From Oscillospiraceae bacterium (GTDB taxonomy: Bacteria; Bacillota; Clostridia; Oscillospirales; Ruminococcaceae): a DNA stretch of 58,754 bases. The position numbers and the translations under genes are program-made. Shown piece after piece: positions 1 through 58,754 of the stretch; position 1 is the first letter of the stretch; every line of letters begins with the position of its first letter. The notes under the pieces are model-generated. The model was not told the DNA's origin, did no database searches, and saw only the letters and a list, made by a program, of their open reading frames with translations. The stretch spans positions 1-58,754 of the forward strand of contig JAIKWY010000099.1 of NCBI GenBank assembly GCA_024684395.1, written 5' to 3'.

Positions 1-418
1 ACTGCACCAGTCCGACCGTGCCGCTGCCCTCGCTGGTGCAGGAGCCTGTGGCATCATAGGCGAAGACCACCCAGCCACGGTCGGCAAACCACATGAGCTG
101 GTTGATGTAGTTCTCATGCCCTGCGCCGATGCCGTGTGCAAAGACGATCAGCCCCTTTGCGGCATCGGTATCGAGGTTATCGAGCCCGTAAATGTACCCT
201 TGCAGCGTGTTCTTGCCGGAGGTGAACTGCACGTTCTCCCGGGTATGGGTATCGCTGTAGTCGGGGTCGAACCAGTAAAAGCTGTAATAGCGGCGGTCGG
301 GATATTCGCCCCGCCCGAAGTTGATGCGCATGATGCCGATCGTGGCAAGGCAGAGAATGAGAAAAATGCCAAGCAGCACAGCCGCTATGACAAGAAGGAT
401 CCTGACGGCTTTGTTCAT
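1..418 (-). CDS. alpha/beta hydrolase, membrane-anchored (3' end off the window)
   Basis: Reading the minus strand from an ATG at 418 gives 139 codons open to the left edge. Residues 4-25 form a hydrophobic N-terminal segment, so the protein is probably anchored in or exported through the membrane. Residues 92-101 carry the strand and oxyanion-type motif VFAHGIGAGH of alpha/beta hydrolases, followed by a WVVFAYDATG strand and the start of the TSEGSG loop. The nucleophile elbow and the His of the triad would lie beyond the edge and cannot be checked. The start lies 3 bases after the dapF stop, so the two genes are probably co-transcribed. The substrate is unknown; esterases and acyl hydrolases of this type are common. 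Confidence 0.75.
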   Translation of the reverse strand, partial: MNKAVRILLVIAAVLLGIFLILCLATIGIMRINFGRGEYPDRRYYSFYWFDPDYSDTHTRENVQFTSGKNTLQGYIYGLDNLDTDAAKGLIVFAHGIGAGHENYINQLMWFADRGWVVFAYDATGSCTSEGSGTVGLVQ

Positions 419-421
419 CGC

Positions 422-1273
422 TTACTCCATCGCAGACAGGTCGATCTCGCCGTCAAAAACGTGGGTCGCTGAGCCTGTCATCATGACAGTGCCGTCTGTT
501 TTCCACACGATGGACAGATCGCCGCCACGCAGCTTGACGGTGATCGGCTCGTCATGCTTGCAGTAGCCGTTGAGGACGGCTGCCACAGCCACGGCACAGG
601 CACCTGTCCCGCAGGCGAAGGTCTCGCCGCTGCCACGTTCCCAGACACGCATGAAGAGCGTGTGATCGTCGATGACACGTACAAATTCCGTATTGATGCG
701 CTCCGGGAAGAGCGGATTGTTCTCAAAATCCGGACCGATGTCCTCGAGGCGGAGTTCCATCGGGTCGCCCTCCATGAAGATGATGCAGTGCGGGTTGCCC
801 ATCGAGACACAGGTGACGGTGTAATCCTTGCCCTGTACAGTGAGGGTCTGCTTTACAAAGTCCTCGCCGTCCGCATTGACCGGGATCTCACGGGGGCGCA
901 GGATCGCCTTGCCCATATCGACCGTTGCACCGGTCGCCTTGCCGTTCTCGATCTGGAGGGTGATGTACTTGATGCCGGACTTGGTCTCGACGGAGAGCTC
1001 CGGCTTGTTCACGATGCCGTGGTCATAGGCGTACTTGCCCACGCAGCGGATGCCGTTGCCGCACATCATGCCCTCGGAGCCGTCGGCGTTGAACATGCGC
1101 ATCCGGCAGTCGGCGACCTCGGACGGCAAAATCAGGATCAGACCGTCCGAACCGATGCCGCAGCGGCGGTCACTGACATAGACAGAGACCTTCTCCGGGT
1201 CATTGACGGTCTCCTTGAAGCCGTTGACATAGACATAATCATTGCTGATGCCGTGCATTTTACTGAATTTCAT
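422..1273 (-). CDS. dapF: diaminopimelate epimerase
   Basis: This cytosolic enzyme interconverts LL- and meso-diaminopimelate, the last step before lysine and the cross-linking residue of peptidoglycan. Both catalytic cysteines are present: Cys71 in MCGNGIRC and Cys221 in GETFACGTGACA, the two signature blocks of the PLP-independent racemase family. The 283-residue length is normal. The ATG at 1273 follows GGAAGGAG with good spacing, and a consensus promoter lies at 1335-1363. The hydrolase follows 3 bases after the stop. No other lysine gene is adjacent. Confidence 0.95.
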   Translation of the reverse strand: MKFSKMHGISNDYVYVNGFKETVNDPEKVSVYVSDRRCGIGSDGLILILPSEVADCRMRMFNADGSEGMMCGNGIRCVGKYAYDHGIVNKPELSVETKSGIKYITLQIENGKATGATVDMGKAILRPREIPVNADGEDFVKQTLTVQGKDYTVTCVSMGNPHCIIFMEGDPMELRLEDIGPDFENNPLFPERINTEFVRVIDDHTLFMRVWERGSGETFACGTGACAVAVAAVLNGYCKHDEPITVKLRGGDLSIVWKTDGTVMMTGSATHVFDGEIDLSAME

Positions 1274-1334
1274 ATGCTACTCCTTCCTCCGGCACAGACC
1301 GGAGCAGATTTCGGCAGTATTGCCCTATGCTACT

Positions 1335-1363
1335 ATTATACAGGAAAATACAGAAAAAAGCAA
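1335..1363 (-). promoter_or_regulatory. sigma-A type promoter of dapF
   Basis: On the minus strand TTGCTT (1363-1358) and TATAAT (1340-1335) are separated by 17 bases, about 60 bases upstream of the dapF start. It is divergent from the promoter at 1405. Confidence 0.7.
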
Positions 1364-1404
1364 GCCCTGTTTGCAGCTTCTGCGCCGTTTTACAGCGCAT
1401 TCCC

Positions 1405-1434
1405 TTGACATTCTGTCGTTTTATATGGTATAAT
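1405..1434 (+). promoter_or_regulatory. sigma-A type promoter of the methyltransferase
   Basis: TTGACA (1405-1410) and TATAAT (1429-1434) have an 18-base spacer. The ribosome binding site GAAAGAGGTG is at 1451. Confidence 0.8.
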
Positions 1435-1465
1435 ACAAATACTACCAATCGAAAGAGGTGTTGAT

Positions 1466-2374
1466 ATGGATCAGCAATACAGTATCTACCGGCTCCATGC
1501 CAAAGTCAGACAGATGGAAGAGTTCCTCGACCTGGATGCCGTGCTCAGAGGGGACAAGAACACTCCGGAGCAGATCATGGAGTACTACCGCATCAATCAT
1601 CCGATGTACCGGATGTTCCACTCGCAGGACGGCTTCATGCACTTCCGTGTGTCGCTGAAAGGCGTCTTTACCGATGAGGATGTATACTACCAGCCGGACT
1701 TCATCTCCAAGGAGATCCATCCCGGCGATAAGGTGCTCGAACTCGGGGCAGGGCAGGGGTCAAACCTGATCTATCTGGCGCACTGCAACCCGCAGGCGAA
1801 ATTCTGCGGCGTTGACCTCCAGCCCAGAAAGCGGGACGACATCCCGTCCAATGCACGCCTTTTCCAGCAGAATTACAGTGATCTGCACATGTTTCGTGAC
1901 AATACCTTCGACGTTGTCTACGGCATCGAGACCATCGTCCACAGCACCGACAAGGAGCAGGTGCTCCGTGAGGTGTTCCGGGTGATGAAGCCGGGCGGCA
2001 AGCTCATTGTCTATGATTACAGCCTGAATGCCGAGTTCGAGACCTTTGATGAGGAGATCCGCAAGTCCATCGCTCTGGTCTCCAAGGGCGGCGCTGCAGC
2101 TGTCATCGAATCCACGGCATCCTGGAACAAGCATTTTGCCAATACCGGCTTCAAGCTCACGCACTATGCCGATCTGTCCAGATACACGCTGCCCGACCTG
2201 CGGCATCTGAGCGGCAAGCCGACCTATGTCATGAACCATCCGGCGCTTGCCAAGGCGCTGTTTGCCGTGCTCCCGACGCAGTTCATGAACAATTTCATCC
2301 TTGGTTATCTTGGTTATGACACTGTCAATTCCGGCGTGATCGCCTATTCGGAGTGGGTCTACCGGAAGCCCTGA
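1466..2374 (+). CDS. class I SAM-dependent methyltransferase
   Basis: A 302-residue soluble protein. Motif I for S-adenosylmethionine is VLELGAGQGSN (residues 90-100), followed by an acidic residue after strand 2 (CGVDL) and a later FRVMKPGGKLIVYDY block typical of the UbiE/sterol-methyltransferase branch. An N-terminal extension of about 80 residues precedes the Rossmann fold. The start follows GAAAGAGGTG and has its own consensus promoter. The acceptor cannot be told from the sequence, and the gene appears monocistronic. Related families methylate small molecules such as quinones, sterols or lipids. Confidence 0.85.
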   Translation: MDQQYSIYRLHAKVRQMEEFLDLDAVLRGDKNTPEQIMEYYRINHPMYRMFHSQDGFMHFRVSLKGVFTDEDVYYQPDFISKEIHPGDKVLELGAGQGSNLIYLAHCNPQAKFCGVDLQPRKRDDIPSNARLFQQNYSDLHMFRDNTFDVVYGIETIVHSTDKEQVLREVFRVMKPGGKLIVYDYSLNAEFETFDEEIRKSIALVSKGGAAAVIESTASWNKHFANTGFKLTHYADLSRYTLPDLRHLSGKPTYVMNHPALAKALFAVLPTQFMNNFILGYLGYDTVNSGVIAYSEWVYRKP

Positions 2375-2511
2375 GAGTTGCAGAATCGTTACAAAAAAGG
2401 GCTATTAGTAGTGTACGGTAAAAAAACGACCACATTATGTTGCATTTTTCTTTACATGATAGAAAACAATGATACAAAATTGCGAAAAATAGTTAAAACT
2501 TAGATATTTGC

Positions 2512-2540
2512 TTGCATTTCCGATAGAATGGTGCTATAAT
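2512..2540 (+). promoter_or_regulatory. promoter of the lipoprotein gene
   Basis: TTGCAT (2512-2517), a 17-base spacer and TATAAT (2535-2540). The upstream stretch 2375-2511 is AT-rich and holds no gene that I can see. Confidence 0.75.
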
Positions 2541-2554
2541 GCATATAGATCAGA

Positions 2555-2621
2555 TGCAGGGCGTGAGTTCCCCGCTCCTGCACTGATCGCCTTGATCGAT
2601 CATAACAGCGTTGCTGTTATG
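2555..2621 (+). other. structured 5' leader of the lipoprotein mRNA (two hairpins)
   Basis: The roughly 140-base leader holds two stems. TGCAGG (2555-2560) pairs with CCTGCA (2577-2582). A perfect 9-base stem, CATAACAGC (2601-2609) with GCTGTTATG (2613-2621), closes a three-base loop. Neither has a T-run, so they look like stability or control elements rather than terminators. I recognise no riboswitch class. Confidence 0.5.
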
Positions 2622-2685
2622 ATACAGCACGAGCCGTTCTGAAACGGAAGTGCCAAAATATATATATAATAAGGAGAAGAGATTT

Positions 2686-3339
2686 ATGAAGAACCTGAAG
2701 AAGATCGCTGCGATCCTGGCTGTTATGGCTGTATCCGCTACTGCATTCACCGCTTGCGGCGGTGACGCTGAGCCGGAGTCCGTTGCGCCCGCTACTGAGG
2801 CTGTAGAGACTGAGGCTGAGACCGAAGCAGAGACCGAGGCTGAGACTGAGGCAGAGACCGAGGCAGAGGCTGAGGAGGAGACTGAGGAAGAGGCCGAGGA
2901 GGAGACCACCGGTGAGGAGGAGGTCGATGAGGAATTCTCCCTGCTCGATGTTGACGCTTCTATGATCCAGAATGGTCTGTACGCTACCGGCGAGAACGGC
3001 GAGGAGATCGTACTGGCACTGTTCAACAAGGACGGCGCTGACTACGTTTCCCTGATGATGTTCGCTGCTGACGGCTCTAACGACGTTGTCTGCGGTCAGT
3101 ACGTTGGTGCTGCTGAGACCGATGAGGAGAACATCACCTGGTCTATGATGGCATTCGACGATGTTTACACCGGCGATACCTGCAAGGTCGGCTTCGCTGA
3201 GCCGGAGGACGGCACCTGCTACATCTTTGATCTGACCGGCAACGTATACGAGGCAAAGTACCTGACTGCTGATGAGACCATCGACTACATGGCTGCATGT
3301 GTTGTGGTTGCTGCTGAAGAGGAAGCTGCTGCTGAATAA
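2686..3339 (+). CDS. Glu/Ala-rich lipoprotein
   Basis: A 217-residue protein with a lipoprotein signal: KNLKK, a hydrophobic stretch and a lipobox ending FTAC, which makes Cys24 the acylated residue. Residues of about 30-75 are a low-complexity ETEA/EE tract that would act as an extended, strongly acidic spacer from the membrane. A compact domain of about 130 residues follows that I cannot assign, and the end is again Glu/Ala-rich. The ATG at 2686 follows AAGGAGAAGA; an in-frame GTG at 2650 has no ribosome binding site. Codon use is strongly biased (GAG, GCT, GAC), which suggests high expression. It is followed by a strong terminator. Confidence 0.8.
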   Translation: MKNLKKIAAILAVMAVSATAFTACGGDAEPESVAPATEAVETEAETEAETEAETEAETEAEAEEETEEEAEEETTGEEEVDEEFSLLDVDASMIQNGLYATGENGEEIVLALFNKDGADYVSLMMFAADGSNDVVCGQYVGAAETDEENITWSMMAFDDVYTGDTCKVGFAEPEDGTCYIFDLTGNVYEAKYLTADETIDYMAACVVVAAEEEAAAE

Positions 3340-3371
3340 GTCGTTTGAAACGTTCATTTCTATAACGAAGA

Positions 3372-3404
3372 CTGCTCCCGGAAAGACCGGGGGCAGTTTT
3401 CGTT
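3372..3404 (+). terminator. rho-independent terminator of the lipoprotein gene
   Basis: CTGCTCCCGG (3372-3381) pairs with CCGGGGGCAG (3387-3396) and is followed by TTTTCGTTT. Confidence 0.9.
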
Positions 3405-3414
3405 TCCAGAGATA

Positions 3415-3443
3415 TTGACAAATGCCGACAAAAGTAGTAGAAT
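3415..3443 (+). promoter_or_regulatory. promoter of the TtcA-family gene
   Basis: TTGACA (3415-3420), a 17-base spacer and TAGAAT (3438-3443). Confidence 0.75.
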
Positions 3444-3486
3444 AAAAAAAGTAGTCTAAATCAGATCCCAAGGAAAGAGGAACCAT

Positions 3487-4353
3487 ATGGAACGACCCAA
3501 TCCCTATGAAGAAAGCATCGTCCGCCAGTACACGCGCCCCATCTGGCACAGATTCCTGAAAGGCGTGAAGGAGTACGACCTGATCCACGAGGGCGACTGC
3601 ATCGCCGTCTGTATCTCCGGCGGCAAGGATTCCATGCTGATGGCGAAGTGTATGCAGCGCCTCCAGCGATACAGCAAATTCCCGTTTGAGGTGCGCTTTC
3701 TGGTCATGAATCCTGGCTATAACGAGCTCAACCGGCAGCGCATCATCGAGAATGCTGAAAAGCTCGGCATCCCGATCACGATGTTCGAGACCCGCATCTT
3801 CCACGCTGTCTCCAAGATCGAGCAGAACCCCTGCTATCTCTGTGCCCGGATGCGGCGTGGCTATCTCTATAAGACGGCGATGGACATGGGCTGCAACAAG
3901 ATCGCCCTCGGGCATCACTTTGACGACGTGATCGAGACTATCCTCATGGGGATGCTCTACGGTTCGCAGATCCAGACCATGATGCCGAAGATCCACAGCG
4001 AGAATTTCCCCGGTATGCAGCTCATCCGCCCGCTGTATCTCGTGCGGGAAGCGGACATCATCTCGTGGGCGGAGCGCAATGACCTGCACTTCATCCAGTG
4101 TGCATGCAGCATGACCGAAGCGATCGCTGCCGGCGACACGCCCGGTGTCTCCAAGCGGCAGGAGATCAAGGAGCTCCTCTGTCAGCTCCGGAAGGTCAAT
4201 CCCGGTGTGGACAAGAACATTTTCCGAAGCGTGGAAAATGTCAACCTCAAGACGATCATCTCCTATCACCTCGGGGACGAATACCACCACTTCCTCGATG
4301 ATTTCGACGAGGGCATCACCAACCACGGAACCAAGGCGGGAGAAGGGCGGTAA
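3487..4353 (+). CDS. TtcA-family PP-loop tRNA thiolation protein
   Basis: A 288-residue cytosolic protein with the PP-loop ATP-pyrophosphatase motif SGGKDS (44-49), which adenylates a tRNA base before sulfur transfer. Cys116/Cys119 (CYLC), together with the Cys204/Cys206 region, match the cysteines that hold an iron-sulfur cluster in the TtcA group. LGHHFDDVIET is the usual family block. The known reaction of TtcA is 2-thiolation of cytidine 32 in tRNA, but Bacillota paralogues are less studied, so the target base is uncertain. It has its own promoter and ends at a shared bidirectional terminator. Confidence 0.85.
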   Translation: MERPNPYEESIVRQYTRPIWHRFLKGVKEYDLIHEGDCIAVCISGGKDSMLMAKCMQRLQRYSKFPFEVRFLVMNPGYNELNRQRIIENAEKLGIPITMFETRIFHAVSKIEQNPCYLCARMRRGYLYKTAMDMGCNKIALGHHFDDVIETILMGMLYGSQIQTMMPKIHSENFPGMQLIRPLYLVREADIISWAERNDLHFIQCACSMTEAIAAGDTPGVSKRQEIKELLCQLRKVNPGVDKNIFRSVENVNLKTIISYHLGDEYHHFLDDFDEGITNHGTKAGEGR

Positions 4354-4370
4354 TGCCGCTATAGCAAGAA

Positions 4371-4393
4371 AAAGAAGCCGGACGGCTTCTTTT
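4371..4393. terminator. bidirectional terminator between the TtcA-type and doc genes
   Basis: AAAGAAGCC (4371-4379) and GGCTTCTTT (4384-4392) form a 9-base stem with T-runs on both strands. It serves the two convergent genes. Confidence 0.85.
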
Positions 4394-4397
4394 CTGC

Positions 4398-4775
4398 TTA
4401 TTGGATATGCTGCTGCAGCCAGGTCAGGAGTTCGGTATCATTCGTCTGTCCGGATGCGACACCGAGGATGAGCGTGATGAGCTCCTCATCCGTGTAGGCG
4501 GGCTCTATGCCGTTGAGTGCGAGGAACACCAGCATGACATGCGTGCCGATGCGCTTGTTGCCGTCTGCAAACGGGTGGTTCTTGATCAGACCATAGCCGA
4601 GCCGTGCGGCTTTCTCGATGATCGTAGGGTACAGCGCCTGTCCGCAGAATGTCTGGAACGGCGTCTGCAATGCGGATTCCAGCAGCCCCTCATCCCGGAT
4701 CGCCGGGGAGCCCCCGGAGGTCTCCTGGATCGCCTCATGCAGGTGCATGACCTGCTCTTTCGTCAGATTTTTCAT
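4398..4775 (-). CDS. doc: Doc-like Fic-domain toxin
   Basis: A 125-residue protein of the death-on-curing branch of Fic proteins. The Fic motif HPFADGNKR begins at His67, the catalytic histidine. Doc toxins phosphorylate elongation factor Tu and stop translation, whereas longer Fic proteins AMPylate targets. The short length and motif fit Doc. The start ATG overlaps the stop of the upstream small gene (ATGA), giving translational coupling as usual in toxin-antitoxin operons. Confidence 0.85.
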   Translation of the reverse strand: MKNLTKEQVMHLHEAIQETSGGSPAIRDEGLLESALQTPFQTFCGQALYPTIIEKAARLGYGLIKNHPFADGNKRIGTHVMLVFLALNGIEPAYTDEELITLILGVASGQTNDTELLTWLQQHIQ

Positions 4776-4915
4776 TTGGCAAGCTCCTCATAAACAGCGG
4801 CATTGCGCTTCAGCAGTGCTTCGGAGATGCGGAGGACTTCGGCATCCTCTGCCGCCAGCAGCGTCTCATCGTCCCGGCGGGTCTCTTCTGCGGCGGATTC
4901 TGGTTTCTGGTTCAT
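4772..4915 (-). CDS. putative antitoxin of the doc pair
   Basis: A 47-residue acidic, helix-rich peptide, preceded by GGGAGGG. An in-frame upstream ATG at 4978 lacks a ribosome binding site. It overlaps the toxin start by 4 bases. I see no clear Phd DNA-binding fold. The C-terminal half (EVLRISEALLKRNAAVYEEL) could be the toxin-neutralising helix. Its role as antitoxin is inferred from position, size and overlap. Confidence 0.65.
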   Translation of the reverse strand: MNQKPESAAEETRRDDETLLAAEDAEVLRISEALLKRNAAVYEELAK

Positions 4916-5121
4916 GGTGATCCCTCCCTTTTTACCAGTATAGCATATTTCAGCGCTCCCGTCAATGCTGTTTTTCACAATTTTCGTTGGACACGCTCCG
5001 GCTGTCCACAGTGATCAATTTTGAGAAAAACGGGTCTGAGGGTGACTCTCCACGGGGTGGGAAGATGTCGAGGAACGAGACAGAGGGGACGGGATCACAG
5101 CGATCATGGACAATAAAACAC

Positions 5122-5150
5122 TTGCAAAATCTGTCGGATTGTAGTATAAT
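5122..5150 (+). promoter_or_regulatory. promoter of the cohesin/dockerin gene
   Basis: TTGCAA (5122-5127), a 17-base spacer and TATAAT (5145-5150), about 50 bases before the ATG. The rest of 4916-5200 shows no gene. Confidence 0.75.
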
Positions 5151-5200
5151 AATATCTGAACACATCATAAAAGTATTTGTTGACAAAAGGAGAGATATGT

Positions 5201-6610
5201 ATGCATTTGTTCAAGAGAGCTGCTGCGCTGCTGACGGCTTCCTGCATGATGCTGGCAGGTATGCCGGCGGGAGCTGTAGCGACCGGTGCAGCGGACAACA
5301 CCATCCGGATCACGATCGACAGGATGACGGTCGATGCGGCTGACATCGGGAAGCCTGTGCCGATCTATATCCGCACGGACGGTGCGCCTGACGGCTTCAC
5401 GGCGATGGAATTTGGCATCACGGTCGATTCACGCTGCACCTACAAGGTCTATACCGATTCGGACGAAGCGAAGGAGCTGGCACATGAGGGACTGAGCCGG
5501 ATGATGATCGTGGACACCGATCCGTTCACGGGCACACTGAGCTGGAATTGTCTGGCAAGCAGCACATCCCTGACACGCCCCATGAATCTGGTGCTCTATA
5601 TGGTGGAGCTGCCGGAGACAGCGCAGGCAGGGGATACCTATTCCATCAAGTTCAGCGAGCAGAACATCCGGGGCGAGAATGCGGCGTTCTGTCGGGAGCG
5701 CTACAAGCAGATCGACTATGATTTCGATGTGGAGAACGGTTGGATCACCGTCACCGAAACGCAGGAGCCGGCGGAGACGGAGCTCCCCACCGAGACCGCA
5801 GCACCGGATCCGGTGACATTGCAGCGCTATGAGACGCTGACGGTGGGACATGTCAGAGAACTGAGCTTCGATGCGCCCATCGAGAGCATCACCTATCCGG
5901 GCAACACGAGCGGAGCGGCGTCTTTGTCGAACTATGACGATAAGATCTACCTCTCCGGACTTCATGCGGGGACTGCCGACATCACCGTCAAGCTCATCAG
6001 CGGTGTGATCTGTCTCCTGCATGTGACGGTCGAGCCCGCTGCGACAAATGCCACAACGACAGCCGTAACGCAGACAGAGACCACGACCACAACGACTTCC
6101 ACTGCCAAGGCGACCACGACCACCAGAGCAACGACTACCACGCAGGGAGAGACTACCACGACCACGGCAACTTCCACCGCCAAGGCGACCACGACCACCA
6201 GAGCAACGACCACCACGCAGCCAGAGACTACCACGACCACGGCAACATCCACTGCCAAGGCGACCACGACCACCAGAGCAACGACTACCACACAGGAACA
6301 GACCACGACCACGGAAGCTGCTGCCACGACCACGGAGACAACGCCCGTTCCGACCGAGACCGTTGTTCCGGGCAATCTCAACGATGATGATACGGTGAAT
6401 GCCTCGGATGCGGCGCTTATCCTGATCGCTGCTGCGACGCTCGGTGCCGGGGAGGAGCTGGAGATCTCGATCGCTAAAAAGGCGGCAGCCGATGTCAATT
6501 CGGACGACAGTATCAACGCCTCGGATGCGGCGATCGTCCTCATCTTTGCTGCTGCTGTCGGGTCGGGACAAAAGGATGTCAAGCTCACGGATTTCATCAA
6601 ACAGAAGTAG
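5201..6610 (+). CDS. secreted cohesin-like plus dockerin protein (candidate adaptor scaffoldin)
   Basis: A 469-residue exported protein; the ATG at 5201 follows AAAGGAGAGA. Order of parts: signal peptide (about 1-25); a beta-rich region of about 30-185 with the look of a cohesin (a KPVPIYIRTDGAPDGFTAMEF start and a closing GWITV strand); a smaller beta domain of about 205-285; a Thr-rich linker of three 25-residue repeats; and a C-terminal type I dockerin with two calcium-loop/helix copies (LNDDDTVNASDAALILIAAA and VNSDDSINASDAAIVLIFAA). A cohesin together with a dockerin is the plan of adaptor scaffoldins in ruminococcal cellulosomes, which change the binding specificity of the complex. The dockerin is certain; the cohesin call is by resemblance. 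A plain dockerin-bearing surface protein is the alternative. Confidence 0.75.
   Translation: MHLFKRAAALLTASCMMLAGMPAGAVATGAADNTIRITIDRMTVDAADIGKPVPIYIRTDGAPDGFTAMEFGITVDSRCTYKVYTDSDEAKELAHEGLSRMMIVDTDPFTGTLSWNCLASSTSLTRPMNLVLYMVELPETAQAGDTYSIKFSEQNIRGENAAFCRERYKQIDYDFDVENGWITVTETQEPAETELPTETAAPDPVTLQRYETLTVGHVRELSFDAPIESITYPGNTSGAASLSNYDDKIYLSGLHAGTADITVKLISGVICLLHVTVEPAATNATTTAVTQTETTTTTTSTAKATTTTRATTTTQGETTTTTATSTAKATTTTRATTTTQPETTTTTATSTAKATTTTRATTTTQEQTTTTEAAATTTETTPVPTETVVPGNLNDDDTVNASDAALILIAAATLGAGEELEISIAKKAAADVNSDDSINASDAAIVLIFAAAVGSGQKDVKLTDFIKQK
6079..6303 (+). repeat. 75-bp tandem repeat, three copies (Thr linker)
   Basis: The unit encoding TSTAKATTTTRATTTTQ plus flanking Thr recurs at exact 75-base spacing (GCCAAGG at 6104, 6179 and 6254). 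Copies differ at a few third positions. Copy number probably varies between strains through slippage. Confidence 0.85.
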
Positions 6611-6624
6611 ATCAGCAACCAACA

Positions 6625-6660
6625 GGCGGTACAGATGCACATGGCTCTGTACCGCCCTTT
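6625..6660 (+). terminator. hairpin after the dockerin gene, probable weak terminator
   Basis: GGCGGTACAG (6625-6634) pairs perfectly with CTGTACCGCC (6647-6656) and is followed only by CTTTC. Partial read-through into the PHP gene is likely. Confidence 0.55.
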
Positions 6661-6679
6661 CAGACAAGGAGGTCTTGCG

Positions 6680-7519
6680 ATGTTCGGTTTTCTGCAAAAA
6701 AACAGGACAGGTGACGATACCGTCTTTCACGTCCACACATTCCGCTGTCATCATGCCGAGCATGTCCCGGATGAAGCCTATGTGAAGGAGGCACGCCGGC
6801 TCGGAGCGGGCGACATCTGGTTCACCGATCATGCGCCGTTCCCGGGCGATCCGTTCGGCGCTCGGATGGCGTATGAGGAGCTGGAGGAGTATCTTGAAAC
6901 GCTGAGTGAGCTGAAACGGCGCTATCAGGACATCCGCATCCACATCGGGCTGGAAACGGAGTATTTCCCGCTTTTTGATGCAGCGGGGTATTATGCGCAT
7001 CTGCGCTCGCTGCCGGAGATCGAGATGCTGCTGCTCGGTCAGCATATGGCACAGACCTCCGATGCGCCCACGTACTCCTTCTCGGAGAGCAAGGACTATC
7101 TGGCTGCCAATGAGTACAAGCTCCTCGGACAGGCGATCGTGCAGGGGATCGGCTCCGGCTATTTCGACGCTGTGGCGCATCCTGACCGCATCTTCCGCCG
7201 CTGCGAAGGATGGGATGCGGACATGGCGGCTGTTTCCCGTGAGATCATTGAAGCAGCAGTCAAAGCGGATCTGCCGCTCGAAATGAACATCTGCTCGGCG
7301 GAATGGTCGGGCTATGCGATGCCGCAGTTCTGGGAACTCGTTCCGGAGACCGCACGGCGTCTGGTCGGCTATGATGCTCATACGCTGTATGAGCTGCGTT
7401 CAAGACACAGGGACATGTTCATGCTGCTCGAAACGCTGGATCCTGCGGTCTGTCGGGTATCCGGGAAGATCGGACGAGGAGAATTGCAGCGCCGCCTCCT
7501 GCGGGAGACGACGCTGTAG
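6680..7519 (+). CDS. PHP-domain phosphoesterase (histidinol-phosphatase type)
   Basis: A 279-residue cytosolic enzyme. Metal-binding signatures of the PHP family are visible in order: HVHTFRCHHAE near the N-terminus, WFTDHAP, GLETEYF, GQHM and AHPDRIFR. HisK-type histidinol-phosphatases share this plan and length, but no histidine biosynthesis gene is adjacent, so the substrate is not fixed. The ATG at 6680 is chosen because AAGGAGG lies 6 bases upstream; an in-frame ATG at 6635 falls in the hairpin and lacks a ribosome binding site. Confidence 0.8.
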   Translation: MFGFLQKNRTGDDTVFHVHTFRCHHAEHVPDEAYVKEARRLGAGDIWFTDHAPFPGDPFGARMAYEELEEYLETLSELKRRYQDIRIHIGLETEYFPLFDAAGYYAHLRSLPEIEMLLLGQHMAQTSDAPTYSFSESKDYLAANEYKLLGQAIVQGIGSGYFDAVAHPDRIFRRCEGWDADMAAVSREIIEAAVKADLPLEMNICSAEWSGYAMPQFWELVPETARRLVGYDAHTLYELRSRHRDMFMLLETLDPAVCRVSGKIGRGELQRRLLRETTL

Positions 7520-7525
7520 CGGGTG

Positions 7526-7669
7526 TTATTTCTGTTTCAGATACCGGAGCTCATCTCTGGCGGATTTCTTACCGATGCTGTGGATAATGCGATATATGTA
7601 GGCTGCCGGGATCAGCAGCTTACTTTTTTACCCAAGGCACGTCGAGCGCCAGATCATTTCTTACTGCAT
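7526..7669 (-). pseudogene. remnant of an unidentified gene at the end of the RiPP operon
   Basis: Just after the ABC exporter stop, the minus strand holds two short coding-like pieces in different frames. One ends LDVPWVKK, and the other runs LLIPAAYIYRIIHSIGKK to a stop at 7526. Together they resemble the C-terminus of a larger protein split by a frameshift. The basic, aromatic ending resembles that of nucleotidyltransferase-fold proteins found in similar maturation operons, but this is a weak impression. No ribosome binding site is evident. Confidence 0.3.
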
Positions 7670-9391
7670 TCAAGCTGTTCCATGTTTTTCGACCACTCCG
7701 TTTTCGGTAAGATCCAGTATTCTGTCACAGATATCCAGTGCTGCCGGACGGTGCGTGACGATCACAACAGTCTTGTCAGTCATCTGCCGCAGGTTTTCGA
7801 GTACCTGCTTCTCAGTGCGCTCGTCAAGAGCGGAGGTCGATTCGTCGAGCAGCAGGACAGGGCTGTCGCTGAAGATCGCTCTTGCAATCGCCACTCGCTG
7901 CATCTGACCCTCGGAAAGACCGGTGCCACGTTCACCAAGCAGCGTATCTACGCCGTTTTCGAGCTCTGCAATGAAGGAATCTGCACAGGCGATCTGCAAT
8001 GCCCGGTTGATTCGTTCATCGTTCTGCATCGCTGTATGGTCGGCAAAGCAGACGACCTCCCGGATCGTCCCGCTGACGAGCTGGTTGCCCTGCGGCACAT
8101 AGGCGAACAGCCTGTGCCATTGTGCGGAGAGCGGCTTCTCGCCGTCTGCATCGGTCAGGAAACGCTCGCCGCTGTCGAGCTTGTAGATGCTCATGAGCAG
8201 CTTTAGGATCGTGGACTTGCCGCAGCCGCTGTGTCCGGTGAAGGCGACATATTCGCCCTTGCGGATCTCCACGCTGATGTCCTCCAGCACGATGGGCATG
8301 TCTTCCTTGGAAAGCGCTTTGATGCTCACAACAGCCGGATAGTAGGTGAAGCGGGCATGTTTCAGACCGAACGAGCGGAGACTGCTGGTATAGTATTCCT
8401 TGACAGTGTCGATGTCCAGGATGGGCTTGTCGCTGTCATCGGAGAAGGCTTCGATCTCCATCAGACGCTCGGCACTTGCGGTCATGGCGTAGAATTTCGG
8501 GAGATAGCCTGTGATATTGGCAACTGGCATCTGGATCTGCGAGATGAGCTGCGTGATGGCAGTCAGTGTACCATAGCTGATGGTATCGGTAAGGATACCA
8601 TAGCCGCAGTAGAGGACGCCGAACAGATACATCCCGTGCATGGCGGATCCGAAGCCGATGTTGCAGAAGTTGGAAAAGCGGTTCTTCCGCATTCTTGCTG
8701 CCTTATGATCGTGCATTTTCTCGTTGGCGGTCTCTTCCGTCTGCTGTTCGGCAGCGTAGGATCGGATCATCATCATGCTGCTGATGCGTTCCTGTAGGAA
8801 AATGCGAAGCTTTCCGTCATTTTCCTGGATGTTCTTATGCAGATGCTTCAGCGCACGCCGGAAGGCGTAGGACATGCCGAGCATCAGGAGCCCGCAGGGA
8901 AGGAGGATACAGGCGAACCGCCAGTCGAGGGCGATCATCATGACAACGGCACTGACCATCTTTACGATCATGCCGATCAGACCAGGGACGATCTCGACAT
9001 AGCTGTCGGCTACCACGAGGGTATCGCTTGTGAGACGGTTGAGCCATTCGCCGGAATGCACGGCATTCACGCTGGCGAAGTCCTTGTGCAGGATGTTGTG
9101 CAGCAGCCGCTCTTTGAAGAGGTTCTCAAAGGTCGATCTGGACAGCTCGTTCAGCCAGCGGACGATGGCATTCAGTGTGATCTGTCCCAGGATCAGCAGC
9201 AGCGTCAGCAGGGCTTCCCGCATGAAGCCGTCCTTGTCATGTGCTGTGGCACAATCTACGATATTCCGCAGGAGCAGCGCATACAGTACGCCGCTTGCAC
9301 CGATGAGCGCCTGTAACACTGTGAGCACAAGGATGTACAGCTTTTTTCTGCCGGGAACGGCGTAGAGCCATTTTACAGCGCTTTGATTCAT
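7670..9391 (-). CDS. ABC exporter (fused permease and ATPase), RiPP locus
   Basis: A 573-residue half-transporter that would act as a dimer. The N-terminal part (about 1-310) has six hydrophobic segments. The C-terminal ATPase carries Walker A GHSGCGKST, the signature LSEGQMQR, Walker B LLLDES and switch histidine VTHRP. It has no N-terminal C39 protease, so cleavage of the leader must come from another protein, probably the adjacent protease. The start overlaps that gene's stop by 4 bases. As the last intact gene of the operon it probably exports the mature peptide and may give self-immunity. Confidence 0.85.
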   Translation of the reverse strand: MNQSAVKWLYAVPGRKKLYILVLTVLQALIGASGVLYALLLRNIVDCATAHDKDGFMREALLTLLLILGQITLNAIVRWLNELSRSTFENLFKERLLHNILHKDFASVNAVHSGEWLNRLTSDTLVVADSYVEIVPGLIGMIVKMVSAVVMMIALDWRFACILLPCGLLMLGMSYAFRRALKHLHKNIQENDGKLRIFLQERISSMMMIRSYAAEQQTEETANEKMHDHKAARMRKNRFSNFCNIGFGSAMHGMYLFGVLYCGYGILTDTISYGTLTAITQLISQIQMPVANITGYLPKFYAMTASAERLMEIEAFSDDSDKPILDIDTVKEYYTSSLRSFGLKHARFTYYPAVVSIKALSKEDMPIVLEDISVEIRKGEYVAFTGHSGCGKSTILKLLMSIYKLDSGERFLTDADGEKPLSAQWHRLFAYVPQGNQLVSGTIREVVCFADHTAMQNDERINRALQIACADSFIAELENGVDTLLGERGTGLSEGQMQRVAIARAIFSDSPVLLLDESTSALDERTEKQVLENLRQMTDKTVVIVTHRPAALDICDRILDLTENGVVEKHGTA

Positions 9392-9813
9392 CGCTTACTC
9401 AGCCTTTTCAGTTTGAATTTGATGCGTGTACACAGGATCCTGACGGCTACGAAGTCCACCCAGAGATGGCTGTACAGACGATAGCCGAACTCGCTGACAT
9501 CGTGCTTTTTGCCCTTGCGGACATAGCCTGTCATCACGCCGATGATATCGCTGTCTTTGATCCCGTATTCCTTGTTGATACAGTTATCTCCGATGATCAC
9601 ATAGTCATTGCTGCGCACCTTGATGATGCGGTGCAGCACATAGTGATCCGGCGGTCTGCGGTACAATACCACGTCATATTTTTTGCAGCGTTCCTCACCT
9701 TTTTTTACGATGGTGAACAGATCACGCCCCTCTTTCAGCAGCGGCAGCATACTGATGCCGACATTGCTGTAGGTCATTGTACCATTTTGTTCAAGATACG
9801 CCTCGTATGTCAT
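9388..9813 (-). CDS. S24/S26-type serine protease (signal-peptidase-like), RiPP locus
   Basis: A 141-residue protein with the nucleophile block GISMLPLLKEG (Ser21) and YVLHRIIKV, where His61 takes the place of the usual Lys. This Ser/His arrangement is that of SipW/Sec11-like enzymes. The GDNCINKEYG box near residue 75 is the conserved structural motif. The C-terminus is basic and hydrophobic and may bind the membrane. It starts 1 base after the PqqD stop and overlaps the exporter start, so it is tightly coupled. It is the natural candidate for removing the leader of the 34-residue precursor. Confidence 0.8.
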   Translation of the reverse strand: MTYEAYLEQNGTMTYSNVGISMLPLLKEGRDLFTIVKKGEERCKKYDVVLYRRPPDHYVLHRIIKVRSNDYVIIGDNCINKEYGIKDSDIIGVMTGYVRKGKKHDVSEFGYRLYSHLWVDFVAVRILCTRIKFKLKRLSKR

Positions 9814-9814
9814 T

Positions 9815-10075
9815 TCAGCCGTCGATCGCTCCGATGCTCTTGAGCTGGTCTACGATCTTCCGGACGTCAGCTCTGGCGATCTCATCAGAAACATCCCATT
9901 TCTGCTGCATCTTTGCCACGATCTCGTCCTCGGTCGTTTCGTTTTCGAGGCACTCGATGATGAAGCCTGCGGTGCTGTTTGTGCGGACGAGTCCGGAGAA
10001 TTTCGTCTCGCCGGTGGATACAAGGAGCTTCTGATCTCCGTCATCATGTGCTAAAAAACCGCTGTTCAGTTTCAT
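9815..10075 (-). CDS. PqqD-family RiPP recognition protein
   Basis: An 86-residue winged-helix protein of the PqqD type, which binds leader peptides and presents them to a radical SAM enzyme. Seen: an N-terminal beta strand (KLLVSTGETKFSGLVRTN), then NSTAGFIIECLE and a helix pair ending DQLKSIGAI, as in stand-alone PqqD proteins. The ATG at 10075 has AAAGGA 8 bases upstream. An ATG at 10084 overlapping the kinase stop (ATGA) would add three residues and cannot be excluded. Confidence 0.85.
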   Translation of the reverse strand: MKLNSGFLAHDDGDQKLLVSTGETKFSGLVRTNSTAGFIIECLENETTEDEIVAKMQQKWDVSDEIARADVRKIVDQLKSIGAIDG

Positions 10076-10080
10076 AAAGT

Positions 10081-10815
10081 TCATCCTTTCATTGCGTTGT
10101 AGGCAGTTTCAGCTGCCGAGATATCCATATTGCAGCCGAGCCGGTAGAGCTCGGTCATTGCTGCAAGCTTGTCGATCAGCGAGAGCGTTTTCCGCATGGC
10201 TTCGCTGTTCTGCGGACGGTAGGTCTGTTGGAGGAGCATCGTGTATGCCGCCGCTTTGGTGATACGCTCGATGTGGTTTTCCTCCGAGCGGGTGAGGATG
10301 CAGATCGCTTTCAGGGGAACGGCGATGTTGCTTCCGAGATTGTGCTTTCCCATGTAAGGGGTGCCGTGGATGATGACGCCGCTGTCTGTCACTTGCAGCA
10401 GGGGCTTGTCATCGTTGACCATGACCGCACGGTCGCCGAGCAGTTCACGCCAGAGGCTTGTATGCGTGGATTTTCCCGTGCCGCTCTTGGCTGTGAAGAG
10501 GAATGCCTGTCCGTCAACGGCGATCGCAGAGCCGTGGAACAGGATCGTGTCATGCAGCGGCATCCAGCAGCAGATCTTGCGGTAAACGGAAAGGGTCTCG
10601 AGGTTCCATTCCGGCAGATAATAGGGCTTGCGGCCTTCCTTCGCAGCGGTCTCGATGTCCCGCTGTGTCTCATAGGCAATTTCTTCCGGGGTCGTTGTGA
10701 TCGTCAGCTCCGGTGCTTCGTCTGTTTCAAAGCCAGCCCAATAGTCATGGACTTCATCATGGATCGCCGTGATCTGTATCACATGTCCGGCGAGCTTATA
10801 CGTCTTCGTCATCAT
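10081..10815 (-). CDS. HprK-like P-loop kinase, RiPP locus
   Basis: A 244-residue protein of the HPr-kinase/PEPCK-like superfamily. LFHGSAIAVDG precedes Walker A AKSGTGKST (109-117), then NDDKPLL, a likely metal-binding acid block. Such truncated HprK-like proteins recur in peptide-maturation loci; in some lasso-peptide loci a relative phosphorylates the precursor. Here the precursor offers Thr and Ser residues but no C-terminal Ser, so the target is open. It overlaps the maturase 3' end by 20 bases and starts with ATG ATG after GGAGAC. Confidence 0.75.
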   Translation of the reverse strand: MMTKTYKLAGHVIQITAIHDEVHDYWAGFETDEAPELTITTTPEEIAYETQRDIETAAKEGRKPYYLPEWNLETLSVYRKICCWMPLHDTILFHGSAIAVDGQAFLFTAKSGTGKSTHTSLWRELLGDRAVMVNDDKPLLQVTDSGVIIHGTPYMGKHNLGSNIAVPLKAICILTRSEENHIERITKAAAYTMLLQQTYRPQNSEAMRKTLSLIDKLAAMTELYRLGCNMDISAAETAYNAMKG

Positions 10816-12166
10816 CGTCGGTCTCCGTATTCTCTCCTCTCAGCAGCGTGTGCATGGCATAATCCGCCTTCATACGCTCAAATTCATGGCAGTTTTCCGA
10901 CCAGATCGGACAGCCGTTTTTGAAGAACGGTGTGCATTCCGGCAGATACGGGCATTTTGCGCACAGTTCGTCGATCTTTGCCGGCGCTGTAACTGCCTTC
11001 AGCTTTTCCGGATCGGTCACGCCGTCAAAGATATTGCCCCAGCTGCGTCCTTCGGTGAGGTGTTCGCAGTTATGGAAGGCGCCGTCGGGCTGGATGAGGA
11101 TGCTGTTCTCGGTCGCATCTGCCATGCAAAAGTTCAGTTTGAGCCTCTGCTGCTGCAGTCTTGTGCGGTTGATGCCAAGTGTTTCCTGCAGATCGGTCAT
11201 CTTGAAGAGCTGCTCCTGCACTGCAATGCCGTACTCGCCGCTGCAGTTCTGGTAGAGCGGGGAAAAATACAGCAGCAATAGTTCCGAATCGCCGAAGCGT
11301 TCTTTGATCTCCCGGAGGAATCCCGGGATGCGCTCCATATTGTCAAGATCCACGTTGACACGCAGCGAGACCCGGATCCCCTCATCGAGGAAATACTGGA
11401 TCGCCTGCATCACGACATCATAGTTGTGTCTGACGGGATCGGGATAATTCTTGCGGGCGGTGTAGTCCTCTCTGGCGCCGTCAAGCGAGACCTGCACTTT
11501 TTTCAGGCACCACAGCTCCTTCGCTTCGTGGGCGAGCTCTTTCGTGAGAAGGCTCGCATTCGTGACCATTTCGGAACGGAACGGCACGCCTTTGTCCTGT
11601 AATGCTGCGCAGATCCTGTGGATGATGCGCGCGCCGACAAGCGGCTCGCCGCCGAACCATCTGAGTTTGATCATATCTTGCTGGCGGGTCTCGCAGATGA
11701 AATCGACCAGACGGTCAGCAGTTTCCTCCGACATGTTCACGACTTTGTAGCCTTCCTCAAAGCAGTAGACACAGCGGGCATTGCAGCCGGTTGTCGGAAA
11801 GATCGTATAGTACTTGTAGCCCTTGGGTTTTCTGGACATCGTTTTGATGAGGAAGGCAACCTGCTGATACTGCCGTAGTTCATCATAGCCGTTCTCTACG
11901 AGATAGCGTGAGAGCGCAAGCTGCTCCAGACCGTTTTCCATGACTGCCGCATAGCTTGCGGGTGCTGTCCGGATCTGCTGGAGCGCATCCCACTCGGCTT
12001 TTGTCAGCTCTGTGATCTCTTTGGTCAATGTATGCTTGATCAGATATCTGCCGTTTTCACCGTAGAAATGGGTGAATTGCGAGAGACGGAACGATCCGGC
12101 ATCACTGAGTTGTTTCTTCTGTATGATCTTGATGACCCGGTCGTCACCCCGGAGGATCACCTGCAT
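10796..12166 (-). CDS. radical SAM/SPASM peptide maturase
   Basis: A 456-residue enzyme. An N-terminal region of about 120 residues may hold its own leader-binding fold. The radical SAM cluster motif CNARCVYC (Cys128, Cys132, Cys135) follows. The C-terminal SPASM domain is Cys-rich (NCEHL, then CAKCPYLPEC and NGCPIW), giving ligands for auxiliary iron-sulfur clusters. Such enzymes install thioether or carbon-carbon links in precursor peptides. The neighbouring precursor at 12270-12374 has two cysteines, so a thioether is plausible but unproven. The ATG follows AAGGCGGTG. A hairpin at 12201-12234 separates it from the precursor. Confidence 0.9.
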   Translation of the reverse strand: MQVILRGDDRVIKIIQKKQLSDAGSFRLSQFTHFYGENGRYLIKHTLTKEITELTKAEWDALQQIRTAPASYAAVMENGLEQLALSRYLVENGYDELRQYQQVAFLIKTMSRKPKGYKYYTIFPTTGCNARCVYCFEEGYKVVNMSEETADRLVDFICETRQQDMIKLRWFGGEPLVGARIIHRICAALQDKGVPFRSEMVTNASLLTKELAHEAKELWCLKKVQVSLDGAREDYTARKNYPDPVRHNYDVVMQAIQYFLDEGIRVSLRVNVDLDNMERIPGFLREIKERFGDSELLLLYFSPLYQNCSGEYGIAVQEQLFKMTDLQETLGINRTRLQQQRLKLNFCMADATENSILIQPDGAFHNCEHLTEGRSWGNIFDGVTDPEKLKAVTAPAKIDELCAKCPYLPECTPFFKNGCPIWSENCHEFERMKADYAMHTLLRGENTETDDDDEDV

Positions 12167-12200
12167 ATCAACACCGCCTTAATTTTGTTATACTCGGCAC

Positions 12201-12234
12201 AAGGGCTGTACAGCCCCATGACCGTACAGCCCTT
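12201..12234 (-). promoter_or_regulatory. intercistronic hairpin between precursor and maturase
   Basis: AAGGGCTGTAC (12201-12211) and GTACAGCCCTT (12224-12234) form an 11-base stem with a 12-base loop and no T-run. This fits partial termination or mRNA stabilisation, keeping precursor transcripts in excess over maturase. Confidence 0.65.
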
Positions 12235-12269
12235 CTGCTTTTGCAGTTGCTCTTGCTGTCTTGACATAA

Positions 12270-12374
12270 TTACTCAAAGCAAGCATCCGGATCGTCAGCC
12301 GTGCAGGAAGCGGTGATTACGTCCTCAGCCTCAAAAGCAATGATCTCGAGCTCTGCGTTAGTGTACTTCTGCAT
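12270..12374 (-). CDS. RiPP precursor peptide, 34 residues, two Cys
   Basis: ATG at 12374 behind a very strong GGAGGTGA, stop TAA at 12270. The peptide has a leader-like half with the acidic, hydrophobic pattern ELEIIAFEAEDVITAS (8-23), then a short tail with Cys24, Cys32 and two DD/DPD acid groups ending in CFE. I know of similar leaders beside PqqD/radical SAM operons of gut clostridia, usually left unannotated. Its own consensus promoter, the intercistronic hairpin and the maturation genes behind it support the call. The cleavage site is not obvious; the segment after Ala22-Ser23 is the likely core. Confidence 0.85.
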   Translation of the reverse strand: MQKYTNAELEIIAFEAEDVITASCTADDPDACFE

Positions 12375-12447
12375 TGTTGTGTCACCTCCTCTCAAAGGTG
12401 TTGAAAGCCGGAGCTTTCCTGTACCACTTCATTCAGTGTACAATAGT

Positions 12448-12516
12448 ATTATACAACATTTTGACCGATTTGTCAACCCATAAAGTATGCCATTTCAAAA
12501 TACAGTTGTATACTTT
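12448..12516 (-). promoter_or_regulatory. promoter and candidate operator of the RiPP operon
   Basis: On the minus strand TTGACA (12476-12471), 17 bases and TATAAT (12453-12448) are perfect consensus. Just upstream an inverted repeat, AAAGTAT (12482-12488) and ATACTTT (12510-12516), ends 6 bases from the -35 box and is a likely site for the adjacent response regulator. The leader carries a small GAAAGC/GCTTTC hairpin (12403-12418). Confidence 0.75.
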
Positions 12517-12598
12517 GCTGAAAAAGCGGCTATATTTTATGTACAATTGCCAGAAGAATATGAAATATTTGTTAACTGTATGTAAACGATGTGTGAAA

Positions 12599-13300
12599 TC
12601 ATATCCAGCCGAATTGCAGGGCGATCCTGGCGGGTTTCCCGGTGAATTGCAGGGCGCTCATGTTGATGCCGATCTTGCCGTACTTCTTTTCGATGACCTC
12701 CTCGACGCCGATCTCTTTCAAAGAGTTGCCAAGATCCAGAATGAGCTGCCGCAGATAGCCTTTCTTGTCCGGATCGCCGTCCCACAGCACACCGAGCAGC
12801 TCGCCGTGTGTGCAGAAGGCGCCGTTTTTATAGACGAGGTAGGCAAACAGCTCCATCGTCTTTCCACGCTTGAACGTGTAGTTCTCATTGTCGAGGAATA
12901 CCGCAAAAGGGTCGCATTGTACCCGCAATCTGCTTTCTTCCTGTTCGATGGGGAACCGGAGTTCCTGTAGTTCGTGCAGGATGTCCTGCTCTGTCACAGG
13001 TTTGATGAGGATGCCGCTCGGGTGGACGCCGATCGCATCGAGGACATATTCCGGATGCCCCGTCACATAGATGATGTTGAGACGGTTGTACATCTGTTTC
13101 AGCTTCTTGGCGCCCTCGATGCCGTTGATCCCGGGCATCTCGATGTCCAGGAACAGGATCTGCACGTCGTCGCTCAGCAGATCAAAAGCCTCCTCCATGT
13201 TGGATGCCGTCATGTGTTTGCCGTTCGGGTCGATGTTGGTCAGCATCATTTTCATCAGCTCTGTGATGTCCTTCTGATCGTCTACAGATAATGTGATCAT
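12599..13300 (-). CDS. response regulator with OmpR/SARP-type winged helix
   Basis: A 233-residue regulator. The receiver domain has Asp52 as phosphoacceptor in LFLDIEMPG, an acidic DDQ pocket at 7-9 and Lys100. The C-terminal half (about 135-225) looks like the winged helix of OmpR/SARP proteins (MELFAYLVYKNG, then LRQLILDLGNSLKEIG), not a LytTR domain. Its start overlaps the kinase stop (ATGA). Position 224 bases upstream of the precursor, on the same strand, makes it the probable activator of the RiPP promoter. Confidence 0.85.
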   Translation of the reverse strand: MITLSVDDQKDITELMKMMLTNIDPNGKHMTASNMEEAFDLLSDDVQILFLDIEMPGINGIEGAKKLKQMYNRLNIIYVTGHPEYVLDAIGVHPSGILIKPVTEQDILHELQELRFPIEQEESRLRVQCDPFAVFLDNENYTFKRGKTMELFAYLVYKNGAFCTHGELLGVLWDGDPDKKGYLRQLILDLGNSLKEIGVEEVIEKKYGKIGINMSALQFTGKPARIALQFGWI

Positions 13301-14682
13301 GCCTGATTTCCTTCCTCACTGATCGTGATCCTTGCAGTTGTGCCCTGGTCGCTGGTGATGATATCCAGCACGCCGTTGCTCATGGATGCGAGCCGGGCAC
13401 GGACGTTCTCCACGCCGATGCCCTTGCGCTTCGACTGCTGCGGGGTGATATTGCTCTTGCCGGAGCCGTCATCAATGACCTCTATGATGATCTTCCCATC
13501 CTTCCGGTAGGAATTGATCTGCACGGTCCCGCCCTTGTCATATGTCCCGATGCCGTGCCGGACGGCATTCTCGACCAGCGGCTGAACGCTCAGTGCGGGG
13601 ATCATGAAATCATCGCATTCGATCTCATATTCCACCTGCAAGCGTTCCTTATAGTTCTGCTGCTCCAGTGTCAGATAGGCTTCGATGTTGAGCATCTCCT
13701 GTTCAAAGGGGATGGTCTTGGTATCGCCGAGCGCATCGAAGTGGGAGCGCAGGTACTTGGAGAAGTTCGTGAGATCCTCGTAGATCTCGGGATATTTCGC
13801 ACATCTTGCGCAGAGCGCCATGAGGGAGTTGTTGATGAAGTGCGGCTGGATCTGTGCCATGAGCGTCTGGTTCTTGCTCTGTTCGAGCTGGAGACGGCTC
13901 TCGGTGAGCCTCCGCTTGGATTCTTCCAGCTCACGTTCTGTGCGGATGATGACCTCGGTCTTGTTCTGCTCGTACAGCAGAAAGAGGAGCAGAATGGAGA
14001 TGATGACCATGAGGCTGTTCAGATTGGCATCCATGTACAGTCCGCCGATCAGACCCATCACAGGGAAGATCGCCGCCGTGATAAAGATGTTCTTGTGGAA
14101 CGTGCTGATATTCCGCCATTGGGCGATGACGATGACGAGAATGATGATAAAGGTTATGATCGTGGTGATCTGCCAGATATAGTAGCCGGGGCTGCGGGTA
14201 TAGAGGTTCTGGCTGTTGATATTGTACATGATATCGGTGAACGGTGTGATCAGCAGCAGGATCAGCAGCGGGATCTGACAGAACTGCACGATCGTGATGA
14301 AGCGTTTCAGCCGGATCTTGCCGAGCGCCTCGGCGATCTCATCCTTGATGACCTGGAGGAAGAACACCACCTGCCCCCAGCCGATCAGATAATAGCAGAA
14401 CATGAAGGCGATCAGGAGGATGTGCGATGCGCTGCCGGGTTTGCCGAGTGAGGTGATGATGACGATATCACAGAGATTATACAGCAGCACTGCCAGAAAG
14501 TAGATGATGAGATCCCCGGTCATCGGGATCTTGACTTGTCTTCGCTGCTCGTCTTCTTTGTCCTGCTGGATGCCGAACACCATGACGAACAGCAGCAGGA
14601 GGATGATGAGCTCATTCCAGCAGTCAACCGTGACATGCATGAATTTCGGGAGCCCGATCCGCTCCAACAGCTCCTGTGGCAT
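13297..14682 (-). CDS. membrane sensor histidine kinase (LytS/HisKA-like), RiPP locus
   Basis: A 461-residue kinase. The first about 230 residues contain six or seven hydrophobic helices with short loops, like peptide-sensing kinases. A coiled-coil linker follows, then QIQPHFINNSL with the phosphoacceptor His, and an ATPase domain with the N box VENAVRHG and G boxes DDGSG and GIGVENV. It pairs with the response regulator, overlapping it by 4 bases. The mature RiPP or another extracellular peptide could be the ligand; nothing in the sequence fixes this. It has its own promoter. Confidence 0.85.
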   Translation of the reverse strand: MPQELLERIGLPKFMHVTVDCWNELIILLLLFVMVFGIQQDKEDEQRRQVKIPMTGDLIIYFLAVLLYNLCDIVIITSLGKPGSASHILLIAFMFCYYLIGWGQVVFFLQVIKDEIAEALGKIRLKRFITIVQFCQIPLLILLLITPFTDIMYNINSQNLYTRSPGYYIWQITTIITFIIILVIVIAQWRNISTFHKNIFITAAIFPVMGLIGGLYMDANLNSLMVIISILLLFLLYEQNKTEVIIRTERELEESKRRLTESRLQLEQSKNQTLMAQIQPHFINNSLMALCARCAKYPEIYEDLTNFSKYLRSHFDALGDTKTIPFEQEMLNIEAYLTLEQQNYKERLQVEYEIECDDFMIPALSVQPLVENAVRHGIGTYDKGGTVQINSYRKDGKIIIEVIDDGSGKSNITPQQSKRKGIGVENVRARLASMSNGVLDIITSDQGTTARITISEEGNQA

Positions 14683-14733
14683 GTTATCGCCTCCTTTTGT
14701 GCCTCTGACGGCGTGATACGCGGTTCTGAGTCT

Positions 14734-14762
14734 ATTATAGCATATTTCTGCCGGAGATGCAA
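14734..14762 (-). promoter_or_regulatory. promoter of the histidine kinase/response regulator pair
   Basis: Minus strand TTGCAT (14762-14757), a 17-base spacer and TATAAT (14739-14734), about 50 bases before the kinase start. Confidence 0.75.
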
Positions 14763-14903
14763 GGGGAAAAATAGAAGCTGATGCAGAATATAGAAGGGAA
14801 TTGCAAAATGTCGGTTTTTTATAGCATAATGTATATGGAACTCTTCACCGATGATACTTTATTTATCAAAGTGTACGATTTTTCGGCAAAAAAGAAAAAA
14901 TGC

Positions 14904-14932
14904 TTGAAATATGGCGGAAACAGGTGTATAAT
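14904..14932 (+). promoter_or_regulatory. promoter of the SulP gene
   Basis: TTGAAA (14904-14909), a 17-base spacer and TATAAT (14927-14932). Confidence 0.7.
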
Positions 14933-14983
14933 GATATACGTTCGTTTTGTATAACAGACATATGTATAGAAAGGGATGCTTGT

Positions 14984-16678
14984 ATGGCAGATCAGAACCA
15001 GAAACAGAGCGTTGACAAGCTCAAGCCGAAACTTTTCTCGGTCATGAAGGACTATACCGCCGCACAGTTTGCGAAGGATGTCGTAGCGGGCGTGATCGTG
15101 GCGATCATTGCGCTGCCGCTGTCCATCGCACTGGCGCTGGCGTCCGGCGTGGGTCCGGAGCAGGGCTTGTATACGGCGATCGTGGCGGGCTTCATTGTGG
15201 CGCTCCTCGGCGGCAGCCGTGTACAGATCGCAGGTCCGACCGCAGCCTTTGCGACCATCGTGGCGGGCATCGTGGCGACCGAGGGCATGGACGGGCTCAT
15301 CATCTCCACGATCATGGCGGGCATCATCATGATCATCATGGGCTTCTGTCGATTCGGCAAGCTCCTGAAATACATCCCCGGCACGATCACCACGGGCTTT
15401 ACCTTCGGTATCGCCGTGACGATCGTTGTGGGACAGATCAAGGACTTCCTCGGTCTGACCTTCCGGAATTCCCCCATCGAGACGGTGGACAAGCTCAAAG
15501 AGGTGTTCTTCTGCATCGACACCTTCAACTGGCAGGCGGCGCTGGTCGGCGTCATCTCGCTCGCTGTGCTGATCCTCTGGCCGAAGAAGCTCGAAAAGAT
15601 CCCCGCTTCGCTCATCGCTGTGCTTGTCGGTGCAGCGCTCGTGAAGCTCACGGGGATGCATGTCAATACCATCGGCGACCTGTACACGATCTCGTCCGCA
15701 CCGCCGCACTTCACGCTGCCGGTCGTGACCTTTGAGAAGGTGCGTGCGATGGTGCCGAATGCGTTCACCATCGCCATCCTTGCGGCTGTGGAATCGCTGC
15801 TGTCCTGCGTTGTTTCGGACGGTATGATCGGTTCCAAGCACCGCTCCAACATGGAACTCATCGCACAGGGCGCAGCCAATATCGGCTCGGCGCTGTTCGG
15901 CGGCATCCCGGCAACGGGCGCCATCGCCCGGACGGCTGCCAATGTCAAGAACGGCGGCAGAACGCCGGTCGCAGGCATGGTGCATTCCATTGTCGTGCTC
16001 ATCATTCTGGTCGTGCTGATGCCCTATGCATCGCTGATCCCGATGCCGACCATTGCGGCGATTTTGTTCATGGTCGCCTATAATATGTGCGGCTGGCGCA
16101 ACATCCGCAACACCATCAAAACAGCGCCCAAGAGCGACATCATGGTCATGTTCGTGACGCTGACCTTCACGGTGGTATTCGACCTCGTGGTCGCCATCGG
16201 TGTTGGACTTGTCCTGGCGGCACTGCTGTTCATGAAGCGCATGGCAGATGTCACAGAGGCTCATACCTGGGTGGATGTGGACGATGAGGACACCGATCCC
16301 GATGCCATCATCCTGAAGAAGATCCCGCCGAGAACCAGAGTTTATGAGATCAACGGTCCGATGTTTTTTGCGGCGATCGACAAATACAAGTATATCCTGC
16401 ATGACTGGGACATCGACATCCTCTGCATCCGCATGAGAAACGTCCCTGCCATTGATGCCACGGGCGTAGAAGCGCTCAATCGCATCGTACAGCGCTGCGA
16501 AAAGCACGGTGTGCAGGTGATCTTCTCCCATGTCAATGAGCAGCCGATGCACGCTATGGAGAAGGCAGGTTTCATCGAAAAGGTCGGCGCAGAGAACTTC
16601 TGCCCGCATATCGACACAGCGCTCGAACGTGCGGCTGTGCTGGAGGAAGAATTTGCTGCCAAGCGAGCAACTGCATGA
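14984..16678 (+). CDS. SulP-family anion transporter with STAS domain
   Basis: A 564-residue inner-membrane protein with about twelve hydrophobic segments in the first 430 residues, including the family blocks LPLSIALALASG and GPTAAFATIV. A cytoplasmic STAS domain follows (about 455-550; VPAIDATGVEAL is its signature loop). SulP proteins carry sulfate, bicarbonate or dicarboxylates, often with sodium or protons. The substrate cannot be told, and no sulfur or carbon assimilation gene is adjacent. The ATG at 14984 follows AAAGGGATG. It is flanked by its own promoter and terminator. Confidence 0.9.
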   Translation: MADQNQKQSVDKLKPKLFSVMKDYTAAQFAKDVVAGVIVAIIALPLSIALALASGVGPEQGLYTAIVAGFIVALLGGSRVQIAGPTAAFATIVAGIVATEGMDGLIISTIMAGIIMIIMGFCRFGKLLKYIPGTITTGFTFGIAVTIVVGQIKDFLGLTFRNSPIETVDKLKEVFFCIDTFNWQAALVGVISLAVLILWPKKLEKIPASLIAVLVGAALVKLTGMHVNTIGDLYTISSAPPHFTLPVVTFEKVRAMVPNAFTIAILAAVESLLSCVVSDGMIGSKHRSNMELIAQGAANIGSALFGGIPATGAIARTAANVKNGGRTPVAGMVHSIVVLIILVVLMPYASLIPMPTIAAILFMVAYNMCGWRNIRNTIKTAPKSDIMVMFVTLTFTVVFDLVVAIGVGLVLAALLFMKRMADVTEAHTWVDVDDEDTDPDAIILKKIPPRTRVYEINGPMFFAAIDKYKYILHDWDIDILCIRMRNVPAIDATGVEALNRIVQRCEKHGVQVIFSHVNEQPMHAMEKAGFIEKVGAENFCPHIDTALERAAVLEEEFAAKRATA

Positions 16679-16688
16679 TTTCAATGAT

Positions 16689-16716
16689 ATGCCCCCTCTC
16701 ACCGGAGGGGGCATTT
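16689..16716 (+). terminator. terminator of the SulP gene
   Basis: ATGCCCCCT (16689-16697) pairs with AGGGGGCAT (16706-16714), followed by TT. The T-run is short. Confidence 0.7.
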
Positions 16717-16743
16717 GACATTTTGACAGAAATATGTTATAAT
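16715..16743 (+). promoter_or_regulatory. promoter of the dockerin gene
   Basis: TTGACA (16715-16720), a 17-base spacer and TATAAT (16738-16743), right behind the terminator. A second TTGACA sits at 16723. Confidence 0.8.
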
Positions 16744-16805
16744 AAAACTACTTGTAGAAACAGAAGCTCTGAAACAGTTTGTTACCGATTCTCAGGAGGT
16801 ACATG

Positions 16806-17606
16806 ATGAAGAAGAAGACCAGAATGATCGTGCCGGCACTGCTGGCGGCGCTGCTCATGATGCAGCCGCTGCATTCGGCAGCGATGGAAGAGGTCATCCT
16901 GCCGGGGTGTGAGACACAGCTTTTCTACACCTCGGGCGCACTGGAAGTGCATTTTGACCGCAATTACAACGGCGCTACGATCGCTGTTTACCGTATCCAG
17001 GAGGAGGGCGTTTTCCTCTACTACAGCTATGATGTGCGTCTCATCGACGAGGCGATGATGCACTGTGACCTCATCGAGGGCGATTATGAGATGGAAGTTA
17101 CCATGCCCTCGGCGGACGGCACCGATGTCATCAGCTTTCCGCCCTTCGCCTTCACCATGAAGGATCCCGACATGGACAAGGAGCAGTCCTTCGACAAGAC
17201 AGAGATGGCGTATTATCTGACGGCGGACAGCACGCTGACCGAGGATGTGCTCCAGACCAGCGAACAGACGAAGGAAGTGCGGAAAGATGGCGATGAGGAG
17301 GAACGCTGGATCTGCCAGAAGGTGGAGTTTACCGCAGCACGGCGTGATTTCCTCACGGGCGACCTGAATGCAGACGGCACAGTCAATGCCTCGGATGCGG
17401 CGCTGACGCTGATCGCTGCGGCTCGGGTCGGTGCCGGCTCTGAATCCGGTCTGACAGCGATGCAGGCGGTGGAGGCGGATGTGACCGGCGATGTGGTCGT
17501 GAATGCCTCGGATGCGGCGCTGATCCTGCTGTATGCCGCAGACCATTCGGCGGGCAATTTCCAGGGGGATATGCTCGATTACGCCCGGATCCGGATGGGG
17601 AAATAA
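16806..17606 (+). CDS. secreted dockerin-domain protein
   Basis: A 266-residue exported protein. It has a signal peptide (KKKTRM, then a hydrophobic core ending near HSAAM), a beta-rich region of about 25-175 that I cannot assign to a glycosidase or binding family, and a C-terminal type I dockerin with two copies (LNADGTVNASDAALTLIAAA and VTGDVVVNASDAALILLYAA). The dockerin would plug it into a cohesin, possibly that of the protein at 5201. The second loop has lost one calcium-ligand position (VTGDVVVN). Two ATGs follow AGGAGGT; 16806 has the better spacing. Confidence 0.85.
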   Translation: MKKKTRMIVPALLAALLMMQPLHSAAMEEVILPGCETQLFYTSGALEVHFDRNYNGATIAVYRIQEEGVFLYYSYDVRLIDEAMMHCDLIEGDYEMEVTMPSADGTDVISFPPFAFTMKDPDMDKEQSFDKTEMAYYLTADSTLTEDVLQTSEQTKEVRKDGDEEERWICQKVEFTAARRDFLTGDLNADGTVNASDAALTLIAAARVGAGSESGLTAMQAVEADVTGDVVVNASDAALILLYAADHSAGNFQGDMLDYARIRMGK

Positions 17607-17683
17607 ATACATGACAGATGCGCAGGGCTGCGGTTGCAGTCTTTGCGCATCTGAGGGAATATATAGAAAATGGAGTGAAAGCG

Positions 17684-20485
17684 ATGTACCCTTTTCAGGA
17701 CACCGGTCTGTCTCCCCGTGAGCGTGTCGCTGACCTGCTTGGTCGGCTGACGATCGAGGAGAAGATCGGATTTTTATCCACACACAATATGCCGGTCGAA
17801 CGGCTCGGCATCGGCGAATGGTTCGTCGGGACGGAGATCGCCCGGGGACTTGTCAACCGGGAGCCGGAGAACCCGTCCACCGTTTTTCCGCAGCCGCTCG
17901 GGATGGCGGCTTCCTTCGACAAGGAGATGATGTACCGCATCGGTCTGACTGCGGGCAAAGAAGCAAGAGCGTACTATAATATCCGCAAGGACAGCGGTCT
18001 GATGGTGTGGGGACCCACGGTCGATCTGTCCCGTGACCCGAGATGGGGACGCACGGAGGAATGCTACGGCGAGGATCCCTGCCTTGCCGGTGAGATGAGT
18101 GCGATGTATACCAAGGGACTGCGTGGCGAGGAACGGGTCTGGGCGACCCTTCCGACGCTGAAGCATTTCTGTGCCAACAATCACGAGCAGGAGCGGAATG
18201 TGGACAATGCCAATCTGCATCCCCGTATCCGCCATGAGTATTACTATACAGCCTTCCGCACGCCGGTGATGTACGGCGGTGCGCACAGCGTCATGACGGC
18301 GTACAATGACATCTGCCATGCGCCTGCCGTGATGAACCACGACCTGAAAAACGTCCTCAAAAAAGAGTGGGGGCTTGGCTTTGTCGTGACGGACGGCGGC
18401 GATTTTGTGCAGAATCTGACGGCGCATGAACTGTTCGATTCCCATGCACAGGCGTTACAGGCATGTCTCCGGGCAGGTGCCGACACCATGACCGACAATG
18501 CCGACTGTGTCATGACTGCGGCAAGAAAGGCGCTTGCCGAGGGGCTTCTGACGGAAGCGGATGTGGATCTTGCAGTCGGGAACCTGCTCGAAAGCCGGGT
18601 GCTGCTCGGGCATTTTGATGCGGAAACGCCCTATGACAAGCTGACTCTTGCGGATGTGGATACCCCGGAGGATCGTGCGCTCAACCTGCGTGCGGCAAAG
18701 GAGGGCATGGTGCTCCTGACTAACGGCGGGGGCGCACTCCCGCTCGATCCGGCAAAGCATAAGAAGATCGGGCTGTTCGGTCAGAATGCCGACTGCATCC
18801 TGAAAGACTGGTACACGGGCTACTGGTCGTATCAGGTCACAGTCAAGGATGCGCTTGAGGAACGTGGCTGTGAGGTGGTGTACGATCTCGGCTGGGATAT
18901 CGTCATCCTCGGAGCGCCGAACGGGCAGTATCTCTGCATCGGCGAGGATGACTGCCTCTATGCGGATACAGACGCAAGCAATGCCGCACGGTTCTATCTC
19001 TGCAAGCACGATGACAGCGGCAAATGGACGAATTTCCGCCATGTGGAGAGCGGGCGCTTCCTCTGCATCGACGATAATTGCCTGAAACTCGGCAAGACCG
19101 AAGTATACGGCTGGTTCACCTCGGAGACGTTCTCCGTCAAAAGGCGCCAGTTCTGCGCCGACGGGGAAAACCCGGACATCATCGCCGATTATCTGCACGG
19201 CAATCAGCTCACGCTCGATGAGGACAACCGTGTGATCGTCCGCCCGAAGGCGAGACCGGATGCTTCCGTCTGGTTCTGCATCTGCGTGGTGGATGACGGC
19301 TGGGAGCGGCTCGGGGCGCTTGCCAGGACCTGCGATGCCGTGGTCTACTGCGGCGGCAATGACCCGGAGCAGACCGCCCGGGAGTGCTTTGACCGGACGT
19401 CGATCCTTCTCCCGGAGGTGCAGATGCAGCATGTCTGGGACATTGCAGATGATCTGCACGGCACGGGCATCCCGCTGATCTTTGTGCTCGTTTCGAGCTA
19501 TCCCTATGCGCTCGGCGAGCTGACCGACAAGCCGGATGCGATCCTCTGGACGAGTCACGCAGGTCCCGAGATGGGTCATGCGCTGGCGGAGACGCTGTTC
19601 GGCGAGAACGTTCCCGCCGGTCGCCTGCCGGTGACGTGGTATGCCAGTGATGATGACCTGGCGGACATCGGCGACTATGACATCATGCGGACGAAGATGA
19701 CCTATCTCTATTTTGACGGGAAACCGCTGTTTCCGTTCGGTCACGGTCTGAGCTATACGAGCTTTGGCTATGCTGCATTCCAGGCGGCTGTCACGGAGGA
19801 GGGCATTGCCGTTTCGGCGGCGATCACCAATACCGGCAGCACGGATGCGGACGAGGTCGTGCAGGTCTATGCCCATGCGCATTCCGAAACGATACAGCGC
19901 CCGCAGCAGTGGCTGGTCGGATTTGCACGGCTGCACATCCCGGCAGGGGAGAGCGTGCAGTTTTCCGATGTGATCCCGCTGCGGAAGTTTGCGATATACG
20001 ATGTGTCCCGGCAGCGCTTCTGCGTGGAGGCGGGACAGTATGACCTCCGGCTCGGTGCTTCCTCTGCGGACATCCGCTGCTCTGTGACGGTGGATGTGCC
20101 GGGCGAGACCATCCCGCCGAGGGATCTGACAGCAGAGACCCCCGCCGAGTTCTGGGATGCGCAGTGGCAAACGGAGATCTTCACCGATGCGCTGACCGGC
20201 GAGACGCATGTCCGTGGTCTGGCGTGGGACAATGATCTGTATTTCAGGAACTGCGACCTGACGGGCGTGCGGGAGCTCGTGATCCGTGCGGCTGCGCCGG
20301 TCGATCCCGGCACGCTGAAACTGCTGGTCGATGATGAACTTGCCGGCGAAGCGGTCATCCCGGTCGGGGACGGCTTCACGGATTTCCGTGAGCTCCGCAT
20401 CCCGGTGCAGGCTGACGGCTGTCACACGCTCCGGCTGCACTTCTCGCAGCTTGCCTGCATCCGCAGCATCCGGGCTGTGAAGTGA
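17684..20485 (+). CDS. GH3 family beta-glycosidase with inserted beta-trefoil-like segment
   Basis: A 933-residue enzyme without signal peptide, so cytosolic. The N-terminal TIM barrel has RDPRWGRTEECYGEDP, the KHF motif and the nucleophile Asp237 in FVVTDGGDF; the usual Trp after the Asp is Gly here. The second domain carries GNDPEQTARECFDR and LPVTWY, and FPFGHGLSYTSF opens the FnIII-like end. Between the two halves, residues of about 405-490 (GQYLCIGEDD, GRFLCIDDNC) look like a fascin/trefoil module inserted in the sandwich domain. A C-terminal extension of about 100 residues is unassigned. GH3 enzymes cleave beta-glucosides or beta-xylosides from oligosaccharides, fitting intracellular finishing of plant-fibre breakdown. 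GGAG lies 8 bases before the ATG. Confidence 0.9.
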   Translation: MYPFQDTGLSPRERVADLLGRLTIEEKIGFLSTHNMPVERLGIGEWFVGTEIARGLVNREPENPSTVFPQPLGMAASFDKEMMYRIGLTAGKEARAYYNIRKDSGLMVWGPTVDLSRDPRWGRTEECYGEDPCLAGEMSAMYTKGLRGEERVWATLPTLKHFCANNHEQERNVDNANLHPRIRHEYYYTAFRTPVMYGGAHSVMTAYNDICHAPAVMNHDLKNVLKKEWGLGFVVTDGGDFVQNLTAHELFDSHAQALQACLRAGADTMTDNADCVMTAARKALAEGLLTEADVDLAVGNLLESRVLLGHFDAETPYDKLTLADVDTPEDRALNLRAAKEGMVLLTNGGGALPLDPAKHKKIGLFGQNADCILKDWYTGYWSYQVTVKDALEERGCEVVYDLGWDIVILGAPNGQYLCIGEDDCLYADTDASNAARFYLCKHDDSGKWTNFRHVESGRFLCIDDNCLKLGKTEVYGWFTSETFSVKRRQFCADGENPDIIADYLHGNQLTLDEDNRVIVRPKARPDASVWFCICVVDDGWERLGALARTCDAVVYCGGNDPEQTARECFDRTSILLPEVQMQHVWDIADDLHGTGIPLIFVLVSSYPYALGELTDKPDAILWTSHAGPEMGHALAETLFGENVPAGRLPVTWYASDDDLADIGDYDIMRTKMTYLYFDGKPLFPFGHGLSYTSFGYAAFQAAVTEEGIAVSAAITNTGSTDADEVVQVYAHAHSETIQRPQQWLVGFARLHIPAGESVQFSDVIPLRKFAIYDVSRQRFCVEAGQYDLRLGASSADIRCSVTVDVPGETIPPRDLTAETPAEFWDAQWQTEIFTDALTGETHVRGLAWDNDLYFRNCDLTGVRELVIRAAAPVDPGTLKLLVDDELAGEAVIPVGDGFTDFRELRIPVQADGCHTLRLHFSQLACIRSIRAVK

Positions 20486-20577
20486 TTTTGTCACACATTT
20501 TCTCCGATGTCATATGATGTACTATGGACGGCAGCCAAATGCCTTCCAAATACGATATCCCGAAGGAGAAATGACTT

Positions 20578-20703
20578 ATGAACGGATGCTTTGACGGTAA
20601 CTGCGGCTGGATCATCATTCTGCTCATCATCGTTTTCTGCTGCTGCGGCAACGGCAATTGCGGCTGCAATAACGGCTGCAACAACTGCGGCTGCGGCTGC
20701 TGA
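20578..20703 (+). CDS. 41-residue Cys/Gly/Asn-rich membrane peptide
   Basis: ATG at 20578 behind GAAGGAGA, stop TGA at 20701. The peptide has one hydrophobic helix (WIIILLIIVF, 11-20) followed by a tail of only Cys, Gly and Asn. It holds 11 cysteines in total: 4, 9, 21-23, 28, 30, 34, 37, 39 and 41. It resembles the short glycine/cysteine-rich peptides seen in spore formers, but no named family is certain. The clean ribosome binding site and strong bias argue that it is translated. The role is unknown; metal binding or a structural surface role are guesses. Confidence 0.6.
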   Translation: MNGCFDGNCGWIIILLIIVFCCCGNGNCGCNNGCNNCGCGC

Positions 20704-20776
20704 TACGGCACATTCCTCAGCGTTCCGCCCTCTGCGGTGACTGCTGCTGAGGCGCTTAGAATTGAAAAAAACGAAA

Positions 20777-20814
20777 CAGCCCCCGGATCTGACCAGATCC
20801 GGGGGCTGGGTTTG
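20777..20814. terminator. bidirectional terminator
   Basis: CAGCCCCCGGATCT (20777-20790) and AGATCCGGGGGCTG (20795-20808) form a perfect 14-base stem. It has a T-run on the minus side and GGTTTG on the plus side. Confidence 0.9.
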
Positions 20815-20815
20815 T

Positions 20816-21943
20816 TTATTCGGCAGCATCCTCTGCGGGCTTGTCAAGCGTGATCTTTGCCTGCTGATTGCCGCATTTGTAGCAGAACATCGCATCGTTG
20901 TTGACGAGCGGTTCTCCGCAGAAGCGGCAGAAACGCCGTGTGAGATCGGGCGCTTCCTCGGCAGGCGCTGCATCAGCCACAGGTGCAGCCTCTACAGCCG
21001 GCTCAGCCGTCACAGCAGGCTTTTCCACAGGCTTTTCCTCAGCCGGAACAGGCGCCGGAGCGGGAGCTGTTTTCCCGGCTGCGATCTGGGAAGCGATGGC
21101 GCCGATGCCGAACACGGCAACACAGCCGAGCAGTCCGAGCGCACCGACTGCAAGCCATGTACCACGCAGTATACGCACGGCATTCTGGAGATAGCCCATC
21201 TGCATCAGCTGCACGATCGTCGTTCCGAGCGCTCCCCACAGGAGCAGCACAAGGCAGGGGATGCCGGCTGCGATGCTGAACCGCTTGATCGCCGCACCGA
21301 CCTGGCTTTTGTTCTGCATGACGATCATCCAGACGAGCAGCGCAAGCAGCAGAGCGCCGAGGACATACCATACCCAGTGGGAAACGGCAGCGTCGATCAG
21401 GACAGCGGACAGCCCCTTGGTCAGCGTGTTGGTCAGCCGGGTGTTATAGGCAACGCAGTCCGCCTCGACATTGGCTAAGATCGGCGCTTCGAGCTCGGTG
21501 GCGTCGTTCAGACCGGTGTGCAGCCGGATGGTGGAGGCGTTCAGCGTGATGGCATAATACACATCCGCCGGCATGATCTCCGGGACGGAAACGTCCTCCG
21601 GATGGCTGCGGTGCAGTGCGATATACTGTGCGATCATGCCGAAATGCTCGCCGACACGCATGTGGAAATCGCCGTCCCGGAGCATGTTCTTGACATTGGT
21701 CTCGGAGATGCGCTCGTTCCGGATATAGGTGTCGTTGATGTACTGCGCCAGCGTGATCTTCGAGCCGTCCTGGCTCCTGACGGTCACATCCTGCAGCGGT
21801 ACGGAAGCGGCTGCATCGGCGATCGGGTCGTAGTAGACATGCCGGTAGGCTGTCACGCAGCAGAGCAGCAGTGTGCTGACGAGCAGCACCAGTAGGAATG
21901 CCGGCACCGTGAGCCCGGATGCCTTGGTATCGTTTTTCTTCAT
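20816..21943 (-). CDS. membrane protein with C-terminal zinc ribbon
   Basis: A 375-residue protein. One N-terminal membrane segment (about 14-35) is followed by an external region of about 170 residues, three further hydrophobic helices (about 205-300), an Ala/Pro/Glu-rich linker and a zinc ribbon with CRFCGE and CYKCG at the C-terminus. The ribbon would be cytosolic. No enzymatic motif is seen. The ATG at 21943 is chosen for the AGGACGAGGA upstream. Function unknown. Confidence 0.75.
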   Translation of the reverse strand: MKKNDTKASGLTVPAFLLVLLVSTLLLCCVTAYRHVYYDPIADAAASVPLQDVTVRSQDGSKITLAQYINDTYIRNERISETNVKNMLRDGDFHMRVGEHFGMIAQYIALHRSHPEDVSVPEIMPADVYYAITLNASTIRLHTGLNDATELEAPILANVEADCVAYNTRLTNTLTKGLSAVLIDAAVSHWVWYVLGALLLALLVWMIVMQNKSQVGAAIKRFSIAAGIPCLVLLLWGALGTTIVQLMQMGYLQNAVRILRGTWLAVGALGLLGCVAVFGIGAIASQIAAGKTAPAPAPVPAEEKPVEKPAVTAEPAVEAAPVADAAPAEEAPDLTRRFCRFCGEPLVNNDAMFCYKCGNQQAKITLDKPAEDAAE

Positions 21944-22003
21944 AAATCCTCGTCCTTCCATCTTTCATACTGATTCGCAAAACCAAAATAGATCAAGCGG
22001 GTC

Positions 22004-22055
22004 AAGGGGGCGCAGCCCCCTTAAAACGCCTTCCTCCCACGCTTGCGGCGGAGGG
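22004..22055. repeat. REP-like palindromic intergenic element
   Basis: AAGGGGGC (22004-22011) and GCCCCCTT (22015-22022), then a second GC-rich segment with CTTGCGGCGGAGGGG. Similar GC palindromes occur at 25203-25219 and 35625-35705, suggesting a dispersed family in this genome. Confidence 0.5.
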
Positions 22056-22096
22056 GGCATGCTTTACTTGTCTATCAAGGTAAAAGGGGAATCGTA

Positions 22097-24298
22097 TTAT
22101 TTCTTGTTTCTCTGTCTGTTGTTTCTATTCTGGGGCTTTGCCTTGGGCTTGTCGCCGAGCATGGTCAGCGAGATGCGGTTGCGCTTGACATCCACATCGA
22201 GCACCCAGACCTTGACCACATCGCCGACCTTGACGGCTTCGAGCGGATGCTTGATATAGTGGTCGCAGATCTGTGAGATGTGGACAAGTCCGTCCTCATG
22301 CACACCGATGTCCACGAAACAGCCGAAATCCACGATGTTCCGCACCGTTCCCATCAGCTCCATGCCGGGCTTGAGGTCGGCGATCTCCATGATATTGCCG
22401 GAGCGCAGCAGGGGCGGCGGGAGCAGGTCTCTCGGGTCACGTCCGGGCTTTTGCAGCTCGGCTGTCATATCATCGAGCGTGTAGGTGCCGATGCCGAGCT
22501 CCTGTGCGAGGGTGCTCTTGCCGGTCTTTTTGATGCTGTCGCTCAGACCGCCGAGCTTTCCGGCAGCGGCGTCCTCGAGCGAGAAGCCGAACCGTGCCAG
22601 CAGCGACTTTGCCGCATCATAGCTCTCCGGATGCACAGCCGTGTTGTCGAGCGGCTGGCTGCCGCCGGGGATGCGCAGGAAGCCTGCACACTGCTCAAAT
22701 GCCTTCGGACCGAGCTTCGGGACTTTCAGGAGCTGCTTGCGGTTGTCGAACGGGCCGTTCTCCTCACGGTAGGTGACGATGTTCTTCGCCACAGCGGCGC
22801 TGATGCCGGCGATATGGGACAGCAGGGGAGCAGAGGCCGTGTTCACGTCCACCCCGACAGCGTTCACGCATTCCTCGACAACGCCGTCAAGGGCGGTTTG
22901 CAGCTCATTCTTCGGCATGTCATGCTGATACTGCCCGACACCGATCGCCTTCGGGTCGATCTTGACAAGCTCCGCCAGCGGATCCTGCAATCTTCTTGCG
23001 ATGGAGACAGCACTGCGGAGGGCAACGTCATATTCCGGGAACTCCGCCGCCGCCAGCTCCGATGCGGAGTAGACGGATGCGCCTGCCTCGGAAACGACCA
23101 TGTAGCTGACTTTGTGCGGGAGAGAGGGCAGCAGGTCGGCGATGAAGCTCTCCGACTCACGGGAGGCTGTGCCGTTGCCGATGGAGACCGCCGTGATGCC
23201 GTACTGCTTGACAAGGCGTGTGACCTTGCGGTTCGCCTCCTCGATGCGGCTGTGCGGCGGTGTCGGATAGATGACGCCGGTGTCGAGCACCTTGCCGGTG
23301 CCGTCCACGACAGCGAGTTTGCAGCCTGTCCGGTAGGCGGGATCCAGTCCGAGCGTCACGGTGTTCCGGAGTGGCGGCTGCATCAGGAGCTGTTCGAGAT
23401 TGGAGGCAAAGACCTTGATCGCATTGGTACATGCCGCCTCAAACTGCGCAGAGCGCACCTCACGGATGATCGACGGGATGATCAGACGCTTTGCCGCATC
23501 GCATCCCGCCAGCCGTACCAGCTCGCCGCAGGGGGAGCTGTTCCTGACATAGGGCTTGGTGCAGGTCTGCTCGGCAAGTCCCTCGGCAACGGTGATGTTC
23601 ACCTTGAGGTACTCCTCCTTCTCGCCGCGGTGGATGGCAAGCACCTGATGCCCCTGTACACGGGGCACAAGGCTCTCAAATTCGTAGTAATTGCGGTAGA
23701 CGCTTTCGGCTTCCGGATCGGTCGCCGTGCAGACGAGCGTGCCGAATCGCTGGTAGAGGTCACGCATCTTCGTGCGGAGCTTTGCATCATCGGCGATCTG
23801 CTCGGCGATGATGTCCATAGCGCCCTGCAAGGCGGCAGCAGTGTCGGGCACCTCCTTTTCCTCGGAGATATAGGCGGCAGCCTCCTGCTCCGGATCGGTC
23901 GCCGGATCCTGCGCCAGAATCAGCTCTGCTAAGGGTGCAAGTCCGCGCTCACGAGCCTTGGAGCCTCTGGTGCTCCGCTTCTCCTTGTAGGGGCGGTAGA
24001 TGTCCTCGACTTCTACAAGTGTTTTTGCCGCATCGAGCGCCTTGCCGATCTCCTCGGTCATGGCGTTCTTGTTCTCGATCGCCGTGCGCACCTCGTTCTT
24101 GCGCTCCTCCAAATTGCGCAGCGCCTGCAAACGCAGTGCCAGCCGCCGGATGGTCTGGTCATCGAGGGCGCCGTGCATCTCCTTGCGGTAGCGGGCAATG
24201 AACGGCACGGTCTTGCCGTCATCGAGCAAGGCGACAACGTTCTCCACCTGCTCACGGCGGATCTGAAATTCGTCTGTTAACGTCTGGATAATGTCCAT
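22097..24298 (-). CDS. tex: Tex-family RNA-binding transcription accessory protein
   Basis: A 733-residue cytosolic protein with the standard Tex plan. An N-terminal helical region has VPFIARYRKEMHGALDD; a YqgF-like RNase H fold follows (LGLDPAYRTGCKLAVVD); then helix-hairpin-helix repeats (NIVTYREENGPF, KLGPKAFEQCAGFLRI); and a C-terminal S1 RNA-binding domain (MELMGTVRNIVDFGCFVDIG). Tex links RNA polymerase and RNA and affects expression broadly. The length is normal. The GNAT gene lies upstream on the same strand, 15 bases away, so the two may be co-transcribed. Confidence 0.95.
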   Translation of the reverse strand: MDIIQTLTDEFQIRREQVENVVALLDDGKTVPFIARYRKEMHGALDDQTIRRLALRLQALRNLEERKNEVRTAIENKNAMTEEIGKALDAAKTLVEVEDIYRPYKEKRSTRGSKARERGLAPLAELILAQDPATDPEQEAAAYISEEKEVPDTAAALQGAMDIIAEQIADDAKLRTKMRDLYQRFGTLVCTATDPEAESVYRNYYEFESLVPRVQGHQVLAIHRGEKEEYLKVNITVAEGLAEQTCTKPYVRNSSPCGELVRLAGCDAAKRLIIPSIIREVRSAQFEAACTNAIKVFASNLEQLLMQPPLRNTVTLGLDPAYRTGCKLAVVDGTGKVLDTGVIYPTPPHSRIEEANRKVTRLVKQYGITAVSIGNGTASRESESFIADLLPSLPHKVSYMVVSEAGASVYSASELAAAEFPEYDVALRSAVSIARRLQDPLAELVKIDPKAIGVGQYQHDMPKNELQTALDGVVEECVNAVGVDVNTASAPLLSHIAGISAAVAKNIVTYREENGPFDNRKQLLKVPKLGPKAFEQCAGFLRIPGGSQPLDNTAVHPESYDAAKSLLARFGFSLEDAAAGKLGGLSDSIKKTGKSTLAQELGIGTYTLDDMTAELQKPGRDPRDLLPPPLLRSGNIMEIADLKPGMELMGTVRNIVDFGCFVDIGVHEDGLVHISQICDHYIKHPLEAVKVGDVVKVWVLDVDVKRNRISLTMLGDKPKAKPQNRNNRQRNKK

Positions 24299-24313
24299 AA
24301 AACCTCCTGTGGA

Positions 24314-25111
24314 TCACTTTTTGAACCGGATGTAGAACAAGCGGTTCTCCGGTTTATAACCGGCGCTTTTCAGCGTGGGTATACATTCTTTATTGCCGTA
24401 CCAGCAGCCTGTGACAGGGGTCAGTCCCTGGTTCAGGGCGATGCGGCTCAGATGGATGACAAGGCTCCGCCCTACGCAGCGCATACGCTGGGAGGGGAGC
24501 GTGTAGATGCCGATGTCGGCGGTCTGTTCGTTGTATTTCAGTCTGCCGATGCCGCCGTAGCCGAGCGTTTCACCGTCGGCAGACAGCTTGTAGAAATGGT
24601 AATGCGGGTCGCCGTAGCAGCCGCCCCACTGTCCTTCGGTGAGCTTGTCCATCTCGGCATACTCCTCCTCCGGGACAGGTAAAATGCATTCGGAAGGAAA
24701 TTCGGCAGGACGATCGGGTTCGCCGTAGGTAAAGTGATATGCCTGCATCTCGAAATTCGTGCCGACCTTGTGCATCCGCTCAAAGGCAAGGCTCAGGAAC
24801 AGGTCGTCGTTGCTTGCCGGGATGGCAGCCTGTACATGCAGTTCCTTGACGATCTGGCGGAAGATCTCCACGCAGTATACCCTTGCGGACGGCACAAGAT
24901 AGAAGGCACACAGCATGATGCCGTTGTCCCAGGATGTACCGAGCGAGAAGAACCCGCAGAGCGTCCCGTCTGCCGTGATGCGGTAGGCGGTGTTCCCGAA
25001 GATCAGGTTGTTGTGGAACGCATCGTTCTTGTTGCCAAGCTCGAAGTAGTACTCACGTACCATCGGTTCGAGTGCGTTCCAGCTTGTCTGCTGGTAAGCA
25101 AATGTTTTCAT
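24314..25111 (-). CDS. GNAT-family N-acetyltransferase
   Basis: A 265-residue protein that seems to hold two GNAT-like halves. The C-terminal half has the beta4/beta5 pattern (GETLGYGGIGRLKYNEQTAD, then an acetyl-CoA-binding stretch VGRSLVIHLSRIALNQG and TPVTGCWYGN). The N-terminal half has TLCGFFSLGT. The ATG at 25111 follows GGGGTGATG. Substrate unknown. Confidence 0.7.
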   Translation of the reverse strand: MKTFAYQQTSWNALEPMVREYYFELGNKNDAFHNNLIFGNTAYRITADGTLCGFFSLGTSWDNGIMLCAFYLVPSARVYCVEIFRQIVKELHVQAAIPASNDDLFLSLAFERMHKVGTNFEMQAYHFTYGEPDRPAEFPSECILPVPEEEYAEMDKLTEGQWGGCYGDPHYHFYKLSADGETLGYGGIGRLKYNEQTADIGIYTLPSQRMRCVGRSLVIHLSRIALNQGLTPVTGCWYGNKECIPTLKSAGYKPENRLFYIRFKK

Positions 25112-25165
25112 AATCATCACCCCATTGTGTAGAATTATGTTTTGTGGGCATCTCTAAAAACCTCT

Positions 25166-25246
25166 CATATTTCTTTTCTGCGAAAAGAAATATGGCTTTG
25201 GTGCGGGGCTCCGCCCCGCTCCCTGCTTCTAAAAAATGTTTTTTAG
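25166..25246. terminator. three stacked hairpins between recQ and the GNAT gene
   Basis: CATATTTCTTTTC (25166-25178) with GAAAAGAAATATG (25182-25194); GCGGGGC with GCCCCGC (25203-25219); and CTAAAAAA with TTTTTTAG (25229-25246). The first and last have T-runs, so they probably end transcription from recQ. The middle one belongs to the REP-like GC palindromes. Confidence 0.6.
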
Positions 25247-25287
25247 AGGTACCCCTATGTAAAAGCCATATGGCTTGATTACCGGTT

Positions 25288-27120
25288 TCAAGTATTCCCG
25301 GAGGCATAGTCCCGGATGACCCGCATGAAGCGGGTGCCGTATTTTTCGAGCTTGACCTGTCCCACACCGCTCACGGAGAGGAATGCCATGTCATGCATCG
25401 GTTTTTTGCGGCACATGTCCTGCAAGGTCGTATCCGTGAAGATGACATAGGCGGGCACATGCTCTTTCGATGCGATGGCTTTCCGGGTCTCTTTCAGCAG
25501 GAGATAGAGTTTCTCGTCGAGATCCTCCGGAACACCGGAACGGCGCTTTGCAGGTGCAGGCGGCAGCTCCTTGACGATGTTCATGCTGATGGACGGGCGC
25601 TCCTTGATGAGCTTTGCAGAATTGGTATTGAGCAGCACGGCATGGAACTCGCCGCCCTGTGACAGCCACTGCTCTGCAATGAGAAAACGGATCATGTCGG
25701 TGCATTGCTTCTGGGTGAGCTCCGACAGGATGCCGTAGGTGGAGAGCCGCCCCTCAAAGTGGAATTTATCATACTTCTCCGCCTTGCTGCCGATCAGGAT
25801 GTCGGCAAGGGCATTCACGCCGAATTGCAGACCGATCTGCTGCAAACGATAGACGCAGGAGACGATCTTCAGTGCTTCGACGGAGATGTCCCGCTCCTCG
25901 TAATTGGTCTGGCAGGTGCTGCAATTGCCGCAGTAGCCGGGGGCAGTCTCGCCGAAATATTGCAGCAGATAATGCCGCAGACATTCGTGGCGGGTGCAGT
26001 AGAACGTCATGTGTTTCAGGCGTTCCATGTCCTGCTGCCGGATGCGTGCCTGTGTTTCCGCATCGAGGAGGTCATTGCCGGAGCTGTTATCGATCATGAA
26101 CTGGTTCGTGCGGACATCCTGCCCGTTGTAGAAGAGGATGCAGTCCGCCGGGCTGCCGTCACGCCCCGCACGACCGGCTTCCTGGTAATAGCTTTCGATG
26201 TTCTTCGGCATGTTGTAATGCACGACAAAGCGCACATCGGATTTGTCGATGCCCATGCCGAAGGCGTTGGTCGCCACCATCACATCCTTGCGGTCGAAGA
26301 TGAAATCCTCCTGGTTCTGCCGGCGTTCCTCATCGCTCAGTCCCGCATGATAGCGGGTGGCGGAGATGCCCTGCTCGCAGAGATCCTCTGTGACCTGCTC
26401 CACGAGCTTGCGGGTCAGGCAGTAGACGATGCCGCTCTGTCCCTCATGCGTGTGGATGAACTCGGTCAGCGCCCGGAATTTGTCCCGGGGCTGCTGTACG
26501 CCGAAAAAGAGATTCGTCCGGTCAAAGCCGGTCGTCAGGCTGAACGGTTCCCGCAGCCCGAGGATGCGGACAATATCGTCTGCGACCTCCTTGGTGGCTG
26601 TGGCGGTGAAGGCGCTGATGACCGGGCGGGTGGGGAGCTGTTCGAGGAATTGCAAAATCCGCAGATAGCTCGGGCGGAAGTCCTGCCCCCACTGTGAAAC
26701 GCAGTGTGCCTCGTCCACCGTGACCATCGAGACAGGTATCTCATGGGCGATGTTGGTGAAGCTCTGGGTCTCAAGGCGTTCCGGTGCAGCGTAGAGGATC
26801 TTGACCTCGCGCCGATAGACCGCTGAAAGTGTCTCCCGATAGGCCTCCTCGCTCAGGGAGCTGTTAAGGAAGGCGGCAGGGATGCCGCTTGTCTGCAAAG
26901 CCGTGACCTGATCCTGCATCAAAGAAATGAGCGGCGAGATCACGACCGTCAGCCCCGGCAGGAGCAGTGCCGGGATCTGGTAGCAGAGGGATTTGCCGGC
27001 GCCTGTCGGCATGATGCCGAGGACGTCTTCACCGGCGAGGATGTGTCCGATCAGCTCACGCTGTCCTGTCCGGAAGGTGTCATAGCCGAAGTACTGTTTC
27101 AGCAGGGTTTCCGGGGTCAT
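25288..27120 (-). CDS. recQ: RecQ ATP-dependent DNA helicase
   Basis: A 610-residue 3'-5' helicase for recombination and repair. Walker A MPTGAGKS, the DEAHCVSQWG box, AFTATAT and the QEAGRAGRDG motif VI are all visible. A zinc-binding RQC region follows (CTRHEC, then CGNCSTC) and a C-terminal HRDC domain (LSVSGVGQVKLEKYG). The ATG at 27120 lies behind GGGGAGG and overlaps the stop of the alkyltransferase gene by 4 bases, making a small repair operon. Confidence 0.95.
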   Translation of the reverse strand: MTPETLLKQYFGYDTFRTGQRELIGHILAGEDVLGIMPTGAGKSLCYQIPALLLPGLTVVISPLISLMQDQVTALQTSGIPAAFLNSSLSEEAYRETLSAVYRREVKILYAAPERLETQSFTNIAHEIPVSMVTVDEAHCVSQWGQDFRPSYLRILQFLEQLPTRPVISAFTATATKEVADDIVRILGLREPFSLTTGFDRTNLFFGVQQPRDKFRALTEFIHTHEGQSGIVYCLTRKLVEQVTEDLCEQGISATRYHAGLSDEERRQNQEDFIFDRKDVMVATNAFGMGIDKSDVRFVVHYNMPKNIESYYQEAGRAGRDGSPADCILFYNGQDVRTNQFMIDNSSGNDLLDAETQARIRQQDMERLKHMTFYCTRHECLRHYLLQYFGETAPGYCGNCSTCQTNYEERDISVEALKIVSCVYRLQQIGLQFGVNALADILIGSKAEKYDKFHFEGRLSTYGILSELTQKQCTDMIRFLIAEQWLSQGGEFHAVLLNTNSAKLIKERPSISMNIVKELPPAPAKRRSGVPEDLDEKLYLLLKETRKAIASKEHVPAYVIFTDTTLQDMCRKKPMHDMAFLSVSGVGQVKLEKYGTRFMRVIRDYASGNT

Positions 27121-27446
27121 AGCGCCTCCCCGGGCAAGCCGTTCCACAGATGACGCTCCAGATCCACACAGCCGTCTGCATCGAATGCCACGCCCTCTGC
27201 TTCCAGCAGCGCCCGATGCCGTTCGGCACCGCCGAATGCAAATGCCGGTGTCGTCCCGCCGAACCGGTTGACGACCCTGTGACAGGGGATCACACCCGGC
27301 TCCGGGTTGCTGTGCAGCGCATAGCCGACGACTCTTGCCCAGTGCGGATCGCCTGCCATGACGGCGACCATGCCGTAAGTGGCGACTTTCCCGGGCGGGA
27401 TCTGCCGGACTATGGCATAGATACGCTCAAATACGGATCGCTCCAT
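27117..27446 (-). CDS. MGMT-type methylated-DNA cysteine methyltransferase, single domain
   Basis: A 109-residue protein equal to the catalytic winged-helix domain of O6-alkylguanine-DNA alkyltransferases. IPPGKVATYG and the active-site block IPCHRVV with the acceptor Cys are intact, so it should be a suicide repair enzyme and not a Trp-type ATL protein. The usual N-terminal domain is absent, as in short family members. The ATG at 27446 follows GAGGAGGGA. Coupled to recQ. Confidence 0.85.
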   Translation of the reverse strand: MERSVFERIYAIVRQIPPGKVATYGMVAVMAGDPHWARVVGYALHSNPEPGVIPCHRVVNRFGGTTPAFAFGGAERHRALLEAEGVAFDADGCVDLERHLWNGLPGEAL

Positions 27447-27585
27447 GCTATCCCTCCTCATGACCTACTCTATTCTATTATACTACAGGATCGCATTTTT
27501 TGCAAGAGTGCAGACGAAGTATTTACAAAATATTCGCAAGATGCCCCAAGCGGTGCTGTGTTCATCCGCTTCTGCAAGAAAAGCA

Positions 27586-27614
27586 TTGCATTTTGCCATG
27601 CCATGTGCTATAAT
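27586..27614 (+). promoter_or_regulatory. promoter of the SpoIIE-type phosphatase gene
   Basis: TTGCAT (27586-27591), a 17-base spacer and TATAAT (27609-27614). Confidence 0.75.
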
Positions 27615-27689
27615 AAAGACAAAGTGAAAAAGAAACAGCCGAGGATCCTGCCTGTGATGGCAGGAGAACGGCTTTATGAGGTGATCAAT

Positions 27690-29840
27690 GTGAAAAAACG
27701 TCCCGGGATCAGGATCGTCGGTCTCCGAAGGAAGGTTTTTGTACTCGTGCTGGTATTTCTGCTCGTGACACTTTTGTGCGGTGCGACTTTGGCGCAGTTC
27801 TATTCCAGGCGCTTCTCAACTGTGCTCCAGGAAGCGAGCTCTGAACAGCAGCTGTCGATCGAAAAGACCTCGACGGATACGATGTACCGTACCATCGAAG
27901 GCTCACTGAGCATTACGAATGCCTTGCAGGCACGCATCTCCAACGATGTGTTTGAATCGGTGCGGAAGGACGTGTGTACGCTCCAGTCGCTTGCCGAGCA
28001 TGTGTTCCGGGAGCGGGATACGATCGAGCCGGGAGAGGTCGCACTGCCGGATCCTGCCAACGACGGCATAGTGACGGCGCAGGTGCTCTTTGAAGAGGGC
28101 GTTGACTATACCGCTTCCGACTATCTGCCGATCGCTGCACATATGACCGATACGATGAAGGCGATGTATGAATGTGCGACGTATTCCACCAATGTGTACA
28201 TGGGCTTTGAGGACGGTACGCATCTAGCGATAGACCGGATCGCTTCCAACAAATACGATGAGAACGGCGAGCTCATCAGCTTCCCCGTCCGGGAAAGACC
28301 CTGGTACAAAGGCGCTGTACAGGCAGGGGAGCTGTGCTTCTCCGGCGTGATCGAGGATGCCTATGCCGGGACTGTCTGTGTCACCTGTTCGGCGCCGGTC
28401 TATGTGGGCGGCAAGCTGATCGGCGTTGTGGGCATGGACATCTTCCTTGACGAGCTGGAGGAGATGATCCAGAGCTCGGCAAGCAGAAGCGGTTTTATCT
28501 GCATCATCAGCGATCAGGGACAGATCATCTTTGCGCCGCATGACAATGGCATTTTCGAGGTGGAGACCTTTGACACCTCTAAGGATATGCGGGAATCCGA
28601 AAACGAACAGCTTGCGGATTTCGTCAAAACGGCGCTCACCGAGAGCACCGGGCTGTATACCGTGCATATCAATGATGAGGATTATTATATGGCTGGCTCC
28701 CCGCTCACTGCGGTGGGCTGGACGGTGATCTCGGTCGTGGACAAGAAAGTGGTCGATCAGCCGACCAAAACGATGGTGGAGGACTATGACCGCATCAATG
28801 AAACGGCAAAATCAGCGCTCCATACCGGGCTTTCGCATGTGACCTACAGCCTGCTCATCATGGGCGTGCTCGTGCTGATCATCGGCACGGGGACGGCGTT
28901 CCTTGTCGCTTCCGGGATCGTGAGACCGCTCGTTGCGATGACCGAGGAGATCCGCACCAACACCGGCGAGGTGTTCGAGATGAAGGATATCTACCGCACG
29001 GGCGACGAGGTCGAGCTGCTTGCCGAATCCTTTGCGGATATATCGAGGAAGACCAAACAGTACATCATCGACATCACCCGCATCACCAAGGAGAAGGAGC
29101 GCATCAGCACGGAGCTCGAACTCGCACGGAAGATCCAGGCGGAGATGCTGCCGAACACCTTCCCGCCGTTCCCGGATCGGGATGATCTGGACATCTTTGC
29201 AGCTATGAAGCCGGCAAAGGAGGTCGGCGGCGATTTCTATGACTTCTTCCTGATCGACAAGGATCATCTTGGCATGGTCATCGCTGACGTTTCCGGCAAG
29301 GGCGTTCCGGCGGCGCTCTTCATGATGATGACGAAGATCCTCATCAACGAGCTGGCGATGCAGGGGCTCTCTCCCAGAAAGGTGCTCGAACAAGCCAATT
29401 CGATCATCTGTCAGAACAACGAGGAGGAGATGTTCGTGACGGTCTGGTTCGGCATCCTCGAGATCCCGACCGGAAAGATCACGGCTGCCAATGCGGGGCA
29501 TGAGTATCCCATCATCCGGAAGGCGGACGGGGACTTTGAGGTGTTCAAGGACAGACACAGCTTCCTCATCGGCAGCCGCAGCGGGATGAAATATGTGGAA
29601 TATGAGCTCCAGCTCGAACGTGGCGGCACGCTGTTCCTCTACACTGACGGCGTTCCGGAGGCAACGGACGGCAACGAGGAGATGTTCGGCATGGAAAGGC
29701 TCCTCGATGTGATGAACCGGCACAAAGATGCCGCCTGCCGGGATCTGCTCGACGAGGTCGAAACAGAGGTCAGGGCATTTGTCGGCGATGCAGAGCAGTT
29801 TGATGATCTGACATTCATGGGGCTGACGCTGCTGGGGTAG
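27690..29840 (+). CDS. membrane sensor PP2C (SpoIIE/RsbU-type) serine phosphatase
   Basis: A 716-residue protein starting with GTG at 27690 behind GAGGTG. Parts: membrane helix (about 14-34); an extracellular double-Cache-like sensor of about 350 residues (RERPWYKGAVQAG and DEDYYMAGSPL are typical ligand-domain blocks); a second helix (about 386-410); HAMP; a coiled coil ending ELELARKIQAEMLP; and a PP2C phosphatase with GGDFYDFF, ADVSGKGVPAALFM and the terminal DDLTFMGL metal site. Such enzymes dephosphorylate a STAS protein in a partner-switching cascade. The likely substrate is the STAS protein at 30826. The extracellular domain should sense a small molecule. Confidence 0.9.
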   Translation: MKKRPGIRIVGLRRKVFVLVLVFLLVTLLCGATLAQFYSRRFSTVLQEASSEQQLSIEKTSTDTMYRTIEGSLSITNALQARISNDVFESVRKDVCTLQSLAEHVFRERDTIEPGEVALPDPANDGIVTAQVLFEEGVDYTASDYLPIAAHMTDTMKAMYECATYSTNVYMGFEDGTHLAIDRIASNKYDENGELISFPVRERPWYKGAVQAGELCFSGVIEDAYAGTVCVTCSAPVYVGGKLIGVVGMDIFLDELEEMIQSSASRSGFICIISDQGQIIFAPHDNGIFEVETFDTSKDMRESENEQLADFVKTALTESTGLYTVHINDEDYYMAGSPLTAVGWTVISVVDKKVVDQPTKTMVEDYDRINETAKSALHTGLSHVTYSLLIMGVLVLIIGTGTAFLVASGIVRPLVAMTEEIRTNTGEVFEMKDIYRTGDEVELLAESFADISRKTKQYIIDITRITKEKERISTELELARKIQAEMLPNTFPPFPDRDDLDIFAAMKPAKEVGGDFYDFFLIDKDHLGMVIADVSGKGVPAALFMMMTKILINELAMQGLSPRKVLEQANSIICQNNEEEMFVTVWFGILEIPTGKITAANAGHEYPIIRKADGDFEVFKDRHSFLIGSRSGMKYVEYELQLERGGTLFLYTDGVPEATDGNEEMFGMERLLDVMNRHKDAACRDLLDEVETEVRAFVGDAEQFDDLTFMGLTLLG

Positions 29841-29905
29841 CATGGCAGGATCTGTCAACAGCACCCCTGCAAGAGCTATGCTTTCATGCTCTGCTGCGAC
29901 CAGCA

Positions 29906-29934
29906 ACTGTGCCGGCACTTAGTCAAGGCACAGT
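29906..29934 (+). other. intergenic hairpin of unknown role
   Basis: ACTGTGCC (29906-29913) and GGCACAGT (29927-29934) form a perfect 8-base stem in the 328-base gap after the phosphatase gene, upstream of the terminator. The surrounding 29860-29945 is GC-rich and could be a small RNA or a 3' UTR. No known RNA family is recognised. Confidence 0.4.
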
Positions 29935-29950
29935 GACCGTAAGCGGATAC

Positions 29951-29984
29951 ACCCTTCTGAGACCCGCATCTCAGAGGGGTTTTT
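29951..29984 (+). terminator. terminator after the phosphatase gene
   Basis: ACCCTTCTGAGA (29951-29962) pairs with TCTCAGAGGGGT (29969-29980), with one wobble pair, then TTTT. Confidence 0.85.
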
Positions 29985-30046
29985 GCATGTAGAGCTTGGA
30001 TATTGGAAAAAAAGAGAAATAATCGTGCGGATCTGCGGGAATCTAC

Positions 30047-30075
30047 TTGAAATCCGGAAAGATCTGTGTTATAAT
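30047..30075 (+). promoter_or_regulatory. promoter of the partner-switching operon
   Basis: TTGAAA (30047-30052), a 17-base spacer and TATAAT (30070-30075). A leader of about 85 bases follows. Confidence 0.75.
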
Positions 30076-30168
30076 GGAACTATAAGAACAGAAAGTCCTG
30101 TTGAAAACGGTATCCCTGCGATCCGGCTGCACTGACAGCGGCTCTCTGACAAGTTGGAGGAACTGCGC

Positions 30169-30774
30169 ATGAAAACAGATGTCATTCAGATCCGTGGCGA
30201 CCTCTCAGGCTATGAAGATGCCGTGGAGGCAGCGGAGCGATTCATTGCCTATCACGATGTGACCGGCACAGATGCCATGCATCTGCGGCTGCTGACTGAG
30301 GAAGTGATCAGCATGGTACATGGCATTTTCGATGACTTTACCGCCCGCATCTGGCTGGAGAGCAAACGCACCCCGAAGGGCTTGTGGTGCCGGATCTGCC
30401 TGTCCGCCGACAAGAACGCTGACGTTGAACAGGAGACAAAGATCCTCTCGGTCGCCACGAGCGGACGCAATGAGAACGAGAAGGGGATCCTCGGAAAGAT
30501 CCGGGAGCTCCTGCGCATCAGCCTGCAATCCGGTTCCTCGGAGGACGAGGCGTATCTGCGGAGTCTGACAAGTGTGCTGCATGACCAGGACAATCCGGTA
30601 TCGAATGTTGACATATGGTCGCTCCAGGATTACCGCCAGAGTCTTTCTGAAATGGAAGACCAGGAGGAGTGGGACGAGATGGAACGGTCGATCATTGCGA
30701 ATCTTGCCGACGAAGTCAAGGTCTGGCTGAAAAGCGATGAGACCGAAGTGGTGATCGAAAAGTATATCGCCTGA
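30169..30774 (+). CDS. HATPase-like partner-switching protein
   Basis: A 201-residue cytosolic protein. The N-terminal half (MHLRLLTEEVISMVHGI) resembles the N box helix of RsbW/SpoIIAB-type ATPases, but I see no clear G1/G2 glycine boxes. The C-terminal half is acidic and helical. It is the first gene of an operon with a STAS protein and an RsbW-like kinase, so it is probably a divergent, perhaps non-catalytic, member. TTGGAGG precedes the ATG. Confidence 0.6.
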   Translation: MKTDVIQIRGDLSGYEDAVEAAERFIAYHDVTGTDAMHLRLLTEEVISMVHGIFDDFTARIWLESKRTPKGLWCRICLSADKNADVEQETKILSVATSGRNENEKGILGKIRELLRISLQSGSSEDEAYLRSLTSVLHDQDNPVSNVDIWSLQDYRQSLSEMEDQEEWDEMERSIIANLADEVKVWLKSDETEVVIEKYIA

Positions 30775-30825
30775 CAGGTCATACCTGCGGGCAAACAAGC
30801 TAAATCATGAAAGGAAGGACAAACT

Positions 30826-31122
30826 ATGACCTTACATCCGAAAAAAGAAGGCACAAAGATGACGATCGAGGTAGAAGGCAGGATCGACACCAAAACCGCA
30901 CCGGAGCTCGATGCATTCATCAAAAATTCCCTCGACGGGATCGAGCTGCTGGTATTTGATTTTGCGGAGACGGTGTACATCTCCTCTGCGGGACTGCGTA
31001 TCTTGCTCATTGCAGAGAAGATCATGAGCAAGCAGGGGCAGATGAAGCTGATCCACGTCAGCAAGGATCTCATGGAGATCTTTGATATCACAGGTACTTC
31101 GACGATCCTGACAATTCAGTGA
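30826..31122 (+). CDS. STAS-domain anti-anti-sigma factor
   Basis: A 98-residue SpoIIAA/RsbV-like protein. The phosphorylation loop is YISSAGLRIL with Ser53 (or 54) as the expected site. When dephosphorylated by the SpoIIE-type phosphatase it would bind and block the kinase encoded next. AAAGGAAGG precedes the ATG. Confidence 0.9.
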   Translation: MTLHPKKEGTKMTIEVEGRIDTKTAPELDAFIKNSLDGIELLVFDFAETVYISSAGLRILLIAEKIMSKQGQMKLIHVSKDLMEIFDITGTSTILTIQ

Positions 31123-31141
31123 GACAAAGGGGATAACAGCT

Positions 31142-31555
31142 ATGAGAGAGCTTACCATTGCAGCAACGATAGACGCTCTGGATGCTGTGAACGAGTTGGT
31201 GGAGGCGCAGCTGGATGAGACAGACTGCTCCATGCGTGCCCGGATGCAGATCGGGCTTGCCGTGGAGGAGATCTTTGTCAACATCGCAAGCTATGCCTAT
31301 GCGCCTGAGACTGGGGAAGCAACGGTACAGGTCGGGCTCACGCCGGACGGTTCTGCTGTGTGCATCACTTTTATCGACCAGGGCGTACCCTATGATCCGC
31401 TTGCCAAGGAAGATCCCGATGTGTCGCTGCCGCTTGAAAAACGACCGGTCGGCGGGCTTGGGATCCTGCTGGTGAAGAATATCATGGATGATGTGCGTTA
31501 TGAACATACGGACGGGAAAAACATCCTCACGATCGTGAAGAAGCTGGCGCCGTAA
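31142..31555 (+). CDS. RsbW-like anti-sigma serine kinase
   Basis: A 137-residue HATPase. It has the N box QIGLAVEEIFVNIASYAY, the G1 box FIDQGVPYDP and the G2 box RPVGGLGILLVKNIMD. It would phosphorylate the STAS protein 20 bases upstream. No sigma-factor gene is adjacent, so the target may be encoded elsewhere or may not be a sigma factor. Confidence 0.9.
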   Translation: MRELTIAATIDALDAVNELVEAQLDETDCSMRARMQIGLAVEEIFVNIASYAYAPETGEATVQVGLTPDGSAVCITFIDQGVPYDPLAKEDPDVSLPLEKRPVGGLGILLVKNIMDDVRYEHTDGKNILTIVKKLAP

Positions 31556-31587
31556 GGGACTGCCGATGATCCAAGGGAGGGGTCAAT

Positions 31588-32841
31588 ATGCCGAAGAAGC
31601 CCAGACAGCCTTTCAGTGAGGTCGCAGCCACTGCATCAGACCCCAGATGGGAAAAACTGATCCGGCGGCAGTCGGAGCTGTATCAGCGGTCAGACGACAT
31701 CCGGAGCCCGTTTGCCCGGGATTACACACGGATCCTGCATTCGATGGCATACAGGCGGCTGAAACACAAGACCCAGGTGTTCTATAACATCGAAAATGAC
31801 CATATCTGCACCCGCATGGAGCATGTGGCGCATGTGGAATCGGTCAGCAGTACCATCGCCAACACATTGGGGCTGAATACGGAGCTGACCAAGGCGATCG
31901 CCATCGGGCATGACCTCGGACATGCACCGTTCGGGCATCACGGCGAGACCATCCTGACGGCGCTCTGCAAACGCTACATCTCGGAGGACAGTTCGTTCTG
32001 GCATGAAAAGAACGGGCTGCGCTTTGTGGACTGCGTGGAGTTGCTGGCGGATAATTATAACACCTACCGGAACCTTGACCTGACCTATGCGGTGCGGGAC
32101 GGCATCATTTCCCATTGCGGCGAGGTGGATGACAACGGGCTCAAACCGAGGGAAGAGCTCATCGTCCTCGAAGAGGAGTTCAAAAAAGCCGGTCAGTTCT
32201 CGCCGGCGACATGGGAAGGCTGTGTCGTGAAGCTGTCGGACAAGATCGCCTATGTCGGGCGGGATATCGAAGACGCCATGCAGCTGGGTTTTCTCGATGA
32301 GGAGGCAAAGAATCTGCTCCGGAAAATGGCTCGTGCCAACGACCAGAACGCCATCAACACGACGGTCATCATGCATAATCTGATCATTGACGTCTGCCAG
32401 AACAGCTCGCCGGAATGCGGCATCTGTCTGAGCGACAAGTTCATGAAGCAGCTGAACACCATCAAGCAGTTCAACTATGACAAGATCTATTTCAACCCCC
32501 GGTTCGAGGCGTTCAAGAAGTACTCCGAGCTCGTTCTGACGCAGCTCTTCGAGACGCTGTATGCCACGTATGAGGGGAAGCATTCGTTTGACAGCCTGCG
32601 TGCCATCCGGAGCTATTATCCGATGCTGGTGAGCTCCTTTGAAAAATGGCTGTCACGCTACTGCGACGCCGGCATCATCCCTAACGGCGATCTGCAAAAC
32701 GAAGCCTTTCAGTGTGAGAATGTCAAGATCTATGGAAAGCTCGAAACGAAGGAGATCTACGCACAGGCGATCATTGATTTTATCGCCGGCATGACGGACA
32801 GATTCGCCGTGCAGCTGTTCAATGAGCAGATCTCGTATTGA
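31588..32841 (+). CDS. dGTPase-like HD-domain triphosphohydrolase
   Basis: A 417-residue HD hydrolase. The metal motifs are in order: RMEHVAHVESV (His), then IGHDLGHAPFGHHGE (the HD pair and a following His) and a distal Asp in KLSDKIAYVGRD. RRLKHKTQVF near the N-terminus is characteristic of dGTP triphosphohydrolases. These release triphosphate from dGTP or other dNTPs and control nucleotide pools. The ATG at 31588 follows AAGGGAGG, 33 bases after the kinase gene, and may be part of the same transcript. Confidence 0.85.
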   Translation: MPKKPRQPFSEVAATASDPRWEKLIRRQSELYQRSDDIRSPFARDYTRILHSMAYRRLKHKTQVFYNIENDHICTRMEHVAHVESVSSTIANTLGLNTELTKAIAIGHDLGHAPFGHHGETILTALCKRYISEDSSFWHEKNGLRFVDCVELLADNYNTYRNLDLTYAVRDGIISHCGEVDDNGLKPREELIVLEEEFKKAGQFSPATWEGCVVKLSDKIAYVGRDIEDAMQLGFLDEEAKNLLRKMARANDQNAINTTVIMHNLIIDVCQNSSPECGICLSDKFMKQLNTIKQFNYDKIYFNPRFEAFKKYSELVLTQLFETLYATYEGKHSFDSLRAIRSYYPMLVSSFEKWLSRYCDAGIIPNGDLQNEAFQCENVKIYGKLETKEIYAQAIIDFIAGMTDRFAVQLFNEQISY

Positions 32842-32861
32842 GCCTATGCATTCACAGAAAT

Positions 32862-32901
32862 AATGCCCTTCCTCCCGGAAACACCGGAGGGAAGGGCATT
32901 T
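32862..32901. terminator. bidirectional terminator
   Basis: AATGCCCTTCCTCC pairs, with a slipped base, with GGAGGGAAGGGCATT around a 10-base loop. T-rich sequence follows on the plus strand. It serves the convergent dGTPase and kinase genes. Confidence 0.75.
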
Positions 32902-33798
32902 TCATATGTGGATCCCGATGGAGAAGATCCCCTCGTCAAGCGATGCTCGGACGTCCCAGCCGAGCCGGTCACACAGCAGCTTCACCACGTACAGCCCAAG
33001 CCCCGAGCCGCCTGCTGTCCGGGCGTCCATCCGGTAGAACGGCTCAAACACACGCTCTATGTCGAGCGAAATGCAGTCCGCAAGGGAGTTGGACACGGTG
33101 AGTAGCACCTGTCCGCCATCCTGCCGGAGGGTCACGGAAAAGCGGTCGGCGGTGTATTTCCGGGCGTTGGACATGAGGTTGTCGAGGATGCGTTGCAGGG
33201 CGTGCGGATCGGTCTGCACCACGATGCCGTCCGCCAGATCAAACGCCGTGGAGATGCCCCGCTCCTCGATCCAGCCATGCTGCTCCAGGATGCTTTCGGT
33301 CAGGAGATTGCTGAGGTTGACGGGCTCCGGGTGAAGATCTCCCTCGTCGTTTTCGAGCTTCGTCAGCTCAAAAAACTCGTCGGAAAGCTCTTTGAGATAC
33401 CTGTTTTTTTGCATGGCGATCCGGAGATATTCTGCATGTGTATCAGACAGCTCGCCGCTCTTTTCGATCATTTGCAGATACCCGAGTGACGCCGTCAGCG
33501 GTGTGCGGAAATCATGGGAAATGCCGGAAATGGCCGTTCCGAGCCGGCGTTTCTGCTGCTCGTACTCCGTTCCAAGCTGCCGCTGCATGTCCGTGTGCTC
33601 GTTGACCTTCACGGCAAGCGCCACAAGATCCTTGTCAAAGTCTGTGACCTTGACAGGCTGGCGGTAATCGCTGGCTTTCAGCTTTTCAAGCTCCTGCGTG
33701 AAGCGGTGGATATTCTTTTTCAGCGAAAGATATTTCCAGAACAATACACTCAAAATGACAAGAAGGCACACGCAGGCTGTTCCGAGCAGAATTTCCAT
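32902..33798 (-). CDS. sensor histidine kinase with one N-terminal membrane helix
   Basis: A 298-residue kinase of the small intramembrane-sensing type. It has one hydrophobic segment (about 4-24), a short linker, the HisKA motif SGISHDFRTPLTA with phosphoacceptor His95, and an ATPase domain with DNLMSNARKY and GGSGLGLYVV. It lacks an extracellular domain, so it probably takes its signal from the adjacent ABC transporter. AAGGAGG precedes the ATG at 33798. The partner is the regulator at 35733. Confidence 0.9.
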   Translation of the reverse strand: MEILLGTACVCLLVILSVLFWKYLSLKKNIHRFTQELEKLKASDYRQPVKVTDFDKDLVALAVKVNEHTDMQRQLGTEYEQQKRRLGTAISGISHDFRTPLTASLGYLQMIEKSGELSDTHAEYLRIAMQKNRYLKELSDEFFELTKLENDEGDLHPEPVNLSNLLTESILEQHGWIEERGISTAFDLADGIVVQTDPHALQRILDNLMSNARKYTADRFSVTLRQDGGQVLLTVSNSLADCISLDIERVFEPFYRMDARTAGGSGLGLYVVKLLCDRLGWDVRASLDEGIFSIGIHI

Positions 33799-33856
33799 AG
33801 CGTGTACCTCCTTGTTATCTTTCATGCTTTTTTATGCAAGGGATGCATCTCTGAGC

Positions 33857-34600
33857 TTACATGGGAGAAATGATCTGGATCGCCCACTTCGATTTCAGCG
33901 ATTTGTATGCTGCGGCGGTCATTGCCGCAACAAGCACGATGGATGAAACGATGATCTTCAGTTCCAGATACGATGTATCCAGCGGCATAGAGATTTGTTC
34001 CAGTTCAACGTTGTTGACGCTGCCAAGCATCAGAAGCTGTGTACTGGTCAGCCATGATGCAGCTGCTGTCGCATCAAACGGCGTAAAGTTCTGGATGATG
34101 ACGAGTGGCATGGACTCAAAGGCGAATGCAAACAGGAAAACCATGATCCCACAGCCGTCCTTGAAGAAGATGCATAAAGCCTGTGCGGCCGCCGTCAGCT
34201 TGATCAGACAGATGAACAGCAGCACCAGCATCGGCAGATGCAGTTTTTCTCTGTCGAAGATGGTTAGCAGGATGACCGTCGGGATGTAATACAGTATCGT
34301 GACACAGGCTGACGAGACTATGATCCTGCACAGTATCGTCTGCATGGGCGGCGTGCCTTTCATGATCTCGTGGTTGATAAGACGGTTGTTGAATGTGTTG
34401 GAGACCAGCCCCACAACGCCGCAGATCACGATCACGACACCGACTGTGACGTGGTCGAAATATGTGATCACGTCGATATGCATCCCCTCGTTCCCGACAA
34501 ACTGCATGACCGTAGCAAGCAGTCCGATAAAGATCATTCCTGTCATCGTGTTTCCGCTGTGCCTGAGCCGGAATAATTCTGCTTTTATCAGATCATTCAT
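33857..34600 (-). CDS. ABC transporter permease
   Basis: A 247-residue protein with six hydrophobic segments (for example VGVVIVICGVVGLVSN and IIVSSIVLVAAMTAA) and the N-terminal LIKAELFRLRHSG typical of ABC-2 permeases for lantibiotic immunity or small-peptide export. It overlaps the 3' end of the ATPase gene by 8 bases. The substrate is unknown; self-protection against antimicrobial peptides is a common role in this gene order. Confidence 0.8.
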   Translation of the reverse strand: MNDLIKAELFRLRHSGNTMTGMIFIGLLATVMQFVGNEGMHIDVITYFDHVTVGVVIVICGVVGLVSNTFNNRLINHEIMKGTPPMQTILCRIIVSSACVTILYYIPTVILLTIFDREKLHLPMLVLLFICLIKLTAAAQALCIFFKDGCGIMVFLFAFAFESMPLVIIQNFTPFDATAAASWLTSTQLLMLGSVNNVELEQISMPLDTSYLELKIIVSSIVLVAAMTAAAYKSLKSKWAIQIISPM

Positions 34601-35507
34601 GCCTGCCACCTACCTTCTCGAGATAATAGTCCTCCAGGTTCTGCCCTTCCTCGTTGAGCTTCGTAATGATGAGCCCGCTGTCGGTCAGCGTTCTGGAGAT
34701 GCGGCGGATGTCGCCGAGCTGCTCGAAAATGTGGATCTCCTCGCCGTGGATGACCTTGTAATCCGCAATTTGCAGCTTTTCCTCGAGGACGGCTGCGGTT
34801 TTGTTGATGTCGTCCGTCCGCAGGGCGATGTGGTTCCTGCACTTCACAAGCAGCTCCTCACGGCTCAGGTTCTCGATGAGCTCGCCGTGGCTGAGGATGG
34901 AGAAATCCGTACATAGCTCGGAAAGCTCCGACAGCAGGTGACTGGAGATCAGGACGGTCACGCCCCATTCCTCCTGCATCCGCTGGATGAGCTGGCGCAC
35001 CTCCACGATGCCCTCCGGGTCGAGCCCGTTCACAGGCTCGTCGAGCACCATGACCTCCGGCTTCGGCAGAAGTGCCATACCGATACCAAGGCGCTGCTTC
35101 ATGCCGAGGGAGAATTTGCCGGCGCGCTTCTTTCCGGTGTCTGTAAGTCCGACCAGCTCCAAAATCTCGTCGATGCGTTTCTCATCCGGGTACCCCCGCA
35201 GATAGCGGATGTATTCGAGATTCTCCCGGGCTGTCATCGAGCCGGAAATGATGGGCTGTTCGATCATGAAGCTCATCCTTGCACGGGAATCGTCGAGGTT
35301 TTCGGGACTGCCGAAGTATTCGAGCTCGCCCTTGTCCGGAAACATGAGCCCCGCTAAGATCTTCATGATGGTGGTCTTGCCTGCGCCGTTCGGACCGATC
35401 AGCCCGCAGATATGTCCACGCTCCACCATCAGGCTGAAATCATGCAGGACTTCCTGCTTTTTGTAGGATTTGCAGAGCCCCCGCATGGTCATGACACTAT
35501 TTCCCAT
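34593..35507 (-). CDS. ABC transporter ATP-binding protein
   Basis: A 304-residue ATPase. Walker A GPNGAGKTT (38-46), signature FSLGMKQRLG, Walker B VMVLDEP and switch SSHLLSEL are present, with a C-terminal regulatory extension. This matches the CcmA/BcrA-like family that pairs with ABC-2 permeases. The ATG at 35507 lies behind AGGGGGCGGC. Upstream are four spaced direct repeats that look like response-regulator sites. Confidence 0.9.
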   Translation of the reverse strand: MGNSVMTMRGLCKSYKKQEVLHDFSLMVERGHICGLIGPNGAGKTTIMKILAGLMFPDKGELEYFGSPENLDDSRARMSFMIEQPIISGSMTARENLEYIRYLRGYPDEKRIDEILELVGLTDTGKKRAGKFSLGMKQRLGIGMALLPKPEVMVLDEPVNGLDPEGIVEVRQLIQRMQEEWGVTVLISSHLLSELSELCTDFSILSHGELIENLSREELLVKCRNHIALRTDDINKTAAVLEEKLQIADYKVIHGEEIHIFEQLGDIRRISRTLTDSGLIITKLNEEGQNLEDYYLEKVGGRHE

Positions 35508-35538
35508 AGCGCCGCCCCCTTTCGTATTCGTTGATTCT

Positions 35539-35594
35539 ATTGTAGCAGGCAAAGGTTCAGAAAAGGTTAAGCGAAGCGTTAAGAAATGGTTAAG
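35539..35594 (-). promoter_or_regulatory. candidate response-regulator operator and promoter of the ABC operon
   Basis: Minus-strand TACAAT (35544-35539) is preceded by four direct repeats of CTTAACC/CTTAACG/CTGAACC. On the plus strand they start at 35554, 35565, 35577 and 35588, with spacing 11, 12 and 11 bases, one helical turn each. OmpR-family regulators bind such repeats. The two nearest the -10 box cover the -35 region, suggesting activation. Confidence 0.7.
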
Positions 35595-35624
35595 ACGTGT
35601 GAAAATCATCTTTATCATAATAGC

Positions 35625-35705
35625 CCCCTCCGCCGCCGTTCGGCGGCACCTTCCCCGCAAGCGGGGGAGGACAGGGGGAGGGTGCTGCGCACCCTCAGAC
35701 CCGCT
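35625..35705. repeat. GC-rich palindromic intergenic repeat
   Basis: Several nested palindromes: CCGCCG/CGGCGG, CCCCGC/GCGGGG and GGGTGC/GCACCC, with CCCCTCC and GGGGGAGG at the outer parts. Similar in kind to the elements at 22004 and 25203. It contains no gene. Confidence 0.6.
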
Positions 35706-35732
35706 TTCATACATGATAATCAGAGCTTACTT

Positions 35733-36416
35733 TTAGGTCAGCCTGTAACCCATGCCCCAGACGGTCTCGATGTATTCCTGATCGGGGTCGAGCTTTTTGA
35801 GCTTGGAGCGGATGTTGCTCATGTGGACTTTGATGGTATTGTCGTCGCTGAGATATGCCTCGCCCCATATGCTCTCGAAGAGATTCGCCTTTGACCAGAG
35901 CTTTTGGGGATGCTCCAGCATCAGCGCCAGTATCGCAAATTCTTTGCTTGTCAGCGAAAGGGGAGCGCCGCTGACAGATGCGGTGCCGGCTGTGGTATCG
36001 AGCGTCAGATTCTTGTAGGTCAGAGGCTTGGTGTGCTGCTGGCGTGACGTGCCCGCATACCGCCGCAGGACGGCTTCCACACGCACCAGCAGTTCATCCA
36101 CATCAAAGGGCTTTGTCAGATAATCGTCAGCCCCCATGCGGATCAGGTCGATCTTTGAGGAGGTCTCGCTTTTGGCAGATACGACGATGACGGGGATGTC
36201 CGAGAAATCCCGGATCTTTTGCAGCACCATATCGCCGCTCTGAAAGGGAAGCATCAGGTCGAGGATCAGCAGAGCAAGTTCGCTTTGTTCCCGGACGATG
36301 CGCACAGCATCGAGCCCGTTCATGGCAGACAGCGTTTCATAGCCCTGTGTGGACAGATAGTTACAGATCAGACGGTTGATCTCCTTGTCGTCCTCTGCGA
36401 TGAGGATCTTTTGCAT
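35733..36416 (-). CDS. OmpR-family response regulator
   Basis: A 227-residue regulator. The receiver domain has the DD pair at 9-10, phosphoacceptor Asp53 (ILDLMLP) and the Lys of YLTKPF. The C-terminal winged helix (LTSKEFAILALMLEHP, IKVHMSNIRSKL, VWGMGYRLT) is complete. It lies upstream of the ABC transporter and kinase on the same strand and probably controls them through the repeats at 35554-35594. Confidence 0.93.
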   Translation of the reverse strand: MQKILIAEDDKEINRLICNYLSTQGYETLSAMNGLDAVRIVREQSELALLILDLMLPFQSGDMVLQKIRDFSDIPVIVVSAKSETSSKIDLIRMGADDYLTKPFDVDELLVRVEAVLRRYAGTSRQQHTKPLTYKNLTLDTTAGTASVSGAPLSLTSKEFAILALMLEHPQKLWSKANLFESIWGEAYLSDDNTIKVHMSNIRSKLKKLDPDQEYIETVWGMGYRLT

Positions 36417-36447
36417 GATGTACCTCCGGATTTTCGCCTGTTACACG

Positions 36448-36487
36448 ACCACCCGCCGCACGGCTTCGGGAATGTGCGGCGGGTGGT
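36448..36487 (-). other. 14-base hairpin between the tetR-type and regulator genes
   Basis: ACCACCCGCCGCAC (36448-36461) pairs perfectly with GTGCGGCGGGTGGT (36474-36487). There is no T-run on the minus strand. It may act as an attenuator or a processing site. Confidence 0.5.
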
Positions 36488-36491
36488 GTTC

Positions 36492-37079
36492 TTAGCGTTT
36501 TGAGGGCCTTTTTTCGGAAAATAGTGTTACCGTACTGGCATCCAGTGCGGTGATGGTGCGGACGATGACGTCCTGCGGATCGGCAAAATCGTTCTCGACC
36601 CATTTGGAGATCACCGCAAGACAGCCCTGCGCACGATAGCAGCAGAGATAGACAAGCTCCTTGTCATGGATATCCACGCCGGATTTTTCACTCTGGAGCT
36701 GTAGGAACAGCCCCTCGATGAGGTTTTCCAGCTTCGTGCGAAGGTGGCTGACGATGTTCGGACAGAAGATCATCCGAAAGATCATGCGGTTCTCTGCAAC
36801 ATAGCCGATGAGATTCGAGAAGATCTCCTCCGGAGGCAGCGATTCGAGCCGGAGCACGAGAACACCGAGGTCAAGCAGCGTTGTCTGCTCCATTTTTTCA
36901 TACAAGTCATAGACATCAAGGAAATGCTTGTAAAAGGTCACACGGTTCACGTCGGCTTTGTCAGCGATCTCCTGGACCGTGATCTTTTGCAGTTCCTTTT
37001 CTGTCAGCATTTCTGCAAGTGCATCCCGCAGCGCTTTTTGCGTCCGCAGCGTGCGGCGGTCGGTTTTTTTTTCAGCCAA
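36492..37079 (-). CDS. TetR-family transcriptional regulator
   Basis: A 195-residue regulator. The N-terminal helix-turn-helix is KITVQEIADKADVNRVTFYKHF. The C-terminal part fits the TetR_C_7-like group of gut Bacillota regulators (YVAENRMIFRMIF). The start is uncertain: TTG at 37079 has AAAGGAG at good spacing, GTG at 37088 is too close, and ATG at 37139 has no ribosome binding site. It probably regulates the neighbouring ABC system or itself. Confidence 0.8.
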   Translation of the reverse strand: MAEKKTDRRTLRTQKALRDALAEMLTEKELQKITVQEIADKADVNRVTFYKHFLDVYDLYEKMEQTTLLDLGVLVLRLESLPPEEIFSNLIGYVAENRMIFRMIFCPNIVSHLRTKLENLIEGLFLQLQSEKSGVDIHDKELVYLCCYRAQGCLAVISKWVENDFADPQDVIVRTITALDASTVTLFSEKRPSKR

Positions 37080-37350
37080 AAGCGGCACACTCCTTTCTGT
37101 CAGGGGACTCTGCCCCATCAGATGCTGTTGAAATAGCAAAGAAGAGAAGCGGCTTCACGGATGTGGTTCGCAGTGATGCACGCTTGTTGCCCATGTCAAC
37201 GCCATTCTGTGTATATTATAGCATTTTTCAAAGGGGATGTCAAGCGGGAGCTGTAGAATGGCGGATGGCGCCTGAATGGAACGAAAGCAAGGGGCAGGGC
37301 GGTGAAATGCTACAGCGAGAGCGTTTGTCGCTGAAAATGCAAAAATCCAC

Positions 37351-37379
37351 TTGACAAACCGCATGGAATGTGCTATAAT
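37351..37379 (+). promoter_or_regulatory. promoter of tRNA-Ala
   Basis: TTGACA (37351-37356), a 17-base spacer and TATAAT (37374-37379), perfect consensus 12 bases before the tRNA. The rest of 37080-37350 shows no gene. Confidence 0.9.
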
Positions 37380-37391
37380 AACAAAAGTGAT

Positions 37392-37464
37392 GGGCCCGTA
37401 GCTCAGCTGGGAGAGTGCCGCGTTCGCAATGCGGAGGTCGAGGGTTCGATCCCCTTCGGGTCCA
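37392..37464 (+). tRNA. tRNA-Ala (anticodon CGC)
   Basis: A 73-base cloverleaf. The acceptor GGGCCCG pairs with CGGGTCC and has G3-U70, the alanine identity pair. The anticodon loop is TTCGCAA with anticodon CGC; the T arm has GGTTCGATCC; the discriminator is A37464. CCA is not encoded. Its 3' end forms part of a direct repeat found again at 55371, so it looks like an integration target. Confidence 0.95.
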
Positions 37465-37490
37465 CTGATTTTAAATGCGTAATCGGAACG
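37456..37490 (+). repeat. left copy of the tRNA 3'-end direct repeat (putative att site)
   Basis: TCGGGTCCACTG (37456-37467), then after an unmatched gap ATGCGTAATCGGAA (37475-37488). The same two blocks in the same order recur at 55371-55382 and 55389-55403. The first block contains the last 9 bases of tRNA-Ala. Confidence 0.65.
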
Positions 37491-37496
37491 ATTACG

Positions 37497-37539
37497 AAAA
37501 CCCCTGTATACCGTGATTTGTCGGTATACAGGGGTTTTT
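37497..37539 (+). terminator. terminator of tRNA-Ala
   Basis: AAAACCCCTGTATACC (37497-37512) and GGTATACAGGGGTTTT form a long stem ending in a T-run. Confidence 0.9.
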
Positions 37540-37644
37540 CTTTGCCGTGAAGATGGTGGAAAGTTTGTGGGTCCAATGCGGAATGGGGCGTGACTGACCT
37601 GAAATGATACCCATATCCGGGCGCAGTCTATCCCGGAAAAGTGA

Positions 37645-37657
37645 TGGCGAAATGGCG
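37645..37657 (+). repeat. left 13-bp direct repeat flanking the second RiPP cassette
   Basis: TGGCGAAATGGCG, identical to 39887-39899. The pair brackets the XRE/precursor/maturase cassette. Confidence 0.45.
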
Positions 37658-37670
37658 GAGAGGGTTAGCA

Positions 37671-38021
37671 TCAAGCTTGTTTGATATCATTATTAAAGTT
37701 ATCACTTAGCATATCAATAAAGGCAAGACACAGCCGCTGATTATCAGGAGATAATCCTCGGAACTTATCAACAAGCGCAACACTCATCTCGGAGTGGTCT
37801 GAACATTGTACAGCGCCAATCAGCAAATGATCCGGAGTTGTGTCAAGTGCCCGACAAACTCGTAGGAACACTTCAAGGCTTGGAATAGAGCGTGCTGTCT
37901 CAATGCAAGAAAGATACTTGTCATTGATGTCAGCCTTTTCGCAAACTTCAACTTGCTTCAAATGCAGTTCCTTTCTGCGGCGGGCGATATTCAATCCTAC
38001 CTGCTTATAATCTAATTCCAT
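37671..38021 (-). CDS. XRE-family transcriptional regulator
   Basis: A 116-residue protein. The N-terminal Cro/cI helix-turn-helix is VGLNIARRRKELHLKQVEVC, followed by DINDKYLSCIETARSIPSL. The C-terminal 45 residues may be for oligomerisation. The ATG at 38021 lies behind GAGGTGAG; an upstream extension to 38144 has no ribosome binding site and unlikely composition. It is divergent from the second RiPP precursor, and a perfect palindrome over the precursor promoter is its probable operator. Confidence 0.85.
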   Translation of the reverse strand: MELDYKQVGLNIARRRKELHLKQVEVCEKADINDKYLSCIETARSIPSLEVFLRVCRALDTTPDHLLIGAVQCSDHSEMSVALVDKFRGLSPDNQRLCLAFIDMLSDNFNNDIKQA

Positions 38022-38077
38022 GATACTCACCTCTATCAATAGCGTATCAGAAAAAATAAATGAAATAAACAGTATGA

Positions 38078-38121
38078 AAGTAGAATTTCTACTTGACATA
38101 AGAATTGAATCGTGATATAAT
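38078..38121 (+). promoter_or_regulatory. precursor promoter with overlapping palindromic operator
   Basis: AAGTAGAA-T-TTCTACTT (38078-38094) is a perfect 8+1+8 palindrome. It overlaps by two bases the TTGACA box (38093-38098), which is 17 bases from TATAAT (38116-38121). This fits repression by the divergent XRE protein. Confidence 0.75.
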
Positions 38122-38263
38122 AAGAATGTGGTCAGAAAAACCAAAATAATCCTATTGTATACGGAATTTTAGAGATAATTGGTTAGGTGACAGCACATTA
38201 AGCATATTTTGGTTCAACTAATAGCTTATTATTCCATTATTATACAGAAGGGAGGTGAAGAAT

Positions 38264-38446
38264 ATGTTCAAACTCACAGAGGAAATTATGAAAAAAATCG
38301 AATCTGTACTTGTAGTAAAGCAGTTTGCACTGGAAAACGGCAATGGTATCAAGCTCGAAATGACTTGCAGACTGAATTGCTCAAACACTTGTGGCGGTGG
38401 CTGCAGAGGCAACTGTACTGGAAGTTGCCACAATAGTTCAAGATGA
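38264..38446 (+). CDS. Cys-rich RiPP precursor, six Cys at four-residue spacing
   Basis: A 60-residue peptide; the ATG at 38264 is 6 bases after GGAGGTG (an in-frame GTG at 38255 overlaps that site). Residues 1-33 are a leader-like helix (KLTEEIMKKIESVLVVKQF). The tail has Cys at 35, 39, 43, 47, 51 and 55, an exact CX3C ladder, with Gly before several Cys (CGGGCRGNC) and the end CHNSSR. A radical SAM/SPASM enzyme follows. Six-Cys precursors beside such enzymes receive Cys-derived thioether links in sactipeptide and ranthipeptide families. This one is not the SCIFF peptide. Confidence 0.9.
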   Translation: MFKLTEEIMKKIESVLVVKQFALENGNGIKLEMTCRLNCSNTCGGGCRGNCTGSCHNSSR

Positions 38447-38456
38447 GTTCTTAGGC

Positions 38457-38482
38457 ATGCCGCAAGGAGATCCTTGCGGCAT
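38457..38482 (+). promoter_or_regulatory. intercistronic hairpin between precursor and maturase
   Basis: ATGCCGCAAGGA (38457-38468) and TCCTTGCGGCAT (38471-38482) are perfectly complementary, with outer TAGG/CCTA pairing possible. No T-run follows. Same position and probable job as the hairpin at 12201 in the first RiPP locus. Confidence 0.65.
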
Positions 38483-38508
38483 TGTCCTAATACAAATGAG
38501 GAATGATT

Positions 38509-39624
38509 ATGCAAGAAAATAAGTATCAAAACAGACGGAGCGTCACAATTACATTAACTGAGGCCTGCAATCTGGCTTGTACATACTGCTACGAGAACCA
38601 TAAATCCAATAGTAGAATTTCTTTAGACACTGTGAAGAGTATTATACTTAAAGAAATGACGGAGGACAATGGATTTACAGAAGTTGAGTTTGACTTGTTT
38701 GGCGGAGAGCCCTTTCTTGAGTTTGAATTGATAAAAGAAATTGAGAAATACTTTCATGAGATTGTCTCGGATAAGTGCTATACCATATTTGCAACTACAA
38801 ATGGTACGCTTGTACATGGTGATATTCAGAAATGGCTAATTGAGCATTCAGAAGTGTTTGTATGTGGTTTGTCCTATGATGGGACACAAGAAATGCAGAA
38901 TACTAACCGTTCCAATTCAGCCAATTTGATTGACCTCGATTTTTTCGCAAAGTATTATCCTACACAAGAGGTTAAAATGACCGTTTCACGCGAGTCATTG
39001 CCGGACTTGGCTGACGGTGTTTGCTTTTTACACAACAAAGGGTTTAAAGTTGCCTGTAATCTTGCTTATAATATCGACTGGTCTGATGAATCAAATAAGG
39101 AAATCCTGCACCGTGAACTTATGAAACTAATCGATTTCTATTTGAAGCATCCTGATATTGAGCCATGTATGATGCTAAATCAGGACATTAGAAATGTAGG
39201 CGCATTATATGGAAAAAAGCAGTATGTACGATACTGTGGTGCTGGAATGGGGACAGTTGCATATCATTTGGATGGTACAATGTATCCATGTCAGTATTTT
39301 ATGCCTTTGTCAGTTGGAGCTGAAAAGGCAAAGGCATCATTATCATTAAAGTTCTATAACGAAAGCATTCCACAGGAACTGGTTGAACAGAAGTGCTTGA
39401 AATGCGTGGCGCAATCTATTTGTCCGACTTGCTATGGGGCAAATTATGCAGCAACAGGAAACATGTACGTACATGATGATAATTATTGCGAATTAACCAA
39501 AATCATCATTAGAGCGCGTTCCTATTTCAAAGCAATGCAATGGCAGAATGGACAACTGAAAATGCCGGAAGAGGAAGTTGTTCATTTACTAAACAGTATT
39601 AGAATCATACAAAACGAGCTATAA
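38509..39624 (+). CDS. radical SAM/SPASM maturase for the Cys-rich peptide
   Basis: A 371-residue enzyme. The cluster motif CNLACTYC is within the first 30 residues, followed by FDLFGGEPFLEF. The C-terminal SPASM part has YCGAGMGTVAYHLDGTMYPC, then CLKCVAQSICPTC and a final DNYC. It has no separate N-terminal PqqD-like domain, and no PqqD gene, protease or exporter is adjacent. Those functions would have to be supplied elsewhere. GAGGA is 6 bases before the ATG at 38509; an ATG at 38503 is too close. The gene is AT-rich compared with the chromosome. Confidence 0.9.
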   Translation: MQENKYQNRRSVTITLTEACNLACTYCYENHKSNSRISLDTVKSIILKEMTEDNGFTEVEFDLFGGEPFLEFELIKEIEKYFHEIVSDKCYTIFATTNGTLVHGDIQKWLIEHSEVFVCGLSYDGTQEMQNTNRSNSANLIDLDFFAKYYPTQEVKMTVSRESLPDLADGVCFLHNKGFKVACNLAYNIDWSDESNKEILHRELMKLIDFYLKHPDIEPCMMLNQDIRNVGALYGKKQYVRYCGAGMGTVAYHLDGTMYPCQYFMPLSVGAEKAKASLSLKFYNESIPQELVEQKCLKCVAQSICPTCYGANYAATGNMYVHDDNYCELTKIIIRARSYFKAMQWQNGQLKMPEEEVVHLLNSIRIIQNEL

Positions 39625-39674
39625 AAAGATTTGCTTTTGATAAGCGGCGGTTGATTGTTTCTAAGAATGAAAAT

Positions 39675-39822
39675 ATGCCCTCCACGGGCAGTGGCACTCC
39701 GTGCAGGCGGCTGCGCCGAGCAGTGCCACAGTTCCTCCCTTGCGGTCGTCACCGTGTCAGCCCTGACAGGCGGTTTGGAATGTGATGGATCTCTCACGAC
39801 TATATATAATCTATTATATATA
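39675..39822. other. GC-rich structured island followed by an AT palindrome
   Basis: No gene is seen in 39625-40040. A GC-rich block (about 39675-39780) in AT-rich surroundings contains the pairs AGTGGCACT/AGTGCCAC and GTCAG/CTGAC. It is followed by a perfect AT palindrome, TATATATAAT (39801-39810) with ATTATATATA (39813-39822). This could be an RNA, an origin or a transfer site; nothing decides between them. Confidence 0.4.
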
Positions 39823-39847
39823 TTATCATACTAATAACGTATATATC

Positions 39848-39856
39848 TGGTATAAT
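39848..39856 (+). promoter_or_regulatory. extended -10 promoter candidate
   Basis: TGGTATAAT at 39848-39856, with TGN directly before TATAAT and no good -35 box. It would read into the hairpins before the amidoligase operon. Confidence 0.4.
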
Positions 39857-39886
39857 AATATTATATCCTCTTTCTCCTGAAACAGG

Positions 39887-39899
39887 TGGCGAAATGGCG
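39887..39899 (+). repeat. right 13-bp direct repeat flanking the second RiPP cassette
   Basis: TGGCGAAATGGCG, identical to 37645-37657 and followed by a further AAATG. Confidence 0.45.
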
Positions 39900-39908
39900 A
39901 AATGATCA

Positions 39909-39945
39909 GATCCCTATGAGGCAGTGGTCTCATAGGGATCATTTT
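39909..39945 (+). terminator. terminator-like hairpin
   Basis: GATCCCTATGAG (39909-39920) and CTCATAGGGATC (39929-39940) with an 8-base loop, followed by ATTTTG. Confidence 0.7.
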
Positions 39946-39982
39946 GCGATAACCGTATTAAATCTACTATGTAAATATGTAT

Positions 39983-40022
39983 TATAATTCCGATAAGGTT
40001 AACAGCCTTATCGGAATTTTTG
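39983..40022 (+). promoter_or_regulatory. TATAAT box merged with a terminator hairpin before the amidoligase operon
   Basis: TATAAT (39983-39988) overlaps the left arm of a 13-base stem, AATTCCGATAAGG (39986-39998) with CCTTATCGGAATT (40006-40018), followed by TTTT. The operon's first ribosome binding site starts 4 bases later. Upstream transcripts would end here. Confidence 0.55.
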
Positions 40023-40040
40023 TTTTTGGGAGGTAGACGT

Positions 40041-40307
40041 ATGAAACTACTGGAAGCAATGTACCGCGGCAAAGTCCAGAACCTCAGTGAGCTGAACCGG
40101 TGGGACAAGCGGTATGCGAAACTGCTGGATCAGATCGTAGAGGTCGAGGAGCGGATCATGAAGATCTCACCGGAGGCAAGTGAGCTGCTGCATCAGTATC
40201 AGGATCTGCATGGGAAGCTCGATAGCTTAACAGCCTATCATGAATTCTGCACCGGATTCCGTGTCGGCGCACAGCTCATGGCAGAAATGCTGGAAGATTT
40301 CGATTGA
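40041..40307 (+). CDS. DUF6809-like helical protein
   Basis: An 88-residue helical protein with the pattern MKLLEAMYRGKV, a charged coiled middle (VEVEERIMKISPEASELL) and LTAYHEFCTGFRVGAQLMAEML. This matches what I know of DUF6809, a family of small accessory proteins in Bacillota mobile elements. GGGAGGT precedes the ATG. First gene of the amidoligase operon. Function unknown. Confidence 0.75.
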   Translation: MKLLEAMYRGKVQNLSELNRWDKRYAKLLDQIVEVEERIMKISPEASELLHQYQDLHGKLDSLTAYHEFCTGFRVGAQLMAEMLEDFD

Positions 40308-40334
40308 TCGACCAAAGATATGGAGGTAATTGCT

Positions 40335-41426
40335 ATGGAAGAAAACACAAGGATCTGTGACATCTGCGGGCGTGAGATGGAAGAGGGCGAAGGCGTATGG
40401 GTTGGCGACCAGCTTGTCTGTGAAGACTGCTTCGAGGATGGAGGAACAACATGTGACCACTGCGGTGAAAACATCTGGATCTCTGATGCCGTACAGGACG
40501 ATGACATGACGCTGTGCCAGACCTGTTATGATGATTACTATCACCGTTGCGAATGCTGCGGAAGGATCATTCACGACAATAACACATATTGGCGTGGGGA
40601 TTATCCGTACTGCGAGCCCTGCTACGAGGATTTCGATGATGAGATCGAGGATTACCATTACAAGCCGCAGCCACGCTTCTTAGGCACAGGTGACCGCTAT
40701 CTTGGGGTGGAGCTGGAAGTGGACTGCGGCGGCAAGGACGATGATAATGCGAAAATCCTAAAAGATCTTGCCAATGCGGACGGTGAGCGAATCTACATCA
40801 AGTCTGACGGCAGTCTGGATGACGGATTTGAGATCGTATCACATCCGATGACACTGGACTATCATATGAATAACATGGACTGGGAAACTCTCTTGCAGGA
40901 AGCTGTCCGCATGGACTACCGCAGTCACCAGACCTCTACCTGTGGGCTGCACATTCATGTGAATAGGAATGCTTTCGTGGAGAATCAGGCAGAGCAGGAA
41001 GTGGTCATCGGGAAGATCCTGTACTTCATCGAGAAGCATTGGAATGAGGTGTTCTGTTTCTCCCGCCGCAGCAAGCACAACATGAATCGCTGGGCTGCAA
41101 GGTATGGCTACGAAAAGACCGGAGAGGAGATCCTGAAGAAGGCTAAAGAGAGTGGTCACGGTCGCTACTGTGCCATCAATCTTTGCAACTATGATACGAT
41201 CGAGTTCCGGTTGTTCCGGGGCACGCTGAAACTGAATACATTTCTTGCCACATTGCAGTTTGTCGATACCATCTGCGATGTGGCTTTTTCTATGTCCCAG
41301 ACTGATCTGGAGGCACTGTCGTGGTCGGAATTTGTAAGTCATATCGAATATCCGGAGCTGGTGCAGTATCTCAAGGAGCGTAACCTGTATATCAATGAGC
41401 ATGTGTTTGCAGAGGAGGATGTTTGA
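40335..41426 (+). CDS. amidoligase with N-terminal LIM-like zinc fingers
   Basis: A 363-residue protein. Residues 8-96 hold six CxxC-type pairs (Cys8/11, 29/32, 40/43, 61/64, 72/75, 93/96), reading as three treble-clef or LIM-like modules. From 120 on there is an amidoligase of the glutamine-synthetase/GCS fold (Amidoligase_2 type): YLGVELEVD, KSDGSLDDGFEIVSHPM, CGLHIHVNR and IEFRLFRGTL, with the expected Glu, His and Arg residues. Such enzymes join an amine and a carboxylate with ATP. With the glutamine amidotransferase two genes on, ammonia from glutamine may be the amine source. The fingers could bind the substrate protein or nucleic acid. GGAGGT precedes the ATG at 40335. Confidence 0.85.
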   Translation: MEENTRICDICGREMEEGEGVWVGDQLVCEDCFEDGGTTCDHCGENIWISDAVQDDDMTLCQTCYDDYYHRCECCGRIIHDNNTYWRGDYPYCEPCYEDFDDEIEDYHYKPQPRFLGTGDRYLGVELEVDCGGKDDDNAKILKDLANADGERIYIKSDGSLDDGFEIVSHPMTLDYHMNNMDWETLLQEAVRMDYRSHQTSTCGLHIHVNRNAFVENQAEQEVVIGKILYFIEKHWNEVFCFSRRSKHNMNRWAARYGYEKTGEEILKKAKESGHGRYCAINLCNYDTIEFRLFRGTLKLNTFLATLQFVDTICDVAFSMSQTDLEALSWSEFVSHIEYPELVQYLKERNLYINEHVFAEEDV

Positions 41427-41650
41427 TGAATCAGAAGAAGATCGAGCTTTACAAGATGGCTTATTCGGCAGGGACAAGGATCCGTCTTGACCACATGGAG
41501 GATCCGTATGCGCCGGTTCCTGATGGGACAGATGGTACCGTGTTCTGTGTGGATGATCTGGGAACCATTCATGTGGATTTTGACAATGGCAGAAGCCTTG
41601 GCATCTGTCCTGATGTAGATCGGTTTCATAAGATCGGAGGTGATGTATAA
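41426..41650 (+). CDS. DUF4314-like small protein
   Basis: A 74-residue protein with a beta-barrel pattern: AGTRIRLDHMEDPYAPVPDGTDG, then TVFCVDDLGTIHVDFDNGRSL. This matches DUF4314, which is often found next to amidoligase genes. It overlaps the amidoligase stop by one base and the next start by one base (TAATG), so all three proteins are translationally coupled. Role unknown, perhaps an adaptor. Confidence 0.8.
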   Translation: MNQKKIELYKMAYSAGTRIRLDHMEDPYAPVPDGTDGTVFCVDDLGTIHVDFDNGRSLGICPDVDRFHKIGGDV

Positions 41651-42594
41651 TGTGTGCTGTTTTCGGATTCCTGGACTATGGCAAGAAGGTTTCGGCAAGG
41701 ACGTTGAAGCGGCTTCTGCAAGCGCTTTCTGTTGCTGCGGAATGCAGAGGGAGAGATGCGACCGGCATGAGCTATGTGAAGCGTGGGAAGATCGTGACAT
41801 TCAAGAAGGCAAAGCCCGCTCACAAGGTCAAGCTGTACTTTCCGAGAGGAACCACTGCGGTGATCGGACATACCCGCTTTACTACACAAGGCAGCGAGAA
41901 ACACAATTATAATAACCATCCTTTTGAAGGCAAGGCTGGCGGTCATTCATTTGCTCTGGCGCATAATGGGGTACTGTATAATGACGTGAAGCTGCGCCGG
42001 GAACAGGGCTTGCCGGAGACAAAGATCGAGACTGATAGCTATATTGCTGTCCAGCTTCTGGAGCAACAGGATGCAGTGGATGAAGAGTCTTTGCGGTATA
42101 TGGCTGAGACTGTTGCAGGCAATTTTGTGTTCAGCATTCTCAGGGACGACAACACGCTGTTCCTGGTGAAGGGTGATAATCCTCTGACGCTCTGGCATCT
42201 GCCGTCAGTGGGACTGCTTGTCTATGCTTCAACGGATGAAATACTGCAAAAAGCCGTGCTTGCTTCCAAGATCCAGAGCGCCATTTTCCCTGTTCCGGTC
42301 AATGCGGATGAGATCATCTGCATCCACCCTGACGGCAGCATGACACGGTCGGCTTTTACGCAGCAGATGAGTCCACTTTACTTTAGACCCCTTGTCAACT
42401 GGGAGCCTTGCGCCGAGGAAGTTGCGGATTATGAAGAAGAATTGCATCTGCTGTGCCAATGCTACAACGCCGATGAGAAGGAGGTGAGAGCGCTGCTTGA
42501 ATTTGGCTATGGTCTGGACGAGATCGAAGAGCTGTTAGCGGACGGGTATTTCCCCTATGCACTGGAAGATGTAAGACAATGTTATGAATTTTGA
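41650..42594 (+). CDS. class II glutamine amidotransferase
   Basis: A 314-residue protein with the N-terminal nucleophile Cys2 (MCAVFGF). Glutamine-site blocks follow: RGRDATGM (33-40), GHTRFTTQG (73-81), AHNGVLYND and ETDSYIA. The C-terminal about 110 residues are helical and unassigned; no synthetase domain is fused. The enzyme would release ammonia from glutamine for the amidoligase encoded upstream. It is not GlmS, PurF or asparagine synthetase by length and context. Confidence 0.88.
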   Translation: MCAVFGFLDYGKKVSARTLKRLLQALSVAAECRGRDATGMSYVKRGKIVTFKKAKPAHKVKLYFPRGTTAVIGHTRFTTQGSEKHNYNNHPFEGKAGGHSFALAHNGVLYNDVKLRREQGLPETKIETDSYIAVQLLEQQDAVDEESLRYMAETVAGNFVFSILRDDNTLFLVKGDNPLTLWHLPSVGLLVYASTDEILQKAVLASKIQSAIFPVPVNADEIICIHPDGSMTRSAFTQQMSPLYFRPLVNWEPCAEEVADYEEELHLLCQCYNADEKEVRALLEFGYGLDEIEELLADGYFPYALEDVRQCYEF

Positions 42595-42609
42595 TGGGAG
42601 GTCATTAGC

Positions 42610-42714
42610 ATGAAGGAATTTTTCGCAGGAATGGTCACAACGCTTGTCCTAGAGGGCATCGCTGCGGCGGCTGTCGTGGTGATCAGGATCACTAAGGAGG
42701 TGACGGGCGAATGA
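42610..42714 (+). CDS. 34-residue hydrophobic peptide
   Basis: ATG at 42610 after GGGAGG, stop at 42712. One membrane helix (VTTLVLEGIAAAAVVVI) with charged ends. It overlaps the next small gene by 4 bases (ATGA). Function unknown. Its place in the amidoligase operon suggests a membrane partner or a small regulator. Confidence 0.55.
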   Translation: MKEFFAGMVTTLVLEGIAAAAVVVIRITKEVTGE

Positions 42715-42791
42715 AGGAGACTGTACATGTTCTGGCAAAACTGGCTGGTGTGATCATCGACATCATCGGCATTTTCAGAAAGCGGAAGTAA
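42711..42791 (+). CDS. 26-residue basic amphipathic peptide
   Basis: ATG at 42711 behind AAGGAGGTG, stop TAA at 42789. A hydrophobic helix (VLAKLAGVIIDIIGIF) ends in RKRK. It resembles a type I toxin or a small bacteriocin-like helix, but no antitoxin RNA or immunity gene is apparent. Confidence 0.5.
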   Translation: MKETVHVLAKLAGVIIDIIGIFRKRK

Positions 42792-42799
42792 GAGAAAAT

Positions 42800-42822
42800 G
42801 GGCGGGGCGTGATGTTCCGCCC
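42800..42822 (+). promoter_or_regulatory. hairpin before the DUF1643 gene
   Basis: GGGCGG (42800-42805) and CCGCCC (42817-42822), 8 bases before the ribosome binding site GGAGG. Part of a recurrent hairpin-then-Shine-Dalgarno pattern in this accessory region. Confidence 0.5.
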
Positions 42823-42839
42823 GCAGCATGGAGGACACT

Positions 42840-43388
42840 ATGGAAACAGAAAGAGGAACTGTGCAAACAGAAGCAATTTTTACGCAGGCGCATACCCACC
42901 GGCTGCTGCTTCGGAAAGTGTGGGACAAGACAAGGCCGACCGCCTCTATCATCATGATCAATCCGCATACTGCCAGCACATTCTATACAGATGCCACAAC
43001 GATGTACACGCTGAATCATTTATATCAGCTCGGCTTCGGGACGGCAAATCTTTTAAATCTGTATACCAGAATATGTGAACGGCTTGCCCTGCGCTTCAAC
43101 TCGGATGAAGACCTGCTCGATCCGCAGAATGATGAGATGATCCTGAAATGTGCAGCGGAATCGGATACGATCATCATCGCGTGGGGTAGTGCCGGACACA
43201 ATAGTCAGCGGGTAAGAGATCGTCAGGCAGAGCTTCTGGATCTGCTAAAAACCTATCCATTAAAGAGCATCACAGATGGCGGTGACACGGCGTATCATCC
43301 GCTGTCGCCTGCGGTGCGTGACAGGTGGATCCTGAAAGATTACGTAGGTGTGGAGCATGATGCGTATAACAACGGTACAGGAAATTGA
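42840..43388 (+). CDS. DUF1643-like protein
   Basis: A 182-residue soluble protein with the DUF1643 pattern: ASIIMINPHTASTFYTDATT, then YQLGFGTANLLNLYTRI, and DTIIIAWGSAGHN. The family is widespread in phages and mobile elements and has no known activity. The ATG at 42840 is 4 bases after GGAGG; the ATG at 42828 is part of that site. Confidence 0.8.
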   Translation: METERGTVQTEAIFTQAHTHRLLLRKVWDKTRPTASIIMINPHTASTFYTDATTMYTLNHLYQLGFGTANLLNLYTRICERLALRFNSDEDLLDPQNDEMILKCAAESDTIIIAWGSAGHNSQRVRDRQAELLDLLKTYPLKSITDGGDTAYHPLSPAVRDRWILKDYVGVEHDAYNNGTGN

Positions 43389-43389
43389 T

Positions 43390-43650
43390 ATGATCCCGCA
43401 GGAACATTTACGGGAGTATCTCCTGCGCAAAACAAAAGCGATGTTTGCGGAATATGGCGTTGACAGTATGGACAGCATCGGGTGCTATTTGATTTTCAAT
43501 GAGGACGAATTTTCGCAGTTTCCAATGTCAGCCTCGGAATTCGTGGAAATCGATATCATTGAAGAGACAGCCTATCTGCATGGAGTACAGATACTTTCCG
43601 ATGACTATGCCGAGGACATTTACATGCCGATCGGGGTGGTACAATGCTGA
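43390..43650 (+). CDS. hypothetical protein, 86 residues
   Basis: The ATG at 43390 lies one base after the DUF1643 stop. Small acidic protein, mixed alpha/beta (SMDSIGCYLIFNEDEFSQF), no family recognised. The stop overlaps the serine recombinase start by 7 bases, which ties it to that gene's translation. Confidence 0.6.
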   Translation: MIPQEHLREYLLRKTKAMFAEYGVDSMDSIGCYLIFNEDEFSQFPMSASEFVEIDIIEETAYLHGVQILSDDYAEDIYMPIGVVQC

Positions 43651-45197
43651 ACATTCAGAGGGTGGCGCTGTATGCAAGATTCAGCTCAGATAACCAGAGG
43701 ACGGAGAGCATTGATGCGCAGATCCGCGCCATGAAGAAATACTGCCAACAGCAGCACTGGCAGATCGTTGCGACCTATGTCGATGAGGCCAGGAGTGCGA
43801 CAACGGATAAACGCCCGCAGTTTCAGCAGATGATCGCTGACAGCGCAAAGGGGCTTTTCGATATACTGCTTGTGCATAAGCTTGACCGGTTCAGCCGTGA
43901 CCGGTATGATTCTGCCATCTACAAGAAGCGACTGAAAAAGAATCATGTGCAGCTGCGCAGTGTTCTGGAAAGGATCGATGACAGCCCCGAGTCGATTTTG
44001 ATGGAATCGCTGTTGGAAGGCTTATCCGAATACTACAGTCGGAATCTGAGCCGGGAAACGAAAAAAGGCCTTGCAGAAAATGCTCTGAAAGGGAAGTCAA
44101 CAGGAGGATGCGCACCGATCGGATTTGACTTTGATGATGATAACCATCTGGTCATCAACGAGCATGAGGCTGAGGCTGTGCGTGCCATTTTTCACATGTA
44201 TGCGGCTGGGCAGGGGTACACGGCAATTCTGGACTATCTGCATGAAAACGGTTACACGACAAAGCGGGGGACGCCGTTTCTCAAATCCAGTCTTGTGACG
44301 ATCCTTGCTAACGAAAAATATGCAGGGGTGTACGTGTACAATCAGTCGGTGCCGCGCAAGCTCAAAAATCCTGCCTACAAAGGCAGAAAGAAACCGGAGG
44401 AAGAGATCATACGGGTGCCGGGAGCGTGCCCTGCCATCATCAGCCACGAACTATATGACACCGTACAAAAACGCAGGCGGCATAACCGTGAGCGGCAAGG
44501 CAGCTTCTACAGCAAGGAGCTTTATCTGGTATCCGGTAAGGTCATCTGCGGGATCTGCGGCAGGGTCTATCAGGGGAACCTACGGTACAGCAGCGGCAGC
44601 CACAGCCGGTTTGCCGCCTACCGCTGTGAAACGCACAAGGCCAAGTGCGGCAACAAGGAAATGAATAAGGATTATCTGGACTTGTATATCATCGAGCTTC
44701 TGGGGCAAAAAGTGTTCAACAAACGGTCATTGAAGAAGCATATCGCCGCGGTGAACCGGTACATTTCGCAATACAATGCCGCCTATGATGAACGATATGC
44801 AGTGCTAAAAGCGGAACTGGATGAGGTTGCCGAGAGTCTTGCCAACCTGACCGCTGCAATTGAGAGGGGCATGATCACCGATTCGATGATCGAGCGTGCC
44901 GATGAACTGGAGACCCGAAGAAATACGTTGGTGGTACAGATCACCGGGATGCATCAGTATCATGAGGTTGCCTATGAGGAATATGCCTATCTGATCGATG
45001 AGTTCCACGATACACCGCATAACAGCGAGAAATACCGTGCGCTGGTGCAGCGGTTCGTGCGGCGCATCACGGTATATCCATATCAGATGGAGACAATGCT
45101 CGATCTGGGATTCGGGATCACGGATGAATTGACTGAGACGATAACGATCCGCCGAGGCGATCTCTATGCAAAATACAAAGGAGGACAGGATGTTTGA
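43644..45197 (+). CDS. large serine recombinase (1 of 3 intact)
   Basis: A 517-residue site-specific recombinase. The resolvase domain has the nucleophile Ser14 in YARFSSD, then LLVHKLDRFSRDRYDS. The recombinase domain follows (LNEK-like ILANEKYAGVYVYNQ), then a zinc ribbon (CGICGRVYQGNL with later Cys pair), a coiled coil of about 390-470 and a C-terminal end. All parts expected for an active integrase/excisionase are present. It overlaps the genes on both sides. The insertion site it uses is not identified here; serine enzymes seldom use tRNA genes. Confidence 0.93.
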   Translation: MLNIQRVALYARFSSDNQRTESIDAQIRAMKKYCQQQHWQIVATYVDEARSATTDKRPQFQQMIADSAKGLFDILLVHKLDRFSRDRYDSAIYKKRLKKNHVQLRSVLERIDDSPESILMESLLEGLSEYYSRNLSRETKKGLAENALKGKSTGGCAPIGFDFDDDNHLVINEHEAEAVRAIFHMYAAGQGYTAILDYLHENGYTTKRGTPFLKSSLVTILANEKYAGVYVYNQSVPRKLKNPAYKGRKKPEEEIIRVPGACPAIISHELYDTVQKRRRHNRERQGSFYSKELYLVSGKVICGICGRVYQGNLRYSSGSHSRFAAYRCETHKAKCGNKEMNKDYLDLYIIELLGQKVFNKRSLKKHIAAVNRYISQYNAAYDERYAVLKAELDEVAESLANLTAAIERGMITDSMIERADELETRRNTLVVQITGMHQYHEVAYEEYAYLIDEFHDTPHNSEKYRALVQRFVRRITVYPYQMETMLDLGFGITDELTETITIRRGDLYAKYKGGQDV

Positions 45198-45483
45198 AAA
45201 AAGCAAAAGCAGATACCTGACCAGCGGCGTCAATGCGACCATCCCATTGGAACTACAGCTCTTCATGTGGGAGGCCATTGACAGACTACCGGAGCCAAAG
45301 GATTACCTGCAGGTGTTCCGGCTGTCGGTCGAGAACGGGTTGCAGGTAATCCGGCACAGCTCGGAGCAGCCGGAGGTTGACATGACCTATATCCTCGCAG
45401 CAGCGGATACGCAGATCACTGAAAAGGTCTATGTGATCGATGACGGGGAGAACTGCACAATGTTGCTGGCAAGCGAATATTGA
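45190..45483 (+). CDS. DUF960-like protein
   Basis: A 97-residue protein with the pattern SRYLTSGVNATIPLELQLFMW, followed by DYLQVFRLS, as in DUF960. It starts 8 bases inside the recombinase 3' end, behind AAAGGAGG. The family is common in Bacillota mobile elements; role unknown. Confidence 0.8.
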   Translation: MFEKSKSRYLTSGVNATIPLELQLFMWEAIDRLPEPKDYLQVFRLSVENGLQVIRHSSEQPEVDMTYILAAADTQITEKVYVIDDGENCTMLLASEY

Positions 45484-45486
45484 CAG

Positions 45487-45515
45487 AAAAACGGCATCCT
45501 CGGGTGCCGTTTTTT
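45487..45515 (+). terminator. terminator of the amidoligase/recombinase operon
   Basis: AAAACGGCA pairs with TGCCGTTTT around an 8-base loop and is followed by further T. It closes the run of overlapping genes that starts at 40041. Confidence 0.85.
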
Positions 45516-45623
45516 GGTACCGTTCGTTCCGAAATCATGAAGTTCTGCCTGAATTTTTTTAAAAATTCTATATGAACAAACCCTTATAAGGCGATGGCGC
45601 ACGCCGGAATAAGGAGGTTCAAC

Positions 45624-46298
45624 ATGAATGCTGAAATCAAAACAAAAGTGGAGAAAGCCATCACTTCAATCAATAAAAGTGTTATCGCACAGATGCTAAA
45701 CGAGGAAAAGAACAGCTACGATGAGGAAATACGACTGCCAGAAAATGTGACAACGCCGGATGCTGTACACAAGAGAGCATATAACAAAGATAATGATACA
45801 ATGGACAATGCCAAAAACAAAAAGCGCCGTGAAAACCGCCCAAGCGTACTGGAACAGTACGTGCTGGAAGGGGAAAACGAGAAAGCCAAGAAGTACATCC
45901 GCAAGCAGCACTACACTGCAATGAACACAGTATCACAGATGCTGGAAGATACCTGTAATGAAAAAACAGCAAGAAAAATCCTAAAACAAATGTTCACACT
46001 GGTGGGATACAAAGCAGAAATGATACCAACTGTGATGGTGAGCCAAACAATACAATGTGTAAAAAACTGGATGCCATATTCCAGAACGTTATACAAATAT
46101 AGCCAAAATATGGAAATGAAACCACTGAACATGAACGAAGATGAAATGAACTGCACCTACGACACGTACATCCTGACGAAAACAATCCTGCTGATAAACA
46201 GTGCCACAAAAGAAGAATATCACAACAACATAGAGAAACTAAACCAAAAACTAAAACCAGTGTACGCAGCGATAAGAGCGCTGAGAGAAAATGAATAG
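45624..46298 (+). CDS. hypothetical protein, AT-rich, 224 residues
   Basis: The ATG at 45624 lies behind AAGGAGG. A basic, Asn/Lys-rich, mostly helical protein with no recognised domain. Its use of AAA, AAC and ATA codons differs sharply from its neighbours, pointing to a separate origin. It stands between two terminators, so it is monocistronic. Confidence 0.65.
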   Translation: MNAEIKTKVEKAITSINKSVIAQMLNEEKNSYDEEIRLPENVTTPDAVHKRAYNKDNDTMDNAKNKKRRENRPSVLEQYVLEGENEKAKKYIRKQHYTAMNTVSQMLEDTCNEKTARKILKQMFTLVGYKAEMIPTVMVSQTIQCVKNWMPYSRTLYKYSQNMEMKPLNMNEDEMNCTYDTYILTKTILLINSATKEEYHNNIEKLNQKLKPVYAAIRALRENE

Positions 46299-46307
46299 CT
46301 GTAATAA

Positions 46308-46343
46308 GCACCATATCTCGAAATGAGATATGGTGCCATTTTT
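46308..46343 (+). terminator. terminator
   Basis: GCACCATATCTC (46308-46319) and GAGATATGGTGC (46325-46336), then CATTTTTTC. Confidence 0.9.
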
Positions 46344-46392
46344 TCGGTAAATTCCCTGGCGAAAGACGGACTATATTTTGGTATTTAGCTTA

Positions 46393-46401
46393 TGCTATAA
46401 T
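46393..46401 (+). promoter_or_regulatory. extended -10 promoter of the first primase module
   Basis: TGCTATAAT at 46393-46401 (TGN plus TATAAT) without a spaced -35 box, about 70 bases before the ATG at 46470. Confidence 0.55.
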
Positions 46402-46469
46402 AAAACCAGCAAAAGGGAAAGGCAATGCCGAGTCCCCAAGCTAATAATATCTATAAAGGAGAAATGAAC

Positions 46470-46841
46470 ATGAAATCTTTTAGTTTATCCAACGCTGTTT
46501 CTCTCGTGAACAGCAACGCAAACAAAGCACTCACGCTGGTTCCAAGCTCGAACGGAGCCAGAACCAGACTCTCAGCAGAGCTCTGGACGGAGCTCGAGAG
46601 CCCGGAGAGCGTGGAAGTACTCCAGGTCGGTGACCAGATCGTGATCCTGGCAGCTCGTGAGGGCGGAAACGCACTGAAGTTGGGCAAAGGGCGCTACCTC
46701 TACGATACATCGATCGCAAAGGGTATCGCTGAGCTGGCAGGCATCAATCTTGGCGAATCTAAGTCTGTATCAGTCGGTAGATATGAGATGTGCACGAGCG
46801 AGGAGGATGAGAGTGTCAAGCTGGCAGTCGTGAGCTTCTAA
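46470..46841 (+). CDS. hypothetical protein, 123 residues, first primase module
   Basis: AAAGGAGA lies 7 bases before the ATG at 46470; ATG 46464 is too close. Small mixed protein with VLQVGDQIVILAAREGGNALKLGKG in the middle, which could be a beta barrel. GC-rich codons. No family recognised. First gene of a run leading to the helicase/primase. Confidence 0.6.
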   Translation: MKSFSLSNAVSLVNSNANKALTLVPSSNGARTRLSAELWTELESPESVEVLQVGDQIVILAAREGGNALKLGKGRYLYDTSIAKGIAELAGINLGESKSVSVGRYEMCTSEEDESVKLAVVSF

Positions 46842-46857
46842 ACCCCAACCACCCAGG

Positions 46858-46883
46858 GAGCAGGGCACCGCTCTGCCCTGCTC
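46858..46883 (+). promoter_or_regulatory. hairpin before the 106-residue gene
   Basis: GAGCAGGGCA (46858-46867) and TGCCCTGCTC (46874-46883), perfect 10-base stem. AAGGAGG follows 7 bases later. Confidence 0.55.
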
Positions 46884-46904
46884 TCAATATAAGGAGGAAA
46901 TGAA

Positions 46905-47225
46905 ATGATAGTTGAAGTATCAAATGAGACGTTCTATGTGCCGGATGGCACCTATACCGCAGAAATTAAAAGCATTCTCGGCTACAGCGACAATACCAAG
47001 GCTTTGGTCAAGCTCGAACTTGAGACCGGCGAGGTTCTCGTTAAGACCTACGATGCTGACGAGCTTGGCGCTTACCCTTGGAACAGCGTATTTAAGGCGC
47101 TTAACACCACTGATACAGACGATCTGGTCGGCCATCACGTTGAGCTGGAGATCAAGAATGCGATTTCCAAGAAAACCGGACATGAATTTGCGAATATCAA
47201 AAAAATTCGCCTGATAGATGCGTAA
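46905..47225 (+). CDS. hypothetical protein, 106 residues
   Basis: ATG behind AAGGAGG. A beta-rich start (VEVSNETFYVPDGTYTAEIKS) and a conserved-looking end (ELEIKNAISKKTGHEFANIKKI). The fold could be OB-like, which in front of a helicase/primase would fit a DNA-binding accessory. This is inference only. Confidence 0.6.
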   Translation: MIVEVSNETFYVPDGTYTAEIKSILGYSDNTKALVKLELETGEVLVKTYDADELGAYPWNSVFKALNTTDTDDLVGHHVELEIKNAISKKTGHEFANIKKIRLIDA

Positions 47226-47232
47226 AGTCCCA

Positions 47233-47265
47233 TTGCCGCGGGCGTGGGGCTCATGCCTGCGGCAA
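47233..47265 (+). promoter_or_regulatory. hairpin before the first DUF927-type gene
   Basis: TTGCCGC (47233-47239) and GCGGCAA (47259-47265), 5 bases before AAGGAG. Confidence 0.5.
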
Positions 47266-47285
47266 CCGATAAGGAGCGTGATAGT

Positions 47286-49151
47286 TTGTCTACTATAAAT
47301 CCGACATACCATGCCGTCCCCGTGACATTCACGGTTCCGCAGAACGGGGCGGTCAGCATTTCAATCAATGATTACACAGCTTTGCTCCGCTACTCCAAGG
47401 AGTGTACAGTTGGAAGCGGCAAGACCAGCATGGTATACAGTATCGTCCACACAACAGCCGGGTTTGTGAGTCTCGGTATAACGAAACAGGGCGCAAAGGC
47501 TGAGTGGGTGGCTGACGACTTCACCATCACCGCAAAATATGTGGATGATAATGGCAAGTACAGCTTCGGTCTCGAGGTAAACAGGAAGAACTCTGTTCTG
47601 CCGTTCAGAGCGCTCGTTCCGAAGAACATCGAAGCAGAGCTGTTCGACGCCGGTATAGCAATCAGCACGCAGAATCGGGCTCATGAGGCGCTCTCACAGT
47701 ATTTACAGTGGATGCTTAGCAAGTTCCCCGTGCAGGATGCCAATCCGGTACTTGGCTGGAAGATGAGGCAGGATGGGCTTGTATGGATGCCAGCGGTTCA
47801 CGATCCGCCGCTTTTGCAGTATAGAAACAGCGTAGGATCCGATTTTGCATACATGGAAACGCTGAATGAGCTGATGCGCGATTGCCCGCCGGTGCAGTTT
47901 GTTGTCTGCGCGGCAGCAGCATCGACGCTGCTTGGCTTTCTGAGAATGACGAAACAGCTTCCTGTTGAGACATTCGAGGTATCCCTGAAGGGCGATACCA
48001 GCAAAGGTAAGACCACGATGCTAAAGCTTGCGGCCTCGCTGTTCAGTTCCCCCGCCGATGAGGAAGTGTACTCTGACTTTTTTGGGACGGAGAATGCACT
48101 GATCGACGCACTTGGTAGACACTACGGCGTGACGCTCTGCTATGATGAACTTACGGTTAGCGGCGGCGTCAATAAGACCGACTTCGTATACACTGTTGCA
48201 ATGGGCAATAGCAAAAAGGCGCTTGACTCGCAGAGAAGGCAGAGAAAGCGCGCCAGGTGGCTATGCGTAGCGCTGTTCAGTTCGGAGATCGATCTCATCG
48301 ACTACGAAAATGATAATTTAGGACTGCTTGCGCGCATCATTCCGCTCGAAGGGCTGACATATACCAGAAGCAGCGAGCACGCGGATCAGATAAAGACGTT
48401 TACTGCAAATAACTATGGCATCATCGCCAAGCTGCTCTCCAAGCTTCTGTTAGCGTGTGACCCGGATGTGATCATGCAGATGTATAACGCAGCCAAGGCG
48501 GAGCTGGGTGCTGCACAGGGGCTATGCACATGCAGCTTGACTGAGCGTATGATCTCCAACCACGCTTCGATCATTGTCACGGGAAAGCTGTTGACGGAAA
48601 TTGGTCTGGAGCTTGATCTGACCGGGATAACAGCGATCAGCGTTGCCGCCATGAACCGCATCGCAGAATACGCCAATCGCGGTCAATATCTGATCCAGAG
48701 GATTTTTGGCTACATTTCAAGCAACTATCACCGGCTGGAGGGAATCGAATGGGATACCAACGGCAATTTGGAGCCGATATCGGTTTCCATTGAGGTCGGC
48801 ACATTCGACGCTATACTAAACGGTATAAAATACAAGGATGCAAAAGCGGCTTTAAGTCAGATAGATAAAACCGGTTGTTTGATGCGGCAGTCCGAGGGCA
48901 GATACAAGACCAGGACAACGCGGGATAATGTACCATACTATTCCTATCGCTTTGATATGAATAAGGTGAAGGAGCAGTTCACCGGCGATTTTGAACTGAA
49001 TTATTCAAGCATTAAGCAGCGCCAGCACTGGGATCGTTATACAGACAATAGCCTGACCGTTGTGGACGATTCGGAGGCGATCGTGAATGGATACAATTGC
49101 AAGATTAACGGTGAGGGACGTACATTTGAGGGGAAACTATTTTTCTTATGA
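47286..49151 (+). CDS. DUF927-type helicase/primase-like ATPase (module 1)
   Basis: A 621-residue protein; the start is TTG at 47286 because AAGGAG lies 9 bases upstream and the in-frame ATG at 47253 lies in a hairpin. The N-terminal about 190 residues are beta-rich. The ATPase core has Walker A GDTSKGKTT (236-244), CYDELTVSGG as probable Walker B region and an arginine-rich RRQRKRARW stretch. DUF927 proteins resemble SF3-like replicative helicases of mobile elements. Its end overlaps a small gene. The gene at 55971 is a distant relative with the same neighbours. Confidence 0.8.
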   Translation: MSTINPTYHAVPVTFTVPQNGAVSISINDYTALLRYSKECTVGSGKTSMVYSIVHTTAGFVSLGITKQGAKAEWVADDFTITAKYVDDNGKYSFGLEVNRKNSVLPFRALVPKNIEAELFDAGIAISTQNRAHEALSQYLQWMLSKFPVQDANPVLGWKMRQDGLVWMPAVHDPPLLQYRNSVGSDFAYMETLNELMRDCPPVQFVVCAAAASTLLGFLRMTKQLPVETFEVSLKGDTSKGKTTMLKLAASLFSSPADEEVYSDFFGTENALIDALGRHYGVTLCYDELTVSGGVNKTDFVYTVAMGNSKKALDSQRRQRKRARWLCVALFSSEIDLIDYENDNLGLLARIIPLEGLTYTRSSEHADQIKTFTANNYGIIAKLLSKLLLACDPDVIMQMYNAAKAELGAAQGLCTCSLTERMISNHASIIVTGKLLTEIGLELDLTGITAISVAAMNRIAEYANRGQYLIQRIFGYISSNYHRLEGIEWDTNGNLEPISVSIEVGTFDAILNGIKYKDAKAALSQIDKTGCLMRQSEGRYKTRTTRDNVPYYSYRFDMNKVKEQFTGDFELNYSSIKQRQHWDRYTDNSLTVVDDSEAIVNGYNCKINGEGRTFEGKLFFL

Positions 49152-49269
49152 TGGCTGTGAGCTGTTTCCTGCCGATACAGATACAACAGAGGATGAAGAG
49201 AAGCTCATGAGACTTGCCGCCGATGTGCTGCTCGACATTCTGGAGAAAATGAGAGGTGATGACGCATGA
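49087..49269 (+). CDS. 60-residue accessory protein of primase module 1
   Basis: ATG at 49087 with GGAGG 9 bases upstream, overlapping the helicase 3' end by 65 bases in another frame. The end (LAADVLLDILEKMRGDDA) resembles the end of the 55-residue protein at 58312, which holds the same place in module 2. Start uncertain. Function unknown. Confidence 0.55.
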   Translation: MDTIARLTVRDVHLRGNYFSYDGCELFPADTDTTEDEEKLMRLAADVLLDILEKMRGDDA

Positions 49270-49339
49270 GAATGGTGTTTTTAATTAGAGCACCGCCTGA
49301 TCCGGGTGGCGATAACAATAAGAGAAAGGACGTATTATT

Positions 49340-50872
49340 ATGCAAAAATATAATAGTTTGAGCGCTGTAGCCTACGTTAGGTACAGCTCCCATATGCAGG
49401 ATGACGGGAACAGCGTAGCAGCGCAAACGACCAGTATCTCCACCTACGCGGAATCAAACGGAATGGAAATAGAGGGCTGGTACATCGACATGGCGAGAAC
49501 CGGTCGTAATACCAACCGTCAGGAATACCAAAGAATGAAGCAGGATATCGAGGACGGCAAGGTTCAAGCAAAGGTTATACTTGTAAGAGCAATCGACAGA
49601 ATGCACCGTAACGCCAAGAATCAGCTGATAGACGTCGAATGGTGTGAAAAGCACGGTATCCGCATCATAGGCGTTTCTGACGGAACTGATACAGCAACAG
49701 AGGCGAGCAAGCTCCTGATCACAGTCAAGGCGGCGGTTGCGGAAGACTTCTCTAATACGCTGTCGAAGAATACGAGAGCTGCACTACTGGAATGTGCCAA
49801 GGCGTGCAAGCATCTCGGCGGTACTCCTCCGCTCGGATATACGGTCAACAGCGAGGGTACATACGATATAGACGAAAGCACTGCCCCGATCATCCGCGCC
49901 ATCTACAAGCTGTATCTGCAGGATATGGGCTACAACTATATCATGAAATACTTGAAGAATAAGGGTTACAAGACCTCAGAGGGCAACGATTTCAGTAAGG
50001 CTTCGTTGAATGCGATTCTGCGCAATCCGAAGTACAAAGGGACATATACCTATGACCGTACTGCACCGAAGGACTCAGACGGCAAGCGCAATTCTCATGC
50101 GGAGAAGACACAGTACACGGTCATAGAGAACGGAATGCCTGCAATCATCTCTGCCGAGGACTTCGACAAGGTGCAGGCGAAAATGAAAGCAAATGCCGGC
50201 AGACACGCTCAGAGAGCCGGCAGCAACTACTATGCATTAAACGGCAAGATCAAGTGCGCAGACTGCGGCAGAGCTGTTACCGGCAATGTGAATTACAGCA
50301 AGGGCAAGAAGTATCTCCAGTACCGCTGCACCTGTGACTGCAAACACAAATCCATCCAAGTGAACAGATTCAACGATGTGACCTTCTACGCTCTGCAGCA
50401 GTGCCTGTTCAGTGCTGATAATAAGGAAAGAATCGTTGGGATCATGAACGATCAGCTGAGATTAGAGGCACATCAGAGATCGGCAGAGGTTGCTGCAATC
50501 AAGGACAAAATCGACAAGCTGAATCTCGCTCAGAATCATCTTTTGGCATCTCTGGAGGCGGGGCAGGCTACTGATACGATCATGAAGAAGCTGGAGAAGA
50601 ATGAAGCGGAGATCGCTGCTCTAACGGAGCAGCTCGAAGCAAAAGTATCTGATGTATCAGCCGTGGACGACAACACCTATAACGAGCTTGTCAAGCACTT
50701 TGTGAGCTATATGGGAAACCAGAAGACACCACAGGCGGTTGACCTGAGAAACGCTGCAATCGACCGCATTGAGGTCGGCAGTGACAAGACCACGATTTTT
50801 TTTAAACATGGTGTCAGCATCAACCAGGATACACAGACCTATTTCGACAACGAGAAGAACTGGGAGGCGTGA
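49340..50872 (+). CDS. large serine recombinase (2 of 3 intact)
   Basis: A 510-residue recombinase. Ser16 in YVRYSSHMQ is the expected nucleophile, with RAIDRMHRN in the resolvase domain, a recombinase domain (ILRNPKYKGTYTYDR), a zinc ribbon (CADCGRAVTGN, then CTCDC), a coiled coil and a C-terminal strand (TTIFFKHG). It is only distantly similar to the other two. AAAGGA precedes the ATG. With the upstream helicase it forms one replication-integration module. Confidence 0.93.
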   Translation: MQKYNSLSAVAYVRYSSHMQDDGNSVAAQTTSISTYAESNGMEIEGWYIDMARTGRNTNRQEYQRMKQDIEDGKVQAKVILVRAIDRMHRNAKNQLIDVEWCEKHGIRIIGVSDGTDTATEASKLLITVKAAVAEDFSNTLSKNTRAALLECAKACKHLGGTPPLGYTVNSEGTYDIDESTAPIIRAIYKLYLQDMGYNYIMKYLKNKGYKTSEGNDFSKASLNAILRNPKYKGTYTYDRTAPKDSDGKRNSHAEKTQYTVIENGMPAIISAEDFDKVQAKMKANAGRHAQRAGSNYYALNGKIKCADCGRAVTGNVNYSKGKKYLQYRCTCDCKHKSIQVNRFNDVTFYALQQCLFSADNKERIVGIMNDQLRLEAHQRSAEVAAIKDKIDKLNLAQNHLLASLEAGQATDTIMKKLEKNEAEIAALTEQLEAKVSDVSAVDDNTYNELVKHFVSYMGNQKTPQAVDLRNAAIDRIEVGSDKTTIFFKHGVSINQDTQTYFDNEKNWEA

Positions 50873-50873
50873 C

Positions 50874-51242
50874 ATGAATTGCAGCTTTGTAAAAAAGCAG
50901 GACATTACAGAGGTCATCGCCCTCAGCATGGAACAGCATGAAGTAACGGATAATTATGTGATAAAGGTCATGGGGAAGAGCGCAGACGGCAACTACACCA
51001 ATGCAGGCCAGCTGCTCCTGACCGAGACTGAAATGAACGAGCTGATCGCCGGTCAGCACATCGAGAATCCCATGCAGCTGATCGGTAGAAAATTAGCGGT
51101 TGTAAGCAATTCGATCTGCAAGCAAGCGGGAATTCAGCATTTAAATACGATGCTTGCAGCGGGTGAGTGGAAGACGTTACAATCGTACAGAAACAAGCTC
51201 TGCGATGAACCGATCGAGGTTGTGGAGCTGAATCTGGACTGA
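50874..51242 (+). CDS. hypothetical protein, 122 residues
   Basis: ATG at 50874, one base after the recombinase stop, behind GGGAGG. Contains VIKVMGKSADGNYTNAGQ and TETEMNELIAG. No family recognised. Position suggests co-translation with the recombinase; an excision or regulatory accessory is possible. Confidence 0.6.
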   Translation: MNCSFVKKQDITEVIALSMEQHEVTDNYVIKVMGKSADGNYTNAGQLLLTETEMNELIAGQHIENPMQLIGRKLAVVSNSICKQAGIQHLNTMLAAGEWKTLQSYRNKLCDEPIEVVELNLD

Positions 51243-51295
51243 TCGGCAATGATCAAACCGGGTGTTACCGGAATAAAAGATAAAGGAGAAAAATT

Positions 51296-52033
51296 ATGTT
51301 TATAAAAAAATTCTTTATAGAAGCATGTAGAGAGTATGACCCGTTCTACTGTATGCCAAGATTATGTGATGAAATGCCAACGGAAGGCGATTGTATTCAG
51401 GTCAACTTCATCAATGCGGATGCCTCTGAATTCTTTGCATTGGGCGATGGAAAGTACCGTATCAAAGGAACTGAGATCACCTTCAAGGATCCCCGTAACG
51501 TGATGTCCGGAATGAGCGATGGATTCGTTCATTTGGTTCTGACCACCTATTATGACCGTGTAAAAATGGATTATGAGGATTTCATTCCAGAAACCGAGGC
51601 CATTCATGCCGGGGTAGTTGATCGCGATCATGAATCGGTTTTTAAAGCGTTCGTGTATACCTGTAATGGGAAGCCGAGAATCGATGTAAGAAAAGAACCA
51701 AATAATCGCCTAAGATGGGGTTCTCATAAGAAATCAAAAGAAATGAACGCCCCCTACATTATCGGGATCGGATCTCATTCATTGATGTGCCACAGCATCA
51801 AATTAGATCATGGTTTGATAACGCTGAATGATAAAATAATAGAAGATCTCTGGCTGGATCTAGGTGACTATAATAAATTGTCGCTTAGCAGTATTGTGCA
51901 GGTAGATCTGGCAACCGGTTTAGCCGATTTTTTTGATGATCAGGAAGGACCAAGCTACGCGGAACTTTTAATGCAAGACGTTACTATAATTAATGAGACT
52001 TCAGGTCAGTGTTATTATGCCCTGCATGAATAA
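51296..52033 (+). CDS. hypothetical protein, 245 residues
   Basis: ATG behind AAAGGAGAAA. A soluble acidic alpha/beta protein without signal peptide or membrane helix. No catalytic motif stands out. AT-richer than the recombinase before it. Followed by a hairpin. Confidence 0.6.
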   Translation: MFIKKFFIEACREYDPFYCMPRLCDEMPTEGDCIQVNFINADASEFFALGDGKYRIKGTEITFKDPRNVMSGMSDGFVHLVLTTYYDRVKMDYEDFIPETEAIHAGVVDRDHESVFKAFVYTCNGKPRIDVRKEPNNRLRWGSHKKSKEMNAPYIIGIGSHSLMCHSIKLDHGLITLNDKIIEDLWLDLGDYNKLSLSSIVQVDLATGLADFFDDQEGPSYAELLMQDVTIINETSGQCYYALHE

Positions 52034-52081
52034 CTTAGCTGAGCCGCTCCCTGTTATGGATCTGGAATGATTACAGTAGTT

Positions 52082-52115
52082 ACTGTGCCGGTAAGCACAG
52101 CATATCCGGCACAGT
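52082..52115 (+). other. perfect 10-base hairpin
   Basis: ACTGTGCCGG (52082-52091) and CCGGCACAGT (52106-52115), no T-run. Possibly an mRNA end-stabiliser. Confidence 0.5.
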
Positions 52116-52159
52116 CAATATACAAATACTATCCACATTTCCGTGGGAAAGGATTATAG

Positions 52160-52459
52160 GTGAAAAGTATGATAACGACGAGCAATTTTGATTTATACTG
52201 GAAATTGAACGACAGCAGAAGATTCAATAAATGTTTGTCAATTGTAGATGACTGGGCTAACACCAGCACGAATACCTGCGAAGAATTAACCGTAAAAGAA
52301 ATCATTACTTCAATGGCTCCTGGGCTGTATGACAAGCTTTCTGCGCAGGATAAGAGACTTGTTGGACGAGCTGTCAGTAATAGATATATAATAAAATATT
52401 ATCATCGTGTTGTCAAGGCGGGCAAGAAAGGAGCCTCGCAGACATATAAACATTTCTGA
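52160..52459 (+). CDS. hypothetical basic protein, 99 residues
   Basis: GTG at 52160 is favoured because GGAAAGGA ends 6 bases upstream; ATG at 52169 would be 15 away. Helical and basic, with an end DKRLVGRAVSNRYIIKYYHRVVKAGKKG that could be a small DNA-binding winged helix. Ends at a strong terminator. Confidence 0.55.
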   Translation: MKSMITTSNFDLYWKLNDSRRFNKCLSIVDDWANTSTNTCEELTVKEIITSMAPGLYDKLSAQDKRLVGRAVSNRYIIKYYHRVVKAGKKGASQTYKHF

Positions 52460-52464
52460 CATTT

Positions 52465-52495
52465 GCCGGATGCCCCTATGGTGCATCCGGCTTTT
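52465..52495 (+). terminator. terminator
   Basis: GCCGGATGC (52465-52473) and GCATCCGGC (52483-52491), then TTTT. Confidence 0.9.
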
Positions 52496-52634
52496 GCTTT
52501 TGTAGGGAACGGCACTGTAGAGCGCTCCCATTTTGTGTGTTCTGCAGATCTTCCGCCGGAAGCCTTGCATTGCCTGCAAGAGCCTGATAAAATAAGAATG
52601 ACCGATCAGGCGTTACATAAGGGGGGGCATCAGC

Positions 52635-53891
52635 ATGGAGGATCATACGCTTCGGGTAGCGTGCTACGGACGTTATTCTACTGCATTGCAGCGGGAAGAG
52701 TCAATCTCCGCCCAGCTCAGGGCTATGAAGCGCTACTGCGACGAGAACGGCTGGACAATCGTCAGATGCTACATTGACCGGGCGTGCAGCGGCTCGACCG
52801 ACAATCGTCCGCAGTTTCAGAAGATGATCAAAGATTCCGATGATCACGGATTCGATATCGTTCTTGTACACCAGCTGAGCCGGTTTGCCCGCAGCCGGTA
52901 TGACTCCAATATCTACAAGAACAGGCTGCGCAAAAACGGTGTGCGGTTGTGCAGTGTGCTGGAGAAAATAGATGATTCGCCGGAATCCATTTTGCTGGAA
53001 GGTCTGCTGGAAGCGATCAACGAGTTTTATATCGCCAACATAGCAAGGGAAAGTTTGAAGGGCTTGAAGGAAAATGCCTACAAAGCGCTGCACAATGGCG
53101 GTTGTCCCGGGCTCGGGTACAATGTGGACAAAACGAGGCATCTTGTGGTCAATGAGGAAGAGGCCAGAATCGTTGCAATGATATTCGGAATGTACATAGC
53201 CGGATATAGCTGTACACAGATTGCAGATCTGCTGAATGAGGACGGCTACTGCACCAAAGCAGGAAACCCGTTTACCCAAACAGCCGTCCGCACCGTGCTC
53301 CGCAACGAAAAATACACAGGCATCTACATCTACAACAAGCGGGAAGCCAAGGGCTATGACCACAAGCGCCCCTGCCGCGACAAGCCTGCTGAAGAGATCA
53401 TCCGCATCGAGGGAGGCATACCTGCGATCATCAGCCGGGACATCTGGGAGGCGGCACAGCAGCGGCTGCATCGTGGCCGCTGCACATTCCGAATCACAAA
53501 AGCGATGCACCTGCTCAGCGGCAAGGTCAGATGCGGCATTTGTGGAGCCGTCATGCAGGGAACGATCCGGCAACGGAAGGCCAAAGAGCCGTTTCGCAAC
53601 TACGTCTGCCGGACGAAAGCGGCAGAGTGCGACAATTTCAAGGAGATCGACAGTGACAGTCTGGAGCGCTGCGTCATCGAATTGGTGAAGGCACACTGCA
53701 ATGCTCCTGCCACGCTCTATAACGTCTCACAGGGCTCTCCGCCGTTCCGCTTGGCACTGCAATCCTGCATCCATAGCATCACCGTGTACAAGCGTACTGT
53801 GATCATACGGCTGTATGTGAACGGTGAGGTCAGGACTTTCCGGCGAGGACGTAAGGCATTCAGGACACCAACGCAGAGGTGCTTCATTTAA
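52635..53891 (+). CDS. large serine recombinase, short form (3 of 3 intact)
   Basis: A 418-residue relative of the enzyme at 43644 (shared VLEKIDDSPESILLE). Ser15 in YGRYSTALQ is the expected nucleophile; LVHQLSRFARSRYDS, the recombinase domain (VLRNEKYTGIYIYNK) and a zinc ribbon (CGICGAVMQGTI, later Cys pair) are complete. The usual coiled-coil of about 80-100 residues after the ribbon is missing, yet a normal C-terminal strand (ITVYKRTVIIRLYVNG) remains, so it looks like an internal deletion. Without the coiled coil, synapsis control would be altered. AAGGGGGG precedes the ATG. Confidence 0.9.
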   Translation: MEDHTLRVACYGRYSTALQREESISAQLRAMKRYCDENGWTIVRCYIDRACSGSTDNRPQFQKMIKDSDDHGFDIVLVHQLSRFARSRYDSNIYKNRLRKNGVRLCSVLEKIDDSPESILLEGLLEAINEFYIANIARESLKGLKENAYKALHNGGCPGLGYNVDKTRHLVVNEEEARIVAMIFGMYIAGYSCTQIADLLNEDGYCTKAGNPFTQTAVRTVLRNEKYTGIYIYNKREAKGYDHKRPCRDKPAEEIIRIEGGIPAIISRDIWEAAQQRLHRGRCTFRITKAMHLLSGKVRCGICGAVMQGTIRQRKAKEPFRNYVCRTKAAECDNFKEIDSDSLERCVIELVKAHCNAPATLYNVSQGSPPFRLALQSCIHSITVYKRTVIIRLYVNGEVRTFRRGRKAFRTPTQRCFI

Positions 53892-53937
53892 TTGCCCTGT
53901 GCGGCTTGCTTTTACAAGGGAAATGATGTAAAATAAC

Positions 53938-54042
53938 AGCTATGCGCTGCCGTTTGCGGCAGACCGACGTAAGCTGTACAAGATCGGTGTGTCCTTCGAT
54001 TCCGAAAAGAGAATGCTGGAGGATTGGAAGGTTCGGGAGTGA
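53938..54042 (+). pseudogene. 3' fragment of an AAA-ATPase/PD-(D/E)XK nuclease-type gene
   Basis: An open frame of 34 codons without start begins at 53938 (SYALPFAADRRKLYKIGVSF) and ends KVRE before TGA at 54040. It matches the usual C-terminus of the large ATP-binding DUF1703-type nuclease-like proteins common in gut Bacillota, where the end reads ALPF, KIGVSF and W. The rest of the gene is gone, presumably cut off by the upstream recombinase module. Confidence 0.6.
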
Positions 54043-54192
54043 GGAGATATGAATAGCACAGTGATCCTCACGCCATAAGGTAGCCCCCTAAGTCACCCCA
54101 CAAGTCAGAAAGCTTGCGGCTGCTTTTTGATGACATACCGGATAACCCACGAAGCAGCTACCAGCGTTACAAGAACAAGACAACATAAGAGA

Positions 54193-54229
54193 AAAGCGCA
54201 TTGCCCGAAAGCAGAGAGCAGTGCGCTTT
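54193..54229 (-). terminator. terminator of the ATP-binding regulator gene
   Basis: AAAGCGCATTGC (54193-54204) pairs with GCAGTGCGCTTT (54218-54229), one wobble. The minus strand continues into T. The preceding stretch 54043-54192 holds only a nine-codon open frame (54049). Confidence 0.75.
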
Positions 54230-54235
54230 GAAATA

Positions 54236-55171
54236 TTATGGAATTACATACCGTTTTTCACTGCCACGCCCCTGCGCCAGAACAAGCCCCTTCTGTTTCA
54301 TCGTTTTCATAAGGGCATAAGTCCGGGCTGTCTTGATTTGCAGTAATTCCTGGACGATCTCATCCGTGATATAGCCGTTTTGGCTGATATAATCCAAAAC
54401 GCACTGTTCCTGTGCGGTGGCTGTCTGATCGAGGGGCACAGCATTGGTGTTCGGAAGGATCAGCTTAAAAGTATTTGCTGTGGCAATGCATTGGGGTTGG
54501 ACAAGTTGCCCTTCGTAGGATCTGAGGATTCGCCGGATACCTGTGCCGCAGGCTTCCATCAGATTCAGATGTTGAAAGACAAAAGCAAGCTTGGGGTTTC
54601 GCGGCTGTGAGATACCATTGCGGATATCCTCCACTGTAAGCTTTGGGCAAAGGCCTCCGATGGAAACAAACTCTATCCGCTGGTCATTTGCATTGATCAG
54701 TATACTGCCACTCATACTGTAGTCACGATGCACCAGGGCATTCACAAGCGCTTCATGCAGAGCCTCCTCCGGGAAATTGCACTTCTGATCCCATTGTCTG
54801 AGATAGGAAAATCCGTCCTCCAGTTGCCTGAGTACAGATCCGTCGAACTCCTTACGGTTTTTGACACTGGTGTTGGAGGGATCATCATATTCAACAAAGC
54901 AAACTGCGTGATGACACTGATCCGAAAGAAGAAGCGCAAGATTCGAGAAAACAACGTCGTTCTTCTTGTTCTTCTTATGATGTAAACACAGCTGTTCAAA
55001 ATCCAGATCAGATCCATGTTTTGTAAAATAAGCATGCGCGGTATCAAATGTCAATGTCTGTTCGGGTGAACGCACTTCTTCAAATTGCTCCCCATCAAAT
55101 CTGCTGACAAGGTATCTCATCTTTTCGATCAGTGCCGAATAATCGGAATAAGATTCATTCTCCACGCTCAT
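54236..55171 (-). CDS. ATP-binding transcriptional-regulator-like protein lacking its AlbA_2 domain
   Basis: A 311-residue protein of the RecG-like/AlbA_2 ATP-binding family. The HATPase_c_4 core is clear: FPEEALHEALVNALVHRDYSM, then RIEFVSIGGL and MEACGTGIRRI. A C-terminal winged helix follows (ITDEIVQELLQIKTARTYALM). Family members usually begin with an AlbA_2/Schlafen-like domain of about 120 residues; here the protein begins just after it. A consensus promoter lies directly upstream, so the short form is a real transcription unit. The start may be GTG 55165, which has better spacing from AGAGG than ATG 55171. Confidence 0.8.
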   Translation of the reverse strand: MSVENESYSDYSALIEKMRYLVSRFDGEQFEEVRSPEQTLTFDTAHAYFTKHGSDLDFEQLCLHHKKNKKNDVVFSNLALLLSDQCHHAVCFVEYDDPSNTSVKNRKEFDGSVLRQLEDGFSYLRQWDQKCNFPEEALHEALVNALVHRDYSMSGSILINANDQRIEFVSIGGLCPKLTVEDIRNGISQPRNPKLAFVFQHLNLMEACGTGIRRILRSYEGQLVQPQCIATANTFKLILPNTNAVPLDQTATAQEQCVLDYISQNGYITDEIVQELLQIKTARTYALMKTMKQKGLVLAQGRGSEKRYVIP

Positions 55172-55186
55172 CACCTCTTTGCCCTA

Positions 55187-55215
55187 ATTATACGACAGAA
55201 AAGCGATGTTGTCAA
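55187..55215 (-). promoter_or_regulatory. promoter of the ATP-binding regulator gene
   Basis: Minus strand TTGACA (55215-55210), a 17-base spacer and TATAAT (55192-55187), perfect consensus. The leader is only about 10-15 bases. Confidence 0.85.
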
Positions 55216-55370
55216 GCGAAAAAGCAGAAAAGATGGAATTCCAGTTTCTTGGAATGGAAAACGGACCGTAACTGACCTTGAATGCGAACATCTGGAAACG
55301 CAAAAACAACGCAGAATCGCCACTCACCATTGATAAACCTTGCTAAAACGCATTTAGAGAGAGTTACGCA

Positions 55371-55403
55371 TCGGGTCCACTGTTTGAAGATGCGTAATCG
55401 GAA
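55371..55403 (+). repeat. right copy of the tRNA 3'-end direct repeat (putative att site)
   Basis: TCGGGTCCACTG (55371-55382) repeats the last 9 bases of tRNA-Ala plus CTG, and ATGCGTAATCGGAA follows from 55389, in the same order as at 37456-37488. A hairpin terminator comes next, as at the tRNA. No other tRNA sequence is present here. Confidence 0.65.
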
Positions 55404-55410
55404 AGGTTAC

Positions 55411-55460
55411 AAAAAGCCCCGGAAACACGTAAAATAGCGTGTTTCCGGGTTTTCTTTTTT
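55411..55460 (+). terminator. terminator behind the right repeat
   Basis: CCCGGAAACACG (55418-55429) and CGTGTTTCCGGG (55438-55449), then TTTTCTTTTTTT. It has the same relative place as the tRNA terminator at 37497 but an unrelated sequence. Confidence 0.9.
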
Positions 55461-55660
55461 TATGTTTTTTTACGGGTTCAACGTGAAAAACGTGCAATCA
55501 TAATGAAATTGATTGTGGAAAATTTCGATCACCTATTGTAAAAAAATAGTCAGAAAATAGGAATTGGGGTTCAGAATGAGAAAGGAGCATGACCGAACGA
55601 AGCAAAAGCAAGTGCATATTATTTAATAAAAAAGTTAGATATATTTGTGCAAACTGCCAA

Positions 55661-55689
55661 TTGCATATTATGAGAAAATGTGCTATAAT
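55661..55689 (+). promoter_or_regulatory. promoter of the second primase module
   Basis: TTGCAT (55661-55666), a 17-base spacer and TATAAT (55684-55689). The leader to the ATG at 55971 is about 275 bases and holds repeats and a terminator. The stretch 55461-55660 is AT-rich without a gene. Confidence 0.75.
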
Positions 55690-55761
55690 TAAATACTACC
55701 TCAGGATATGAGAGGTCTGTTGAAGGTAGGTATAATGGGGGATGAAAGGAGTCTCCATTAA

Positions 55762-55852
55762 TTAAGTGATAATAACTCTCGCTATTGTTATTGATAATAA
55801 GTGTTATTAATAGTATGGTTACGCCGATGGTGTACCAATTAAGTGTTATTAA
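55762..55852 (+). repeat. three iteron-like direct repeats upstream of the helicase gene
   Basis: TTAAGTGATAATAA (55762-55775), ATAAGTGTTATTAA (55797-55810) and TTAAGTGTTATTAA (55839-55852), start-to-start 35 and 42 bases. Between them TTATT-GAT-AATAA is palindromic. CTCTCGCT (55776-55783) can pair with AGCGAGAG (55877-55884) around the repeats. They could be binding sites for the helicase/primase (an origin) or for a regulator. Confidence 0.55.
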
Positions 55853-55888
55853 TTCTATTTATAGGTCAACAGCATCAGCGAGAGAACA

Positions 55889-55947
55889 GTGATAGGATCA
55901 TTGCCGCTTGGTGCGTGTTGACGTACCAAGCGGCTTTTTGCTATCAC
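55889..55947 (+). terminator. nested terminator/attenuator in the helicase leader
   Basis: Inner stem GCCGCTTGGT (55903-55912) with ACCAAGCGGC (55925-55934) plus TTTTT, enclosed by GTGATAG (55889-55895) and CTATCAC (55941-55947). The outer stem competes with the T-run geometry, so read-through may be conditional. AGGAGG follows at 55957. Confidence 0.7.
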
Positions 55948-55970
55948 CATTAAAACAGGAGGCAGAATAT

Positions 55971-58241
55971 ATGATAACCAAAAAACGAAATAAGTTAAAT
56001 TTAATAGAGAAAAAAGGTAGTTCGAACCAAGAACAGAGCAACCCCACTCAGAAGCAAATGGTTAATAATAAGCAAGTTCAGAGCGTCCCCGATCAGAAGC
56101 AAATGGTAAATAGTAAGCAAGTTCAGAACATCTCCAATCAGAAGCAAATGGTTCTTAACGAGTTACCGGTGGGTAAGTCTGTAGAGGAACTGTTAAGCTA
56201 TATCAGTGTTAGTGCTGATGGTACTAAGGTGTACCATCGTGAAATCGACCACTTTGATACGATCGAGATTACAGAGGATGAGGCTGATATTTGCAAGAAG
56301 ATTGGAATTAAGAGCTTTTACTTTGACTCATGCAATAGGCCACACCCCTGCACCGTTGTTAAAGCACACATGGCTTGGGCGATGCTCAATCCCAAAGAAG
56401 AAGATAAGCCGTATTCACTAACATATCTTGCGAAAAGCTTTGAGCTGATTCGTAAGGTGAAGGCAGCGGACGGAACGGTATACCTTGATATTAGAATCGG
56501 AGATGACTTGAGCACAAAGGACATCAGATTCCCGAGCACGGTCACTACCCAAAAAGGGGTTACGAAACTGGAAAGGTTCAATATCGCTTTGAATCCAAGT
56601 TTCAGTGAAACAGTTGCTTTTGCACTCGGGAATATCGCTGAAAAGCTCCCGACGGAGGATGCATCTGCACAGCTTGGTGTTGTTCCAGATCCCACTACTG
56701 GAAAACTGAGATTTCTTGCGTATGGGGAGAATGGAATGTTCAAGATGCATACCAATTATGAGCGACATGATGACTTCATTGCAGATTTTAATGATTTAAT
56801 CAAGAAAAGCAAACCGCTACAGTATCTATTGTGTGCAACTATGTCGGCAACAGTTCTGACGATTTTGCAGAAAGACTACACTCTCCACCTTAACTCGTAC
56901 TGTATTAATATTGTGGGTCCAAGCTCTACGGGAAAAACAATTGCGCAGAGAACTTGTGCTGCTGTTTGGACAAACCCAAATGACGATGCAATTTTTTCGG
57001 CAATGTTAAGCACTGGAAATGCAGCGTTAAAGAGACTTTCCGGGCGATACGGTATTCCCACTTTTGTAGATGAGAGCACAGTCCTTGGTGGTGTGAAAGC
57101 GAGTGAATATGCCTACTCAGTTTATGAGGGTAGGGAGAAACGTAGACTGAACTCTGATTGCTCCGAAAAGCCTTCCGGCACTTGGTCTACAATTGTTTGT
57201 ATGTCAAGTGAGGAGCATTTCCATGATACTGGTAAGAACCAGAATGGTGGACTTGCTGTTCGGGTTCATTCAATGGAAAACCTTGCTTGGACTGTTAGTA
57301 AGGAGCATGCTGAAGATTTGAATGAATTTATTCGTAGAAATTATGGCATCATAGGGTACAAATATACGCAGCTATTGTTTGGCGAAACGATTTATAAATC
57401 ACTTCCTAAGCGTTATCGTAAAGCAAAGGAATGTATGGAGCAGTATTGTGATCCCTATCGCAACCAGTTCACGGATCGTTTGTGCCAGACTTATGCACTC
57501 ACGTATATGACTGGAGAACTGCTATCGGGTCTGTGCTTGGAAATTGACCTGAAGGGGGTAGCCAACATCATGGTAGAACACAATCAGATGGTCGGAAAGG
57601 AGCAGAACATCGCTCAGAACGCATTTAGAACCATCGTGTCCTATATGACTCGCAATCCTCTGAAAAGCGGAATTCGCCGTTACCAAGATAAACAATCGAG
57701 TGCTGTTACCAAGATCGCAGTTGAGGAGAGTCTACTCAGAGAGATTTTGAGTAAAAATGGCTTTCATGACTTTTCGGTGGCAATTCGTGAGTTAGACAAG
57801 GCAGGTTTTCTCATTCGACAGGTGGAGAAGGGGTTGAAAAGCAAATTGACAATTGATGGAAATTTGTGCTGGTGCTACCAGATTGATATGGGCGAGTTTT
57901 GTAGTGACTCCATTGCAACCCAGACCAATCCAGCAACGCATCATGATAACCACATTTCAAAATATTTGGATGATAGCATCAATCTTGAGGATAGTGAAGA
58001 GGATGACGAGGAGTATGACACTCTCGATGTAGACGAGGACGAGAACGAGTCATCTGCTGATTCCGAGGATGAGGACGAGTCATATGCCGACTTCGAGGAT
58101 GAGGGCGAGTCATTTGCCGTCTCCGAGGATGAGAACGAGCCATTTGATGACTTCGAGGATAAGAAAACCATCTCGGATGATCTGGATGAACCCCTTGTTT
58201 TTAACGAGGAAGATGAAGAACGTCTGTTTTATTTCAACTAA
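55971..58241 (+). CDS. DUF927-type helicase/primase-like ATPase with repeat-bearing ends (module 2)
   Basis: A 756-residue protein; ATG at 55971 behind AGGAGG. Residues of about 23-62 are a 15-residue Gln/Val repeat (QKQMVNNKQVQSVPD, about 2.6 copies). The ATPase core has Walker A GPSSTGKT (about 315-323), FVDESTVLGG as the acidic strand and RRNYGIIGYKYTQLL further on. The tail (about 694-733) is a 10-residue acidic repeat in four copies (for example SYADFEDEGE). Same architecture as the module 1 protein but larger and AT-rich. Probably the replication helicase of a second element. Confidence 0.8.
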   Translation: MITKKRNKLNLIEKKGSSNQEQSNPTQKQMVNNKQVQSVPDQKQMVNSKQVQNISNQKQMVLNELPVGKSVEELLSYISVSADGTKVYHREIDHFDTIEITEDEADICKKIGIKSFYFDSCNRPHPCTVVKAHMAWAMLNPKEEDKPYSLTYLAKSFELIRKVKAADGTVYLDIRIGDDLSTKDIRFPSTVTTQKGVTKLERFNIALNPSFSETVAFALGNIAEKLPTEDASAQLGVVPDPTTGKLRFLAYGENGMFKMHTNYERHDDFIADFNDLIKKSKPLQYLLCATMSATVLTILQKDYTLHLNSYCINIVGPSSTGKTIAQRTCAAVWTNPNDDAIFSAMLSTGNAALKRLSGRYGIPTFVDESTVLGGVKASEYAYSVYEGREKRRLNSDCSEKPSGTWSTIVCMSSEEHFHDTGKNQNGGLAVRVHSMENLAWTVSKEHAEDLNEFIRRNYGIIGYKYTQLLFGETIYKSLPKRYRKAKECMEQYCDPYRNQFTDRLCQTYALTYMTGELLSGLCLEIDLKGVANIMVEHNQMVGKEQNIAQNAFRTIVSYMTRNPLKSGIRRYQDKQSSAVTKIAVEESLLREILSKNGFHDFSVAIRELDKAGFLIRQVEKGLKSKLTIDGNLCWCYQIDMGEFCSDSIATQTNPATHHDNHISKYLDDSINLEDSEEDDEEYDTLDVDEDENESSADSEDEDESYADFEDEGESFAVSEDENEPFDDFEDKKTISDDLDEPLVFNEEDEERLFYFN
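58050..58169 (+). repeat. 30-bp tandem repeat, four copies (acidic tail)
   Basis: Units start at 58050, 58080, 58110 and 58140, each encoding ten residues with a central FEDE or SEDE. Third positions are nearly fixed (GAGGATGAG), indicating recent expansion. Confidence 0.8.
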
Positions 58242-58264
58242 GTAATTAGGTAAACGTATAGCAG

Positions 58265-58288
58265 CCCGGAGACATCACTGCCTCCGGG
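58265..58288 (+). promoter_or_regulatory. hairpin before the 55-residue gene
   Basis: CCCGGAG (58265-58271) and CTCCGGG (58282-58288), 8 bases before GGAGGTG. Confidence 0.5.
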
Positions 58289-58311
58289 GTGCCATCGGAG
58301 GTGAAAACAAA

Positions 58312-58479
58312 ATGAAACTCAAAGAAATTACTCTGGAACGAAACGGATCCGATTTCTATATAATGAATTCGGTTGTTAATAATAAAACGGATCAGACTGC
58401 AGAGAAACTGCTTTATGATCTGAGTACAGTGCTATTAGAAATCTATACTATGGTTACAAAAAAGGATGATGAGGAATGA
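58312..58479 (+). CDS. 55-residue accessory protein of primase module 2
   Basis: ATG at 58312 behind GGAGGTG, stop at 58477. Ends LLYDLSTVLLEIYTMVTKKDDEE, similar in pattern to the 60-residue protein at 49087, which also lies between a DUF927 gene and a serine recombinase. It overlaps the broken recombinase by 4 bases (ATGA). Function unknown. Confidence 0.65.
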   Translation: MKLKEITLERNGSDFYIMNSVVNNKTDQTAEKLLYDLSTVLLEIYTMVTKKDDEE

Positions 58480-58742
58480 AGAAACAGGAATCAGTGCTGA
58501 CGGCAGTTATTTATGTCCGTGTTAGTACGGCAAAATAAGTCGATAATTATTCACTTGATGCACAAACCAAGATTTTGAAAAAGTATGCAAAAGATAATAA
58601 TTTTCTGGTTTTACAAGTTTTTCGAGAAGAGGGAAAATCTGGAAAATACAAAGAGAATCGCCCGAAATACCTGGAGATGCTGAGATATATTAGTCTCTCC
58701 TCACGTCACAAAAAAGCTACGAAGTATCGACAAAAGCAATAA
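58476..58742 (+). pseudogene. serine recombinase, broken by an in-frame stop and truncated
   Basis: From ATG 58476 the frame reads VIYVRVSTAK, then TAA (58536-58538), then VDNYSLDAQTKILKKYAKDN and FREEGKSGKYKENRPKYLEM, i.e. the first about 70 residues of a large serine recombinase. The stop sits where family members have a Gln or Glu, so one base change may explain it. After residue 75 similarity is lost and the frame ends at 58740. The rest of the gene is absent from this position. Confidence 0.85.
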
Positions 58743-58754
58743 AACATGGTATAA

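Follow-up and report, generated by a model that had tools for sequence, protein, structure and literature searches.

Peptides with Cys at four-residue intervals, encoded next to a radical SAM/SPASM maturase, have already been named: NCBIfam holds models for CXXX-repeat precursors (TIGR04114, TIGR04117 and TIGR04118) and for their maturases (TIGR04115 and TIGR04119), and a CX3C ladder by itself is not new. Among the matches listed from open-licence papers, we found no characterised product of a CXXX-repeat system. The SCIFF ranthipeptides (precursor TIGR03973; maturase TIGR03974, CteB) likewise have six Cys, spaced C-x2-C-x3-C-x3-C-x3-C-x6-C, with the central four in the same CX3C ladder; for such six-Cys peptides the available text of PMC8326336 reports a single thioether, which joins Cys32 (the fourth Cys) to Thr34 or Thr37, acceptors located, going by the SCIFF sequences of this study, within or just after the last CX3C, and it also describes a Cys-to-Asn link in NxxcA. 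In the freyrasin system (PapA/PapB, NF047865) the Cys register again repeats every four residues, and PapA is, in the accessible part of PMC9413430, a CX3D peptide with Cys-Asp links. CefB (NF038107, Cys-every-fifth) is a radical SAM/SPASM maturase with a regular Cys periodicity by its name, which implies a different period. The enzymes with known products that are related to the one studied here, PapB, QhpD and CteB, use Cys as the thioether donor (PMC11002830, from the portion available).

Here we analyse a peptide and maturase pair in a window of 58,754 nucleotides (the whole stretch of DNA that was analysed, from an Oscillospiraceae bacterium), with the coordinates of its features given in Table 1. 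Translation of the 183 bases of the precursor gene yields MFKLTEEIMKKIESVLVVKQFALENGNGIKLEMTCRLNCSNTCGGGCRGNCTGSCHNSSR, in which Cys at positions 35, 39, 43, 47, 51 and 55 form five perfect Cys-Xaa-Xaa-Xaa repeats. The exact four-residue steps claimed by the sequence-only reading are thereby confirmed. With the composition of the tail (residues 31-60) held fixed, chance would place its six Cys on an exact period-4 ladder with P 1.7e-5 (8e-5 when periods from 2 to 7 all count), and a six-rung ladder was reached in 13 of 1,000,000 shuffles.

Table 1. Features of the precursor-maturase locus and its surroundings in the window.
Feature	Coordinates	Strand	Remarks
tRNA-Ala(CGC), left neighbour	37392..37465	+	
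Divergent Cro/C1-type HTH protein, 116 aa	37671..38021	-	
Perfect 8-nt inverted repeat AAGTAGAA-T-TTCTACTT	38078..38094	.	touches -35
TTGACA-N17-TATAAT promoter-like site	38093..38121	+	12/12, TG before -10
Precursor peptide gene, 60 aa	38264..38446	+	exact six-Cys CX3C ladder
Stem-loop between precursor and maturase	38451..38490	+	-26.4 kcal/mol, z -5.0
Radical SAM/SPASM maturase, 371 aa	38509..39624	+	upstream ATG at 38503 possible
DUF6809 protein	40020..40307	+	
Amidoligase_2-like protein	40320..41426	+	61% in L005, 52% relative on L008/L076 contig
Class II glutamine amidotransferase-domain protein	41650..42594	+	55% in L005
DUF1643 protein	42828..43388	+	51% in L005
CcrB-like large serine recombinase	43644..45197	+	182.3 bits, cut-off 900; 57% in L005
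Second large serine recombinase	49340..50872	+	
Third large serine recombinase	52635..53891	+	
Cch1-like cassette helicase	55908..58241	+	92.5 bits, cut-off 700; DUF927

With an RBS (GGGAGG, 8 nt upstream of the ATG), a consensus promoter, a strong hairpin and then a radical SAM/SPASM gene, the precursor ORF looks like a real gene. A longer reading from a GTG at 38255 exists as an alternative start; relatives have MFKL, MFKI or MFNI at the position of the ATG start. The peptide has a charged leader that begins MFKLTEEIMKKIESVLVV. Gly, Asn, Ser and Thr make up 15 of the 26 residues from 35 to 60, and because these are poor helix formers we did not adopt the earlier picture of Cys lining one face of a helix. 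Asp and Glu are absent from residues 33-60; the CX3D/E motifs of the PapB/freyrasin type are thus lacking, and Cys-Asp links of the freyrasin type are impossible in this core. Used as a query, the precursor gave 62 pattern matches and zero relatives in genome contigs. Across the 297 genomes of the family it returned its own genome and two weak matches, one being a TIGR04115-type locus (G209) and the other a locus (G134, L010) with no ladder ORF among the ORFs listed.

The maturase starts 62 nt downstream of the precursor stop. Its best NCBIfam matches are PapB (NF047865; 134.9 bits, cut-off 340) and TIGR04115 (107.1 bits, cut-off 350), followed by nif11-type, QhpD, CcpM and SCIFF maturases, so that the best-scoring named families are peptide maturases, PapB, QhpD and SCIFF among them thioether-forming. 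A CX3CX2C radical SAM cluster (C20, C24 and C27) and seven SPASM Cys (C243, C261, C296, C299, C305, C308 and C327) are present, all of them invariant across six aligned enzymes, namely that of the window and five relatives at 71-36% identity. Between the window and its nearest relative, locus L005, pN is 0.20 and pS 0.80 (saturated), values that indicate purifying selection on the maturase. The available text of PMC10470005 gives the PapB ligands as C119/C123/C126, C352/C370/C421 and C408/C411/C417/C440. The spacings C243-x17-C261, C296-x2-C299-x5-C305 and C308-x18-C327 match C352/C370, C408/C411/C417 and C421/C440 of PapB, the sole mismatch being CX3C in PapB where the window enzyme has CX2C (C305-C308); the first radical SAM Cys lies at 119 in PapB and at residue 20 here, leaving about 100 extra N-terminal residues in PapB (same partial source, PMC10470005). 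An AlphaFold2 model of the maturase (mean pLDDT 86.5) has CteB (5wgg) as its top fold match, with E 1.2e-16 and a TM of 0.70 by query length, in an alignment that begins at CteB residue 96. Both PapB and CteB have a longer N-terminal region than the window maturase, and the part missing here is presumably a leader-binding domain. Support for the claimed pairing of the peptide with a radical SAM/SPASM enzyme comes from the families matched, the closeness of the model to CteB and a ladder kept in several relatives.

The precursor falls below the CXXX-repeat cut-offs (TIGR04114, 14.3 bits against 20; TIGR04117, 16.4 against 50; TIGR04118, none listed) and the maturase reaches 25.1 bits against TIGR04119 (cut-off 150), for which its own genome has nothing above the cut-off. 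These weak precursor matches, the identical exact spacing and the presence of the same ladders at three of four TIGR04115-type loci are what one would expect if the pair were an ordinary outlier of the CXXX-repeat family (TIGR04114/17/18, TIGR04115) that differs by sequence drift only. We consider this unlikely, given the TIGR04119 result and a TIGR04115 score of 107 against 350 for an enzyme of 371 aa, where CXXX-repeat maturases have about 700 aa and the enzymes of L013 and L017 reach 507 and 554 bits, both also passing TIGR04119; the peptide of L017 passes TIGR04118. In a tree of 19 maturases, moreover, the window enzyme lies within a compact clade of 12 rows (support 97/96), separate from the four TIGR04115 rows, which group together (100/98). 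PapB is absent from this tree, none of 169 genomes having a match above the PapB cut-off. The window and L005 pair with support 99/96, and L008 joins them at 100/98; the deeper branching order is weakly supported, and several branches are long. Eight other compact-clade enzymes (L005, L008, L015, L016, L011, L021, L018 and L012) likewise stay below both cut-offs, with 119-160 bits for PapB and 87-137 bits for TIGR04115.

SCIFF models give a similar outcome. Against TIGR03973 (cut-off 50 bits) no match of the precursor is listed at E up to 10, a setting at which weak ones may be filtered, and the three SCIFF controls tested (L082, L084 and L095) score 71-84 bits; the core sequence of SCIFF is absent from the window peptide. 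The maturase scores 64 bits against TIGR03974 (cut-off 425) and 58 against CefB (cut-off 600). In the accessible part of PMC13289728, the Hungate1000 survey, ranthipeptides are defined by TIGR03973, which the window peptide does not match. The host genome carries a separate SCIFF-like pair elsewhere (L097). The sequence-only reading had called the SCIFF spacing different, which is right for the outer x2 and x6 intervals and wrong for the central four Cys. Its proposal of a distinct subgroup likewise stands on other grounds than those given: the failed cut-offs and the tree support a distinct subgroup, and the spacing does not, being partly shared with SCIFF and fully with CXXX-repeat peptides. 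What is known, then, is the CXXX ladder with its maturase; what is unusual here is the combination of failed precursor and maturase cut-offs, a separate supported clade, a short N-terminus and a core free of Asp and Glu.

Relatives of the maturase are rare and patchy in the genomes sampled. Counting the host genome each time, they occur in 2 of 38 genomes of the genus (E 1e-20), 5 of 297 of the family (E 1e-30; G209 and G123, two of these, fall in the TIGR04115 group of the tree), 4 of 391 of the class (E 1e-30; G529 among them is a TIGR04115 maturase), 1 of 394 of the order (alignment A1, E 1e-60) and 3 of 398 of the phylum (alignment A1, E 1e-45). Genome contigs searched with the enzyme yielded L005, from a Ruminococcus flavefaciens MAG (70%), and a 24% match, L006, which was left out of comparisons. 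Plasmid records gave three matches (39%, 29% and 30%) and phage records five (37% to 24%). An IMG/VR scan with the maturase alone returned no match; with alignment A1 it returned 52 distant loci at 21-35% identity, which we do not count as relatives. At 14 of these 52 there are ORFs in which four or more Cys form a run (nine of a CTCTCTC type, four of an NYCTCNC type, and L050), and five of the 52 pass the four-Cys ladder rule defined below when the CTCTCTC type is left out. Nine of the viral contigs (L027, L029, L030, L032-L036 and L066) have radical SAM genes downstream of a protein of about 190 aa that ends in long CTCTCTC runs, two such genes in seven of the nine, and in L057, L065, L067 and L069 viral NYCTCNC-rich proteins lie near radical SAM genes.

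To follow the ladder itself we scored a locus as positive when a short ORF beside the maturase had at least four consecutive CX3C cysteines. Six of the 11 compact-clade loci, the window included, are positive, with six rungs in the window, seven in L005, five in L015, eight in L079/L011 and four each in L080 and L021; no run of four Cys is found at L008, L016, L018, L012 and L081. About half of the clade thus keeps the spacing. The sequence-only reading had made conserved spacing among relatives its own test, and with five of 11 loci lacking a run of four, that test therefore goes against it in part. The peptide of L005 keeps all six Cys at only 37% identity to the window precursor. At L008, whose enzyme is the second closest (59%), the ladder is degraded, with Thr at one rung and an MFNI leader followed by a CX7CX3C remnant, and L016 has CX4C only. 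The rule is also passed by 10 of the 15 SCIFF-type loci (L082-L096), the other five being without a SCIFF-spaced peptide, and therefore the ladder does not single out one chemistry; against the PapB model, maturases adjoining SCIFF-type peptides reach as much as 299 bits.

Several compact-clade loci have unusual neighbours. L021 (615-3780), a phage contig from the human gut that is unverified, has its ladder peptide flanked by two distinct radical SAM genes, and the tree places both in the compact clade. In L012 (1189-3744) a small peptide with the end CASGCGMCGYGSN separates the compact-clade maturase from a gene for a B12-binding radical SAM protein, which is truncated by the end of the locus. 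In L079 (6661-8784), the locus of G254 with an eight-rung ladder peptide, a UvrA-like ATPase (UvrA_DNA-bind) stands directly 3' of the compact-clade maturase.

The composition of the repeats bears on what the Cys might be joined to; in the well-scoring enzymes whose chemistry is known, the partner of the Cys sulphur is a carbon of a side chain. In 25 repeats from five compact-clade precursors (L080 left out), Gly occupies X2 in 12 and X3 is Ser, Asn, Thr, Gly or Ala in 22, while Asp or Glu occurs in two, against 10 of 36 repeats of TIGR04115-type peptides; with Asp and Glu so scarce and X3 so composed, thioethers to Asn, Ser or Thr would therefore be expected. A polar core of Gly, Asn and Ser that holds six Cys could also serve a peptide that binds metal or works in redox reactions (Cu, Zn or Fe-S thiolates), the enzyme then modifying something else or one residue. 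The single link reported for a SCIFF peptide with a similar ladder (PMC8326336, available text) fits such a role, as does the fact that export genes were not recognised next to the pair. Ladders nevertheless adjoin maturases of two separate enzyme clades, and the donor role of Cys in PapB, QhpD and CteB (PMC11002830, in part) points the same way, which makes a metal or redox peptide quite unlikely.

We regard the pair as probably a minimal two-gene RiPP unit near ccr/cch-like genes, whose compact maturase would link the ladder Cys as thioethers. This reading builds on gene anatomy, conservation, enzyme family and setting, and would add to them leader binding, thioether formation, the choice of acceptors and regulation. 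The maturase would bind the charged leader, its CX3CX2C cluster would generate the 5'-deoxyadenosyl radical, and its auxiliary cluster would hold each Cys thiolate, which would then be bonded to carbon in a residue close by, the cycle repeating at four-residue steps. The product might act as a signal, an antimicrobial or a metal ligand. With Asp and Glu missing from residues 33-60 and Gly alone filling the repeat C43-GGG-C47, the acceptors should be residues other than Asp and Glu: presumably Asn, Thr or Ser at a non-alpha carbon and, for C43-GGG-C47, the alpha-carbon of a Gly or an acceptor further away. For the repeats rich in Gly, sactionine linkages are an equal possibility. A regular set of rings on the ladder is plausible. 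Against the two-gene RiPP reading stand the five of 11 loci without a run of four and the degraded ladder of L008, as do PapB and CXXX scores far under the cut-offs, the ladders at 10 of 15 SCIFF-type loci, the lack of a recognisable exporter, protease or immunity gene among the neighbours tested, and the one thioether only that the accessible text gives for SCIFF (PMC8326336).

The -10 element of the promoter-like site ends 142 nt before the precursor ATG. A 12/12 site precedes the unit in the window, L005, L008 and L015, and not in L079 or L080; the same pattern occurs four times in the window and is a common form. The inverted repeat beside it, of which neither L005 nor L008 was found to have a copy, may serve the adjacent HTH protein as an operator. 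HTH_3 proteins lie upstream in L005 and L008 also, without BLAST similarity to that of the window, which gives no support to a shared regulator. A role of the 116-aa protein as a peptide-sensing TPR receptor was dropped because Pfam gives only HTH families for it. In L005 an 80-aa ORF (2246-2488) lies between the consensus promoter and the precursor; none was noticed in the window. Stem-loops between precursor and maturase folded in six loci had z values of -5.0 (window), -2.6 (L005), -0.7 (L015), -8.3 (L079), -4.6 (L080) and -3.0 (L008), that of L015 being no more stable than shuffles (45 of 200 as good). In the proposed unit the divergent Cro/C1-type protein and the consensus promoter would probably control expression, and the hairpin may lower the maturase relative to the precursor and so favour an excess of peptide.

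The gene order of L005 is that of the window (peptide, maturase, amidoligase-like, GATase, DUF1643, small, CcrB-like, small; 36-70% identity), and the L008 contig (L076) has relatives of the amidoligase-like and GATase genes with a phage-type integrase nearby. The SCC cut-offs for a ccr-type recombinase and a cch-type helicase were not reached, and with CcrB and Cch1 scores so far under them the setting is therefore SCC-like at most. The ends of this region were not found, and the window contains no exact second copy, of 14 nt or more, of the tRNA end that would mark the far side of the island. None of the neighbouring genes tested was recognisable as an exporter, a protease or an immunity gene. 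Further upstream (32902-36416) are genes for an ABC transporter and a two-component system; since the tRNA and a TetR gene separate them from the pair, we do not count them as part of the unit. A patchy distribution (the 2 of 38 genomes of the genus include the host), the degraded ladder of L008 and three large serine recombinases to the right could be read as signs of degenerating mobile cargo whose peptide is no longer made or modified; with every cluster Cys intact, the maturase under purifying selection, and promoter, RBS and hairpin intact, this is very improbable. The position of the unit beside ccr/cch-like genes suggests that such RiPPs can be mobile cargo.

We know of no product of the compact maturase clade. 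A bolder extension of the two-gene RiPP reading, which we put forward tentatively and consider doubtful, is that a stand-alone SPASM clade lacking both the PapB/CteB N-terminal region and carboxylate acceptors staples at a four-residue pitch (up to eight rungs, L011) onto carbons of Gly, Asn, Ser or Thr or onto the beta-carbon of the next Cys. The result would be a ribbon of many thioether rings at regular intervals, different from freyrasin, SCIFF and known sactipeptides and spread by SCC-like cassettes. At 371 and 60 aa, enzyme and peptide are small, which makes the pair a convenient test of ladder crosslinking without Asp or Glu, and a maturase without the N-terminal recognition region would test how such a SPASM enzyme reads its leader. 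An enzyme that staples at four-residue steps would also serve peptide engineering.

The window holds a second radical SAM/SPASM RiPP-type cluster on the reverse strand (7670-14682), the precursor of which was not located. Its maturase (10796-12166) scores 124 of 525 bits against TIGR04463, and the cluster also contains a weakly HprK/ScmC-like protein, a PqqD-like and a signal-peptidase-like protein, an ABC exporter and a response regulator/histidine kinase pair.
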